Shown here piece by piece: positions 1 through 64,000 of a stretch of DNA of 64,000 nt. The position numbers and the translations under genes are program-made. Numbering within the stretch: the stretch's first letter is position 1; each line of letters starts with the position of its first letter. The stretch is from positions 31,598 to 95,597 of the forward strand of contig FMBT01000454.1 in NCBI GenBank assembly GCA_900095095.1. The letters run 5' to 3'. The stretch comes from Fragilariopsis cylindrus CCMP1102. Lineage: Eukaryota; Bacillariophyta; Bacillariophyceae; Bacillariales; Bacillariaceae. Below the pieces are notes generated by a model. It searched no databases and was not told the DNA's origin. It saw only the letters and a program-made list of their open reading frames with translations.

Positions 1-722
1 GGTGGTGCCATACCAACAATATAACCATCATTTGATGCCAGTTGACTAAATATACCCATATTATTTAAACAATCAATAGAAAACAAATTAGTGGAATGAT
101 CTAAACGATCATGTCCTTCTAAATCCCAATCAATTCCATGAAATATATTATCACAATAAGTATTGAAGTCTTGAAATGATTTATACATATCATATACATC
201 CAATTCATCGGGAAGATGCGGTCCATTCCATCCACCAAATGATACAAGATGTACAGTATCATCGTATCCTTCAGAATCTAATTTATTTATCATCTGTTTG
301 GCACAATCACGATTAAAATGGGATATACATTTAGCATTAGCATTAGCAGCTTTCTTCTTTATCGTGGATTGTTCTTTTTCTGTTTCGGTATCGTTATCTT
401 TATCTTTATTATCATCCACAATAATCTCCACAAACGACCAAATAACAACGTTCACACCATCTCGTACAGCTTGTTCTACCTTTTCTGTACAATGTGTAGC
501 GTATCCGACTATAATCTTTTCAGGCAGACCTCGTCGTTTTGGAGGTGGTGGTATTGTCATGATATTAGTGGTATCAATTCCAAAGGCAGAAACCACTCCT
601 ACTACACTTGGCGTCAAACGTAATAAATTAATGACAATAACAACGACGAAGAATATTGCTATATTGCTGCTGCTGTTGGAATAAGATGAATGTATTGTAT
701 TGCATCGACGACGACAAACCAT
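1..722 (-). CDS. GH18 chitinase-like glycosidase, 5' part only
   Basis: The minus strand is open from an ATG at 722 to the left edge (240 codons, no stop), so the gene continues outside the window. Residues about 18-38 form a hydrophobic signal or anchor (FFVVVIVINLL), which points to secretion. About 40 residues of Asp/Lys-rich low complexity follow an early TIM-barrel strand (KIIVGYAT). The GH18 hallmarks are visible: VSFGGWNG, equivalent to the SxGG motif, and FHGIDWDLEG, equivalent to DGxDxDxE with the catalytic Glu present; His replaces the first acidic position. Family knowledge: GH18 enzymes cleave beta-1,4 GlcNAc polymers, and some members are non-catalytic lectins. Inference: chitin or related glycan turnover outside the cell. 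The substrate cannot be told from the fragment. Confidence 0.8.
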   Translation of the reverse strand, partial: MVCRRRCNTIHSSYSNSSSNIAIFFVVVIVINLLRLTPSVVGVVSAFGIDTTNIMTIPPPPKRRGLPEKIIVGYATHCTEKVEQAVRDGVNVVIWSFVEIIVDDNKDKDNDTETEKEQSTIKKKAANANAKCISHFNRDCAKQMINKLDSEGYDDTVHLVSFGGWNGPHLPDELDVYDMYKSFQDFNTYCDNIFHGIDWDLEGHDRLDHSTNLFSIDCLNNMGIFSQLASNDGYIVGMAP

Positions 723-950
723 TTTCGTGTTTTACTTCTTCTGATCTTTAGCGTTAACGTGGTGCGAGGAGGTACGGTAGTGTGTTGATAATTTATTTGA
801 TATGCGGCTATACTATTTGGTGTGGATCTGTTGGCTGTCGATACAATAGAGATTTGATCTTAGTACTATGTTTTACAGTATCTCGTTTGTTTTTTAAGAT
901 ATTATTGTTTTGTTTTTGTTGGTACAAGTATGTATTATAATTTTTATTAC

Positions 951-1177
951 TACTTCCTCCGTGCAACGCTTAATTCACCCGCGCTATCGTTTGAAAATTT
1001 AGCAAGTATAAAAGTACGCTAAAACCTTAAAATATTTAGATCTTGTACTCACAAAATAGAGGGTTAAAGTCACAAGTTTCCCTCATCCTCCTTGCAAATT
1101 TCGTCGTTGAACTTGTTAATTAGCCACAAATTTTCAAACGATAGCGCGGGTGAATTAAGCGTTGCACGGAGGAAGTA
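951..1177. mobile_element. Stowaway-like MITE (Tc1/mariner type) with 50-bp TIRs
   Basis: Positions 951-1000 and 1128-1177 are a perfect 50-bp inverted repeat around a 127-bp AT-rich spacer. The outermost TA on each side fits a TA target duplication. The ends then read CTTCCTCCGTGC, one base from the plant Stowaway consensus CTCCCTCCGT. There is no coding capacity. The whole unit is about 223 bp and lies 247 bp upstream of the BTB gene. Short ORFs overlapping it are not genes. Confidence 0.85.
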
Positions 1178-1423
1178 CTGTAGTTTATTAACTACAAATT
1201 ATCGAATTAGTTTTGTTCCTAGTATGTTTCAGTCGTGGCTTTCGTTTGGATCTTCCGAAAAAATCGCATCGCCCCTTAAAAATACTTTGCGGGACAACAA
1301 AAAACTTGAAAAAACAACAACAACGATCGACGATGGACTTAACACAGAGGTCAATATTATTTTTGCAGAAAATACTTTACTCTAAAACAGCCAAGATCAT
1401 AGACAGTAAAAGAAAAAGCGATC

Positions 1424-2857
1424 ATGGAAGACGAAGACGACAGCATCAGCATCAGCAACAATGTGTATCACTACGAGATCGTGGGATCTCGAGAAGAAGA
1501 AGAATTGTTATTACCAGAGCAGGAAATAGCAAAGCGAAAATTGCCCAGCTGGACGAAATCATCTGCTACCAACGATGAGAACGAGGCCGAATGCTCTGAC
1601 TGGAGTCTTAACGTTTACTGCAATAATAATGACAATGATGTTGTCTCATATTCTGTTCACAGATTTGCGTTTGTGACACAAAGCGAATACTTTAAAAGTA
1701 TTTTCCGTCTGGAGGACACTACCGGAGTAGGGTTTTCTGAATCACATCAAAAATGTAGTACAATCAAATTGCCTTATTCCGTTACCCTTCAACATTTTGA
1801 AACGTTATTGGATTATTTGTATACGGGAGTATTAAAGGAAGATTCCGGGAATGCAGTTTCAATGGTTTATTTTGGTGATTATTTTGGTATTATTCTTTTA
1901 AAAGACCATGCTCAGAGATATCTCCGGAAGTTGATTGTTGACTGCAAAAGTCGTATTCGCGGCAAGGTGGCTTCTGAATTATTGTGGACGTCTTATCTAG
2001 TTGCGAAAAGTCTATCAATGGAGGACCTATTAAATGCCATTGTATACGCATGTGCCTACCGACCTAAGCTGATGTCAAAGGATACTCATATGTCAACGAT
2101 TCCAGATATACAATTTTGGTGTCGTGTATTTGCGGCAAGAAAGAAGACGGATTACGTGAAACATGACAAGGTAGTATCTAATTCCGAGTTGTGGAGTACC
2201 CATGTGGCCCATTTTATTGAGATAAATACTGCTATTGTTGACATTGATAGTTTTAAAATACTTACTGAAAGTAACAGCCTACCAAATATCTCGGCTGAGG
2301 CCGCTGTCATTCTAATGGAACAAGAACATAAGTTGTCATTAGACGAGGTTAAGAATGAGGATGATGGTCTCACTTGTCTCCAGAAGCGGTGCACGGACGC
2401 CCTATTTGACAAAGAAACTAGCAACTGGCAAGTATCAAACGCTCGTGTACTTCTACAAGGAAAACTACAGAAGCTCCAACCTTCTGTGTTAGAATCATTA
2501 CTGTTACGGATAGTGGATTATAATAAAGGGTGCCCACAAAGATGTCCCGATTATATTAAGGCTTCAGGAGCTGGAATCGAATCTGTTAACGGCGTGTATT
2601 TTAATTCTGGATTTCTCTATGAAGGAAGACGTATGTTCACTCGACGTGGTATCTATAATGGAGGGGAACAGTTGTTTTCGTTATTCAGGTTTGACACTAG
2701 TCACTTCGTCATATCATTGGTTTCGAATGATTGTCGTCCACTTGAATATTTTTATTGGGTGGAATCTTCAGACGAATTCCCTCCAGAGAATGGCTGGAGT
2801 CTTTATTCTAACGGTGTAGCACCGTCACCCTCATTACAGTATGGGTTTACACGATAA
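1424..2857 (+). CDS. BTB/POZ domain protein
   Basis: Single exon, 477 aa. An acidic N-terminus (about 1-55) is followed by a BTB/POZ fold (about 60-170). It contains VHRFAFVTQSEYFKSIF, the usual 'H+xvLaarSxyF' helix of BTB domains, then a segment resembling LLDYLYTG. A BACK-like helical region follows (about 175-330). The last 95 residues (VNGVYFNSGFLYEGRRMFT...) resemble a small Tyr/Gly/Trp-rich domain common in diatom proteins, ending in PPENGWSLY. Family knowledge: BTB proteins dimerise and often act as substrate adaptors for Cullin-3 ubiquitin ligases. The substrate is unknown. The first ATG after the MITE region is in good context (gatcATGG). Nearest neighbours are unrelated. Confidence 0.8.
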   Translation: MEDEDDSISISNNVYHYEIVGSREEEELLLPEQEIAKRKLPSWTKSSATNDENEAECSDWSLNVYCNNNDNDVVSYSVHRFAFVTQSEYFKSIFRLEDTTGVGFSESHQKCSTIKLPYSVTLQHFETLLDYLYTGVLKEDSGNAVSMVYFGDYFGIILLKDHAQRYLRKLIVDCKSRIRGKVASELLWTSYLVAKSLSMEDLLNAIVYACAYRPKLMSKDTHMSTIPDIQFWCRVFAARKKTDYVKHDKVVSNSELWSTHVAHFIEINTAIVDIDSFKILTESNSLPNISAEAAVILMEQEHKLSLDEVKNEDDGLTCLQKRCTDALFDKETSNWQVSNARVLLQGKLQKLQPSVLESLLLRIVDYNKGCPQRCPDYIKASGAGIESVNGVYFNSGFLYEGRRMFTRRGIYNGGEQLFSLFRFDTSHFVISLVSNDCRPLEYFYWVESSDEFPPENGWSLYSNGVAPSPSLQYGFTR

Positions 2858-3494
2858 GAACTATGCAGGTAAAATGCACGCACCTCTGAAAAACGAATAC
2901 AGTAGAGCTGCTATTTGTTTTCCGTTTCACGACCATATTGGAATATTTTCATAAAACACCACCACTACGACCGACCGACCGACAATGCTTTTCACCACTA
3001 ATATTGCGTTGCGAACATCTCTACTAGTGCTGCTACGAAAGCGACGATTATTGAAATGGAAAATAATGCACGGAAGTCCTACTTTGTATAGTTAAAGTAA
3101 GAATGAAATATAGTCTGATTTCGAATCGTACGATAGTCCGCTTTTATTTCTATTTTGATGAAGGAATTCTCCTCCCCAAATTAACATCTAGAATCAACAC
3201 TGATAAAATATAGAAAATAGATGTGATTGATTCCATATCGTCCACGACGATATCGAATCGAATCGAATCGGATTGAGTCAACGCCATTATCGGCTCATCT
3301 CTTCATCCATTCAGCATAAAAAACACCAGCATTCGAGCATGTATCGTCATCGTCAATCTTTTGGTCTATCAGAATGAAATTATTAATGATAATAATATTA
3401 TTAGAACAAAAAAAGATCTATAGAACTCTATATATTATGTTAAAGATTATTTGTTGTTGTATGCCGATTATTATTTATTTTTTTAGTGCCGTTG
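2858..3494. other. Intergenic, convergent 3' regions
   Basis: This 637-bp stretch lies between two genes that converge on it. It holds AT-rich UTR-like sequence and a short GAATC-type repeat (about 3250-3272). No ORF or RNA gene is seen. Confidence 0.6.
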
Positions 3495-4694
3495 TTAGTC
3501 AAATGTTATTTTTGATTCCTTCCATTGGTATATATGAATAGTAAAATTACCATAATAACGACCTCTAGCTATGATATCATTTTCTAATATTATCGGGATC
3601 GGGGGCAGAAATGACGAATTATCAAATACATCGATACTACGAATTTCAGTAAAGTATTCTTTTGTCATTAATGTACGAAATTCTGATATACCGGTACGTC
3701 CATTTTTCATTGCTATTATTACTCGACTATCTCTACAACGAGATAACATCCGACTAATAGTATTAACTAATGGTTGTACTAATGTAGTATCATAAATAAC
3801 GTCAGCTGCTAGAATTATATCTGATTGATTCAAATCATATGTATCAATGAGTATATTTTGATTATCAGTATCTTCCCAGTCAATCTTATATGTTTCTATT
3901 ATTGGTGGTGGTGATGGTGGTGGTCGTACATCATCATTATCATTATAATTATTATTTGTATGTGTACACGGATTCATTGTTACATGGTACTGCACATGAT
4001 CTAATGTGAATGAATGAAAATCGGTAGCAATCACTCTTTTTGCACCTAAATAACAGGATGAAAGTAATGATGGGACTGCAGATCCACCACAACCTAATTC
4101 CATGATAGTCTTGCCTTGAAATTGAATATTATCTATAATATCTATATCCATATTCTTATTATTCTTGTTCTTGTTCTTGTAATTGTTATGCTTGTCATTG
4201 TTAGTACTTTGATTTCGCTCTTGGTCAACATTATCATGATAATAATAATTATCATCATTCATCATAATAATATATTTTGATAATACAACGGATGATCCCC
4301 ATAATGCGGATGCCGTGCCATCATTACCACTGGATATCGAACAAGATGAACTATCTGATTTGAAAAGATTTAACGAAATAGCTTCGTGATCTTCTTCCGT
4401 TTCTGATGATGATGTTCCTTTGTGGTTGTTGTTGGCTTTTGGAAAAACTAGTTGGTACCGTGTCATCCCAATCGGATTGAATACCGGTATATGATGCAAT
4501 GATGATGTTGTTGTTATTGTGGTTTTGATAGAATTATCTGTGTTGAACATAGAATGGTCATCATCATCATCATCATCATCATTATCATCATCGTTATTAT
4601 CAACGTCATCGATGTCAACAGCAGTATCTATTTTTGATTGTACGGATACAACAGCGGTAACAATAAAGACGATAAGGAGCAAATGGTTGTACAT
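3495..4694 (-). CDS. Methyltransf_16 (METTL21-like) methyltransferase with signal peptide
   Basis: Single exon, 399 aa. Residues 1-20 (MYNHLLLIVFIVTAVVSVQS) look like a cleavable signal peptide, followed by poly-Asp and Asn-rich linkers. The catalytic core has ALWGSSVVLSKYI, the W-x-S/A motif of the METTL21 family. SAM motif I is IMELGCGGSAVPSLL, an acidic post-I strand ends in VIATDFHS, and the active-site region is DIILAADVIYD. Family knowledge: class-I seven-beta-strand protein lysine methyltransferases of cytosol or mitochondria. The secretory N-terminus is unusual for the family, so the protein may act in the ER lumen, or translation may start further in. Insertions make it longer than the usual 220-250 aa. 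The substrate is not inferable. Confidence 0.78.
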   Translation of the reverse strand: MYNHLLLIVFIVTAVVSVQSKIDTAVDIDDVDNNDDDNDDDDDDDDHSMFNTDNSIKTTITTTSSLHHIPVFNPIGMTRYQLVFPKANNNHKGTSSSETEEDHEAISLNLFKSDSSSCSISSGNDGTASALWGSSVVLSKYIIMMNDDNYYYHDNVDQERNQSTNNDKHNNYKNKNKNNKNMDIDIIDNIQFQGKTIMELGCGGSAVPSLLSSCYLGAKRVIATDFHSFTLDHVQYHVTMNPCTHTNNNYNDNDDVRPPPSPPPIIETYKIDWEDTDNQNILIDTYDLNQSDIILAADVIYDTTLVQPLVNTISRMLSRCRDSRVIIAMKNGRTGISEFRTLMTKEYFTEIRSIDVFDNSSFLPPIPIILENDIIARGRYYGNFTIHIYQWKESKITFD

Positions 4695-5390
4695 TATAGT
4701 AGCTCCGTATCATCGTCACATATACTGTACCAATAAAATGTTGTTTGATTCTACTATTCTATTTAAATACTGTATGGTCGATGATCGATGATCGACGATC
4801 GACATCAAGGAGAATCAATCAGGAATCAGGGATATTTTGACAAATAAGATCACGTAAAAATCATAGAATACTCAATACAGTACGGTACAAAACATCATCG
4901 AATCAATCATCAGTCGCGCAAAATAAAAATTGAGCAGAAATTATTTAGATTTTCCCATCCCCCCATTCTTCACTACATTGAATACTCTTTAGATTGCTCG
5001 GATTAAAAACTAACATTTGTACTACCCAGCTATGATATCGAAGACTTCTATTATACTTGGTTGGCTTCTACTACCGTATAGGATGAAACAATACTAGAAG
5101 TAAATTTAATATTCATAGCGATAGCAGGAAAAAGACAATATTCTATTTATTACAATTTATACTAAGAAGTTGATAGAGATCGAAAGAATCTTGAATGGGA
5201 AATACGACGAATTCCCTGAAGAAAGTAGAGCACATGAAATAGTAATCGTATAGAATCGTGTCACGTATTTCGATAAATATTACCAACCGTTGGGCGTTTT
5301 TTTTTGGGGGGGGGGGGGGCTACAGTATTACAATGCTGACTAGTATCTTCATATCGGGAATGCAGTTAGCTGGGTGTTATTGTTTTTGCT
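4695..5390. other. Intergenic with T9-G14 run
   Basis: Upstream of the methyltransferase there is a cluster of overlapping GATCGA/ATCGATGATC repeats (about 4770-4804). A homopolymer stretch T9 (5297-5305) then G14 (5306-5319) lies close to the 3' end of the next gene. No gene is seen. Confidence 0.6.
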
Positions 5391-6251
5391 TCATGCCGAT
5401 GTGACCCATGTTGGAGTTGCCGTTTCGCCGTCGTTTGAGCAGGTCTCTCTATTATTTTCGTCCATAGTATCTAATGTATTCGACTTGTTCAAATCGTATA
5501 TTGTACTCGTATGAGCAACCTTCTCAACGTCGATCGTAGATTGGTGTACAAAAATAACGATCGCTTCATCTTTCTTTGCGGTCTGTCTCTTTTCATTGCA
5601 TCGATATAAAATTGTATCTACCAGAACAAAAAAGGCAGCAACAAATGCACAACCTGCAGAACTCAAGAGAATGTTTGTATTTGCATAGGATTTGGCAGTT
5701 ACATGAAATTCAACATTATCATCGAGATATTTTTGGATGTACTCCACCCAGTATAAACTTTGTTCAACCAATGCACCTGTACTAATCCCAGCTTGAACCA
5801 GTATAATAATGAGATAAAGTCCCATTCCTGCTACTGCCGACATACTGAAGGGACCTTTCTTGTAACGAGCAAGTATATCCATGATGACAAAAAATAAACA
5901 TGCAAAGATGGAACATGCGGAACAAATGAAGGGGGCACCAATAAGCCAAGTCAGACTATGACAACCACTATCTGATGAAATTATGAAAGTAGATCCATCA
6001 TTCTCAATACTAGGTGGAGCGCAAAGAAGTAAAGGTACAGACACTATTCCTTTATCGGAATCGTAATAATAACCATCGGACGTTGCTAAATCACGAGCTT
6101 CAAGTAATGTAAAAGCTGCTAGGATAGCATAACCAATAATCACTATTCTTGTAAAGATTGTACAAATTCTAGTGAACATATTACAGTCAATTATCATCTT
6201 GAAAAGTCTGTTTAATCGATTGATTCTATAATATATATATGCAGTGTACAA
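5391..6251 (-). CDS. Four-TM membrane protein, unknown function
   Basis: Single exon, 286 aa. Four hydrophobic segments are visible: about 33-50 (IVIIGYAILAAFTLLEA), 102-125 (LIGAPFICSACSIFACLFFVI), 138-160 (AVAGMGLYLIIILVQAG) and 195-215 (ILLSSAGCAFVAAFFVLVDTIL). A Cys-containing loop lies between TM1 and TM2 and the C-terminus is charged and probably cytosolic. The arrangement recalls tetraspan/MARVEL-type proteins, but no diagnostic motif was recognised, so no function is given. Translation may instead start at the internal Met at residue 19 or 25, since the first 18 residues are unremarkable. The gene is downstream of and on the same strand as the cofactor D gene, 307 bp away. Confidence 0.65.
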   Translation of the reverse strand: MYTAYIYYRINRLNRLFKMIIDCNMFTRICTIFTRIVIIGYAILAAFTLLEARDLATSDGYYYDSDKGIVSVPLLLCAPPSIENDGSTFIISSDSGCHSLTWLIGAPFICSACSIFACLFFVIMDILARYKKGPFSMSAVAGMGLYLIIILVQAGISTGALVEQSLYWVEYIQKYLDDNVEFHVTAKSYANTNILLSSAGCAFVAAFFVLVDTILYRCNEKRQTAKKDEAIVIFVHQSTIDVEKVAHTSTIYDLNKSNTLDTMDENNRETCSNDGETATPTWVTSA

Positions 6252-6558
6252 TGTATTGACGAGTTTTCAAGCACGCGCAACACCTAACAAAATTTCAGAC
6301 GTGCTTGTTTGAAGCAGGATACTAATTTCGTTCACATAATGAAAATCTCGAAACGAAGAATGAACGAATGAATAAATCAAAACGAATAACTTCTTTATCG
6401 ACCCGAATACTAAGAATGAAGAAGATTAAAAATAAAGAATTTCAAAAAACCATCATCAATACGAATACGATAAATATCTAATAAATAGAATAGCTAGCTA
6501 TTTGTTACCCCTACCCGTCCCCCCATTGTAGTTTCTGACAAGATGATATTCCCTAGTT
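6252..6558. other. Intergenic
   Basis: AT-rich spacer between two minus-strand genes. It has a run rich in GAATGAA/CGAATA words (6340-6480) and no gene. Confidence 0.5.
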
Positions 6559-7100
6559 TTATTCAGTGTTTGCAGCAAGAAGTAGCATTTTGTCAATCTC
6601 AAACGCTTTCAACACTTCTTGGATAGCCGCATCTCGATCAATTTCCTGTAGATTCTCATCATCAGATTCCCAATTATGACTCAACAAAATTTGGACCGCG
6701 ATATGATTCTCGCCTAAGTCTGGATCCGTCTCCAATAATCGAACGTATAGTTTCTCTGCAGCGAGGCTACGAATGCGAGGAAACTGATGTACAAGAAAAT
6801 CACATACAAACGCCACGATTTCTTTACTTTCAACGATAGATGTAATAAGACCTGTAGCAACATTGAGAATGGCTACTATTCGTTGCATATCCATGCAACG
6901 TTTTGATTCCTCTCGAAGCTTTCCAAGTAGAGATAGAGAGAATAGTTTATTTCTTATCAGTTGCTCTATACATCTTCGATTCATCAATATATCAATTGTT
7001 TTCAAAAGAGGAAGAATAACTCTCCCTTCGTATTTGTGTTTGTCAAAAATTTCAAAGAAAACTGGAGTTATTAATAATGTATTGATTCATTGTACATGTC

Positions 7101-7131
<31 letters not shown>

Positions 7132-10100
7132 GAGATCAGAAGGCGGATCGTTTTAAATGTGCACAATATTCCGGGAGTGATAGATTGAAACGAACTTTTT
7201 GATTGACTTACCAGTTCCTAGACGATCGAGCTTGACTTCGTCAGCACTTCGAACCCATTGTATTAGCACCAACGAAGAATTCTGTGTGACACTTTTTGTC
7301 AAACCACCCGTGCTAAGTATTAAGCCTGAGATAACATAGCCGAAATATTCATCAATTTCAGCAGCCTTCATCACCATTGGATATGTGATTGACGCCTCTG
7401 CCCAATTTGATGATTGATAAGTAAGGGTACCCTTAAATTGTGGAGGCGTCAGGGCATCAAGTAAAATTTGTCGTTTTGTTATGTACGCTTTGACTGGACT
7501 CTTCTCATCAAGGAGAGTCAATAGACATCCAGCCGCTTCAGATCGTACAGAATCAAGTTTTTCTGAAAATTGCTTTAGTAGTAGTCCTATGATTCGTAAG
7601 CACAATTCAGTCGAATACAAATCCACACCAGATTCTTCGATGTGCTTCTGGTCGGTCGTTATGGTAGCCAAACTAACGAGGCCGTTCATCGCTGCTAGAC
7701 GACATTTGGACCCAACATCGCCTCGTTGATCAGTATTATAATCCTCCATCGAACGCATATAAGTATCAAATACTTGTTTCAACTGCACATTAGAAAATGC
7801 AACAACACATTCGCATTGTTCTCGCGAAGGAACAATTCCCACAGTTTCAAGTATTCGAGAAAGGGAAACAAGTGCGTTCCTTCGTGTCTCTGCGTCCTTG
7901 TCATTCCCAACCTTTGCATTAGGATGTGAAATTCGACATAGACATGACAAGGAAATGTCGAGAACATCTAAAGAAGGGGCAAGTAGCTTAGCTGGGAGAT
8001 ATCCCAACGCCAATGAATAACCTCTTGTGGCCGCTGGATTGATACTTGTACGAGCTTCATTTGTGTATTTGTCGACGACTCTTTTCTGTAGTCGATCAGA
8101 AGGCCCTTTTCCACTGACAGGAAAGTAGGAGCGAGCAAGAGCAAATAAGGCCCGACCTGCTTGCTCTTGTATCATTTCGGTCGGGTGAGGGATGCATGTA
8201 TCTATAGAATCCAACAGTCTGACTTGTTGAGGAACTGTCAAAGGGATATGCGACATCGATATACATGCAATCAAGCGACAGACGGCAGCTCGCATTTGTT
8301 CTCCACCTTTGCCTCTATACAGCCGTTTCTTCTCAATGGTAAGGGGAGTTTCTGCTATTAATTTATGTAATTGCGGACTCAGATATCTATTATTTGCATC
8401 GATCTTTCCAAAGGCAAGCACAACCTCTGCTAGTCCTAGAGTTGCCCCGTGACGCATATGTACGTTCTTATCGTCTAAACAATGTTCAAGTAAATACGGC
8501 AACACTTCGTCTACCATAAAATCAGGATTTAAAACCGTTAGCTGATTGAGTGATTGAGATGCTAACAGTCGAATGTCAGGATCCCAGTGTGAAAGTTTTA
8601 CTCGAAATAAGTGATTGATGATTGCCGTTTGGTGTTCTTGGAATTGAGCAACGTGTAGGGCGATTGTAGTATACGCATCCTTTCGATTTCCTAATGAAAA
8701 ATAGTCAGCTGTAGTCAAGATGGATATCCCATTCTTAAAATTTTGTGCTCCCTGTCGACCAACCATCTCTTGAAAAGCGGCACTTGCTGCCCGACGGCAG
8801 TTTACTTCTCGATCAAACAAAAAAGCAACGACGACCGATTGTCCAAGTTGTAGCACGAATGGCTTTAGAATTTCGGGCGAATAAGCTCTAGCCAATGCCC
8901 AATACGTATAACATGCAGCGTCACGAACATGAGCTCCAACACTTGTCTGTCGACGAGGCAAATCGTAGTGAATAGCCTCGACAATTTTTGGAATCACATC
9001 CTTTAACCGATGCGGTAGTAACAGTCCCCTCCTAGCAAGTTCCGCCAACGTCAAACATGCACCATGCCAATCATTGTCGTTTTGGATGTCGTCGAAGAAT
9101 TCCATTATAGCATCTATGACATCTTCGGCACATATTGCAGGTAACCGACTCGTTATACGTCCTACTCCCTTCGCAGCTGACCATCTAACCACAGTGGACG
9201 AATCTTTGAGAGCAGCAAGTACCTGACCCATTGCCATTTCAACCTGATCCGGGACAAAAAAGAAATAATCAGCCCCATCTTTTTGATGTGATACATGTGA
9301 GGTATCGCCATCGGATTTTGTCTCTGTATTGACTGTCGATTTCGTCGGCGATGATTGCTGTTGTCGCTGCAAGTTCTCTTTCAGGGACCGACGTCCCCGT
9401 TGATATCTCCATGATGCGATACGAGGCGGTAGATACAACACACCAAGCCTCGTCCACCATTTGACTACGAACTTTCGTAACAATAAGTTTGATGGCCGAT
9501 TTGTCGCGTTTGATACTTTCTTTATGAGTGACCAATATGGTTCCATAGATGCAAGGACATTTTTACGTTGGGCAGTTGAGATCTTGAGAATCGTTATCAA
9601 TGTTTGCAATACTCCCATGGTCGTATAGATATCGCTTTGAATCAATGTTGAATTAGTAGATCCTGTTTCGTCGTTTGATTCCGTTCCTCCTAAGTATTTC
9701 TTTAATACACTTATAGACCAATGTTGAAAAGAATTCCGGAATGTGCTATCTTCTAGATCGGGACGACTCAACCAACATGCCAAACAGGAAGATACAACAT
9801 CACGCGTAGGTCCAGTTTCGGATAGGTATATTGTAGCCAGTCGAAAAAGTTGTGCAACCTGCGTTGTATCAATGACCACCTCACAATCAAATGGTATCTT
9901 TCCAAGTATCCCCATCCAATTCCACATCGAGTATATTGATTCCCATAATTGTGGTCCATCAGTTGTGTCGTCGGTAGGTGACGATTGATTCTTTTTGTGT
10001 TGTTGTTTCAAATCATCCAACATTAGTAGAGATTGCAATACAGGTTCGACGTTCTCCACTTGATGAGGTAAGAATTTTTGTACTTTCTTTCTACCTCGTA

Positions 10101-10656
10101 CCTTAGACAAAGCGTAAATTGCTGACAAAATTCGGGGTAGCGGAGAATTCCAAAATTGATCGTAGGATGAATACACATAGCAGTCGTTGTTGTTTGATTG
10201 ATTTTTCGTGTTTGTGTTTGTGTTTGTGTCTATGTCTGTGTTTGTATTTGTATCTGTATCTGTATTTGTATTTGTATTTGTATTTGTATTTGTATTTGTA
10301 TTTGTATTATCAGTAGTATCATCATCATCATCATCGTCACCTATACAGTGTGTTTGTGAATCTATTTGCATCTTCGACATGATGGAACATGCCGATTCGG
10401 TCAATTCGTTGACCATAGGTGCAATGTAACGATCTAATAGCGATGGAAGTTCAAGATATTTATCAAATATCTTTCGTAGTTGCGCCAAGGCTCGGTCATT
10501 GGGCTCATAATTCTTGTCTATTCGGTCGACCGTCAGCTCTCGAATGCATTGAAAAGCCTTTTCCTCTTCCTCGAAGAGTACAGCGGCATTGGATGACGCC
10601 GACGAGGATGATATTGTTGTCGTGCCATCAGTGTAGCCAACATTATCGTCGTCCAT
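6559..10656 (-). CDS. TBCD: Tubulin-folding cofactor D
   Basis: Two exons, complement(6559..7061, 7213..10656) within one base; the intron of about 150 bp starts GTAAGT and ends CCAG. The spliced product is about 1,315 aa, close to the roughly 1,190-aa human protein plus a Thr/Asn repeat. Diagnostic conserved blocks are VRWSAAKGVGRITSRLP, RRAASAAFQEMVGRQGAQN and IPHPTEMIQEQAGRALF. The C-terminal exon has GRVILPLLKTIDILM and FPRIRSLAAEKLYVRLLE, matching the TBCD C-terminal domain. The rest is HEAT repeats. Family knowledge: TBCD captures beta-tubulin after the CCT chaperonin, assembles the alpha/beta heterodimer with cofactors E and C, and acts with Arl2. Residues about 120-150 are a six-base minisatellite (TN repeats). 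The intron contains a (GA)n tract. A beta-tubulin gene lies 2.3 kb away. Confidence 0.93.
7099..7130. repeat. (GA)n microsatellite inside the TBCD intron
   Basis: GAGAGAGA tract with one interruption (gagaaagag), in the single intron of the cofactor D gene. Confidence 0.8.
10206..10312. repeat. Six-base minisatellite coding for Thr-Asn repeats
   Basis: The plus strand reads (TGTATT/TGTGTT)n with a few variants. On the minus strand this encodes (Thr-Asn/Asp)n inside the N-terminal region of cofactor D, followed by an Asp run. It is in frame, so copy-number change would not break the gene. Confidence 0.85.
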
Positions 10657-11074
10657 TGCGGATTCGTCGTGGTCTATTGCAGCTGCACGTAGCCTTTTTC
10701 TTTTATATCATTTTTAAATTTCAACAACAGCTAATGTGAAATGATAATTTATTTTACAAAAAAACAAAAACAAAGCTGTCGAGTCACGAAGGATACATTC
10801 GGGACTAAAAGCATTTTTGTAAACTGCCATCCACGTAAGCAATCCAGTCACCGCGAACTGAGTAGATCAAGATCAAGATTCGATTTTTCTACGGCATTCC
10901 CACGCTCCACTGCATGACCACTGACACAAAGAATGCTAAAACTTCAACAGCTGATAACAGCTTGTTCGACACACATCAAATAAATTATCGACATTATTAC
11001 TTCGTATCAAGACATAACAACATATAAAAATAAAAATACCGTAATAAAATAAATAATAACAGCAGACAAGCAAG
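10657..11074. promoter_or_regulatory. Divergent promoter region TBCD / plastid protein
   Basis: A 418-bp region between two divergent start codons, presumably holding both promoters. AT-rich stretches precede each start (for example 11021-11060). No specific element can be assigned with confidence. Confidence 0.5.
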
Positions 11075-11753
11075 ATGATGTTCAAATCGGTTATTGTCCT
11101 TCTTTGTGTGTCGGGTACATCGGCCTTTGTTTCCGCTCCCGCAGCTAAGACGACCTTGTCGTCATCGTCATCTCTCGAAATGAACAACATTGGTATGAAG
11201 AAGGCTGCCGCCGCTTTTGTTGCCGCTACATTTGTTCTCGGTAATATCGATGTTGCTCCCGCCTTCGCAATGGATGATTCCGACTTTGGTTTTGGTAGTA
11301 GTACACAAGTTATTGCCGGTAGAAGTGGAGGCCGTGCAGGTGGACGATCTTCTGCTCGACGTGCACCTTCTCGAGCACCTTCGCGTGCACCTTCTCGTTC
11401 CAGTACCGTTATCAATCGTACTACTATTGTAAGACCACCCGTCGTGTATGGCGGTGGATATGGCGGGGATATGGTGGTGGTTATGGATACAACCCAATGA
11501 ATGGATTAGGACTTTCTTTGGGTTGAATGCTATTGGAAATATCGGAAGAGATAATCAAGATTATCGTCAAGAGGGTGAGATTCGAGATACTCAAAGTCAA
11601 TTGCAACAATCTCAAGCGCGTGAAGCTGCATTGGAACTTAGATTAAGTAAGCTCGAACAGGGACAGGGACAAGCAATGACTCAAGAGCAACTCCTAATGC
11701 AACAGCAAATGTTCCAACAACAACAACAGGCTGCAGCCGCCGTTGCAAAATAA
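11075..11753 (+). CDS. Plastid-targeted (possibly thylakoid-lumen) Gly/Tyr-rich protein, frameshifted
   Basis: The N-terminus is bipartite. A signal peptide ends TSAFVSAP, the diatom SA|F plastid motif. A transit region and a second hydrophobic segment end APAFA|M, like a thylakoid processing site. An Arg/Ser/Pro repeat (RAPSRAPSRAPSR), a Gly/Tyr stretch and a C-terminal Gln-rich coiled coil (QAREAALELRLSKLEQ) follow. The frame changes twice. The best reading restores one base near the G run 11465-11468 and one near 11520-11524, giving GYGYNPMNGLGLSLGLNAIGNIG before the coiled coil. Alternatively a 64-bp GT-AG intron (11446-11509) also joins the two frames. The first reading keeps a sensible Gly/Tyr repeat and is preferred. 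Function is unknown. Confidence 0.65.
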
Positions 11754-12920
11754 TTACATCTTCGCACAATTAGGGAGATGAAATATGTAATTGTTTAATG
11801 GTAAGCTTTTTGGGTGAATTTCGTTCATGGTGTATATTGCGACTATGTTTTCAGATATAGAGATACTACCTTCGCTGAATAATATTATAGAGTAAATCTT
11901 TATCTGTACATGAAAACTATGAATATTTGAACACAACATTACTATTTTGTCTTTCATCACAATGTATAATATAATTATTTGGTGCATGACTAGCGACATG
12001 GATATTTCTCGTGGACTGTAATGTTAATAGTTTATTAGAATCAATCATAATTGATTCTGGATGTTTGCTAGGTAAACATTATGACTTCTGTTCGTTTGTG
12101 TATTCGCACTACCTGTATTTATGTGTTTTTGCTTCAGTATAGTGTACCCCCCGACTTGTGTTCATACAGTATGTATAGATGCACCATGCAAATAAGTATG
12201 CGTGAAGAAAGAAAAAGTGATACGGAAGCTTTCGTGTATATATTCAGAAAATCAATCTTGAAACATTTTGAGCTAAACAACAGTACAGTAAATATATATA
12301 TACAGTACGACTAGTTTCCATCATCCATACTACATCCTCAGAGCAGCTTACTTTGTTTTCGTTCCTAGTAGCTATGCATGTAGAGGCGGTATTTGTCACG
12401 TAGAAGTCTGTTGTCTAGTAGCTAGTACTAGTACTAGTAGCTAGTAATATCCTCATTTAAAAAATATCATCAGTATTCGTACTGTAGGTAACCAACACTT
12501 GATATGAGACGCATTCACAATCCCATTACATTATATCGAGAAGTACAGTGACCATCGTTCAAACGAATTGAGTTGAGAATATATATCTCAATTGAATACT
12601 CATAGTTATGCATATATTTTTATTTTGCTTTTTTTATAATTATTTTTCTACTATTAATATCGTATATATTTTCGTTTTTCTTTCCCTATCGGACACAACA
12701 ACATAATACTACTATATTTCCGATAGTTTTTTCTTCGTACAATCACAGACAAAAAATACCAATCCACCGACCTATCAACAAAAGAGGATACGATGGGTGG
12801 TCTTGTCGTTGCCAAAAAAAAGAAGAGGGAAATATGTTGCTTTATCCGAACAAAACCTAATTGTCTATTCAATCAACGTCCGTCGCATATCACATTACAT
12901 GGTTTTATTTCCTTTTCTGT
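11754..12920. other. Intergenic, convergent 3' regions
   Basis: AT-rich. It contains CTAGTA-type repeats (about 12416-12445) and several TACAGTA/TACTGTA words, including a cluster at 12281-12308. The short ORFs here are low-quality and no gene is called. Confidence 0.6.
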
Positions 12921-14775
<1,855 letters not shown>

Positions 14776-15458
14776 TTACTTGACAATGATCTAATATTGA
14801 TTACGTCTTGTTAGTTTTTAAAGAGTACTGGTAGCAACAACAACAGAGTTGAGTGTAACGTAACTACAATTTGGCTCATTGAGTTCCTTTACTGTACACT
14901 AGATAAAATCCATTATTTAGATCTGTATCGGCGGTGCCAATAAAAAAGCGTCAACACCACGATGAAAAGTGAGTGCGCGTGTACGCGGAGGCATTGTTTT
15001 TTTCTAAATGCGAGCATGTCAAGCCACGAGATGACATTTAAAAAGAGGGCGCGTCTTTTGATGAATGCGCGCGTCTATTCAAGTACTTTTTACCTTGGCA
15101 TAGAATGAAGGTCAACAAGGTAGGTGTGTAGCCTACTACAATGGAATGAACATTATGATACCAGTAGCAACAGTTTATTTTGATGCTTATTACTTTGAAT
15201 CACATATATAATATCTCATAAAGAATTGGGACATTGGCCATGCTGTAAAACTTTAGCTTTGCTTTGGTTGAACAGTGTTTTTTTGTAGTGTGTTATGTGT
15301 TACTAACAAGTGTATATCTCTAGCTTGTGATATAATATAGTAATATTATCTACAATGAATTCAATATTTTAGTATAATGTTTGCTATTAGAGAAATGGCA
15401 TATATTTCATAAAGTATTTACTAAATTAAATCTGGAGCAAAAGGGTGATGCTGCTGCT

Positions 15459-15504
15459 CTGCACTCACCATATATATATATATATATATATATATGGTGT
15501 GCAG
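15459..15504. repeat. (TA)13 microsatellite in a hairpin
   Basis: An alternating AT run at 15470-15495 is flanked by near-complementary arms, ctgcactcacca on the left and tggtgtgcag on the right. The result is a strong cruciform or hairpin. Confidence 0.75.
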
Positions 15505-15789
15505 TGTGTGTCTGTATATTAGGTAGTGTTACTGTTTGTTGATCTTCTATCCATTGAGGGAAGATTGCACCTCCTCTTTAGGCTATTCAGCTCATGTCAG
15601 CTCACTTGGCTCATGCCAGCTCACTGTGGTTTGCAGTTCAATGGGGCTATTGTAATATTCGTGGTCCTCCATTGTGGCATGCTTCATTGTTGGTACGCAT
15701 CTGGCAGGTACTCACATCCACTGTTAATGTATTGTTAGTGAGGATTTCAACACACCCTAGTAGCGTCGTTGGACTTGTTTTCTCACTGC

Positions 15790-16310
15790 ACAGATACACT
15801 GCACAGATAGATTGGTCTCATTTTTCTATAATGGGATGGTGGGTGCAGTTTCAAGAAGTAGTCTACTAAAAGTTATCTATCCGGAGCCCAACATGTTTTG
15901 GATTGTCCTTGTTTTACTTGGTCTTGCAGCCAGCAGAATTGCATGCCCATTGCTTCTGATTGGTTTTGTTCCATTGATCTACTCATAATTATCTACTTAT
16001 AATTCTATATAGTAGCTGTGCTGTTGTCTATTTCCATGGTGTTGGTGAGTATGGTTGTTCATGTCCTAATAATTCTTCTGCTGCTATTATTCTTTCTGGC
16101 ACTGCTTCTTGTGCATGCATATAGCCCACCAGTTTCTGCTTCTGATGGTGATGCCATAACATTTTCACTGTCTTTGCTAATACAATAATTGGTCCATTAA
16201 ATAAATAACTTTGCAAACTTTTGATTTTTGTTTCCAATCAAGTGGTAACCTGCTGCTATGCTCCTAGCTCTTGCTGCAACTAAACATGATGCATCATTGA
16301 ACTGTTAACA
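15790..16310 (-). mobile_element. Decayed Ty1/copia retroelement, RNase H end
   Basis: Read on the minus strand with frame changes and stops, this resembles the copia RNase H domain in order. The recognisable pieces are NDASCLVAARARSIAAGYH, VMASPSEAETGGLY, AVPERIIAAEELLGHEQP, EAMGMQFCWLQDQVKQGQ and LVDYFLKLHPPSHYRKMRP. They correspond to the usual 'DASYLS..ARSRAGG', 'S(A/S)AEAE', 'RSKAMDMRFYWL' and 'LADYFTKHHPP.HH..MRP' motifs. The right-hand end of pol is thus present, while integrase and reverse transcriptase are absent. No LTR pair was found. It is an old, non-functional fragment. Confidence 0.75.
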
Positions 16311-17339
16311 TCATTTATGCTTTGCCTGTTTCTTTAGTTCCTTTTATTGCTGCAATACATAATTGGTTTAATGCATGTAGTGTTGTGATGCCCATGGCTC
16401 TTGCTGTATATAAAAATTTTCCACAGACTTCCTGTGTGGTTTTGATTCTTTTTTGTCTAACTAATGGTGGTGCTCATCATAATTACAGCCAAAAAATAGT
16501 CAATTCCATTGGATATTCAAGGCATTCTTTCATTTTCAATTTAGTAAGTACTTATCACTAATAGCTATTTGATTTCATTCTCCTCCTTCACTAATCACAT
16601 ATATCTATAACAAACAGCATAAATATCCATCTCTAATAGCTAAACACACATGGAGCGGGGAGCCACAGAGGACACTGGCTATATTCTAACACTGGACTTA
16701 AATTATTTACCTGTTCGTATTGTGTCTATCCTTGGGGAGACAATTAGTTACCATACCAAAATCAATGGAATATCCTCAACTTTAAACTTCAACCACAGGA
16801 AGAAATGACCACTCTTTGTACACATTTTATAGGGTTGACTATAATCATAACTAAATTTGTGTTCCCCAGAAGCCTCATCTTGAGAAGAAATGGTTCCACC
16901 AAAATATTTCCATTTATATTAGCACACAAACTGTGGACAACAAGGTGAACGAAATCATTGATGTCCAAAACACCACTGCTTACAAGCACATGTAGGAGCA
17001 AAGTGAACGAAAGAAACACTGTGGAAGAAAATTCCCCCAGTTAGAATGATAAATATTGAGACGTTTAAGTAGTTTCATTTCTGAAGAATATTTACTATAT
17101 GTCTTAATGCTAATATTATTCTTCCATATAAAATGCTTTATATAAGAGTGATATTTGTCAAATTGAAAAAGTGTGCGATTTTTCGTTGGTGTTGTCATGC
17201 GTTTTGTTCGTCCGCATTTGGGCATTATTTCTTCCTGTGATCTATTCGTTTGCAAGGCATCATTCTTCCTAATAGTCTTTAGAAAGGATGTTTTCAACTT
17301 CCGCTTACTTCTAGAAAAATGAGTATTTTGTTGATTCAC

Positions 17340-17906
17340 TTAACCATGATTTTTCTCAAGGAAAATATCGCTCAACGCATTATCGGTTAATTTATGAATG
17401 GCGGTTAACATACCTTCTGGCATCACAGATGAATGTTGATGAACGATTTTCCATTCGCCATTATCCTCTAATGCATAAACGAATGTATAACGAGCTTTCA
17501 CAACATCACCAGTTGTTCCCATTGTGAATTCATAAATACCGTTATCTTGTGCCCAAAGTCCGCATTCTCCAACTTTAATCCACGATTTAAGGATTCTACC
17601 TTGTGGCTTTTTCAATAAATGAGCATCAAAGTAATCCTTAATGGCAGCAGTACCTGCACGGGGTGAGTCACTGACAGTAGGTAGTAACACAGCATCTTTC
17701 GAATAACATTGTGCGACCTTATCACTATTCAACGTAGCAAGTGCATCATTCCATACCGAAAATAATCCAGTAACTTCAGATTTGCTAATCATAGATGTAG
17801 CGGATGTTGATCCAAAGCTACGTCTTGCTACTGGACCAGCAACATAGCGTCGTCCAATTGAAGACGCAGAAGACGACACAAAACGGAATGCGGTATTCAA
17901 AGCCAT
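17340..17906 (-). CDS. SnoaL/NTF2-like (CaMKII association-type) mitochondrial protein
   Basis: Single exon, 188 aa. Residues 1-45 are rich in Ala/Ser/Arg without acids (FRFVSSSASSIGRRYVAGPVAR) and fit a mitochondrial presequence. The remainder is one NTF2-fold domain: VTGLFSVWNDALATLNSDKV, YSKDAVLLPTVS, GTAAIKDYF and a final strand WKIVHQHSSVMP. This is the pattern of the SgcJ/DUF4440 and CaMKII-association group. Family members are oligomeric ligand binders or isomerase-like enzymes, and the ligand cannot be told here. The gene is divergent from the proline dehydrogenase gene, also mitochondrial, across a 753-bp spacer. Confidence 0.8.
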   Translation of the reverse strand: MALNTAFRFVSSSASSIGRRYVAGPVARRSFGSTSATSMISKSEVTGLFSVWNDALATLNSDKVAQCYSKDAVLLPTVSDSPRAGTAAIKDYFDAHLLKKPQGRILKSWIKVGECGLWAQDNGIYEFTMGTTGDVVKARYTFVYALEDNGEWKIVHQHSSVMPEGMLTAIHKLTDNALSDIFLEKNHG

Positions 17907-18659
17907 GATAGATGACGGAGCGAGGACGTTGCACTAGCTGCTGTTGGGTGGTTTTGAGAGAAAGGACGACGATGTCGTTTAGTTTGTGCGTTGTTGGGTG
18001 ACGGTTTTCTCGTCGTCGAATAAGTACAAGATGTGATACAAATTTTGCTGTCTAGAGTTCTCAGTAGTATTCTAAATGGGTCCAAAAGAAACATATACCG
18101 AGTGATAGAAATTACCGAGATCCGATGACACCGAACCATTTCAGGATTCCGAATATGTACTACTGTAACTATTATAGGTATCTTTTTGAATCGAATCTTT
18201 TTCACTTTTTCACAAAAACATTATTCCCATAAAACTAATTCTGTAATTGTCCCATGTGGGATTGAATTACGACCCACACAAAAGTTCAAAGTTCTAACAA
18301 AGTACCGGAGCCGCTGTGAAGGAATCAATCAATCAAGAATCCATCAAATCAAGAGTTCAATACCGGTAGAGAACATGCCGATTGCGTGACATCACACGAG
18401 TGCCTGACTGTCACTTCTTCGCGTACTCCGACGCTTCCACAAAAAAGAGAAGAAGTCAAGAAAAAACACAACGATAAACAAGGTATGAAGCGAAGAAAGA
18501 CGATAGAGAAAGAAGCCGAGTGATTCAAGTCCACACAAAAGCAGAAATAGAATAGAATAACAACAAAAGCAACAGAGATACTACAGTACAATACTCAGTA
18601 GTCAAGTTTTCACGATATATATACACCCGCTTCCTTTGATTCTTTAATCAGTCAAGACT
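17907..18659. promoter_or_regulatory. Divergent promoter region, NTF2-like protein / proline dehydrogenase
   Basis: Spacer between two divergent start codons. Two ACCGG words occur (around 18304 and 18362), with a TACAGTA-type word near 18582 and a TATATATA at about 18614-18624, 36 bp before the proline dehydrogenase ATG. Assignment of promoter function is inference. Confidence 0.5.
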
Positions 18660-20866
18660 ATGCTGACCAGCAGAGTGACCGCTGTACTTACACGACGGAT
18701 TCGCCCTCGTCCAACACCTTTACATTTATCCTGCCGTGCCAACGCTAGTGTTCGAGAGAAAAGTACATCAATTTTGAGTGATGACAATACTATCGAGGCT
18801 AAGATTATTAGTACAGCATTTAATAACAACGTAACGAAGAATCCTTTACCGGACTTTAATGATGCTCGTATTACATATGAAGACAAATCAACCACAGAAC
18901 TATTACGAGCTGCGGGTTGTTTCAGACTTTGTCAGGTTCCATTCTTGGTAAACTATGCCGAGAGTATGCTGTGGCTAGGTCGTAAAATAGTTGGGGGTCG
19001 AATCGTAGATATGATTTTAAAAGCAACTCTCTATGGACATTTTTGTGCTGGAGAAGATCAAGAACGAATTCGACCAGTACTGCAAAGTTTAGCAAATGCG
19101 GGCGTGGGTAGTATTCTTGATTATGCAGCCGAAAATGACTCCGGTGATGGTGAGACAACCGAAAGTGCGGAATTTAACATTACGGCACGAGAATACGACT
19201 ATGAATCTGAGGCGAAATGCGACAAACATACATCCACATTTATTAAATGTATCAAGGATGTTGGGGCATTAAATCCAAATCATGACGGGTATGCGGCGGT
19301 TAAGGTTACGGCACTCGGAAATCCAAAACTATTGGCTCGTTTAAGTACAGCAATTGTAGAAGCGAAGCGTTTATTTGAAGTCTTTGATTTGGATGGAGAT
19401 GGTCTCCTTAGCCGAAAAGAATTTGAAGTAGGATACAAGTAAGTTATATTATCTGTATGTGTGCATGATAATCTTCTTTGGTGACTTGAATTTCACAGAT
19501 TGTACAACACACTTACAGTGCTCGTCACGAAAAACATTTCCTTTGCTATTCTGAATTCTTTTTGTTTTTCTAGTCGCTACTTCGCCGACGGAGATACTCG
19601 TATTAAAAAGATATTTGAAAAATTCGATCCACTTCAAACTGGATATATCGATTATATAACATGGTCGATGATGTTGCAACCTCAGGTACGTTAGTCATGA
19701 TCGTTAGTGTAAAAGGAAAAAAGACAGTACTAAAAAGTCGACACTTTGAACAGAGACCACTCACAAAAACTGTCCCTTCCTTATTTACTTTTCAGGATCT
19801 GCCAAAAATATGCAAGAGGTGCAATACTGCTGGAAGGTTATCCGATGCTTGTCCTACGGACGAAGAAATCGAACTCTTAAATGCTATGTATGACCGAGGT
19901 CGTTTATTAGGAGAGGAAGCTGCAAAATCTGGTGTGCGATTATTGATTGACGCCGAGCAAAAGCGATACCAGCCAGCTATCGATAACCTTGTACTTGAAC
20001 TACAACGCGAGTTCAACGGGAGTGACAAGCCGATCATTTATAATACCTACCAGTGCTATCTTGTAGACTCTCCTGAACGATTGAAAAACGACGTTGAACG
20101 TTCTGAGCGCTTCAATTATCATTTTGGTGCAAAGCTCGTTCGTGGCGCTTACATGGAAAGTGAACGTGAGCTGGCAGAAGCAGTAGGAGATCCTGATCCG
20201 ATTCATCCGACCATCGAAAAGACTCACGAATGTTATAATAATTCAGTAGCTTATCTTCTTCGTCATAGTGCAAAATCGGATTTGAATGTGGAGATAATGT
20301 GTGCCACACATAATGATGAAAGTATTACGAAGGCGATTGAATCCATGAATGATTATGGAATTGATCGAACATCATCTACCTTGTGTTTTGCTCAGCTGTA
20401 TGGAATGAGTGATGCATTGGTAAGTGACGTTTATTTTTATAACGTAATTACAAGATTCCTTCCACTTATAAATAATGGAAATTATCGAGCGAAACTTTTT
20501 TCTAAAAATTAATATATTGACTCACGTTTATTGCTTTATTTTTATATATATACCCACAAACGCGTAATCTTGCTGTCTCAAATCAATCGATACACATAAC
20601 TATGATGGTGTGACGCGATACATAACAAAACAACAAAACATAACACAACACAACACGAAAAGACCTTCAATCTCGGAAAATATGGCTACAGAGCCTTCAA
20701 ATATGTACCCTATGGCGAAGTTGATGAGGTGATGCCATACCTATTGCGCCGTGCCAGAGAAAACAGTGCTATTGTTGGTGCAACTACGTTCGAGCTCGAG
20801 ATGATCAAAGCAGAGCTCGGAAGGAGATTTAAGGGTGGTCAGGTATCCAAACAAGTACAAAGTTAA
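18660..20866 (+). CDS. PRODH: Proline dehydrogenase with internal EF-hand pair
   Basis: Four exons: 18660..19438, 19574..19685, 19796..20419 and 20663..20866 (GT-AG, about 572 aa). An Arg-rich N-terminus suggests mitochondrial import. Barrel motifs of the FAD enzyme are present: LLIDAEQKRYQPAID, NTYQCYL, KLVRGAYMESER, MCATHNDESI and FAQLYGMSD. The last exon has KYVPYGEVDEVMPYLLRRA. Between the first strands of the barrel lies an EF-hand (DLDGDGLLSRKE, all Ca ligands present), followed across intron 1 by a second, degenerate loop (DPLQTGYIDYIT). Reaction: L-proline to pyrroline-5-carboxylate, passing electrons to quinone. The EF-hand suggests calcium control, which is inference. The catalytic end is complete. 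Confidence 0.93.
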
Positions 20867-21319
20867 GACATGAAAAATGTTGGTCCTTTGATTTTATGAA
20901 AAATCGTCGCTCCACAAGCGCAAAATAGAATAAATAAAATGGAATGTTAAAGATAACGAATGTATCGTCAACGAAGGTATTTTGAGACGCATTTTATACT
21001 TAGTTGTTAACGTTAGTATTGTATCAGACCTAATAAATGCACTAGTTACTGTAGCTATTACCATATAAGGTACAATTAGTAGTAGAGGAATGTCAGCTAT
21101 TACTGCTACATAGATGCTTCACACAGTAGAACAACGACAGTGTTGGATAATCAAGTCGTGCAGTACCCAACGGCAACAGCTCAGAGAGCAAGAAAGATAA
21201 ACCAGCACAGGAAATCAATATTTTAATATTTATTTATGATCAATGCACCACAGTAACGTTAATTGTAGGTTTTTGATAGTAGCAAATTTTGCTTGTATCT
21301 ATCTTCGTTCATATGACGA
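20867..21319. other. Intergenic, convergent 3' regions
   Basis: Nothing recognisable apart from AT-rich UTR-like sequence and a TACTGTA word at about 21049. Confidence 0.5.
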
Positions 21320-23184
21320 CTATGTCAAGAAATGGGAGTCTTCTAAATTATGGTCGATATCTCTCCAGGCAACTGGGAATTCTCTACCCCATAATGGTCC
21401 CTTCAAGGAGTAGTAGTTACTTAGCTCTTCCTTGTTCTCTTTTCCAACGTAAAAGTAACTGTTCAATTTCCCCTTTTTGTAGCCAGGTTGTTTCTCTTTT
21501 TGTGAGTGATACCCACGCATTCGAGTGATGTACCCCGTAAATGTTGAAAGGTACGCACCAGCAAAGGTACGACCTCTTGACGCAATTCTTTGATCTAGAT
21601 GACCGTAATAATTCTTATTCAAATCCGGTACAAGGTGAAGGAAATCATCCAAAAATAAAACTTGGTAATGTTTCTGTAATGGTTCAAAGAAGGTCTTATT
21701 TCTTTCATCGGTTGCAATGAATACGGTTGCATTTTCCACGAATATATCTTGAATATTTTCATATATTTCCGTTGCAGGGATACGGGTATGCGCATATTGG
21801 AAATCTCCCCGACGAACATGCATTGAATCATATAATCCATCAGGATTACCATTTTCTATTGCTTTTTGACGAACGGCATGGACGATCTTTGCGGCTGCAC
21901 ATTGGATTTCATCGATGTAACGCAAATGATCACGAACGTAACGTTTTGTCCACAGATCCTGCTCCCAATCTTCAAAGAATAGGAAGGCATAGAAATGAAC
22001 CAATAAGCGGGCACCAGAATTATTGTCCCCCATGAAATGCATAACTTTCGATTTTTGCATCTGATCATTGTAAAGACAAATTTCTTTCCGGAAAGATAAC
22101 ATTTCTTTCAGTCGATCTGTTACTGTTCCGTTCACTGGCGTTGGTTTATTGATATACTTCTTGAAAATGCCGTGACTTTGTTCAGACATATCCATTGTCT
22201 CGTACAATTTTCCATTTCATCAGCTGCTTTTTTTCCTGGTTCTTTGGGAAAGACTGCCGTGCATTTACTAAAATCCCAAGTGGAAGCTAGAGTGACATTT
22301 CGAAGCCAATGCCAGAAGGCTTTTCCATCTCTGATATGTCCTTCCCAATCTGTTTGATTGGAAGGTGGGAATTGCACCTTTCCATCCTTCTGAATGTTTC
22401 CTGGCATGACCTCTCGTTGCATAAATTCCTCCATTGTAATAACTTCAACGCCTTTATGTTCTGCAGATATTTCATCGAAGGGAAAAAAATTCTTGAATGT
22501 AAATCGATTATTTTCCTTCTTTTTATCTTGTTTTAGCAAGTACATATTCTGTTCAAAAGGCAACACTAAGATTCTTCCCATTGCATGAGCCAATGCTGTG
22601 GCTGTTTCCATTGACATTCGTATGTTATTCCATCCTCCCTCGTCTGGTTCAAACGTCAGATACTTAGGTGATTCACCATAATTGGCGTATGGACTGGCGA
22701 AGTGAGAATCACTGGGGATGTCACGCCAATAGACCATTTCTGCGGCCACTTCTTCCTCTGGACCACCAAACCTATCACAATTCAGACCGGCGATCGAACT
22801 AGTACTGCTGGTAATAGTCGTCACACTTGTATCACCACCCCCTCCCTTATTTTCATTAACTTTTGGATTCGTATCATGAGTTTCGTCATTCACTTTTGGT
22901 AGATTACCATCGGGATCTGCAATCCCCCGAAGACTGCTACGGTTCTCCTCCTTTTCTCCTTTCTCGATATGCAACCATTTTTGTATCTCTTTTTGTTTGA
23001 TGGAAGGATGACGATTGGTGTAACTGAGCTCACTATTACTGGAAGCAAAATCTACCATGACATCACCATTCGAGAAATCCACAGTGCTGCTCGGAACAAT
23101 AGAAGGTAGGTACAGTAGGTTCGCGGTCACCACTATCAGAATAAAAATCCCAAGCGCCACGAGTATAGATGATCGGTGGTTCAT
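21320..23184 (-). CDS. GDP-fucose protein O-fucosyltransferase-like, one frameshift
   Basis: Reads as one protein of about 621 aa if one base is added in the T4 run 22208-22211 (A run on the coding strand). Without it the frame stops 25 codons later. Residues about 7-27 (ILVALGIFILIVVTANLLYL) are a type II signal anchor and a Ser/Asn stem follows. Catalytic-domain signatures are GGWNNIRMSMETATALAHAMGR (start of the Rossmann fold), SMHVRRGDFQ, VFIATDE and FAGAYLSTFTGYITRMRGY. These match the GT-B fucosyltransferase family, including the arginine of HVRRGD that contacts GDP-fucose in studied relatives. Probable role: Golgi fucosylation of proteins or glycans; the acceptor is unknown. The shift is more likely sequence error than decay because both halves are fully conserved. 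Confidence 0.82.
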
Positions 23185-23807
23185 CTTGCTTACTACTGGT
23201 CTGATGTGTACGGAGCGTCGGCAGGCAGGTTATGGGGACTTCGTCGTATCTTCGAATTGCTCAGCAAACTTGATCGTATGTGGCGAACCGAATTGACAGC
23301 AAGAGAAACCAGTTTCACTCTCAAAGCCTCACTAGCTAGTGATATTACAGTGCAGACAGATAGTACGAAATGGTCGAATTATTACAATTGGATCAGTCAA
23401 TTTGCCATACTTTTGTCAATTTGCCATCCTTTTGTTATGCATGATGGTCATGCATGTGATTTGGCGAGAAGTGAAGAGTGAAATTATTTTTCTAAATATG
23501 ACCACGAATGAAAAATAAAATAAAATAATGGGATTACATTCAAAATCAAAATAGAGATATCATTGGGAAGAATCATTGTCACCTACAGTATCTGCCTTCA
23601 TTATGGTATAGGCAATCAACTGATCACATAAAATAACACATGTAGTAAAGGAATTCAATAATCTTGTGAAATATTATTATGTCATTGTTATTGCTAAAAT
23701 ACTTCAAAGTAAGATGGCCGGAGCATTCAAACATACTAATTGACACTTATATTGTTGAGAAACAATATAAGGTATGATTAATTTGATTTTTACACACATG
23801 TATTCTA
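23185..23807. other. Intergenic
   Basis: 5' region of the O-fucosyltransferase-like gene, then the presumed 3' UTR of the transporter. No ORF is supported. Confidence 0.5.
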
Positions 23808-25688
23808 TTAGCTAATAGTAGCTTCTAAGCTATCTGTTTCGTCACTTTCCAAAGATTCACTTGTAGCATCTAAGATATCCGTTTCATCAGTTGTTTCCAA
23901 AGATTCTCCTGCCACATGCTCGTATATATTACCATCAACTGGCATACTTAGTTCGCTTTGTCGTTTGGCAACATACACTATATAGCCAGTAATCCATGAT
24001 CCAAACGCAAAATAATAAGTAGTATATGTGGCGAGACTCATAACAAGTAGTGTTGCGACAATAGTAGGAAAAAAGAAGATACAGCACCCAAAGGTAGATA
24101 GAGGGATTCGATACGGGCGTTCTAAATCTGGCCGAGAAATTCGTAGCTTGAAAAATGCAGCATATTCGAGTAACAATGCGATTGCGTAATTAAAATTTAG
24201 CATCTCGATCAGTGTATCTAGATCGGATACTCCCATACAAACTATCACACCGGCACCAAGAATCAAGCCATAGGTGGGGGTGCCATACCTACTCCTCTTG
24301 CTAAAGATTTTTGGTAAATGACCGCGGTCTGCCATACCCATTAACTGAAAGGCGTCCGAGGAAAGTTCTGCTTGGAACATGGCTATGTTAGAGATACCAG
24401 CTGCAAAGACAGTCCAAGCGCCAAGCCACGGTCCGACAACTTCTGTGTTGATCGCAGCTAAGTACCCATTCGTCCAATCTGATTGTACAGAGTCCGATGC
24501 ACCAATTGCGATGAGTAGAGGGAAGAAGTAACACGTTACCACCAATACAACACCCAGCATCATGGCACGTATAAATGGAGCTGTACTGTCAAGTTCTGCT
24601 ACAAGTGTCCCCCCATTATCAAAGCTATTTAAATTCCAGAAGAGATTGTTGAGAAAAGGTCTCCATAAGACACCACCCGTAGAGAAATTGGGGAAAAACC
24701 CTCCAGCGATGTCATCGTCTAGGCTATCGATGGTCTCATCGGTATCTGAGTTCGGTAGAATAAACCATCGAGACGTATCTACCTTGAAGGATCCAACTAC
24801 GACAAGGATCACGAATGGACTCATTGCAATCAAGCAAATAAAGACTGACATTTTACCAATCAAATGTAAGCCACGCCAATTAACATATGCTAGAAAAATA
24901 GTTGTAGCCGAGAGTAAAATAAATCGAGAAGCAGGATTGATAGCTTCAGATTCATCATCATTCCCGAACACTTGTAGCAGATAATCAAGGAAAAGAACTG
25001 GATATATTGCATTATCTGTTGCACCAGATATCCAACTCAGATAGCCTGCCATCCATCCAACTTTCGGTCCAAATGCTTCTTCAACCCATGCAACACTTTA
25101 ATAGTTTCAAAACAAACAATCATGTAAGTGAGTGGATGAAAACGAAACGGAAAATAGAACATGTAAACTGTTCTACAATCGGCACTACTCATTAATCGCA
25201 TACGACTCCCTTTTTTATATTTTTCTTCTATTTTAATAAACTTACCCTCCAGATGCTTCGACAAAGGTAGAACCAAGTTCAGCTGTCATCAATGCTTCTT
25301 GTAACGACCAAACAAAAGGCATAATTAAGAATCCTAATATGGCATAAAAATTTCCTCCTGCACGGACAGCAGTTTCTATTCCGAATGGTCCACCCGAAAC
25401 GTTATAAAAAACTAATACAGCCAAAGATATGACACCTAATTTTTCAGGAGATGATGTATAATGAGCATCGATGATTTGTTCTTCTGGATATGTCAACTCT
25501 TGTCCAAGAGCACTTGGTCGTCGTACACTAGCTGTTAATGCAGTAGTAGCTGTAGCAAAACCATGATCATGATCAGTTTGCTCCTCGTCTTCGCGATCGG
25601 TCGGATCTACGACTTCAGTATCTTCTATTTCGAGTGACTTTCTCCTTGTAAGACGAGAATTTTCATTCATGTCATCGATCATCTGCAC
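23808..25688 (-). CDS. APC-family amino-acid/polyamine transporter
   Basis: Two exons, complement(23808..25095, 25246..25688); intron about 150 bp (GTAAGT..AAG); about 576 aa. A hydrophilic acidic N-terminus of about 85 residues is followed by 12 likely TM helices starting LGVISLAVLVFYNVSGGPFG. This is the GGPFGxE motif of the plant PUT/RMV1-type and LAT-like polyamine/amino-acid symporters. Further family signatures are LNNLFWNLNSFDNGGTL, AELSSDAFQLMGMADRGHLP and RYGTPTYGLI. The C-terminus has imperfect Glu/Asp/Thr repeats (ESLETTDETDILDATSESLE). Likely role: proton-coupled uptake of polyamines or cationic amino acids at the plasma membrane; the substrate is inference. The start could be any of three Met codons within the first seven. 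Confidence 0.88.
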
Positions 25689-26923
25689 ACATTTTGTGGT
25701 CTTGAAAGCTAGCTAATAGACTGGTTTCGTTTCAATTGGCAACGTACTATTGCTTTTATATGATCGATTCGTGAGGAAAAAAAAGGGAAGCGAAAAAAAT
25801 CTTTTCTCTGCTGTAATTTTTAAAATGAGACGTAGTGTCTCAAGATGGGTCTTGGGGCGCTAAGTCCTATTTTTGGGGGAGGATCACCCCTACAAAAAAA
25901 TGGACCCCAAAAGTGGCTCCCATATGGGAGCATTATAACAGGAATCCTGTGAAGTATCACACTTACAGACAGCTTGCAATTCGAATCAGACAAAATGAAT
26001 GACTGGATGTTAGAAGCAAAATTAGAACAAAAAAAAATGGGCTAACCGAATCGAAACAGCTCTGAACCTGGTACCTAAAATGTATAGACCTCTAAAACCC
26101 AGAAAATGGTAGACCCGGGAGCATAGGCTGATAAAAGTAGATTGAACAAAAGAAGATATACTTAGGCATGTATTACCTCTCTCTCTCTCTAACCATGATA
26201 ACTTGTTATTTAAAAGCTGCCGCGCTGCTCCTTACCGTCTTAGAAAGACAAGTAAGTCAACAGTCGACCCGCCTCTCTCTCTCTCTAACCAACACATTAA
26301 CAGATAGCTCTTGATGTCAGCTTTCCATATATATCTTACTTGCAACAATCCGATTGGTGATGAAAATACAGCCCAGTCTTGTAAGGTCATGATTATAAAA
26401 AAATAAAATTATTTAAGCTATAAGCACGAGTTCTTCGGGTTGAAGATTGACAATGACCCTTCAATATTTTTGTTTCGCCTCGCTTATCACTCTATTCAAT
26501 TATCTTACTTATCATAATAATCTGTGATTCATATATAATATGTTGAAGTGCAGCCTATGAACAAGACCCGTTTTAATTAACGTCGTGATGAATGCCAAGC
26601 GATACTACCGTACACAGTCATAGAATTATTTTATAAATTCGCACATTACATAAGGATCAACCTTTTTTCGGAGTCACCATTTGTATATGAAGCGTCGCTA
26701 TCGCGGTGAAGAAGGTGCAATCTAGTCAAAATACGACTACTGTACATAGTGTAAGAGTCACTAGAAAAAATTATTTTTCATCACTATCACATCACACATT
26801 TTTACAGCTTGATACAATTGTATTTCTAGCTAACAAGTTTTATAATCATTGATGTTCTCATTCAAAAAAAAGTAGCTTTCTAAACTTTTCAACGCGATAT
26901 AGCAAGAGAACAAGTACAGTACG
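25689..26923. promoter_or_regulatory. 1.2-kb divergent intergenic region
   Basis: Lies between two divergent starts. It holds a 16-bp perfect palindrome gctcccatatgggagc (25916-25931) and a 20-bp direct repeat (26176-26195 and 26272-26291). A GTACAGTAC palindrome (26914-26922) ends just before the ATG of the next gene. No ORF is seen. Confidence 0.55.
26176..26291. repeat. Pair of 20-bp direct repeats (CT-tract plus AACCA)
   Basis: CCTCTCTCTCTCTCTAACCA occurs identically at 26176-26195 and 26272-26291. The 76 bp between contain a GC-richer stretch. This may be a duplicated polypyrimidine element or microsatellite slippage. Confidence 0.75.
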
Positions 26924-29090
26924 ATGAAGTCCTTTGTATTTCTCCCTGCGTTGATGACGCTCTGCTTCAGCTTTGCGATTACCTCTAGTCGTGGTAATCC
27001 ATCCACCGTTTCCCTTGAGCAGTATACACGTAAGTTACTGATACATGTTTTCAGTTCTATATTGCCCTATCATTTCGATTATCTCATACTTTTATTATTC
27101 TTATGTCTCCTTCTCCTTCCAAATAATTTATCACTACAGCCGACAAATCCAATTGGACAACGTTTTATTCGAAAGCTGTAGACGATAATGAAAGGAACAC
27201 GGATCATTCGCCAGATGGTGTAGGGTGGATCGACAGAGAAGCATGGAAAGCTTGGGATGGAACAACAATTTACGATCCAACGAAATATACCAAAAAAGGA
27301 CTGGCAGCTGAAATTTGTCCGGGAAATACCGTCCGAGGCATATACGAATTATTCCAAGAAACGAAACCATTCCTTGATAACGTTAACCCTTCCAAAGCAG
27401 AGGTAGATAATTGGCATGCGATCGCAATTAATCATGTTCGAGCTATGGTCAACCTCACTGAGCCCGAATACCAAATCCATCCTGACAAATGTTTACACAT
27501 TCGTGCCATGTGGTCTTCTGAACGTTACCACACAAGACTGTGGGACGAAAAATATCCGGATAATACATGCGTTGGATCCTCCAATCCACATTGTGGTGCT
27601 GGATTCTTACCGAGCGTAGAAGACCAGCAACCATATTTGCCTGTCGGGATTGACTCTTGTGGAAAAAAATCGGGTTCAGAGGGATTGTTTTCTGCTGCAA
27701 AATCAGCCGTACGTCACTGTTGTTCATTAAATCGAAACATTGATCTACCTTCTATCAACTGTATATTAATGGTGTTGCTAACATGTCTTTCTCTTATTTC
27801 TCCCTACTGATTACTTATTATAGATACCATGGTCGATTAGATGGATGAGACCATTGTGTTCCACATTGAGTAGCGAAGGGTTTTGGGGTGGACATACTGG
27901 ACCTTGGTTTCGTCGAAGTCAATTCGGTTTTGATTGGCAAGATTCCAGTCAGGATGATTTCAATTCAAACGCTCTCCTTCGTGCGAAATGGAGTGGACCA
28001 ATTGGTCAATCGAAATACGAAAATCCTGATATTACGTCGGGAAAGTTCTTAATATTCGCAGAAGCTGTCACTCCCGAACCAAGATTTGGATCAGCTGAAT
28101 GTACGAATAAAACAAAGTGGTTCGACCGCGGAACCATCGCTAATGCAACCGAATGTTACAATGCTATCATGGCAGATGATGACTGTGGGAAACGATTCAT
28201 GACAATGAAGTAAGTTGTTCTATTTAATTTTGGTGATCGTTGTTATCATTCGAATCTACGATGGCATCTCACATACTTGTTTGTCTCTTCCTTTCCCTTT
28301 TCCTCTTTTAAAGTCCCGGTCGTGAGCCACAACCAGGATGTGCTTGTTACCCAGTTAATATGACTGAATGCGATATCAATCCTGGTATAGAGAATAGATT
28401 GACTTGGGATTTCGAGGCAGTTTCTTCATCCTTTGATGGTCTTACTGTTAATGCCACTGGAGGCCTTTTATGGGACGGTAAAAGGTGTAACGATATAATA
28501 TGGAAAATTAAATCCGGTGATGTGGCGCATTGTCTTCAACAAATTATCGAAAACAACTACACCGATTGTGGAAGAGAATTTATTACGTAAGTCTATTTAT
28601 CCCCTGTATTTCGCCACACCCGCTGCCAACGTGCTTCTAACCCCCCCCCCCCCCCCCCCACTCCCCCACCACCCACAGACGCAATGCTAATGGAGGGTGT
28701 GGCTGTTATGCACCGGGAACAACTTGTGAAAAATCTGACACTATAAGAGAATCCGGAAGGAAAACATACAAGTTGGACGTTGATCCAGCCTATGTTATTC
28801 CTTCAACAAGTCAATCTACTGCCTCTCCTGTGGCACCAACATTAGCACCTACTGAATTGTCAGATGTAGTAACAGACGACGAGAGTTGTGACCTCGTTGA
28901 CGACAAATCGTGCAAGAAATGGGTTGGCAATAAAAAAGGTAAAAAGATGAAAAAGAAATGTAAAAAGAATCTCAAGAAAAAGAACAAGAAGAAGAAGGTG
29001 TTCGTTTGGTGTCCCGTAACTTGTGGAGAAAAAGCGGGACTCGGGAAATGTGCATTTATGAAGAAGAAGAACAAGAACAAGAAGAATTAG
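26924..29090 (+). CDS. Secreted Cys-rich protein with ShK-like tail, unknown function
   Basis: Five exons: 26924..27029, 27140..27708, 27824..28209, 28314..28586 and 28679..29090 (all GT-AG, about 581 aa). Signal peptide about 1-24 (FVFLPALMTLCFSFAITSSRG). The ectodomain has many Cys and N-glycosylation sites; repeated GCxCYxP/V blocks (PGCACYPVN, GCGCYAPGT) occur after exons 4 and 5 begin. A Ser/Thr/Pro linker (TASPVAPTLAPTE) precedes a C-terminal module with six Cys (CDLVDDKSCKKWV ... WCPVTCGEKAGLGKC), like an ShK domain interrupted by a poly-Lys insert. Intron 4 contains a C run of about 19 bases (28640-28658). Probably cell-surface or extracellular. No enzyme signature was recognised. Confidence 0.75.
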
Positions 29091-29330
29091 ATACACATAC
29101 ATACAGTTTTATGTACAGTAAATACGATACGATACGATACGATACAATACGACCCATCCATCCATAATAGATGGAGCGACAAGATATTAAAATAGAATGA
29201 CTAACAATATATATGTATATCATTGAAAAGATCGTTTAGTAATCTAACCTAGCTGACAACGTCCAATGGAATCTGAGAGTGGTTTTACTAACATTGCACT
29301 TTTTGGGCCGCCACGCGAATACATTTTTGT

Positions 29331-30202
29331 TCATTCGTTGGAGACGTTTGCTTGTACAAGTTCAGGTGCATAGACATCAACCTTGTTTTTTTCAAAGTAG
29401 TCATCAGAGATTTTATCCTTCATAAGATTCTTGTATTGAGGAATGAGATTAGAAGCAATACCAATCATCGGATTTTGCTCCTGTGGATACCTCTTGCTTG
29501 ATATTTTAACTATGTCTCATCCTTGTAAAACTTGTTGATCTCATCAGAATTTGGAGCCTTTCTATCCCATTCCTCAAGTATTTTAATCACTCTAGTTTTT
29601 GTAAGGACATATCCTGATGGTAAACTAGGATCAAGAATGCTCTTGTATAGTTTGTCATATGCTTCTATACAGTCATTAGCATCTATACAACCAATAAGCA
29701 CAGCACTCTGATGTTTCCCACTTGTTGCACCATGATAAGGTTGCTCTAACCCTCCACTTTGCTCATATAATTTATAGGATTCACATATTGGAGCACCCAT
29801 CAATATTGTAGTCCCATTACATCTAGGAAAAGTTGTTATAATATGATCTGGATTATCACTTTGTTTACTTTTACTGAAAAAACCCCTGGAAAGCAGGATT
29901 TCTGGAGTGACAGAGTTATTTTGGGTAGAAAAAATACAAAAATCTGTACCAATATATTTACCATGTTTCATATAGATCTTCAGAGCTTTTTGTAACATCT
30001 TCTTTATGTCTGCATAAGCTTTTGGTGCTGCTTCTGCTTTTGCCTTCGCTTGTTTCAGCTCCTCCTCTGTCATTGAAGCATACTTTGTTTTTTTGGACTT
30101 GAAACAACAACAAGAAAGAATATCAATACAATATAATACATGGGTTAAAGTATAATAGAATAAGATACAAACATTCACTACATGAGATTGTATTATATTC
30201 AC
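29331..30202 (-). CDS. Hypothetical protein, one frameshift
   Basis: The main frame (29510-30202) encodes MTEEELKQAKAKAEAAPKAY and then a mixed alpha/beta-looking region (FPRCNGTTILMGAPICESYK, SAVLIGCIDANDCIEAYDKL). It stops at DET, but a frame offset by one base continues DIVKISSKRYPQEQNPMIG to a stop at 29331. This suggests a missing base near 29523-29527. The first 30 codons are Cys/Leu/Tyr-rich and may be intron: a plausible 3' splice site lies just before SKKTKYAS, and Lys-rich codons lie upstream of a GTAGGA donor (30231). The real start is therefore uncertain. No family recognised. Confidence 0.5.
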
Positions 30203-30220
30203 TACATGAGATTGTATTAT
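30173..30220. repeat. Perfect 24-bp tandem duplication
   Basis: The unit attcactacatgagattgtattat is present twice head-to-tail (30173-30196, 30197-30220), at the 5' end or intron of the hypothetical gene. Confidence 0.9.
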
Positions 30221-30576
30221 ATAATCCTACCTTTGTTTTCTTTTCTTTCTTGACTTCTTCTCAATTGACCTTCTTCTCTCCTTTGTTTTCTTTTTTTCAG
30301 TCGTGTGACATCAGATGCGACGCCAAACCTGCACGAAAAGTGTTGCTAGCACAAAGGTAGTACATGATATACATGGTATGCCAACCCTAAATTTGAAAAT
30401 AATTTTAGGGCAAAGCGTCAGTATTGCTCATTCGGTAGGCTGCTCTTGCTTCACTTACTGTACCACCATTTCATGATTCGTAAATCGTCAATCATAACTT
30501 ACAGTAGGTAACAGACTTACAACGTACTTACAAGAAAGACTTCAAGGAAACAAATTCATACCAAACATTAACCAAC
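30221..30576. promoter_or_regulatory. Divergent spacer before the R3H gene
   Basis: About 350 bp between the hypothetical gene and the R3H gene. It includes a pyrimidine-rich stretch TTTGTTTTC.TTTCTTTC (30232-30300), which may be coding on the other strand. Nothing else is visible. Confidence 0.45.
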
Positions 30577-33500
30577 ATGGATGACAACAACGACAGCAGC
30601 AAACCCGTGACGAAAAATCAACATCGTTCTGCTTTTCATTTAACTCCGAGTCAAGCCGTAAAGTTGAAACCCAGCGCTACTCCTTTCAAACCTTCGTCCT
30701 CTCAAAAAAGTGAAATTGGTAATAATAATAATAATAATAATAATGCTACGGCGAACAACAACGATAAAAGCAATGGCAATACTAACAGTAACGGCAGTAG
30801 TAATAAAAGCAAGAGTAGGAGAAGTAAAAATAACAAAAAATCTCCTCCTCCTTCTGATACCACCGAGCAACAAACTTTTGACGATACAATTATGAATACT
30901 ACCACAGGGGATGATGATGATAATGCCAATAACAATAATAAAGGGAAAAAAGAGCAACAGCAAAAACGACGGAAACAGAAACAGAAACAAAAACAACCAA
31001 AGCAAGGTAATAATGAAGGTGGTGATACTGAAAATCATGACAATGATAATGACAACGATGGTAACAATAACAATAACAGTAACAGTAACAACAAACAGGA
31101 GAACAAAAATACTGCGACGAAAAAAAATAATCAGAAGAAGAAGAAGAAAAATAATAATAAAAAGAAATTTCCTTGGAGACGACATATTCCAACAGGGACT
31201 GTGGATCCGATTACATTAGAAAATTTACAAACATTGGAATATCCTCCTTTTGCTTTGGTGGCAGATCTGCCCTATCTACCTGTTCCGGAATGGCCGATTA
31301 TAATTAGTTCAGCAGAATCAATAAATAATACTACTAACGACAAGAAGACGAGTAAGGATCATAATAATAACAAACCAAAAAAGGATGTCGTCGACGTAGA
31401 TGAGTTGAATCGCGAGAGACTTGCAGAACAATGGGGGATGCACCTGTTGCCTTCCAAGGAAAAAAAACTACGACTACTACAGCGACGACGGCCTCTTCTC
31501 CTCCAGCAGAACCTATTCCACTCTCCGAACGACCATTGAATCTCTTTGATGGTCGAGCCTTAGCTTTCTATATGGTGAGTCAATTGCAATTTATTGATCC
31601 CTTCACTCGTCGTGATTTAACTCGACCGGAACTGGTCAATTTGGATCGATATTTGTCTCGATATGGTGGTGGTGGTGATAGTAGTTGTGGATTCAATAAC
31701 GGCGACGATGGAAGTAATATCAATAATAATAATAATAATCGACAGCGGAAAAAGAACAATAATAATAAAAAGGAGAATAAACAAATCCGTGTTACAGATG
31801 CGTATGACGCAAAAGGGATCACACTTAGTTCTGCTGGAGCGGCGGCGACAACTGCTCAAGGACGTGCCGATATCATGCAACAAATGGCACAAAACTTACT
31901 AAATTCGTTGTTTTCAGGTCATTCGGTGAGTACAGTAACTCCAAATAGTGGTAGTAATAGTAGTAGTAGTAGAAGTAGTAACCCAAATCAGATTGTAGAT
32001 GATTCAACACGACGACAACAGCAACAACAACAACAGCATCTACTGGAATCGTTTTCATTACAGGAACAATATACCGCGATGCAACGATATGAACAGGCGT
32101 CTGCAACGGCCGGACGAGAGCAACAAAATGAGTCTGGCTTTGGAGATGCTGGTAATTACTATAACGATGGTAATATTGGTGGTGGTGGATTTACAATCAT
32201 TGATGACGATGAAAACCCTGAATTGCGTGGACGGAATGACTTTCCGTCCTTGTCGTCAACGGCAACGACAACGAATGGTGGTGGTGTCGTCGATAGATCC
32301 TCCTTTTATTCAGCCTCACACATTGCAGGCCATCAGGGTAGCAATGGACCATCAATGACGACGGGAGGGGCGTTTCCATCACTTCAATCTGCAGCTTCTG
32401 CCAACAACGCGTCATCTTCTGCTTCCCCAGAAAATGCCTCTATCAACATAAATAATAGTAACAACAACAACATCAATCTCAATGGAAAATCTTCATCAAA
32501 AGCGAAAAAGTCGAAAACCCTGTCAAAAATCTCTGGAATAGTAAAGAAAACAACCTCAGAAGAAAAAGAAAAACAGTGGAATGCTCGTGAAGCCGCAAGA
32601 AGGAAGGCATTAATGTCGAATCTTACATTTGGATCTATTCCGTCCGCTGTGGGACCTTCCCATACTCTACTTACACCGCCAACGCATGGGAGCATTCCTT
32701 CTGCTACTGACGAACAGTTGGAACGAAATCGTGCTTTCGCCGAAGCGCTCGGAGTCAAACCGGCGACGCAGAGACAGAATTATGCTAGTGGTTGGGCTAG
32801 ACCGACGACGGAAGGAGACGATGGTGTGAACGATGAGCTTCTCCATGAACTAGATGCGGCATTGTATCCCGATACAATCGTAGCACAAGCTCGTGATCGT
32901 ATACCTCTACTGTTGAAACTAGAAAAGAAATGGATGCGCTTTCTGAACGATGACAAGGCAGCTTCTCTCCCATTAAATAACATGGACAAACCATCGAGAA
33001 AATTCGTTCATCAATATGCTGAATTTTGGAATCTAAAAACTGAAAGTTTTGATCCTGAGCCAAAGAGATACATTCATTGCGTTAAGTTACTAAATACACG
33101 CATGCCACGGCCATTATTGTCCGACGCCGCAAGACACTGGCGTGGTCCAACCTATTTACCCGATGCGACGCGGACATTATATGATTCATTAGCCTTACCC
33201 GATGCCACACGGACCATGTGTGACCACACGTCACAACAAACCGCAGGTCAAACATCAAAGAGTAGAGAGCTACCACCTCCACCAAATCGTGTACCGTTAT
33301 CGTTGAAAAATCGATCGATATCCCCTACAGCTGCTGCGAGCTCTGAGCTTCCATACCGGGCAGTTACAAGTATGTCAAGCAGCAAGGGAGTTGCCATCCC
33401 TGGAGGAACGGTACAGAATTCTAGATTAGATGCTTTAATTGATAAGGAAAGACCTCAACTTGACCTCCTTCCGCGATCTGTTCCGTTAGAATTACCACCA

Positions 33501-33734
33501 TTAGAACAGCAAACAACGGCAGCTTATGACGCGGAGGAAGATCTTAGAAAGCGTCAAGCTAGGACGGAAGAACGACGGTTAAAACAAAGAAAAATTGAAG
33601 AGAAAAAGAAACAAGTTCTCGAAGAAGCTTTTGCCAGCGACGACGAAGATGACGTAAAAGCTAGAATATCCGATTGTGATAGTGAATGGGGAGATGAACA
33701 AGAGGCTCTTTACGTTGAAAGTGATGAGGAATAA
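30577..33734 (+). CDS. R3H-domain nucleic-acid-binding protein, one frameshift
   Basis: About 1,052 aa if one G is added to the G5 run 31433-31437, which turns ...LAEQWG into the frame DAPVAFQG. Domain order: an Asn/Lys/Gln low-complexity N-terminus (1-205); a conserved pair of segments, VDPITLENLQTLEYPPFAL and FDGRALAFYMVSQLQFIDPFTRRDLTRPEL, which read like a split U-box/RING-type fold without Zn ligands; Asn/Ser-rich linkers; an R3H domain (LEKKWMRFLNDDKAASLPL, KFVHQYAEFWNLKTESFDPE, KRYIHCVKLLNT); and a C-terminal Lys/Glu coiled coil. Family knowledge: R3H modules bind single-stranded nucleic acid through R-x3-H, here the RKFVH site. Likely an RNA-associated regulator. The partner is unknown. 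Confidence 0.8.
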
Positions 33735-34007
33735 CTTGCAATATTTTAAAAAATCTACTCTGACAGTGACATGTGTACACAATAGCTAAATGCAAAATTT
33801 AGTAATTAGTAACAATAATGTTCTATATGGAATTAAATAAGTCTAGAACATCAATTTGTAGGCATCTTAACAGAAGTGTAGTTAATCATCAATAATCAAA
33901 GTACAGTGTTGTGCTGTTATTGTTGGCATGCAATAGCTTGATGTCGCAGAAAGAGTCCTGGGAGGGAGAATTTTTTCTTGATACAATAATATATGATGAT
34001 GGTAATT
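33735..34007. other. Convergent 3' spacer
   Basis: AT-rich UTR-like sequence between the R3H and ThrE-like genes. No gene. Confidence 0.5.
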
Positions 34008-36700
34008 TCAACATTCGGGGGCACTTTCGTTATTAACAGTAGTGCCGTTCTTACGATTCCTAAGCTGTGAGTCCTCTTTACTTTCCCACAAAGCACTAAA
34101 TTCTTTTTCCCATTTCTCGTCGCTCGGATCATCATCAACATTTTGACGTGAGACACCTCGTCGGAAATGTTCTCGCTTATTTTTGGACGCTATCTTGACG
34201 ATTTCCTCCTCAGGTTTTCTTTTATCGCGGCAGAGTGCGGTGATTGTAAAAAATGCATAACCAACTACCCTGACTAGGGCCAGTCCCAATAGCAGTCCCA
34301 AAGCAAGAGAAACTGATATAAGCATAAGATCATAGTACAAGGAATCAACAATTTGTGCGGCTGATTCCTCGTAAGAATCAAGTGCCGTCACGTTCACGAC
34401 ATTTGCCAAGGGGGTAACCGGGAAGATGGCACCGTACCAAAATAACGCAATCTTTGATCCGGGTACAAGCTGATATATGGCTGGCATAAGAAAAGACCAC
34501 ACATTGAATTCTTGAGATCCCACTACACCTGCTATCAATATGGCTTCCTCTTCGACTGATAAGACTTGTGTCTCGGTAAGTTCTTCTAGTTTTTTTCGAA
34601 CTCTTGCAACTTGACGTGGCAACCCCCTAGTTATACCTAAACGGCTAGCCCAATGGACCCAAGAACCATAAACAGAATTCATGAATTTTCCGAACATAGA
34701 AAGTTTTTCTTCTTCATTGTTTTGCATCATCTTGGCAGTGGTACTTTTTCTGACAATTTCAAGCATTAGGCATAAAAAACTAGCCGCCACTACAGCTGCG
34801 ACGGACCCACTCACGTTGGCATACACCGTATCCATACCATCAAATGTATGTCGATCCTTAAAATGATTGTTAACACGATACTGTATTTCATATCCTGCCA
34901 GTTGTACGAGTAAGCCTAGCCAATAATTCATAACGACGAAGCGGTACTGTCCCAAAACGCTCACTGAACACAATATATATAAAGGAAGTCGCCACCACTG
35001 ATTCCTCATTTCAAAGGAATCACCACAATAACACAAGAATAATTTTAATACCGATAAGCCGATTTTTTAGACCAAATTCGCGAGCAGCGAGTTATACATA
35101 TATACATTTTTAGAACATTTTCATCATAATCATAGTGTAAACTTACCTGATCGTCAAGATCCATATTGAAACAATTACTTGAATCAGCAGCAAACTGTTC
35201 GGTCCATACAGTATAAACATCCCCTTTAAATACAATGGTCAATCCAGCAGCAGACGCTACAGAAAGTACGAATGTTTTGACAGACACCGCAAGAAAACGT
35301 ATAACTCCAGTTTCAAGGTCTCCAGCAATGATTTCCAGCAGACCAATTACGAATGCTGTCCCATAAAAGAACCTTATTAGTTTATTTTCAAAGATTCAGA
35401 GCCGGCAATAGTTGGGTAAGAGAACGAATCGGATATTCTGCGTACAACACGCCTAGGTCAATTTTTTTATAAATAATACGTAAATACAATATTATCACGC
35501 GGTATCTTATTGAACGAAACACCGCCTTGTCGAGATGAACAGTCTTCAAAATTTCTCACCAATATAGAGTACCAAGAAACACTGCGCTGAGGCAAAACTC
35601 GTCATGATACGTATAGAACCTGACGAATAAGCCCCCAATGACACCAGTAGAAAACCCAACAAAAGCATCGCTTAGCAACTTGGATTCGTTAACATTTTCA
35701 AAAACACGTTCAGATGATAAAGTCCATTCGATTAAACCTGTTGATATAACAGCACATGCCATAGAAGAAGAAAATTGGCGGAGAAGATACAGGCAATCAT
35801 GATGAATAAAAGTTTCAGTTTTGTTGTTCCACCAGAAATTCATATTGTTTTCTATTAGACTTTGACTTTTCACATACAGATTTTTTTAATAGTCTGCACG
35901 TAATAGTAGTCTACACAATTCTAGACAAAGTCAGGAATAGATAAAGAAAAACGTACCAGCTATGATACCACATAGAGCTGCAACACAGGCATCAGTCCAA
36001 TCCCTATTTAGAATAATATAATACGACACAGAAGAAGAATGGTGGGGGAATACAAACAATCATGATGAATCAAAGGTTCAATTTTTGTTTTGTCCACCAT
36101 AATTTCATATTGGGGTCGATAGAAAAGATAAACCTACCCTCCGAAAAAAATTACACAAGTTGTTGCTGCCTGAAAGGGATACAGAAGAAGTCGAACGGGA
36201 TTATCTCTTAAAAGTAGACCAGTACGACTTGTATGTAGTCCTTTCTTCGTTTCACTTTGATAGATTAATGCATCATGAATACCAATATGTCCTTCAATCA
36301 AAGCAATTGCAGTCTTCTCGTACATGTCTTGGAATTCAGAATCATAATCATACGGAACTCTTCGATGTAATTCCCATAATCCGTCTTCAATACGGAAAAC
36401 AAGATCAGTTACACCTAAATTCCATGTCATACGCAACTCAAATTGATCTTTAATTTGTTGAAGAAGTCTACCTGTTAACCACGTCATATTCCATGCTCTA
36501 TGTAATTCAACAGCAGTACGTATCAAGAATACGACAGTCAATGCATATTCTTCACCGAATTTTTCTTTGAGTTGCGCGAAGACGCGACGTAAATCAACGG
36601 GGAGAGTATTGACGTCAAATCGCCTTCCACTTTCACGATAATTGTAATCAACATCATTGCTCATGTTTCCCGGCAGTCCGAGAACTACACTGGTCCTCAT
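34008..36700 (-). CDS. ThrE-like (threonine/serine exporter family) membrane protein
   Basis: Five exons: complement(34008..34997, 35147..35372, 35560..35737, 35957..36003, 36138..36700), about 667 aa, all GT-AG, including a 47-bp exon. The cytosolic N-terminal part has the family pattern (LIRTAVELHRAWNMTWLTGRLLQ). It is followed by TM hairpins with YPFQAATTCVIFFGGDWTDA and LCGIIAGLIEW, the conserved 'FGG.W.D...G...G' stretch. The second half has VPGSKIALFWYG, then a further TM cluster and a charged tail. Family knowledge: ThrE/DUF1212 proteins export small amino acids in bacteria, and fungal homologues sit in internal membranes. Substrate here is unknown. Introns 1 and 2 share related sequence (separate entries). 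Confidence 0.82.
35738..35870 (-). repeat. Intron-borne repeat, copy A (intron 2 of the ThrE-like gene)
   Basis: The 3' half of intron 2 aligns with most of intron 1 (36004-36120). Shared words are catcatgattg, ttcttcttct, a t/c-rich stretch and an upstream tatgaaat/tatgaatt block. The similarity runs up to the acceptor AG. By eye it is roughly 70 percent identical over about 110-130 bases, with indels. Confidence 0.7.
36004..36120 (-). repeat. Intron-borne repeat, copy B (intron 1 of the ThrE-like gene)
   Basis: Partner of the repeat in intron 2. On the plus strand both read agaagaag(a)a..tgg.gg..a.a.acaa/gg caatcatgatgaat.aaa.gtttcaatttt.gtt.tcca cca.. in the same order and orientation. 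The short exon 2 (35957-36003) lies between them. Confidence 0.7.
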
Positions 36701-37355
36701 CGTAAATATATGACACTTTCGGCAGAAGCGTTCCCGGTTCTTGTTTTCGTGGTGTTTCGTTTCGTTGTTCCGTTATTCGTTTTTCGTCTGTGTGCTATTA
36801 GAAGTCAATTATATTGTGCATCTATAATTTGTTGCGGTACGGTAGGAGCCAGTATTTTAATTCATATTCCTACAGAAAAGAAAAAAAGATTTAACCGTCT
36901 TTTCCAATCCCGTTTTAAGACCTTCCGACCACAAGTTTGTTTGTTGTAAGTCCTCGAAAGTTGAGCATAGAGGACCATAGTGACACAAAAAAGATAAAAA
37001 AGATCCAACTTCGCCATTTGTTATGTGTATTAACATGGAAAGCGTGCCAAAGCAAGCACATTATTTATTCAAGTCTTATTTTCGAATTTTAAACATACCA
37101 AAGTACAAGTACGTATTATACGTATGCTAGATGTATACGTATGGTATCAATCAATCCCAGCCGTCCGTTCCGCAGCTAACATCGCGATTTGAGATTTTTG
37201 AAGAACTTGTAAATTTGCTTTTATTACGACAATCAATATCGGTATACAATTATAGAAACGAGAATAGGCAAAGCTTCCGGTACAGGTACATTCTTATCTT
37301 GTCGAACGCTTTTCTGCGACGATATTATATCTTTCCTCTAACGTAATAATAAAAG
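36701..37355. promoter_or_regulatory. Divergent promoter region, ThrE-like / TYW3 fusion
   Basis: 655 bp between two divergent starts. A 79-codon plus-strand ORF at 36710 is hydrophobic but lacks support and is not called. AT-rich DNA precedes the ATG at 37356. Confidence 0.5.
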
Positions 37356-39092
37356 ATGACGGACTCCACTTGGAAACAGCGAAGACTGAACGATTTCGAA
37401 AATGCTAAGGGACAGTGTCATGGCAAACGAGACAAGTCGTTTGCTGGTCGGATCGATCCGAAAGCTGTCGACGTTTGTGGAATTATCAATGAACGCGAGG
37501 AGATGTATACAACTTCGTCATGCGCTGGACGGTGCTTCATATACACAGGACCGGGAATTAAATCCTCAAAGGAATTCAAACGATTTCGAATATCTCACGA
37601 AAAAATTGCAAATCCGGATCGTTACTTCGATTTAACAACAATCCAATCGGACCCGTCTGGTGGAGGTGATCCGATACGGACAGTTGGTCAGTACGACTAC
37701 AAAGTAACCGGCGAGAAAATCGACGACGAGAATAAGAATGACGACAACGTCAACGACGAAGAAGAAAAGTTGCAAATCGAAAATAAAGCTTCGGACGACA
37801 AAACAATATGGCTTCGTTTCGAACCCTTCATTTTACACGTTGCTTGTAGGTCTCTGTCAGCGGCATCGTATCTGATGGCGACCGCACGACCAGCTTTTAA
37901 AAACGTTGGATTGACCGCATGGAAGGACGAACGGCATTATCTTGTTGCAATTTGGGGCGACGAGGGACTAGAAATGCCGTTGTGTACGCCAACGGGTGTA
38001 CCGTTATACCAACAACAGGATGGCGAGAGTATGTCACAATGGTTAGCGGATCTAGTTAATGAACGACAAACAAGAAATTGGAATAAGGTTGAAAGATTTT
38101 GTCAAAGTCTACGAGAAATGGGACCCACAACCGACGATGATTTGGAAGAAGAAAATTCGATAGCTTTTCATTTGAATGAGAGAAATACTATTATGAGCGA
38201 CGGCAACATGGATGGCAACGAAAAACGGATAATTCCAAAAAGCTACGATGTAATCGGAGATGTTGCGTATCTCCATTCTATGCCGGAAGAAGGTGATCCT
38301 CTTGCAATCGGAACTGCAATCATGCAGAAGAATAAATCCATTAAGGTCGTCGTCGCTCGACAATCCAACTTCAAAGGTACAGAATGTGCTCCGGGGGAGG
38401 ATGGTCTAACCATCATCGCTGGAGCACAACGATCTCCGTTGATTACATCACACACTGAATTTGGTATTAGATGTGTTGTGGACTTGAACCATTGCTTCTT
38501 CAGCCCTAGAATGGCTTCAGAACGACTACGAATATGTCAACAGGTCGCTCGTGGGGAAGACGTCTTAGTGTGCTTCGCTGGTGTTGGAATGGAGGCGATT
38601 CAGATTTCGGGTCGAACGGAAGCATCATCGGTGGTTGCCGTAGAACTCAACGAGGTGGCGGTTGAGTGTGCTCGACGGGGACATCGTATGCTCTGGAAAA
38701 ATAAGGCCGTTAAATGTACTGGAGCAGCCGAACGCCTAGAGATTATACAGGGTGATATTCTTGAGGTAATACCATCTTTAGATCGTCAATTCGATCGAAT
38801 ATTGGCACCAAGACCAAAAGAAGGGAACCTGGACGGAGATTTAGGATCCGGGGACGGTGGAGAGAAATTCTTAAAAGTATTGTTGCGACACTTAAAGGAT
38901 GGAGGTGAATGTCATTGGTACGATTTTGTTGCAGACCACGAATATCCTGCATGCGAACGGACAAAGGCATTGATACAGAGATGTTGTGAAAAACAAGGAA
39001 TGCGTATGGAAGTACTACATGCAGCACATGTTGGAAGTGTTGCAAAGCGTCAATTACGTTTGTGTCTTGATTTTAAAGTACATCGTTCGTAA
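37356..39092 (+). CDS. TYW3 fused to TYW2/Trm5-type tRNA methyltransferase (wybutosine pathway)
   Basis: Single exon, 578 aa. Residues about 1-230 are TYW3: KRDKSFAGRIDPKAVDVCG, INEREEMYTTSSCAGRCFIY (the TTSSCxGR hallmark), WLRFEPFILHVACRSLSAA and FKNVGLTAWKDE. Residues about 290-578 are a class-I methyltransferase of the Trm5/TYW2 superfamily: YDVIGDVAYLHSM, the GTERAPGE-like block as GTECAPGEDGLTIIAG, FFSPRMASERLRI, FAGVGMEAIQISGR (SAM site), VVAVELNEVAVECARRGH, ILAPRPKEGN and HWYDFV. TYW3 methylates N-4 of the tricyclic base in tRNA-Phe position 37. The C-terminal half either adds the aminocarboxypropyl group (TYW2) or makes m1G37 (Trm5). The HWYDF block looks more Trm5-like, so the exact reaction is left open. 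Confidence 0.85.
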   Translation: MTDSTWKQRRLNDFENAKGQCHGKRDKSFAGRIDPKAVDVCGIINEREEMYTTSSCAGRCFIYTGPGIKSSKEFKRFRISHEKIANPDRYFDLTTIQSDPSGGGDPIRTVGQYDYKVTGEKIDDENKNDDNVNDEEEKLQIENKASDDKTIWLRFEPFILHVACRSLSAASYLMATARPAFKNVGLTAWKDERHYLVAIWGDEGLEMPLCTPTGVPLYQQQDGESMSQWLADLVNERQTRNWNKVERFCQSLREMGPTTDDDLEEENSIAFHLNERNTIMSDGNMDGNEKRIIPKSYDVIGDVAYLHSMPEEGDPLAIGTAIMQKNKSIKVVVARQSNFKGTECAPGEDGLTIIAGAQRSPLITSHTEFGIRCVVDLNHCFFSPRMASERLRICQQVARGEDVLVCFAGVGMEAIQISGRTEASSVVAVELNEVAVECARRGHRMLWKNKAVKCTGAAERLEIIQGDILEVIPSLDRQFDRILAPRPKEGNLDGDLGSGDGGEKFLKVLLRHLKDGGECHWYDFVADHEYPACERTKALIQRCCEKQGMRMEVLHAAHVGSVAKRQLRLCLDFKVHRS

Positions 39093-39319
39093 CCGACAAG
39101 AAGGAAAAGCAAAAAAAAAACAGCGGCGATGGCTTTATGTACTAATATTTTATAGATCAAGAGCATTAATTAATTAGTGATTAAACATAAAACTTTAATT
39201 TTAAAAGGTATGTATGTGTGTTTTACTAAAGATGCATGAACTATGTGATATGATCCATACCCACGGTAACTATTCTGCTCTTTGTGCAGCATTTTTTCAG
39301 AAAGGGGAAGCTATCGTCA
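39093..39319. other. Convergent 3' spacer
   Basis: 227 bp with an A9 run (39111-39120) and ATTAATTAATTAG near 39166. No gene. Confidence 0.5.
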
Positions 39320-40782
39320 TCAATCTCTCCAATCTTCATTTTGATTCAAATGTTGGTATTCTCCTGTAGCTCTATTCCAAAGCATACCAGGTTCAGCCTC
39401 AGTTTGTTTCTTCATAGCACTTCTCTTGAATTTTTCTTGTTCCTCTTCTTCTTCTTTCTTCCTGCGAAGTTTTTCCTCTTCCATTTGACGGTGTTTTTCT
39501 TCACGTAATCTTTGATCACGTGCTAGCTTTGCCGGAACGTATACATGACTGTATAGATCTAACTGCGTCCGGTGCTTGTCAGAAAAATCAATATCTTCCT
39601 GATCTTGCTTTAAGGCACGTTCTAACCATGGTAAGTACCGAACTGCCTCAATTTCCAATGAACGTCGTTTTTGCGCAATCGAATGGAGTTCTCGTCGATG
39701 CTTATCGATTTGTTGTTCATGTCCCAATACCTTTTTATATTCCGCTAATAATTCGTCTCCTACTAGCGCATCGATACCAACACCACCACCACCACTATCA
39801 GTATTATTACTATCATCTCCGGAATTCATTTCTTTAATTTTTCCACTTACACGATCATAACTAGTTTGTAATGCAGAAACTTGATTCCATAGTTCCATCA
39901 AAGAATTAGTTGAAAGTAAAATGAGAGATCGTCGTCTTGATTTACCGGCAGTCGCAGCCGCAAGTCCATCCGCTTCGTTGGATGATCGACGTCGTTTCAT
40001 CTTAGAATTACCACTGCTGACGGTTTCAGTCGCATTATTTGACGCACTATCAAAATCAATATCGATCTTTAGAAGTTTCTTACTAGCATTCCCGAATAGA
40101 TCATTGTCATCATCGTCGTCCGACGTCATCAGTACCTTGATTGAAACTGTTATTATCATCCCCAAATAGATCATCCCCATTGTCTTCATCATCGTTATCA
40201 TTCGACGATACTTCTACATTATCTTTTTTGTTCTGTGACGGTGATACCAACGATGATGACGACGACGATGATTTTGTTGCTGCCACTCTGGTTGTGACAC
40301 AGGAGAAAACCGACTACCTCCGGGAGAACCATTTCCATTATTACTGCTCATTGTTTTCTTCTTATTATTTCCACCATTCCGATATGGTTCTAATCCCTTA
40401 ATGAGATCATTGACGTATCGGATACTAAATACACGTCGATCGGCCCAAATTTTGACAGTTCGTCGGATATTTTCCACAAGTTCTGATGTTGATCTACCAC
40501 AAATATAGACAAGTGATTGTCCTAATACTGGTGAAAATGCTTCCAAGAATTTATTTCCACGATTGCGTTTTGAATTTTGTAATACTTCATTGGCAACATA
40601 CATAAGGGTAAATATTGTTCCACCCGTGCATGATGTAACGCATTCCTCCATTCCACAACGGCTACACCAGGAGACTTATCATAATGTTTCATCATTGCAC
40701 CCGCCGCACCCTGAATGGCCGGTGCAGACAAATCGATTCGTTGTAAATAGTCGCGTAGCTGCGATGAGGAATCGTACGACAT
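39320..40782 (-). CDS. CID-domain protein (RPRD1/Rtt103-like), three frameshifts
   Basis: Starts at the ATG at 40782 (MSYDSSSQLRDYLQRIDLS). The N-terminal 135 residues are a CTD-interacting domain: AGAMMKHYDKSPGVAVVEWR, LPLMYVANEVLQNSKRNRGN, FLEAFSPVLGQSL and VKIWADRRVFSIRYVNDLIKG. A Ser/Asp-rich linker, a second helical part (LMELWNQVSALQTSYDRVSGKI), a long basic/acidic coiled coil (RREEKHRQMEEEKLRRKKEEEEE-like) and PGMLWNRATGEYQ follow. The frame changes at 40606-40608 (one base short in a GGG run), near 40290 and near 40130. Family knowledge: CID proteins bind the phosphorylated CTD of RNA polymerase II in transcription termination and elongation. It is divergent from NOP53. Confidence 0.75.
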
Positions 40783-41606
40783 AATGTGGTTATTGATTCT
40801 TCTACTGAAATACAAACGCAATACAGTACAACGAGAATTTTGGGTGGCTGTTTTTGAATACCGAAATTCGATTAACAACGAGACGGAGGTATTTGTACTA
40901 TTTATGTTATTATACAGTAGAAGAAGTTTGTTTTCTAACGAAATGATTTCGATTGATAAATAGAGAATGAATAAATCGAATAGCACACCGTTTATAGTAT
41001 AAAACTTTCCAGATGGGTACGACTTCGTCGATATCTTTGATTCTATGTTTTTTTCTGATGGTACGGTAGACGATATTGACGCAAGGTTCTTCTTTTTCAA
41101 TATGTATTAAAGCACGATATGGCGATTGCGGGTCGGGGCAGCTGCAGGGATGTGCCTATACTTGTAGCAATAGTAACAAAGCGTTGTTCGGTGAAGCAAG
41201 CAAAGGGGCAGGAACGTGTGTTGTTGTGATGTTAATGGTTGTTGCTAGTAATTGTTAATCCTCTTGCTACTGTAACTTAGTTCGTTTGCTTGGGTTTGTC
41301 TGCTTCGTTAACATACTGCTTAGAAATAAGCTTATAACCTATTTATTAGTCGAGTGAGTCAAACGGGTCGAAAGAGTCAAACCTTTCGATCTGCTGTGTC
41401 CACCGATTTGTGCACGTATCATTTTTTTTCTTTAAAAAAATCAAGTTCCTCCAATTTCTCAAATTGTTCTCGTATTTCTATTCTTTCATTGTACAGTACG
41501 AACTTCACCACCCTTCTTCATTAAACTTCAAAGTGCTCCCGTTAGCATCGACCAATAGCAGAAGTAACAGTAACAGTAACAGCAGCAGCAGCAGCAGTCA
41601 ATAAAA
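40783..41606. promoter_or_regulatory. Divergent promoter region, CID protein / NOP53
   Basis: 824-bp spacer. It has TACAGTA-type words near 40824, 40914 and 41497 and a CAG/AGC repeat (41580-41598) just before the NOP53 ATG. No gene. Confidence 0.5.
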
Positions 41607-42895
41607 ATGGGAAAACGACTGACGGGCGCAAAGCTTCGATCGTCGAAGCGTGGTAAAGAAGCCGCGAAAGAGATCGTCGAAACGAAGGCTGTAGACGTCG
41701 GAGAAAGTGGGGTAACAAACAAACCCGATGAAGAATTATTTGTATTGGATACGACGGCTATTGTCCATCAAAGAAACAACAACAGAAAAAAGAGGATCGT
41801 CTTAAAAGAAAAAATGCAAGTGAATCAGCTTCAGCGAAGGAACAAACACAAATTCAAAAATTAGTTGATACACATTCAGTTAAAACATTGAACAAGTTAA
41901 TCAAGAAAACAGCTGTTGACGGAAAACGTGCTCCTAAAAATATTAAGGGACGACAAGTACGACCTAAATACGACTTATGGGATGATGCTGACGATAATAT
42001 TGACAGTACCGCAATAACCAAAGCAACTACAAGAGCGAATTCCGACAGGAATACAAAAATTGCACTTGCGAAAAAAGTTCACGGTATCGTCCCATCCGTA
42101 CATATGAAATTTGCTACGAAAAAAGCATTGTCGGCACCAACTAAAAAGGAAAAATTAGTGACGGTCGACGTTGGCAGATCAGGTCAATCCTACAATCCGG
42201 ATCGAAAGGAACATAGGAGTGCTATTGAGGAGGCACTTATTGTTGAAACGAAAAGAAACCTAGCAGAGAAGGAAGCGAAAACATCAGCCAGTCAAGGTAT
42301 GTCAGCAGAAACAAAGGCTTTACTGTTGGGTGATTCTGATACAGAAGACGAGGACGATAATGAAAACGGCGACGAAGATGATGATGATACTAATGTAGCC
42401 CAGAAGAGGCCAGAAAAATTCACAAGGGCTCAACGGAATAAACAAAAGCGAGTACGTATCGAACAGTATGAAATTCAAGAACGGAAACGTCAAAAGAGAG
42501 TAAAACATGAAATGCGTGGGACGAAATCAAAATTGAATCAACTAAGAAAGGATGAGGCAAAGCAAAAAGAAGAAAAGGAGAAATTAGAACTTCTTAAGAT
42601 AGAAAGTGAACGATCGAAGGGAAAAAATGTATACCAAACTTTAGCCGATGAAAATCCACGTTATGCACCAACATATCCCGTTGCATTACCAGAGGAATTA
42701 AAATCAGGAACGTCCCTTAGGACGATACGACCAAAGGGTAGTCTTGTTACCGATCGGATGGTTAGTTTAATGGACCGAGACATGACGACTAAGAAACAAC
42801 TCAAACTTAAGAATCGTGTTCAAGGTAAGAAGAGAAAGCTCCGAGTACGAGGGAAAGGATATAACGCTTCCAAAGAAGATGCCATTTTAGGTTAA
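41607..42895 (+). CDS. NOP53: Ribosome biogenesis protein NOP53 (GLTSCR2/PICT1), one frameshift
   Basis: Two overlapping-in-order frames make one protein of about 429 aa when one base is added between about 41745 and 41765. Frame 1 begins MGKRLTGAKLRSSKRGKEAA; frame 2 resumes KKQQQKKEDRLKRK. Diagnostic NOP53 blocks are KYDLWDD, VTVDVGRSGQSYNPDRKEHR, RAQRNKQKRVRIEQYE and the C-terminal SLRTIRPKGSLVTDRMVSLM and KNRVQGKKRKLRVRGKGYNA. An acidic stretch (DTEDEDDNENGDEDDDD) sits mid-protein. Family knowledge: a nucleolar 60S assembly factor that recruits the Mtr4-exosome for 7S pre-rRNA processing. Both parts are strongly conserved, so the break is probably not biological. Confidence 0.88.
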
Positions 42896-44425
42896 TAAGA
42901 ATAATGAATAATGATATCTGATATTGATGAAGAGAACAGCAGATCTCTTTCGCGGTACTATTACCAGGAACTTAACACACGATGCGGTATATAATGATCA
43001 GTTTTGAATGGCGAAAACCAAAGAACAGAAAGTATAAAAACTGAATACTAGAAAGTTTTTTTCTAAAATATGTTTCTGGAATATTTTTTCAGTACAATCG
43101 TCATTGCCATCATAGTCGTCTTCAAATCTATCGTTATCATCATCGTCATCGTCGCCATCGTCATATTCGATTTCTTCATCGCTAGAGTATCCTGTTGCTG
43201 TATCGTTGTCATCATCATCGTCGTCTCCATATTCGTCACTTGCACTTTCATAATCATTAGCATTAATGTCAGCAGGTACTAGATCGTCATCATCAACATC
43301 AACGAAGGAAGACGAACCATCCGTTTCGTATTGTGTTTCATCAGCACTGATTATTGATACACCGGCGTAGCTATCATCATCATCATCATCATCATCATTT
43401 ATACCATCATGTAAAATACTATGACGGTTTTTAATTGTTTGTTCTATTTACCTCCATAATCCGTGCAACTGAAGGTTTCGCATCCGTATTATTGGTATCA
43501 TGCCCACCCTATCAAGGTCGTATCGTCCATTCACATTAGTTGGGAAAGTAGCATGATATCTGAAAAAAAATCTTGACTAAAGTGAAAAGTATCAACACCG
43601 GGCCACCCGAAACCACACGAAAAGGAAGATCTCGTAGTCGTCGGCATAACTACTTTAACGACCTCGCGGTGGTCGTGGTGGTCGTGGTCGTCGTTTTACG
43701 GACTTCGTTGGGTTGAAGATGATGGTCTTCGTACGACACAGAGCGGGAACCTTGTACTGTACATATATTCACTGTATATATATAAAATGTATATAATATT
43801 GTATATATCAGGAAGATATCAATCAAAAACCTTATTCTATCAATCAAAAACTGTATGACTACTATCTTCAATGGAGCTTAATTTAGAAATACATTAGTTC
43901 TCAGGGGCAATAGTAACTAAGAGAACAATTTACTCGCAGAGTCATCGATCGTGTTCGCAGGTCGCGTCTGCATAATCACGAAAATATCAATCAAAAACCG
44001 TACTTTTAACTAAAAAAGCCTAATTGGGTTCTCTCTCCCTCTCTCTGTTGCAATTAAAATTGCTGCATACAACTTTAGAGTTCTTTCGTCTTTCTGCAGT
44101 CACTCCTGGAGAACGAGAACTCCACGAGACAATAAATATTGCATCGGCCATGTTGCTAATTTCTATTTTCTCCGATCACCGTCACGTCAATACGGCTACT
44201 ACTGTAGTCGTGGACTCTCAATATATATATACAATGTATTGTATGGGAATAACAGGTATGTAGCCTCGTGAGAGCTAAAAGGCGGTACTGCTTGTTCAAG
44301 TACCGGTATTACGTCTAAAATTATGCATAATCTCTTGATCACAATATCACGAACAACAAGATATACAGTAGATTGAAGATTTGGGCTGACTTGAGTGTAC
44401 GAACATTATTTCGGCACCATTCATT
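42896..44425. other. 1.5-kb spacer with possible acidic ORF
   Basis: Contains CAT/CGT-rich microsatellite-like DNA (43130-43400), an uncertain minus-strand acidic ORF (separate entry), TA-rich tracts (43765-43810, 44221-44230) and an RP/TT repeat region (43665-43700). No other gene is supported. Confidence 0.5.
42998..43559 (-). CDS. Possible acidic protein, 3' exon, frameshifted (uncertain)
   Basis: On the minus strand a T8CAG acceptor (43560-43570) is followed by YHATFPTNVNGRYDLDRVG, NNTDAKPSVARIMEV, IKNRHSILHDGIN and a long Asp/Glu/Tyr-rich tail ending at a TGA (42998-43000). Two single-base shifts (near 43505 and 43448) must be bridged. The tail could be a C-terminal acidic domain, but (GAT)n DNA can give such a reading by chance. 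The upstream exon was not identified, although an Arg/Pro repeat at about 43650-43700 is a candidate. Unknown function. Confidence 0.3.
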
Positions 44426-46759
44426 ATGTACGACGCAGGAGAGGACGATGACTTCAGTAGCGATAATAGCAGCAATAGTAGCAGCAATGAAGAAGCGAGT
44501 AGTAGCGAAAGCAGTCTACCCGATTCGGTCTCGTCTTCATCAGTCTCTTGTTCAAGCGATGATATTTTATTTAGCCAAAGCAGTCTACTATACATACATG
44601 CTTCAGCCTTTTCTATAGGCAATGGTGGTGATGATGATGATGATGACACGTACGAAGCAGCAACAGTTGCAGAAAGAATTATTGCTTTTAGGAAAAGCAA
44701 CCTATCTCCTTCAAGCGATGATGATGATGATGATGATGACGAATTCGAATTCGAAGACGAGCCATCAACAAATAATAGAAGAACGAGCTTTAGATATTCG
44801 TCTTCTGATTCTGATTCCGATTCCGACGTATACATCAACGACCACGACGAATTCGAAGACGAGCAGTCAACAAATCAAAGAACAGTGAGCTTCGGAAATG
44901 TATCTTTCGTTGCTGACGACGAATACTATGGATCTACTCCACCAAGTACAACATCAAAGATCTCGCTATGTAGCAGCTTCTCGTTCGTGTCTTTCTATAG
45001 ATCGTTAAGCAAAGGACAATCCAATGACATGGTAGAAGGAGAACATACTGATAGTCGGGAAATACGTTTGGTAGACAGTGAAAACATCGTGAAGACTCGT
45101 GTGGGAAAATTTACTAAATGGACTATCGCTTTCGGTATACTTCTTGTTTGTATTGCAGTTGCAATCTTGGCAACAATCTACATGATTGATCCATTTGAAA
45201 AGCCTTCCGATATGTCCGTACCATCAGCATCACCTACAATACCACTATTAGTCCCAGCAGTACCAGTGCCAACATTCAAACCAACTCCAATTCCTCCTAG
45301 TAAAGTGATAGCCGGAATCACTTTCTTGGCCTATGTTCCTCGTGGGAAAGGACACTGGGTTACACCAGAATCATTGAAAGAATATTTGACAACTACACTT
45401 GAGGTTCTGGTACCTCAAATATTAAACGAAGCACTTGGAATACAAGAGACCGATATAACGAGAAGACTGATGTCAACTCAAGATAGTAAAATAGTCGCCG
45501 AACTTGTTTTGGTAGATGTTGACGAAGTTAGTAAGTTTTTCTTCTCTTATTTCCGCGTATTCTTTTTTTCTTTACAGCTATATAGTATGTCTCACGTAAA
45601 TTATTTCTTGATAATTTAAATAAAAAGCTTGTCTTCCGAACGCAAATATCTTGGACTTGTGTGTGAAGAATTCGTTAGAGGTGGCTCTGATTTATAAACC
45701 TGAAGATTTTACTCCGGAGTATATTGCAGATCTCCTTAGTCTTTACGAGTCCTTGTTGCTCAATGCACTAGATGATGGCAGCATACGAGAAATCGATCCA
45801 AGTGTTATACTCATTTCGTACGTCGTCGGCGAGGATACGAAGCAGGCAACAGAGGCACCTATAATAGATAGCAAAATATCAACCGAGCCATCAATACAAC
45901 CAAGTGTGAGGGGAAGCTCGGTGCCAACCATGATTCCTGCTCCAACTTCATCTCCAAAGCCTACTTTTGGACCAAGTCCTGCACCGTCTTCGTCTGACAG
46001 TCCAGAGTCTGCAACCACTATTCTCTCTTCATCGCTGTCATTTGATTCGTTCGAAAAACCTACTGAATCACCAAGTATTGCACCTGAATTATCAAGTCCT
46101 ACACCTTCGGCAATGGAGAGTATCAATCTCCAAACAACCAGTCTTATGCCTTCGCAATCCAATGTATTCGAAGAGTATGTTATATTGATTCCTGCCTATG
46201 TACGCACGGCAATTCCTACTCCATCCAATACATTATCTGAGAATGAAGATGTTAATTCGGTATTAAGCAATACGCCAACACTAACAACTAGTGTAGGCTC
46301 ACGGGCCACAACCTGTTTTGACGAAAATAACGCTTGTCAAGCTATTTCTGAATCGGGAGAATGTAACATAACAAAATGTGACTTTTGGGAATCGGAGGGA
46401 AAATGTGTCTCAAATACAACGTATATGAATCAGAATTGTAGAAAGTCTTGTGGCCTTTGCGGTGGCTTTTTTACCACCATTCACAACACCTGCTGCAAAC
46501 CAACTGCACCACCAATTGCAAGTCCAACTGCAAGTCCTACTCAAGTCCTACGGTGCCTCCTGCTCCCTGCATCGATGAAAAAGATTTGTGTGCCGAATGG
46601 GCGACACTAGATCAATGCGCCTTGAGTCCAATTTGGATGCGTCAGTATTGTAAATATACTTGTGATTCTGTGATGCGGTGGCGGATGCGAATATATAGAC
46701 GATGGATGCGTAGAAGAAGACGAGCACATGAATGCGATTCTAATTTTGATTATATGTAA
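44426..46759 (+). CDS. Type II membrane protein with two ShK-like domains, frameshifted near end
   Basis: Two exons, 44426..45530 and 45628 onward (GTAAGT..AAAAG). A cytosolic N-terminus rich in Asp/Ser is followed by one TM segment (WTIAFGILLVCIAVAILATIY, about residues 230-250). Then come Pro/Ser/Thr linkers, a folded region (GHWVTPESLKEYLTTTLEVL ... LTRRLMST-like), long PTxxPS repeats, and two ShK-like Cys modules: CFDENNACQAISESGECN...NCRKSCGLCG and CIDEKDLCAEWATLDQC...YCKYTC. The second is reached only after one base is restored in an ACTGCAAGTCCT repeat near 46532-46543. The last 30 codons also seem shifted. Family knowledge: ShK modules are small six-Cys folds, here probably for extracellular binding. 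The role is unknown. Confidence 0.7.
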
Positions 46760-46782
46760 AATAGTGTGGAGTATGCAATAAC

Positions 46783-48093
46783 TTATTGTGGATAAATAGT
46801 GGTTACACATATTTTTGAACCTAAGTAGTAGCTGTAGATGCCGTACTCGTAGTTCTTGTAGTAGATAAATTTTTCCAAATAAGACGTAGCCTCCTTTAAA
46901 TTATCCCTGCAGCCGTCGAAACTCTCGTTACATACTCCGTATCGTTTCCACCACTCTTTTTTGAAGAACGATTTATTACTGATACTACTGTTGTTCTTAA
47001 TGCTACTGTCTTTGTTATTATGGATCAATAACGTAGTAGTGTCATTGCTGTGCCATCTTCATCGTCATTATTGCCATTTCCTTCTCTTCCAATCTATGTA
47101 CAGCCAAGTCAAGAGCAGCACAAGCCATCTCAACGATACCCCATTGAAGCGCATAGGATAAAACAGAGCATCATTTAGACGTCGAAATGAAAATAATAGG
47201 AGTTTGTCTCGCAGAATAGTTACAGTGCTGCCATTATTATTATCATTATATAAAAACTATCGTCGTCGTTCGAATGATTAAAATTATTGGTGCCGTGGTT
47301 ATTATTATCAGCAGCAGCATTGTCATAGTTTTGTTTCCCCGCGGTATTGGATGAGTTAATCGAATATTTTTCTCGTCCAATAATAAAGATGATGTTGGGT
47401 TGTTGTTACTTCTTTTGCCGTTTTTTGAGCTTGATTTTGAATTAACTTTGGACTTTGACAACAATAACAACTGCTGCCATACCTCGATTTCTTTTTCTAA
47501 TATCCAATATACTGCTCTATGTGGATGAGAAACGGAACAATCAAATCCTAACCATCTCAAGACAATTGATTCTGTTTCAATTGCTTCCTTTTCGAATCCC
47601 AGTATGCTTCTTCATTCAATGACGGTGGTGTTGTTAAATTCATACAAAGAACGTTCTTATTGTTATTGTGTTCGTTGTCTATGTCTTTTGACATTGACGA
47701 CGACGACAATACCATTCGTGCCATGTTGATAACATCACGAAGCCTTCGGGGTTCCTCTTCGGTCTTGCATGCCAGGAAGAGGCAAACCGCTCCGATCCAT
47801 GGCCATTCATCATTGTAATTGTCGTCGTCAGTATCATATTCGTTATTGTTGTTGGTCACCTACTTCGTTTTTGTTATTGTTTCCCCCTTTATTATTTTTC
47901 ATTTTTAGATTGTGCGTATCGATGAAGTAAACTATAGCAGTGAATCTTGTTTCTGTTTTCACTTGAAGGATATGACAAGCAATATACATACGAGAAATAA
48001 ATGATGACTTGATGGCAAAATTATCATGCTGTTGTTGCTTCTTCTTTGTACAATTTTCTGACGTTTATGTCTTATTTGTATATCGTCGTCCAT
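46783..48093 (-). pseudogene. Cyclin (C/K/L/T-like), broken by at least five frameshifts
   Basis: The minus strand reads as a transcription-type cyclin when frames are combined. Pieces in order: start MDDDIQIRHKRQKIVQRR, then FISRMYIACHILQVKTETRF, LHRYAQSKNEK, WPWIGAVCLFLACKTEEEPR, RLRDVINMARMVL, IETESIVLRWLGFDCSVSHP and HRAVYWILEKEIEVW. A second cyclin fold then has WGIVEMACAALDLAVHRLEE and FFKKEWWKRYGVCNESFDGC. The blocks 'LACKTEEEPR+LRDV' and 'LR.LGFD..V.HPH' are cyclin-L/K/T hallmarks. Shifts lie near 48035, 47925, 47865, 47583 and in the C-terminal half; at 47583 one G is missing before EAIETES. The density is higher than in other genes here, so true decay is possible. Family role: partner of a CDK acting on RNA polymerase II or splicing. 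Confidence 0.72.
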
Positions 48094-48352
48094 TTTTGTG
48101 GTTGTGGTTGTGGTTGTTGTTGTTAGATGCTGATATCACCCCGTCGTTGTTACCTGGTGGAGAGGAGGCCTCAAAGAAAATGATGAACACAACAATGACC
48201 GTTGTTGGTAGTAGTGTTGTTGCCTTTCCCTTCGTTCGCCACCGTCATCGTCATCATCGTCGTGTCCGTTCTAATAGAAGCATGCAGAGGTTGTTAGTGA
48301 CGACTCTTTTGTACACGGTACACGGTATAGGGAAATGAAGTTTTGAGTTGTG
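48094..48352. promoter_or_regulatory. Cyclin upstream region, left flank of the transposon
   Basis: Short flank between the cyclin start and the TTAA of the transposon. Plus-strand ORFs here are antisense to it and are not genes. Confidence 0.5.
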
Positions 48353-48369
48353 TTAAGGTGGTATCATCA
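48353..48369. repeat. Left TSD (TTAA) and TIR
   Basis: TTAA then GGTGGTATCATCA, matching the inverted sequence at 57975-57991 over 17 bp in total. Confidence 0.9.
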
Positions 48370-49073
48370 GCGTGCGCCGAAAATCGCGCTACAACGCGTA
48401 AAAGCACGGTGAAAATGGACAATTCGTGTCCATTTTGGTTAGACCTATTGTGCTGGCAGTGTTCTCGTACACGCACCGTCCTATATATGATGACCTTCGT
48501 CTGCTCAACACGAATCTTTCTATGTCCAATTTGATTGGTGTTCAGCGCGTGTACTAGGTGCTGTATATTTCTGAAACTCAAAAAGGTGGTTTTTAGCCGT
48601 TTTCTGCGAAAATAGTTCAAAAGTGTTTATCTACATCAATTTTTACGTTAAACACTTAATACCGGTGGGGGTTATATTCTGCTAAATGAGTTCTACCCGT
48701 ACGTCATTCAACCGTCGTGATCCGAGCCTTGGGTGTCATCCAAATAGGGCTCCGAATCTTGCTCTAAAATCTCCCTTTCGAGTAGACAGCAATGGAATTG
48801 CGAATTTGTTAGGTCCGCTGTTGCCGCTGTTTCTTCGCACGAATCTTCAAGCGCGCATAGCTCATTTTCCTCAACGTTTGGATTGTTGGATTCCAACGTC
48901 CCTTATTACCGTTAGAAATAAAGAAAAGCAGAAGTACACTTCAGTAGTTTTATGGATTTCTTTGTGAAAATTTGAATTATAATTACATACGCAGAAAACA
49001 CGATTGTACCCGGTAGGATCACTCTTTTGTTGGTCGCAACGGTAAATTTCACCACCGGCCAATTTCAACCCCC
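48370..49073. other. Left subterminal part of the transposon
   Basis: About 700 bp between the left TIR and the transposase stop. ORFs of 62-93 codons occur on both strands (for example 48708-48896 minus, acidic), but none is convincing. Confidence 0.5.
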
Positions 49074-51501
49074 TCACATTATTCCTCCCATACCTCCCAT
49101 CTCACATTTTGCACACAACCACTTACCGGTATTTTCATCTATTACACTTTCCACTGGTTCGTCAACTAAATTTACTTCGTCGTGTTTCAACTCTTCAACC
49201 ACCGTATGATCAGGTATACCATTTGGGTACTCTAATATCATGGCTTTAATTAAAGCCGGATCCTCACCCTCCTTCGTAACGTAATTTTTATGATACGGGC
49301 AATGTTGAGATTTGTTGACATGATCCTTTCTTTTGCAAAGCTTACAAGACGTCCTCTTTTTTTTCCCATCAATTGCTGCGGTAGTTACCTTTTTTTTTGC
49401 CTTTTTCCTTGTATTCAACGCTGCTCGTGATGTACCCTCGTTCAATCCCATTCCAGGTTTGTAAAATTCTCCTTTATCCTGTGATTTCTCCTCCTTTTTT
49501 CCGATTCTCCCTCTTCTTTATGTTTTTCCGCATCATTCTTCTCCTTTTTATCGTGTCTAATTGGATGTAGTGTTTTTTTGTAGGTCCTTTTTTTCTCTAT
49601 ATCCGTCCATCCCTTTACTCGTAGCAGATTATTTTTCAAATCCCATTCTCTTATACAATTCAACCATGGTGGATTTGTACCCGTCTGTAATAATACATAC
49701 CGAGAAATGGACCCTACCTTTATCCGCTATTGTCGTTCCGAAATTCTTGTGTTTGGGGCAAAAACTTTGTTACAACAAAGTTTGCTGATTCACTCAAATT
49801 TGTATTTACCTTATGGTGTATTTCTCGTAGTTGTTGCTCGGTGGTATAACGTTTGTGTATCTCCTTCAAGTTATCATACATTAATTTGTTTTTCACTTTG
49901 GCAACGATAATGTAAATGATCCGCCGATTTTTTTGTATCAGTTAGCTTTTTAGCAGCGCACCACTCACCGCACAGTTCGTGATTATTAAAATGATGCTCT
50001 ATAACTGGTGCGAATGCAGCACAGAATAAATTGAAATCCTTATCCACATTCTTAGCCCGAGCGTACGCAAAATTGACTTTCAATCGATCACGGTCAACAC
50101 CAGTTACTCCCCCACTTTCCCCTTCCTCATGTTAACTAACTTCTGAACTGCATTACCGAATCCACGCACTCTGTGATTAGCATCCGCTTTACAGATAGGT
50201 TCAGGTATGTTCAGTTCAAGTGCACCGTGGTCGTTTTTGTTGCTCAATTGGATGGTTGGCGTTAGGTCCTCCTTTCGACATAATCCTGCTTCTATCTTTT
50301 CTCTTCCATTCTGTTTTAGTCGGGCTCTCATACTGGAATCGTCATCAGTAACAATAGTGCCTACAAACGCATCACCCTTGGAAAAAATCGATTGGATGCA
50401 TTTCAAAGCAGCATGAGGTTCCATTCCCTTTGCAGAACCTGTATAGTTATGCGAGCACAATTTCGGATCGTGTTCCAACTTGTGTTCACATTTTCGACAA
50501 CGCGTGGACATCTGCTCAAAGTAGAGAATTTTATTCGTCTCTACTCCAAAAGCAAAAAATTGGGCTTGTTGTGCGTCGTAAGTTCTTCCGGAGCTACGCT
50601 TTCTCCATCCAGCATCCATAGATACGCCTATGTTTCGTTTTTTCTTTGGTCTTGGTCTCGCTTCTTGGTTTTCGTCCAACGAAACTGCATCTACTTCCAA
50701 CGCGGGTGTATTTGACATAGGGGTATTTTCACCCGCCTTTCTTTTTCTAATCGTATCTGCAACGAGGTGCACCTCATCAGTGATTGGATCGTTGACCAAT
50801 TGTGATTCCTTTTTTTCGTCGTTCAAGTTTCTTTCAACTACTTCTTCCGCCATTTTTATTATGTGCAGAGCCATAGTTTCTTCATTGGATGTAAACGAGT
50901 CTAGCAATTGTCGCTGGCTGCAACATAGATTAAGCTGAGAGGCAACCAATGCGTAATCGTGTCCGCCACCTCCAATCATCATTATACCTAAAGTCAAGTC
51001 TAGATTGAGTTGATACTGTCGAGTAGCACGGTTACCACATTTTTTTATATCATATGGATCGCACTTGTCGTCAACCAACTTATCCAAATCAACCATGGCT
51101 GGTTCCTTGACGGACCATTCGTTATATTTTTCACAAATCACATTCTTACATGCTAGACTGACCTTTGTAGCTATTCCGATAGTTTCGGCACAAAACTCCA
51201 TTGTGTTCATTTTCCTGCATTTACAACACACTGTGTTTTCGACAAGAAGAGCAGTTATGCTCTTCCATGCAATTATTACATTCCGATCGTCACACTTGTT
51301 TACAAAAATTCGACCCCCCCCATCATTCACCCAATGTGCCAAGTTCAACCTATTTGTAAAACACCATGGATCAAATAATTGCTTTAACCTATTTGTAAAA
51401 CACCATGGATCAAATAAATTGCTTCAACTAAAACAACATTCGTGGTTCACGTAATAGTATTGTTTCCTTGTGCTCTGTTCTCTGTCAGTAGCGGAATCCA
51501 T
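49074..51501 (-). pseudogene. Kolobok/Mutator-like DDE transposase, frameshifted
   Basis: The minus strand from a possible ATG at 51501 (or inside FDPWCFTNRLNLAHW) to 49074 gives about 800 aa when frames are joined. The core is recognisable: NIGVSMDAGWRKRSSGRTYD (first Asp), CRKCEHKLEHDPKLCSHNY, TGSAKGMEPHAALKCIQSIF, GTIVTDDDSSMRARL (second acidic site) and NLSESANFVVTKFLPK (likely catalytic Glu). HKNFGTTIADKGRVHFSVCI and a basic tail follow. A CCHC-like zinc knuckle (CKLCKRKDHVNKSQHCPYH) ends the protein. Shifts occur at the C5 run 50109-50113, G4 run 49755-49758, T5 run 49632-49636 and T6 run 49495-49500. The 'GSxxGME..AL' block is typical of this transposase class, which targets TTAA. All catalytic residues are present. 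Confidence 0.82.
51347..51425. repeat. 39-bp tandem duplication inside the transposase 5' region
   Basis: The unit aacctatttgtaaaacacca... occurs at 51347-51385 and again at 51386-51425 with one extra A. On the coding strand it repeats the peptide FDPWCFTNRL. Confidence 0.9.
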
Positions 51502-51953
51502 AACGAGCGCGGTGAACCATTTGATTCGACAACCAACGACCAGGTTGTGCAAAGCATCTATTCGAACCACGTATCTATACAAACCACACTCGTGTCAAAT
51601 CAAACTGGACGGACAAGATTCAAATCAGTATTGTCATTCTTTCAAATTGTCTGTTGCTGTAATGCATCCTTTTTGTCGTTAACGGTTACGACGAGCCCAT
51701 CGGTAGGTAGTACTGACTTACCCCCAAAATCCGAAAAATTGCGCGCCTTTTCTGAATACGTGCAGGTGCAGGTGCTTGGTATTTATCTCCTATGAAATTG
51801 TAATAAGAATAGTTGAAAGATCTAATACACGCCGGCTATACAAACCTGTTGATAGTCTTCCAGGTCGATTCAAAAAACGCCCATACAACCGGCAACAAAT
51901 CACATGTTTCCCTCCGTTTTCAACTCAATATCTAACACGGTTGCTTTCCAGAA
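51502..51953. other. Transposon interior, uncertain coding
   Basis: A plus-strand ORF (51442-51795) begins with a signal-like stretch and could be the 5' end of the plus-strand cargo ORF, but it is antisense to the transposase start. Only one of the two can be real. Not called separately. Confidence 0.4.
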
Positions 51954-53466
51954 AGAGAGGGACTTTCACCGGCCATCATTCGTAAGCATCAAGAGCAGGG
52001 CTGGATCTTCCGTTTGACAAATCAAAGCGTTAGCACCCCGGTTGTATACAACAATGCTATAGTTCCCTCCATTTTGAACACGACCTACTTCTATCCTTTA
52101 TTATTTTAGCGTACTAAAGTAACAAAAAGCACTATACTTGACCTAAATATTGTGGAAGTCGAACAATATGATCATAATTTGCAACTTCGTTCGACAAAAC
52201 AGTAGTATCCAATTACAACACGTATCATGTTGTTTTCTGTTGTTAATGGCTTTGAGCAATTTTTATTGTCAGTCTCCTCTCATTTCTCGGATGAAACTAT
52301 ATACCTGCCTTACGACGATAAATTGGAACACCCGATCTGGATAGTCTCTCAATACAAACCTCTTCAAGTTCCACCCATGTCGTATTTGCTGTATGAGGAC
52401 CGTTCGGTAACTTTCACTGCTGAATATCATTTGCAGGAGGTAGATGGTGAACAGAATACCATCCAGGTGCTCAAGAAGATAGTTCGAGTACATCTACCGT
52501 TTTGGACAAGTTACACAGATTGCGTAAAGTAATCCACACTCTCATGGGCGGAGGCAACCCATTTACAAAGAGAGGGAAGTGATTTATTCACTGAGCGTCG
52601 AATGGTTATTGGAGGCATTGCTTCCTCCACGAGTTTGTGTACATATTAACAACCTCAAATCGTTTCCAAATTGAAGACTACCCTGAAATCCACGCTGGTT
52701 CACAGAACAGGTCTGGTATTACGAAATGGAATCGATATGAGTTTTAGATCGGAGAATTTGATGCCATCTGCACAGGCTGCACAGATGGGTACCAACAGTC
52801 CCTACACAGGGGGATGTTCCACAGGTCGAATTTGAGAAAGTTGATTCCTGGTCGCTCTGTTACTCGAGACAAGAAACATGGAAAGAAACACACGCTCGTA
52901 TTAACGAACAGTGCAAACGATTCCGTATTACCAACTTCAAGGAACCAACACGAATGCTGTGCTATTACAGCCCCGGTGGAAATTCATCCAGGCAAAATTG
53001 CACCATGCAATTGTCATCCTTGTGCTTGGGAAATCAATAGAGTAGAGATAATTCGTAATGTTAACTCTATGCGAGGTGAAAGCAGTACTCGGCCAATGAA
53101 CGTCGCTTCCTTGGATATCGTTTTTTTTACTTCATTTTCACGACGGATATGCCCTATAAACAAGCGCGTTCCCTCCCTCGTTGTGGAACAGAGGCAATTA
53201 AAAAGGATGGCCAATCCACCCGGTGTCGGTTTCACCGGGTTCAAGCTCCACTCGTCGAACCAATACCGTGGCGTGCTGTTTCTTCTCCACAAGCTAATTA
53301 CCCCGGATGTTCCACCAGGCATCATCTGCCGTCCCCGTCAATCAAATACTACATCGATCCCAAAAAAAAACCAAACGAGGTAATCGAGATTCACGACGAA
53401 GTTCAGATCAAGATTGGAAAAAGGATAAAGGAGGTAATTGAAATTGAAACCGACGACGACGAGTAA
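51954..53466 (+). pseudogene. Transposon cargo ORF, unknown, with stops and shifts
   Basis: A constant plus-strand frame from about 51954 to 52532 reads like a real protein (QEQGWIFRLTNQSVSTPVVY, FSDETIYLPYDDKLEHPIWI, PMSYLLYEDRSVTFTAEYHL) with only two TAG codons (52107, 52203). After a shift it continues VLDKLHRLRKVIHTLMGGGN. Later pieces (SWSLCYSRQETWKETHARIN, CKRFRITNFKEPTRMLCYY, CNCHPCAWEI) lie in changing frames, and it ends with acidic EVIEIETDDDE at 53464. No known family recognised. It belongs to the transposon, opposite in direction to the transposase. Confidence 0.45.
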
Positions 53467-53877
53467 ACAAAAGAGAAATGAGGATGATTGAAATGTGTAA
53501 CAGTAACCGATTGGATTGATGAGTAAATGTAATGAACGACGATGAATAAACCACTGTAAAAAAGAAAAAAGATTAAGCAAAAAGCAACACAGAAGAAAGA
53601 TATAAAAGAGAACTATATTGTAATGAATCTAGTTCTACTTTCTTATTAGTTAGTTGTATAATAGGCATACTTGGTTGTTTGTGCATAAACCAAGTAACTT
53701 TTAACCTATGTGAATTCTGACCGTGTTGATTGTATAGGTAGCGAGCTTGGTGGTGATGACATCCACCAGGTTGTATAAAACTCAATTGCTATGTTCCAAT
53801 AATTACTGTTCCAATCCTATCCGTAAACGATGTTTCAGTGTACTCATGTCAACATAGGCGTTGATTGATTTTATTTT
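53467..53877. other. Transposon interior, non-coding spacer
   Basis: About 400 bp between two convergent cargo ORFs. It is AT-rich and nothing is recognised. Confidence 0.5.
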
Positions 53878-56353
53878 CTATTCTTTTTCTCCTTTTTCTC
53901 CTTTTCCTCCTTTTCCTCCTTTTTCTTCTTTTCTTCTTTCTCTTCTTCTTTTCATTATTGTGTTGTTATCAGCACCTATTCTATTATCACTACTATTACC
54001 ACTAGCGCTACCATTTACAGAATCGGTGGTGCGAGCACTATTACGTGCGCTCAATAGCGCTTTCACCGTCAAATGTTGATTGTTTCCGCCCCTTGCGACA
54101 TTCGACCCCGTCGAATGTTCGTCAACAGTTGATCCGTTCGTTGTGGCATTTAAATTAAATAGTTGTAATATTTCTTTGATTTCGTCGCTGTTGCTCTTGC
54201 AACCCGTCGTCACTACTACCGCGGACGATTCGGCGGAGGTGTTGTTGTCACCCTCACCGACTTTCAACCCCGTCGAATGTTGTTGTCCGCTAGTTGCTGT
54301 TTCCGCATCGTCAACAGTTGATCCGTTCGTCGCGGCGGTCAAATTTCCTGAGTTGCTGATACCTGTTTCGGCAGATGTATTGTTTGTGCCCTGTGCGACA
54401 TTCAACCCCGCATCATTAGCAGCATCCTCTGCGTTGGCCTGACCTGTTTTCTCACCGTGAGCAGGTGGTTCGTTCGTTTTGTCATTTAAATTTAGTTGCC
54501 CGTCGGATTCAACCCCAGCGACATCCAACCCCGTCGGATGTTGTAGTTCAATGACTGTTTCCTCACTGTTAGCAGTTGGTGCGTTCGTCGTGGCATTTAA
54601 ATCGACCAGATCCTCCGATCTTCCAGATCGTCCGGATCGTCCGCATTTCATTAACAGTTTTTCCTGCTTCGTTTGTTCTCCAAAAATGGGTGAGTTCATC
54701 TATGTCGGTTGCCGTGTGATTGACATAATTATTTTCTCCGTTGGTTTCACTTTCCAAATACCTTTTAAACTCATCTAAGGCCTTGGGTCGACCATATGCC
54801 ATCGCAGCTGTTTTTTTTCTTCGGCATAATGGTTCGTATTTGTGTCCAACCCCATTGATGTCGGTAATTTGTAGAAGTATAAATTCTTGTGATGGAAACT
54901 CCATACCAGGACGCTGACTGTATCTGTCGAAGACGTTCGTCATAGTTTCCACATTTGCTTTCAGTTTTTTTCGTTGTTGGCCAGCCATACATGCGGCGGG
55001 TGTAGTCCAGGTTCTCTTTGGCCTATATTCACGCAGTGACGCACTGAATCCTTTCTCAGTCCACAAACCGTCATCCGTATAATTCTGTTCACTCCATTCT
55101 CCGTTGTCTGGTATGCCTGCAGCCTCAATGTTATCATCACCATCATTCTGTACCATTGGTTCATCCGGATCAAGTGTATCATCACCCGGGTCGTATATCG
55201 AAACACTGTCCGATTTACTTACCGAATCATCTTCATCTGATGAGTGATGTGCTACCTCCACTGATTGGGTTGGAGGTTTCTTCTGTTGAGATATCAGAAT
55301 TCTTTCACTTCGTCTCGGTCCCAAATTCTGACCTGGTTGAATTTGAGTATGATCAGATTGTGATAGGGCAAAATTCGGACCTAGTTGATTATCACCTTGA
55401 TTTAACGCAGCAAAAGCAACCTTCTTTCGCTTTGGTACAGCGGGTACAGCAGGTACAGCGGGTACAGCAGGTACAGGCGGTAAAATAAGGGATGAATCTT
55501 CTCCAAGCATTCCCTCGGGAACCTTAATCCATTCGACTCCATCCACTGCCGACTTGTTTAATTCTAAAAATCCTTTTTCAACGAACATATCGACAAATGA
55601 ACCACAAGCAACAAATGTCATTCCAATCGATAAATTGTTTTTCAAAAGGGTCATGCCTTTGTCAAACATTTTGTCGGAGTTGTTATATGCATGGTGACAA
55701 TGACACCCGGTAAAAATTTCAACCAGGTGAAAGATCAAACCGCCGCGAGACTCGAGGATGTTGGTTCCAAAGTGATGTCGAATTTGAACAAGGAATAACC
55801 GTTGCAGTTCAAGGTGTGCCGCTGGGGCTACAGATAGGTAAGGAAAACTGTCAACCAAGATTGTTAGTACATCTCTCGATGCAAGTATCTCGTTCGACAA
55901 CACCTCTTCTTCTTCTAGATGTGATATTGTCTCGTCCAACTCTTTGCTGAATTTGACGGTGAAATCTCCTATAACAGCCACGAATTTCAAAAAATAATCG
56001 TCGTTGTCGCTGGCTAAGGGTGAGATGTCCCCCGGTTGAAGTTCGTTGATTTGCTCCACACCCGCTTCTAGTACAATTCCTTCCATACTAGCCAATGTTG
56101 GAAATTTTTCTATTAAAATGTCCAAGAACTGTTGCTGACTATATTTATCCAACCGTTGTGATAAAGGAAGATGATTGTCACTCTTCCAAAATAATTTGAA
56201 ATCGGTATCGAATGTCGCCAATTCGGTAGTTCGCTCTTCATCATTCATAGCCTTTACCAAATCATGAAGATCGGGAGGTGGATATGATGCTGATGCTGCA
56301 GCATCGTGAAGGATGGACATGGTTATTGAAAAACGCAGTAGTTGAAAACTCAA
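53878..56353 (-). CDS. Transposon cargo protein, acidic with N/T repeats, one frameshift
   Basis: Two overlapping minus-strand frames (54569-56353 and 53878-54699) form a protein of about 800 aa; the shift lies between 54569 and 54699. N-terminus MSILHDAAASASYPPPDLHD, then an alpha-helical domain with FPTLASMEGIVLEAGVEQIN and FGTNILESRGGLIFHLVEIF. A VPAVPAVPAVPAVP repeat (55437-55483) leads to an acidic middle and a conserved-looking block (KRTWTTPAACMAGQQRKKLK, GRPKALDEFKRYLESE). The C-terminal third has imperfect repeats of about 45-50 residues (LNATTNxxT...QHxTGLxVxxGxNNTSAE) and ends in Arg/Lys/Gly/Glu runs. No known domain was recognised. The helical part may be a DNA- or protein-binding accessory for transposition; this is inference. 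Confidence 0.6.
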
Positions 56354-56921
56354 ATGAATTATATGATTAGTGGAATATGAGACAATCGAAAGGAGGCTTT
56401 CGAATGTTGTTCTTTTTGAGATTGTGAGAAAAAGGAATTAGGAGGAGAACTACGATGAAGGAAGTAGGAAACAGTCCATGGAAAATACCCATGAGTTGTC
56501 GTAACAGCCAGTATCGGAGTGGTTTACGAATTTGGTTTTCAAAAAGAAACGGAGTGATGGGTTTATGATGTCAACCGTTTTTTATTTTTCAGTACGGGAT
56601 GAATGAATGGTTACAATATATATCGTGGAGGTTGTGTCACAAACGATAATATGGCGCGCCAGTCGGTTATTTTTGTTCACACGGTGAAAAACCGTTGAAA
56701 GATGTTATAATAATAACTGGAGGAGTAACGATCCACACACTACTAACATTGTGTACAGTACTGCGTCGACGTCAGACCTATGGTGGTAAGCGTAGATCCT
56801 GTGTACTTCAACCTGGTCTTGTGTTCTTCACCCTGGTCAAATCCCACATGTAACAATCCATACCAAAGGTGTTTTGACTGGATATTTAGGACAAAACATA
56901 AAAACAGACAGTAATCTCATC
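56354..56921. other. Transposon interior, divergent spacer
   Basis: Between the minus-strand cargo gene and the small plus-strand ORF, with an AscI-like GGCGCGCC (56652-56659) and several TGG/CTTCACC repeats (56810-56840). Possible bidirectional promoter; no ORF. Confidence 0.45.
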
Positions 56922-57302
56922 ATGAATACGTCTTATTACTCCTTAGACCAGTCCACCATCAACGATTTAAAATCGGGTGGACTGACCATGGTGACGATGC
57001 AACAGGGTGAAATGGGTATCATGATGTTCACCTCCCCGAATGAATCTTTTCGGTACAACGATAATTGCATTACTTTGAAAAGAGAAATCGCCGCATTGAA
57101 CAAAGAATTTGAAGATGGAAATGTTGGAAAGAAAGTATACTACAAAAACGTGGCAAAATGGTGTAGCAACGTGCTTCATTTTGCCAACGAATGGAGTCCT
57201 CATCGTGTGCCATTCGATATTCGTGATGGTTACGATGACTGCATGAACACCATTGGTTGTACCAGCACAATGACATGGCCTGACAAAGTACAGATTCCAT
57301 GA
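56922..57302 (+). CDS. Small transposon ORF, 126 aa, unknown
   Basis: Begins at the ATG at 56922 (MNTSYYSLDQSTINDLKSGG). It is mainly alpha/beta-like and polar (TMVTMQQGEMGIMMFTSPNE, LKREIAALNKEFEDGNVGKK, WCSNVLHFANEWSPHRVPFD). Frame-consistent coding continues 48 bp upstream from a TTG, but ATG is preferred. No family recognised. It may be a third accessory ORF of the element. Confidence 0.5.
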   Translation: MNTSYYSLDQSTINDLKSGGLTMVTMQQGEMGIMMFTSPNESFRYNDNCITLKREIAALNKEFEDGNVGKKVYYKNVAKWCSNVLHFANEWSPHRVPFDIRDGYDDCMNTIGCTSTMTWPDKVQIP

Positions 57303-57974
57303 GCGAGTTGCCTGATGAAGCACGAAACGAGATAGTCGCATCATACACCGTAATTTAGTCGATGCAATATAAATGATAGGTAATAGTTTTAATAAAATAA
57401 AATCCAACTAATACGAATAGCCATAGTATAGTAATAAATGAAATGTTTCTTAAAATGTATACTAGTGTCTTATTTAGTTACAATCACGAACGATTATTCT
57501 GGACCTTTTTGGGAAAAACCCGGGTGATATCTGCCATTGGTGGATTACAACTATAGTCCATATGGTTGTCGATGTAACAGTGAACAGAACTGAATTTGTC
57601 TGGTTTGAAACCGGTAGTGATACCAGAATCATCTTCCGTTCCAGTGTTGTTAGTTAGGGTAAAATAAAAAACACTAGGATCGGGTGAATACACCGTGGTG
57701 TGATATTGCATATTAACTCTTGGGAAGAGATGCTCGTCGGACTTTATTCGGGGTTCGGTCGACGTTTTTGTATGGTACTTAGTACGAAAAATTGGGTGGG
57801 CGTTATTTTACTGTTACAAGAGAACACCTACAGAAAGGGAATCGCAAAAAAAAAACACGAATATACAGGATTTGATTTTAAAAAAAAGGATATCAAAGAC
57901 GGTGATAATCGATGGGGGTGAAATTCCAAATTCCGTGATTTTTGGACTCATCGCGCACCATATCGAAGGATTCG
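57303..57974. other. Right subterminal part of the transposon
   Basis: A 75-codon minus-strand ORF (57484-57711, FSSVHCYIDNHMDYSCNPPM) and a 73-codon plus-strand ORF (57700-57921) are present. Neither has enough support to be called a gene. Confidence 0.45.
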
Positions 57975-57991
57975 TGATGATACCACCTTAA
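57975..57991. repeat. Right TIR and TSD (TTAA)
   Basis: TGATGATACCACC followed by TTAA, the inverted copy of the left end. Confidence 0.9.
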
Positions 57992-58418
57992 TTGATATTT
58001 TATTGTGAAATTAAAAACAAACGATTAATTGTTACGTGATGTAACAGAAGCAAGCAAGCTATAAAAGAGAACAATAAAAGTTCGCACCCATCCCAATAAC
58101 AGAACAAGGCAGATTGTATGTGGTGTTCCTTCTGATTCCGCGTCTTTTTCAATACAACCTACTCCAAAACAAATACCGTACTGTACTACTGGAACACCTG
58201 TACTAACCCGTTAACATCACAATCACAAGCAACCTACAGTTTATTAATAAAAAAGCTGCTCTTGAGCGTGAATTATAAGAGAGAAAAAAAAAGAGAGAAA
58301 TAAGAGTGTGTGAGAGAGAGAAAGAGAAAGCGATTGATTCGATTAAATTCATTCAATTCACGCAAAGTCAAAGAAAGTCAAAAGAAAGTCAAATTCAAAT
58401 TTTAGATTTTAAATTAGT
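57992..58418. promoter_or_regulatory. Upstream region of the HA-domain gene, right flank of the transposon
   Basis: Contains a (GA)n-like tract (58281-58325) and AAGTCAAA repeats (58365-58395) before the ATG at 58419. A GTACTGTAC-like palindrome lies at about 58178. Confidence 0.5.
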
Positions 58419-61400
58419 ATGAGTGGTGTTAATAGAAATAATTTTCTAAGATTTCGACGGTTATCGTCGTCGTCATCGTCAAGTAATCATAATAATAATA
58501 ATATACAAGGCGTGCAAGAACAAGGTGTACAGCAGCAAGATCAAAAATCTTTATCATTACTAGCGTCATCGGCATCGTCATCGTCCGCATCCGCATCCGC
58601 ATCCGCATCATCGTCGTCGACTAATAATACTACTACTACTAGTAGTAGTAGTAGTAGTAGTAGGGTAGAAAAGATGGTATTATGCGATACGAATCATCCG
58701 GTGGAAAATGAAAAGAAAAAGGAGGCGAGAGAAGAGGATACAGAATTAAACGAAATAAGTCACGGTAGTCGTCGCGGATGGAATCTGAAAAAAAAAATAG
58801 GCGTAGTAGAGATACTACCGCCGGTACTAATAGTACTGCGGCTATTACCTCCAGTAGTAGTAGTACTTTGGGTATTAGTCGTAACGATGACGTCAATGAT
58901 GGCGACGACGATGACAGTAGGAGTACCAACAACAACAAAAATAAGAGAATGAAATTTGATGGCGGTGAAAGCAACAGCAACAACAACCACAGGGAGGACG
59001 AAGACGAAGACGGACGACGAGAAGACAAAACTACTAACGTTAGTAGTAGTAGTAATAGTAGTCCTGATAATGTGGATGATGGAGTAACAGTAATATTGAA
59101 AAAAAAGGATGTACCAAAAGAATTAGTAGATACAAATTATGGCAAAGAATCGAAATATTGGCAGTCATTAAATGATGTATTACAATTAAAAAGAACAGAT
59201 CGTAGACAATCATTAGGATCTGATTCATCTGATTATGATTATGAGTCATCCTCTGACTCTGAATCGGAAGAGGAATGTAATGAGAATGATTCGGACAATG
59301 ATAATGATGATAATGATAATGGCGATTCTCATAAATCGGAAGGAGGAAAGAAGAAGAAGAAGAAGAAGAGCAAGATAAAAAAAGAAAAACGTTCTCGTTC
59401 GAAATCATTAAAAAGAATATTAGCTCGTGCTCGTGCACGTTCATTATCAAGATCACAATCCCAATCCGAATCCCAATCAGCAGTGGTAGTACAAAATTCA
59501 AAATCTACAAATTCAAAATCTACTGAATCTACTGAATTATCGTCAAAATTATCATCTCATCAAACAAGTTATTCGAGATCATCGAAGTCAAAGTCAAAAT
59601 CATTACCATTCGAGGATACTATTGCGACTACGACGACGACGACAACAACGTCGAAGAAGAAGAAGAATCCTCCTCCATCTCCTCCTGTCAATAATAGTAC
59701 TTCTAGTAGACGACCACAACGTCGTCGACGTAAGAACAGTATTGCCAGCAGTCGTGCTACTACTACACATAACAACGATGAGGATGATGATGATATTGAT
59801 GCATTCGATATTGATGTGGATGATTTTGTGGTATTGAATGTAAGTCCATCAATTGTTGCTGCTACAACTGCTGCAAGACAACAACGTCGTAGTACTAGTA
59901 GTAGAAATCGTAGTCCTGCAAAAGCAGAAGCTGCAAATGATCATGGTGACAATGATGATGATGATGATGATGAGACATGGGATGAAATGTATCAACATTT
60001 AGCTAAATTCTACAAGAAGTATGGTCATTGTAAGGTTACTAAAGAATTAGATATATTAGTAAAGAGAAAGAAGAATGGTCGTTCACAACAATATGGTGAA
60101 TTAAAAAAATCATTGCAATATTGGGTAACCTATCAACATCGACGTATGAGACCGGAAATCAAACATCGTGGTGGGGCACGTAATCTAAGTCTAAGAGAAG
60201 AAAAATTATTAAATGAACTGAATTTTTGTAAATTTGAATACAAAGAAACTGTACAAGAATTTGATAATTTTTTTGGTAGACGTATTGCCAAAAAATTTGA
60301 TTTTTTACAAGATGATGGTATAGAAACAACACAAATTTATTTTGGTACTGTTGGTAGAATATCATCTATATCAAATAAAGTAAGTGTTAGTTACTATTTT
60401 AGTTTTTGCCATGCTGGCGTCGTCATTGCCCTGCTTACTATCAACTCAAAAAAATCTAACAAAACCCGCCTTTTCCTTTTCCTCCTTTCCTTCCTCTTAC
60501 CTACTATTTTGCTGCTGCTATTGCTGTTTATTGTATCTTGTAATTGTAATTATTCATAGTGGGTACGTATTAATTATGATGATGGTGATAGGGAAGATCT
60601 TGATACAACACATTTAATGTATGGATTACATTTATATAAAAATATTCAAATCAAGATATTAATAAACAACCAGCAACAACAACAACAAGTAGTGCTGCTT
60701 CTGATGCTGATGTTCAGGCTGATGCTATTGATGTTGATGGCAACAACGAACGTATAAGTAGTAGTACTCCTATTACTAAACGTCGTCTTGCTCGTCAAGG
60801 GGGTGTCAAACAATGTATTCATCAAAATGCTGGTACTGATAATGATATATTGGTATCATCTACTTGGACTACATCCTGTGGCAACATAAAGTATGCTACA
60901 AATATTCTACTTGAAGCTGATAAGAAGAAGAATTCGAATGAAACGAAAACCATCGATCGTGTCGTCCTCGTTGATGAGGACAAGGACAAGCACAGATATG
61001 AGAAAAGTAAACGACGACTACGACGATCATCATGATGTTTTGGTAGAAGGAGAAGGGCGTAGTAGAGCTGATTATGACGACGAAAATAATAATAAAAAAC
61101 CTGCTGCTGTGCAAAAGAAAAGAAAAGCTTCCTCTACTGCTGCTGCTGCACATCATCGTTCATCAGATGAAGAATTTATGTTAGATCCTGATGATGACAA
61201 TGGTGATGATGATGATGATGAATTAGAAGATTGTACCGATGAAGAGAAAATGACTATAACAACGATAATGATAATGGTAAAGACGACAGTCCCGAAAAAA
61301 ATAAAAGTTGTCATTCCATCAGTTATAGTAATTCTTCTAAATTCCAGAAGATGATGATAAAGAAACGACAACGACGAACCTTACCTACTATTGCTACATC

Positions 61401-63473
61401 CTCCAGAAATAGGAATATGAAGAACAGCGACAGCGACAGCTACAACGACAGCGATAATAACATCAACAACAGGAAGATAGATGATTCATTGTATGATGGA
61501 GAAGAAGAAGAAAATCCGATGACAACTACGACGGCGGATACGAAGTCGACAGCGACAATGACGACGACGATCACGATAAAGATGCTACTACTGCAACTAC
61601 AAGTGTAAAGAATGAAGGAGAAGAAAAAGAAGATGTGCACGAGGACGATTATGCTGCCCGTGCTACTACTGCTAGTAGTAAAGCAGCGACAACTGCCCCT
61701 ATGAATGATGAATATTATCATGATTCTAGTGATGATGAGGCTATTATAAATAAAATGACATTTATTTCTCCTCCTCCTACTTCTGCTGCAGCTGCTGCAG
61801 CTGGTATTGGTACCAACATTGATGATAATACGAAAACGATAGGTCGTTATTTCTATTCTTTTGGTAATAACAGTAATGGTAATCCTGCTGACACTGGCAC
61901 TGCTGCTGACACTGCTGCTACTGTTCCCACTCTTGCCAAGATTACTAATGCTCAATATGCTGGACAACGATCTGCTGAAGGAACATTTAATGCAGCATCA
62001 TCTGCATCATCAGTAGCAGTAGCGAATCAGAAAATGAAGGCGCAACGAGAAATCATTACTATTGACACTACCGATGAGGAGGATAATGCCAATGCCAACG
62101 AAGATAATGATAATGATATCCACATGACTGCCAATAATCTCAGTCTCAATATCGCTTTAGCAGCAATGGATCATGACCAATATAATAACAATACGACATT
62201 AGCAAAGCAGCAGCTGCAGGTGCACCCGCACGCGCGGGATCATCAACGTCATCAACAGCATCTTCAGCAGCATCAGCATCATCATCAGATTGCAGCAGCA
62301 GCAGCAAAAACAAAAAATCCTCGTCCAAAAACAAATCGTCGAAATTATTCATCAATGCTTGAAGTAACAAAGGACTACTACAATAATGGTAATAATGATG
62401 TTAGTATTCATCAGCAGGGTGATAAAAGTAATCAAAATGATAAAAAAGAAGAAGAAGAGGAAGAAAAAGAAGAAGCAACTATTTTTAACAAACCGACTAT
62501 GCTTGAAATAACAAGAGAATATTACAAAAAGAAAAATATTAATAACAATGATAATGCATCATCTTCAGTTATTCACCATCGTCCTGTTGAAGATTCATAT
62601 CGACACAAAATACATAGTACAATTCGACGAAGCAACGGTGGTGGTTCTGCTGGTGCTATTGCTCCAAATGCCACTACCTCTTCTTCTACTGGTCTTGCCA
62701 GTAGTAGTTATGGGATGATGCACGGCAACAACGGCAGTATGCGTACGTCATCTGTTGCTTCTGCTTCTGCTGCTGCTGCTGCTGCTGCTGCCTCAAATAC
62801 ATTATCATCTACCCAATTGCAAGAATTAATGATCCGTAAAGCAATTGAAGAAGAAGCTGCAGCAGCATGGGCAGATACAGATGCATATAATGAAGTAGAT
62901 GACATAGGTGGTATAGATACAGATACGGTAGGTGCGATAAATGCAATAACTACAAATGTAAATGCAGCATTAAATATGGTACTACAACAACAACACCAAC
63001 AACAGCAACAACAAGCATTAATAGAACAACAACAACAGCAACAAGTATTAATAGAACAACGGCAGCAGCAACAACAACTGCAGCAGCAACGAGAACAGCA
63101 ACAGCAACGAGAACAGCAACAACAACAAATATTAATAAAACGTCAACGAGAACAACAACTAACTCATCAACGGTTAGAACAACAGATTCAACAACGACAA
63201 CAACAATTACAGTTCCAACAGCAACAACGGCAAGTGAATCAAATCAATCTCAATCATAGTAATAATCTTAACATGAATATGAATATGAATATGTATATGA
63301 ATAGTGGTGGTAGTAGTAGTAGTAATAGCAGTAATAATAACGTTGCTGGTGATTACGTTCGATCGTTATACAACCTAAACAATGATAATAATAATAATAA
63401 TAATAATAACAACATCAATAATAATAGTAATACTAGTAGTAATAATAATAGAGGGGGACATCAATATTACTAA
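58419..63473 (+). CDS. Helicase-associated (HA) domain and Tudor-like protein with polyQ/polyN, frameshifted
   Basis: About 1,600 aa across an intron (60380-60559, GTAAGTG..CATAG) and at least five single-base shifts: the A10 run 58788-58797, AAA 60648-60650, AAAA 61003-61006, AAAA 61247-61250 and about 61530-61570. Ser/Ala, Asp and Lys/Arg low complexity surrounds an HA domain (WDEMYQHLAKFYKKYGHCKV, LQYWVTYQHRRMRPEIKH, LSLREEKLLNELNFC). A Tudor-like block follows across the intron (YFGTVGRISSISNK|WVRINYDDGDREDLDTTHL), resembling the DGDxEDLxxxEL motif of chromatin proteins. The last 600 residues are Ala/Gln/Asn-rich and contain two copies of a MLExTxxYY motif. Probably nuclear; the role is unknown. 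The gene is 431 bp from the transposon. Confidence 0.72.
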
Positions 63474-63818
63474 AGTAACTAACTAAAAGATTGAAATGAA
63501 AAATCAAGTCAAGTCAAATTAAATCACAGTCAATAAATAAATCAATATAGTTAAAACAGACAAAAAAGACTTACGAATAGCATGACTCATCACTTTTATC
63601 TCACCTCTGTAATTCTATGTAGCTTGCATTCAGCATAACACTCTATTAATAATAATAGATAGGTGATATGCCATTCAACGCAAGAATAATCAAGCACGGA
63701 AATCCTTTTTTAACGACTGAAAATCAGAAAAGAAAAATAGAAAAAAAACTTCAGTCGTGGTTTTTATTTTTCAATTTTTGTGTTTTGATTTTAAGGGGGT
63801 TATATAGTTTTGTTTTTC
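63474..63818. other. 3' region of the HA-domain gene
   Basis: AT-rich UTR-like sequence. A 73-codon ORF at 63668 is unsupported. Confidence 0.5.
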
Positions 63819-63989
63819 GGCAGGGGCTGTATAGATCAGTCTCAGCCTGGCCTCTCGCGCATTTATCACTGATTATAGTTCTGATCTAGTCGGACCTCAA
63901 ATATTTTTAGAGATCCGAATAGATCAGAACTATAATCAGTGATAATGCGCGAGAGGCCAGGCTGAGACTGATCTATACAGCCCCCTGCC
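63819..63989. mobile_element. Foldback / MITE-like element with 69-bp arms
   Basis: Left arm 63819-63887 and right arm 63921-63989 are inverted copies differing by two single-base indels, around a 33-bp loop. The ends read GGCAGGGG...CCCCTGCC; the inner CAGGGG resembles a hAT-type terminus. No target duplication is evident, and only 11 bp remain on the right before the window ends. Confidence 0.85.
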
Positions 63990-64000
63990 TACAACAAATC

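Follow-up and report, generated by a model that had tools for sequence, protein, structure and literature searches.

A long TTAA-flanked transposon, very probably of the Kolobok superfamily, with three additional genes in a diatom genome

The element at positions 48353-57991 of the window, the 64-kb stretch of DNA analysed here, raises two questions: to which transposon superfamily it belongs, and whether the genes carried beside its transposase are part of its machinery. The first-pass annotation had described it as a Kolobok-like transposon in a diatom-type genome, a guess as to the host that is backed by the silicon-transporter genes present in this genome. The element is very probably one member of a young family of Kolobok-superfamily DNA transposons that resides in a diatom.

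Ends, copies and insertion sites

The borders of the element are formed by a 17-bp perfect inverted repeat made up of TTAA and a 13-bp TIR, with TTAAGGTGGTATCATCA at 48353-48369 and its reverse complement at 57975-57991, as expected from the perfect 13-bp TIRs with TTAA at both borders noted at first pass. The terminal and flanking features are:

48353..48369, plus strand: left end, TTAA target duplicate and 13-bp TIR GGTGGTATCATCA
57975..57991, minus strand: right end, inverted 13-bp TIR and TTAA target duplicate
48353..48643, plus strand: left subterminal region of approximately 291 bp, with 76-89% identity to all 11 short nonautonomous copies
57992..64000, no strand: right flank, matching those of the C91, C108 and C390 copies at 99.7-100% identity

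With up to three mismatches allowed, the 17-bp end pattern matched the window twice, at the two borders and both times exactly; two of 100 shuffled controls also gave two such matches (mean 0.22). Across the genome the pattern had 41 exact and three one-mismatch matches versus two for the reversed pattern, and the 13-bp TIR without TTAA had 54 exact matches versus one for the reversed control, 41 of the 54 with TTAA directly outside and the remaining 13 without an adjoining TTAA. Directly inside the TTAA, the window copy and 17 two-ended copies carry GG...CC termini, the RR/YY form of the Kolobok superfamily; the two-ended copies were collected with a GG-containing pattern, so their termini are not independent support.

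Copies were sought in the window's own genome, a 67.9-Mb assembly. The whole-genome search for the same TIR and TTAA, proposed earlier as a check, recovered eight long copies and 11 short nonautonomous ones; six of the long copies retain both ends and measure 9,634-9,677 bp, and the short copies measure 609-671 bp. Pairwise identity among the long copies is 97.85-99.95%, and all eight contain matches to all four genes. A PF20700 search of this genome gave seven matches, in seven of the eight long copies and nowhere else, and tblastn also found fragments on C242 (77%) and C694 (42%). What is known of Kolobok elements suggests that the DDE transposase would bind the element ends, excise the element and insert it at TTAA, with duplication of the four bases, and that the short copies may be mobilised in trans by the same transposase; the left subterminal region is likely needed in cis.

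The suggested empty-site comparison was run within the same assembly and succeeded for one of the long copies and for two sites of short copies, while no unoccupied counterpart was found there for the window's own copy. For the long copy, the left flank of C390 and the right flank of a C40 fragment are contiguous on C205 at a single TTAA; on C40, that right flank adjoins an element fragment. Two of the six short-copy sites tested have a single-TTAA unoccupied counterpart (C237 on C80 and C42 on C517), and no accepted counterpart was found in this assembly for the other four. C638 was considered as the empty site of the C276 flank and rejected, its resemblance ending a few bases before the site. 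Weaker matches across the join of one short-copy site occur on C558 (85%) and C321 (72%). No full counterpart of the flank adjoining the C559 fragment was found in the assembly.

The right flank is common to C536, C91, C108 and C390, a left flank is common to C276 and C516, and a flank is also common to C276 and C416; since several long copies have a common flank, the independent long insertions may number fewer than eight. The 6-kb right flank of the window is possibly mis-joined in the assembly, a reading favoured because the unoccupied allele on C205 pairs the C390 left flank with a different right flank, evidence that covers C390 only. The shared 6-kb right flank was also considered as part of a larger mobile unit, which was rejected because the C205 allele favours a mis-join instead. 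Because its copies are nearly identical, some of its sites have unoccupied alleles and it has short relatives, this young multi-copy diatom family is a tractable case for studying how such transposases operate in algae and the roles of accessory proteins, and it might supply a native TTAA element as a laboratory tool in diatoms.

Transposase and superfamily assignment

The transposase gene and its acidic motifs lie on the minus strand, the motifs having been located by sequence reading and their order confirmed in an open copy:

49074..51423, minus strand: Kolobok/PF20700 DDE transposase gene, broken into at least three frames (50104-51423, 49442-49726 and 49074-49517)
50605..50622, minus strand: SMDAGW, inferred first catalytic Asp
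50332..50349, minus strand: TDDDSS, inferred second catalytic Asp
49780..49794, minus strand: SESAN, inferred catalytic Glu

The window transposase also contains the GSAKGME block that had been described alongside these motifs, and a C-terminal CxxC..H..C cluster whose pattern agrees with the zinc knuckle proposed for it. In the C91 copy the transposase frame is open over 749 codons, a number that counts the open frame rather than from a fixed start codon. Pattern reading of this frame gives the order SMD - CxxC..H..C - TDDD - DANH - H..CGEWC - SES, with CKADANH between TDDD and SES and, at residue 445, HHFNNHELCGEWC, an H/C cluster between DxxH and the last Glu that forms a putative zinc finger. 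Among transposase SNPs, 46 of 70 are nonsynonymous versus 54.1 expected (P 0.015), a nonsynonymous deficit. No match was found in a PDB sequence search at E up to 1, no confirmed relative in viral contigs scanned with the whole protein and its 106-aa core, and no confirmed relative of the core in prokaryote genome contigs.

The profile check of the transposase gave PF20700 as the sole significant Pfam match of the open protein (8e-29, 101 bits, cut-off 26.5). The Pfam label of PF20700 is 'Mutator-like transposase'; a true Mutator-like (MULE) element is nevertheless very unlikely, as MULE target duplications are approximately 8-11 bp, whereas this family has a 4-bp TTAA duplication and single-TTAA empty sites. 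The C/DxxH signature is likewise common to MuDR and Kolobok, but according to PMC9587614 MuDR lacks a zinc finger in the interval from DxxH to the last Glu, which here contains the H/C cluster. A piggyBac-type element would share the TTAA duplication but is scarcely credible, as no piggyBac model in the Pfam profile search matches the transposase, PF20700 does, and the 5'-GG...CC-3' termini have the RR/YY form that distinguishes Kolobok from piggyBac (PMC9587614).

The Kolobok reading made at first pass is supported by PF20700, by the TTAA target (outside the TIR matches and at the single-TTAA unoccupied sites) and by the published signature, SMD, TDDD, CKADANH and SES being present in that order by motif reading. 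Almost all Kolobok lineages carry a zinc finger after DxxH and ahead of the last E (PMC9587614). This placement is based on Pfam (PF20700, labelled Mutator-like) and on criteria from PMC9587614, not on Kolobok reference sequences. The element represents a new family, which could be argued to be a new variant, within the known Kolobok superfamily, which has already been named from diatoms (PMC9587614, PMC7466962). The earlier suggestion of an undescribed system is upheld as to the unfamiliar features, namely the length and the accessory genes, and not as to the superfamily.

The three additional genes

The three extra ORFs reported at first pass exist, though frameshifted in the window, and are open in other copies:

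52227..53466, plus strand: ORF3, frameshifted in the window; open from ATG in C276 (422 codons) and C108 (421 codons)
53878..56320, minus strand: ORF2, frameshifted in the window near 54.6-54.7 kb; 827 aa in the C742 copy
56922..57360, plus strand: ORF4, shifted near its 3' end in the window; 145 aa in several other copies

ORF2, ORF3 and ORF4 (827, 422 and 145 aa) are common to all eight long copies. All four genes are frameshifted in the window copy and each is open in some other single copy; the window copy as assembled could make none of the four full proteins, and its frameshifts may partly be consensus error. No significant match to ORF2, ORF3 or ORF4 was found in Pfam, PHROGs, NCBIfam or PDB: Pfam gave nothing above noise at E up to 5, NCBIfam nothing, and PHROGs nothing besides one ORF2 match (0.026) to a family without a known function, while the PDB sequence search gave nothing for ORF3 at E up to 1, four matches for ORF2 (E 0.38 or worse) and two for ORF4 (0.34 or worse). 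Structures predicted from single window sequences were too poor for a fold search (mean pLDDT 34 over 583 aa for ORF2 and 55 over 126 aa for ORF4).

The three ORFs most likely encode accessory proteins carried by the element, such as cofactors, nucleic-acid-binding or host-interaction factors. That they are passive captured cargo, outside the element's machinery, is possible if somewhat doubtful. A single intact relative of the C-terminal domain of ORF2 occurs on C83, within a 745-aa open frame that is otherwise different, as might be expected of cargo, but dN/dS between the two is approximately 0.28 (NG86 only; dS 1.29), and decayed stretches of both ORF2 halves on C772 suggest that ORF2 was not put together recently. 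ORF4 likewise speaks for cargo, with relatives on C89, C384, C439, C164 and C197, that on C89 having 84% DNA identity over 544 bp, extending beyond the ORF, and a dN/dS of only 0.62 (NG86) or 0.41 (YN00); ORF3, in contrast, was not found outside element copies in this genome. Selection within the family is not significant for ORF2 (P 0.12), ORF3 (P 0.10) or ORF4 (P 0.59), which suits cargo, yet matches to all three are kept in every long copy. On the preferred accessory role, the ORF2 and ORF4 families are also found outside the element, through transfer in either direction, and the domain common to ORF2 and the C83 frame suggests gene capture or domestication.

Comparison with known Kolobok lineages

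The Kolobok lineages described in the papers cited here are mainly animal. The element resembles KolobokP, KolobokE, KolobokD and Kolobok5 in its TTAA target, RR/YY termini and DDE transposase with DxxH, and, by pattern reading, in an H/C cluster before the Glu and a CxxC..H..C after the first Asp, where those lineages have a CCHC finger (PMC9587614). Unlike KolobokP, KolobokE, KolobokD and KolobokH, it has no His-Me nuclease, lambda-type exonuclease, DEDDh exonuclease or RecQ detected in ORF2-4 by Pfam at E up to 5, a search that highly divergent versions could escape. Unlike KolobokP, it has no long terminal direct repeats of approximately 450 or 660 bp among the repeats listed, the longest direct repeat in 47800-58600 being 48 nt (among the best 20 of at least 60 repeat families), and its length of 9.6 kb contrasts with the 4,022-4,748 bp of autonomous oyster KolobokP families (PMC9587614).

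Kol0, comprising Kolobok-1_XT and its Xenopus relatives (PMC6004289, PMC9587614), likewise combines TTAA, short TIRs, short nonautonomous relatives and a transposase with a further protein; unlike Kol0, no THAP domain was detected here by Pfam. ORF2-4 have no Pfam match that would link them to KolX of Kol0, and Pfam may hold no KolX model. The Kolobok elements named from Fragilariopsis cylindrus (PMC9587614) and Cyclotella cryptica (PMC7466962) share superfamily and host group with this family.

Accessory types described for Kolobok in a 2022 survey are nucleases, a helicase or KolX (PMC9587614), and three different proteins may fill their place here. We tentatively propose that large Kolobok transposons of this kind form a diatom lineage whose dedicated set of three accessory proteins is unlike those types. 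In this reading a domain of ORF2 has been exchanged with a diatom gene: the transposon would have donated it for domestication, or would have captured it from the host and retained it as a cofactor of transposition.

Element ends and genomic copies

The transposon at 48353-57991 is delimited by a perfect 17-bp inverted repeat, TTAAGGTGGTATCATCA, composed of the TTAA target-site duplicate and a 13-bp terminal inverted repeat (TIR). At up to three mismatches this repeat occurs in only two places in the window, the element ends, and is exact at both; the first-pass annotation, which had proposed TIRs and TTAA at both borders, was right on its main points.

The genome assembly searched comprises 67.9 Mb in 818 contigs; the window lies on contig C536 and runs to the end of it. 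A search with the 17-mer gives 41 exact matches and 3 with one mismatch (reversed control, 2), and the TIR alone has 54 exact matches (reversed control, 1), with TTAA directly outside in 41 and absent in 13. These 13 exact TIR copies lacking the outer TTAA may be decayed copies, other families or chance occurrences.

Six long copies (C91, C108, C276, C390, C516 and C536), of 9,634-9,677 bp with both TTAA counted, account for 12 of the 41 exact 17-mer matches, and 11 short, nonautonomous copies of 609-671 bp account for 22; the remaining 7 are single ends. Two of these single ends lie in additional long copies (C416 and C742), which brings the long copies to eight. Two others, on C40 and C559, belong to right-end fragments at contig starts, with 99.1% and 99.7% identity to the element over approximately 633 bp. 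Pairwise identity among the eight long copies is 97.85-99.95% in compared columns, the C742 copy being represented by its fetched part only. Two pairs of short copies have common flanks, leaving nine distinct sites. In BLAST at E 1e-3, similarity of the short copies to the long element is confined to its left end, which each of the 11 matches over 247-294 alignment columns at 76-89% identity. Other genomic copies sharing the TIR and TTAA, for which the first-pass annotation had proposed a search, are present in both size classes.

Unoccupied sites and shared flanks

A single query looked for unoccupied sites; it combined joined flank pairs, from the window copy and from six of the nine short-copy sites, with four single long-copy flanks. 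C205 contains the C390 left flank, then one TTAA, then sequence adjoining the C40 element fragment (95.6% identity over 362 bases), an order that identifies C205 as the empty allele of a long insertion. Single-TTAA counterparts were recovered for two of the six short-copy sites (C80 for C237 and C517 for C42); the other four have no accepted counterpart, two weak matches spanning one of the joins. The expected empty allele was thus found for one long copy and two short-copy sites, but not for the window copy, for whose left flank no second place was found. The element is repeated, bounded by TTAA, has unoccupied sites and carries a DDE transposase gene. This enzyme would carry out its cut-and-paste transposition, and the short copies may be mobilized in trans through the left end and TIRs they share with the long copies.

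The 6-kb right flanks of the window copy, C91, C108 and C390 are 99.7-100% identical, and no similarity was found among the left flanks over the stretch compared. Contigs C91, C390 and C536 have the same end point within this common flank. C276 and C516 share a left flank (94.7-97.8%) with differing right flanks, and a flank is common to C416 and C276 (93%). The most economical explanation is that the assembler repeatedly ran from the repeated element into the same flank; this is shown only for C390, whose left flank is paired in the C205 allele with a different right flank. Since the assembler may exit into one flank, window sequence from 57992 onward may derive from another locus, as perhaps may part of the right half of the window element, and independent long insertions may number fewer than eight. 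With a possible mis-join, genes in 57992-64000 may not lie beside the left flank in the genome. The window copy also has many small indels relative to each of the seven other copies at about 52330-53770, which look like uncorrected consensus error.

The recurrent right flank (57992-64000) contains an ORF with a helicase-associated domain (58769-60556), and left of the transposon, 47557-47856 has a weak cyclin-like match slightly under the family cut-off. Elsewhere in the window, one open frame at 37353-39089 has TYW3 and TRM5/TYW2 methyltransferase domains, apparently a fused tRNA wybutosine enzyme judging by this domain content, and a tubulin-specific chaperone D gene (7156-10707) lies near a tubulin gene (12924-14135) on the same strand.

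Gene content, selection and relatives

Matches to the transposase and the three additional genes, ORF2, ORF3 and ORF4, occur in all eight long copies; the proposed gene set holds for the family, but all four genes are frameshifted in the window copy. Each is open in some single other copy.

Open frames of the four genes in other copies
Transposase: 749 codons open (C91 copy)
ORF2: 866 codons stop to stop, 827 aa from Met (C742 copy)
ORF3: 429 and 428 codons stop to stop, 422 and 421 from Met (C276 and C108 copies, respectively)
ORF4: 145 aa (C91 and other copies)

The transposase matches PF20700 (8e-29). Searches of Pfam, PHROGs, NCBIfam and PDB sequences gave nothing significant for ORF2, ORF3 or ORF4, the strongest hits reaching E 0.1 for ORF4 (Pfam) and 0.026 for ORF2 (PHROGs). 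An accessory role is proposed for these three products. Among seven copies, leaving out the window copy and counting SNPs away from indels, 46 of 70 transposase SNPs are nonsynonymous versus 54.1 expected (P 0.015); the figures for ORF2, ORF3 and ORF4 are 22 of 35 (P 0.12), 9 of 16 (P 0.10) and 2 of 3 (P 0.59), respectively, indicating selection within the family for the transposase only. Three SNPs in the transposase and one in ORF3 create stops.

Within its own genome, ORF3 matches are limited to copies of the element. The ORF2 C-terminal domain recurs on C83 (1610-3844 of locus L053), where an open frame of 745 aa has approximately 150 aa in common with ORF2 and is otherwise unlike it. Here dN is 0.36 and dS 1.29 (NG86), so that the domain is probably constrained on at least one side; the C83 frame may be a transposon gene that became domesticated, or the gene from which the transposon took this domain. 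Decayed stretches from both ORF2 halves occur on C772. ORF4 has relatives on C89 (74%), C384 (59%), C439, C164 and C197. The C89 relative (985-1443 of locus L055) stands alone between two small ORFs without Pfam match, with DNA identity of 84% over 544 bp extending past the ORF and a dN/dS of 0.62 (NG86) or 0.41 (YN00), and may be left over from a different element.

Comparison with known Kolobok elements

The genome has 27 silicon transporter (Silic_transp) matches, all above the family cut-off, against none above and one below it in 14 control genomes, which identifies the host by gene content as a diatom, in agreement with the diatom-type genome first proposed. PMC9587614 and PMC7466962 name Kolobok for the diatoms Fragilariopsis cylindrus and Cyclotella cryptica, respectively; no diatom Kolobok with such genes is described among the literature matches listed, Repbase and most subscription journals lying outside this scope. 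Accessory proteins given in PMC9587614 are KolX, DEDDh, lambda-type exonuclease, His-Me nuclease and RecQ; Pfam detected no nuclease or helicase accessory in the element. A THAP domain is usual in the Xenopus Kolobok group, according to PMC6004289, whereas none was detected here by Pfam. In PMC9587614, Kolobok elements are characterized by TTAA duplication, RR...YY termini and a DDD/E transposase with C/DxxH; almost all lineages have a zinc finger between DxxH and Glu, and in a few lineages a CCHC finger also follows the first Asp. By pattern reading, TTAA, RR...YY, DDE with C/DxxH and both finger patterns can all be recognized in this element, which, together with the PF20700 match, supports the original description of its transposase as Kolobok-like.
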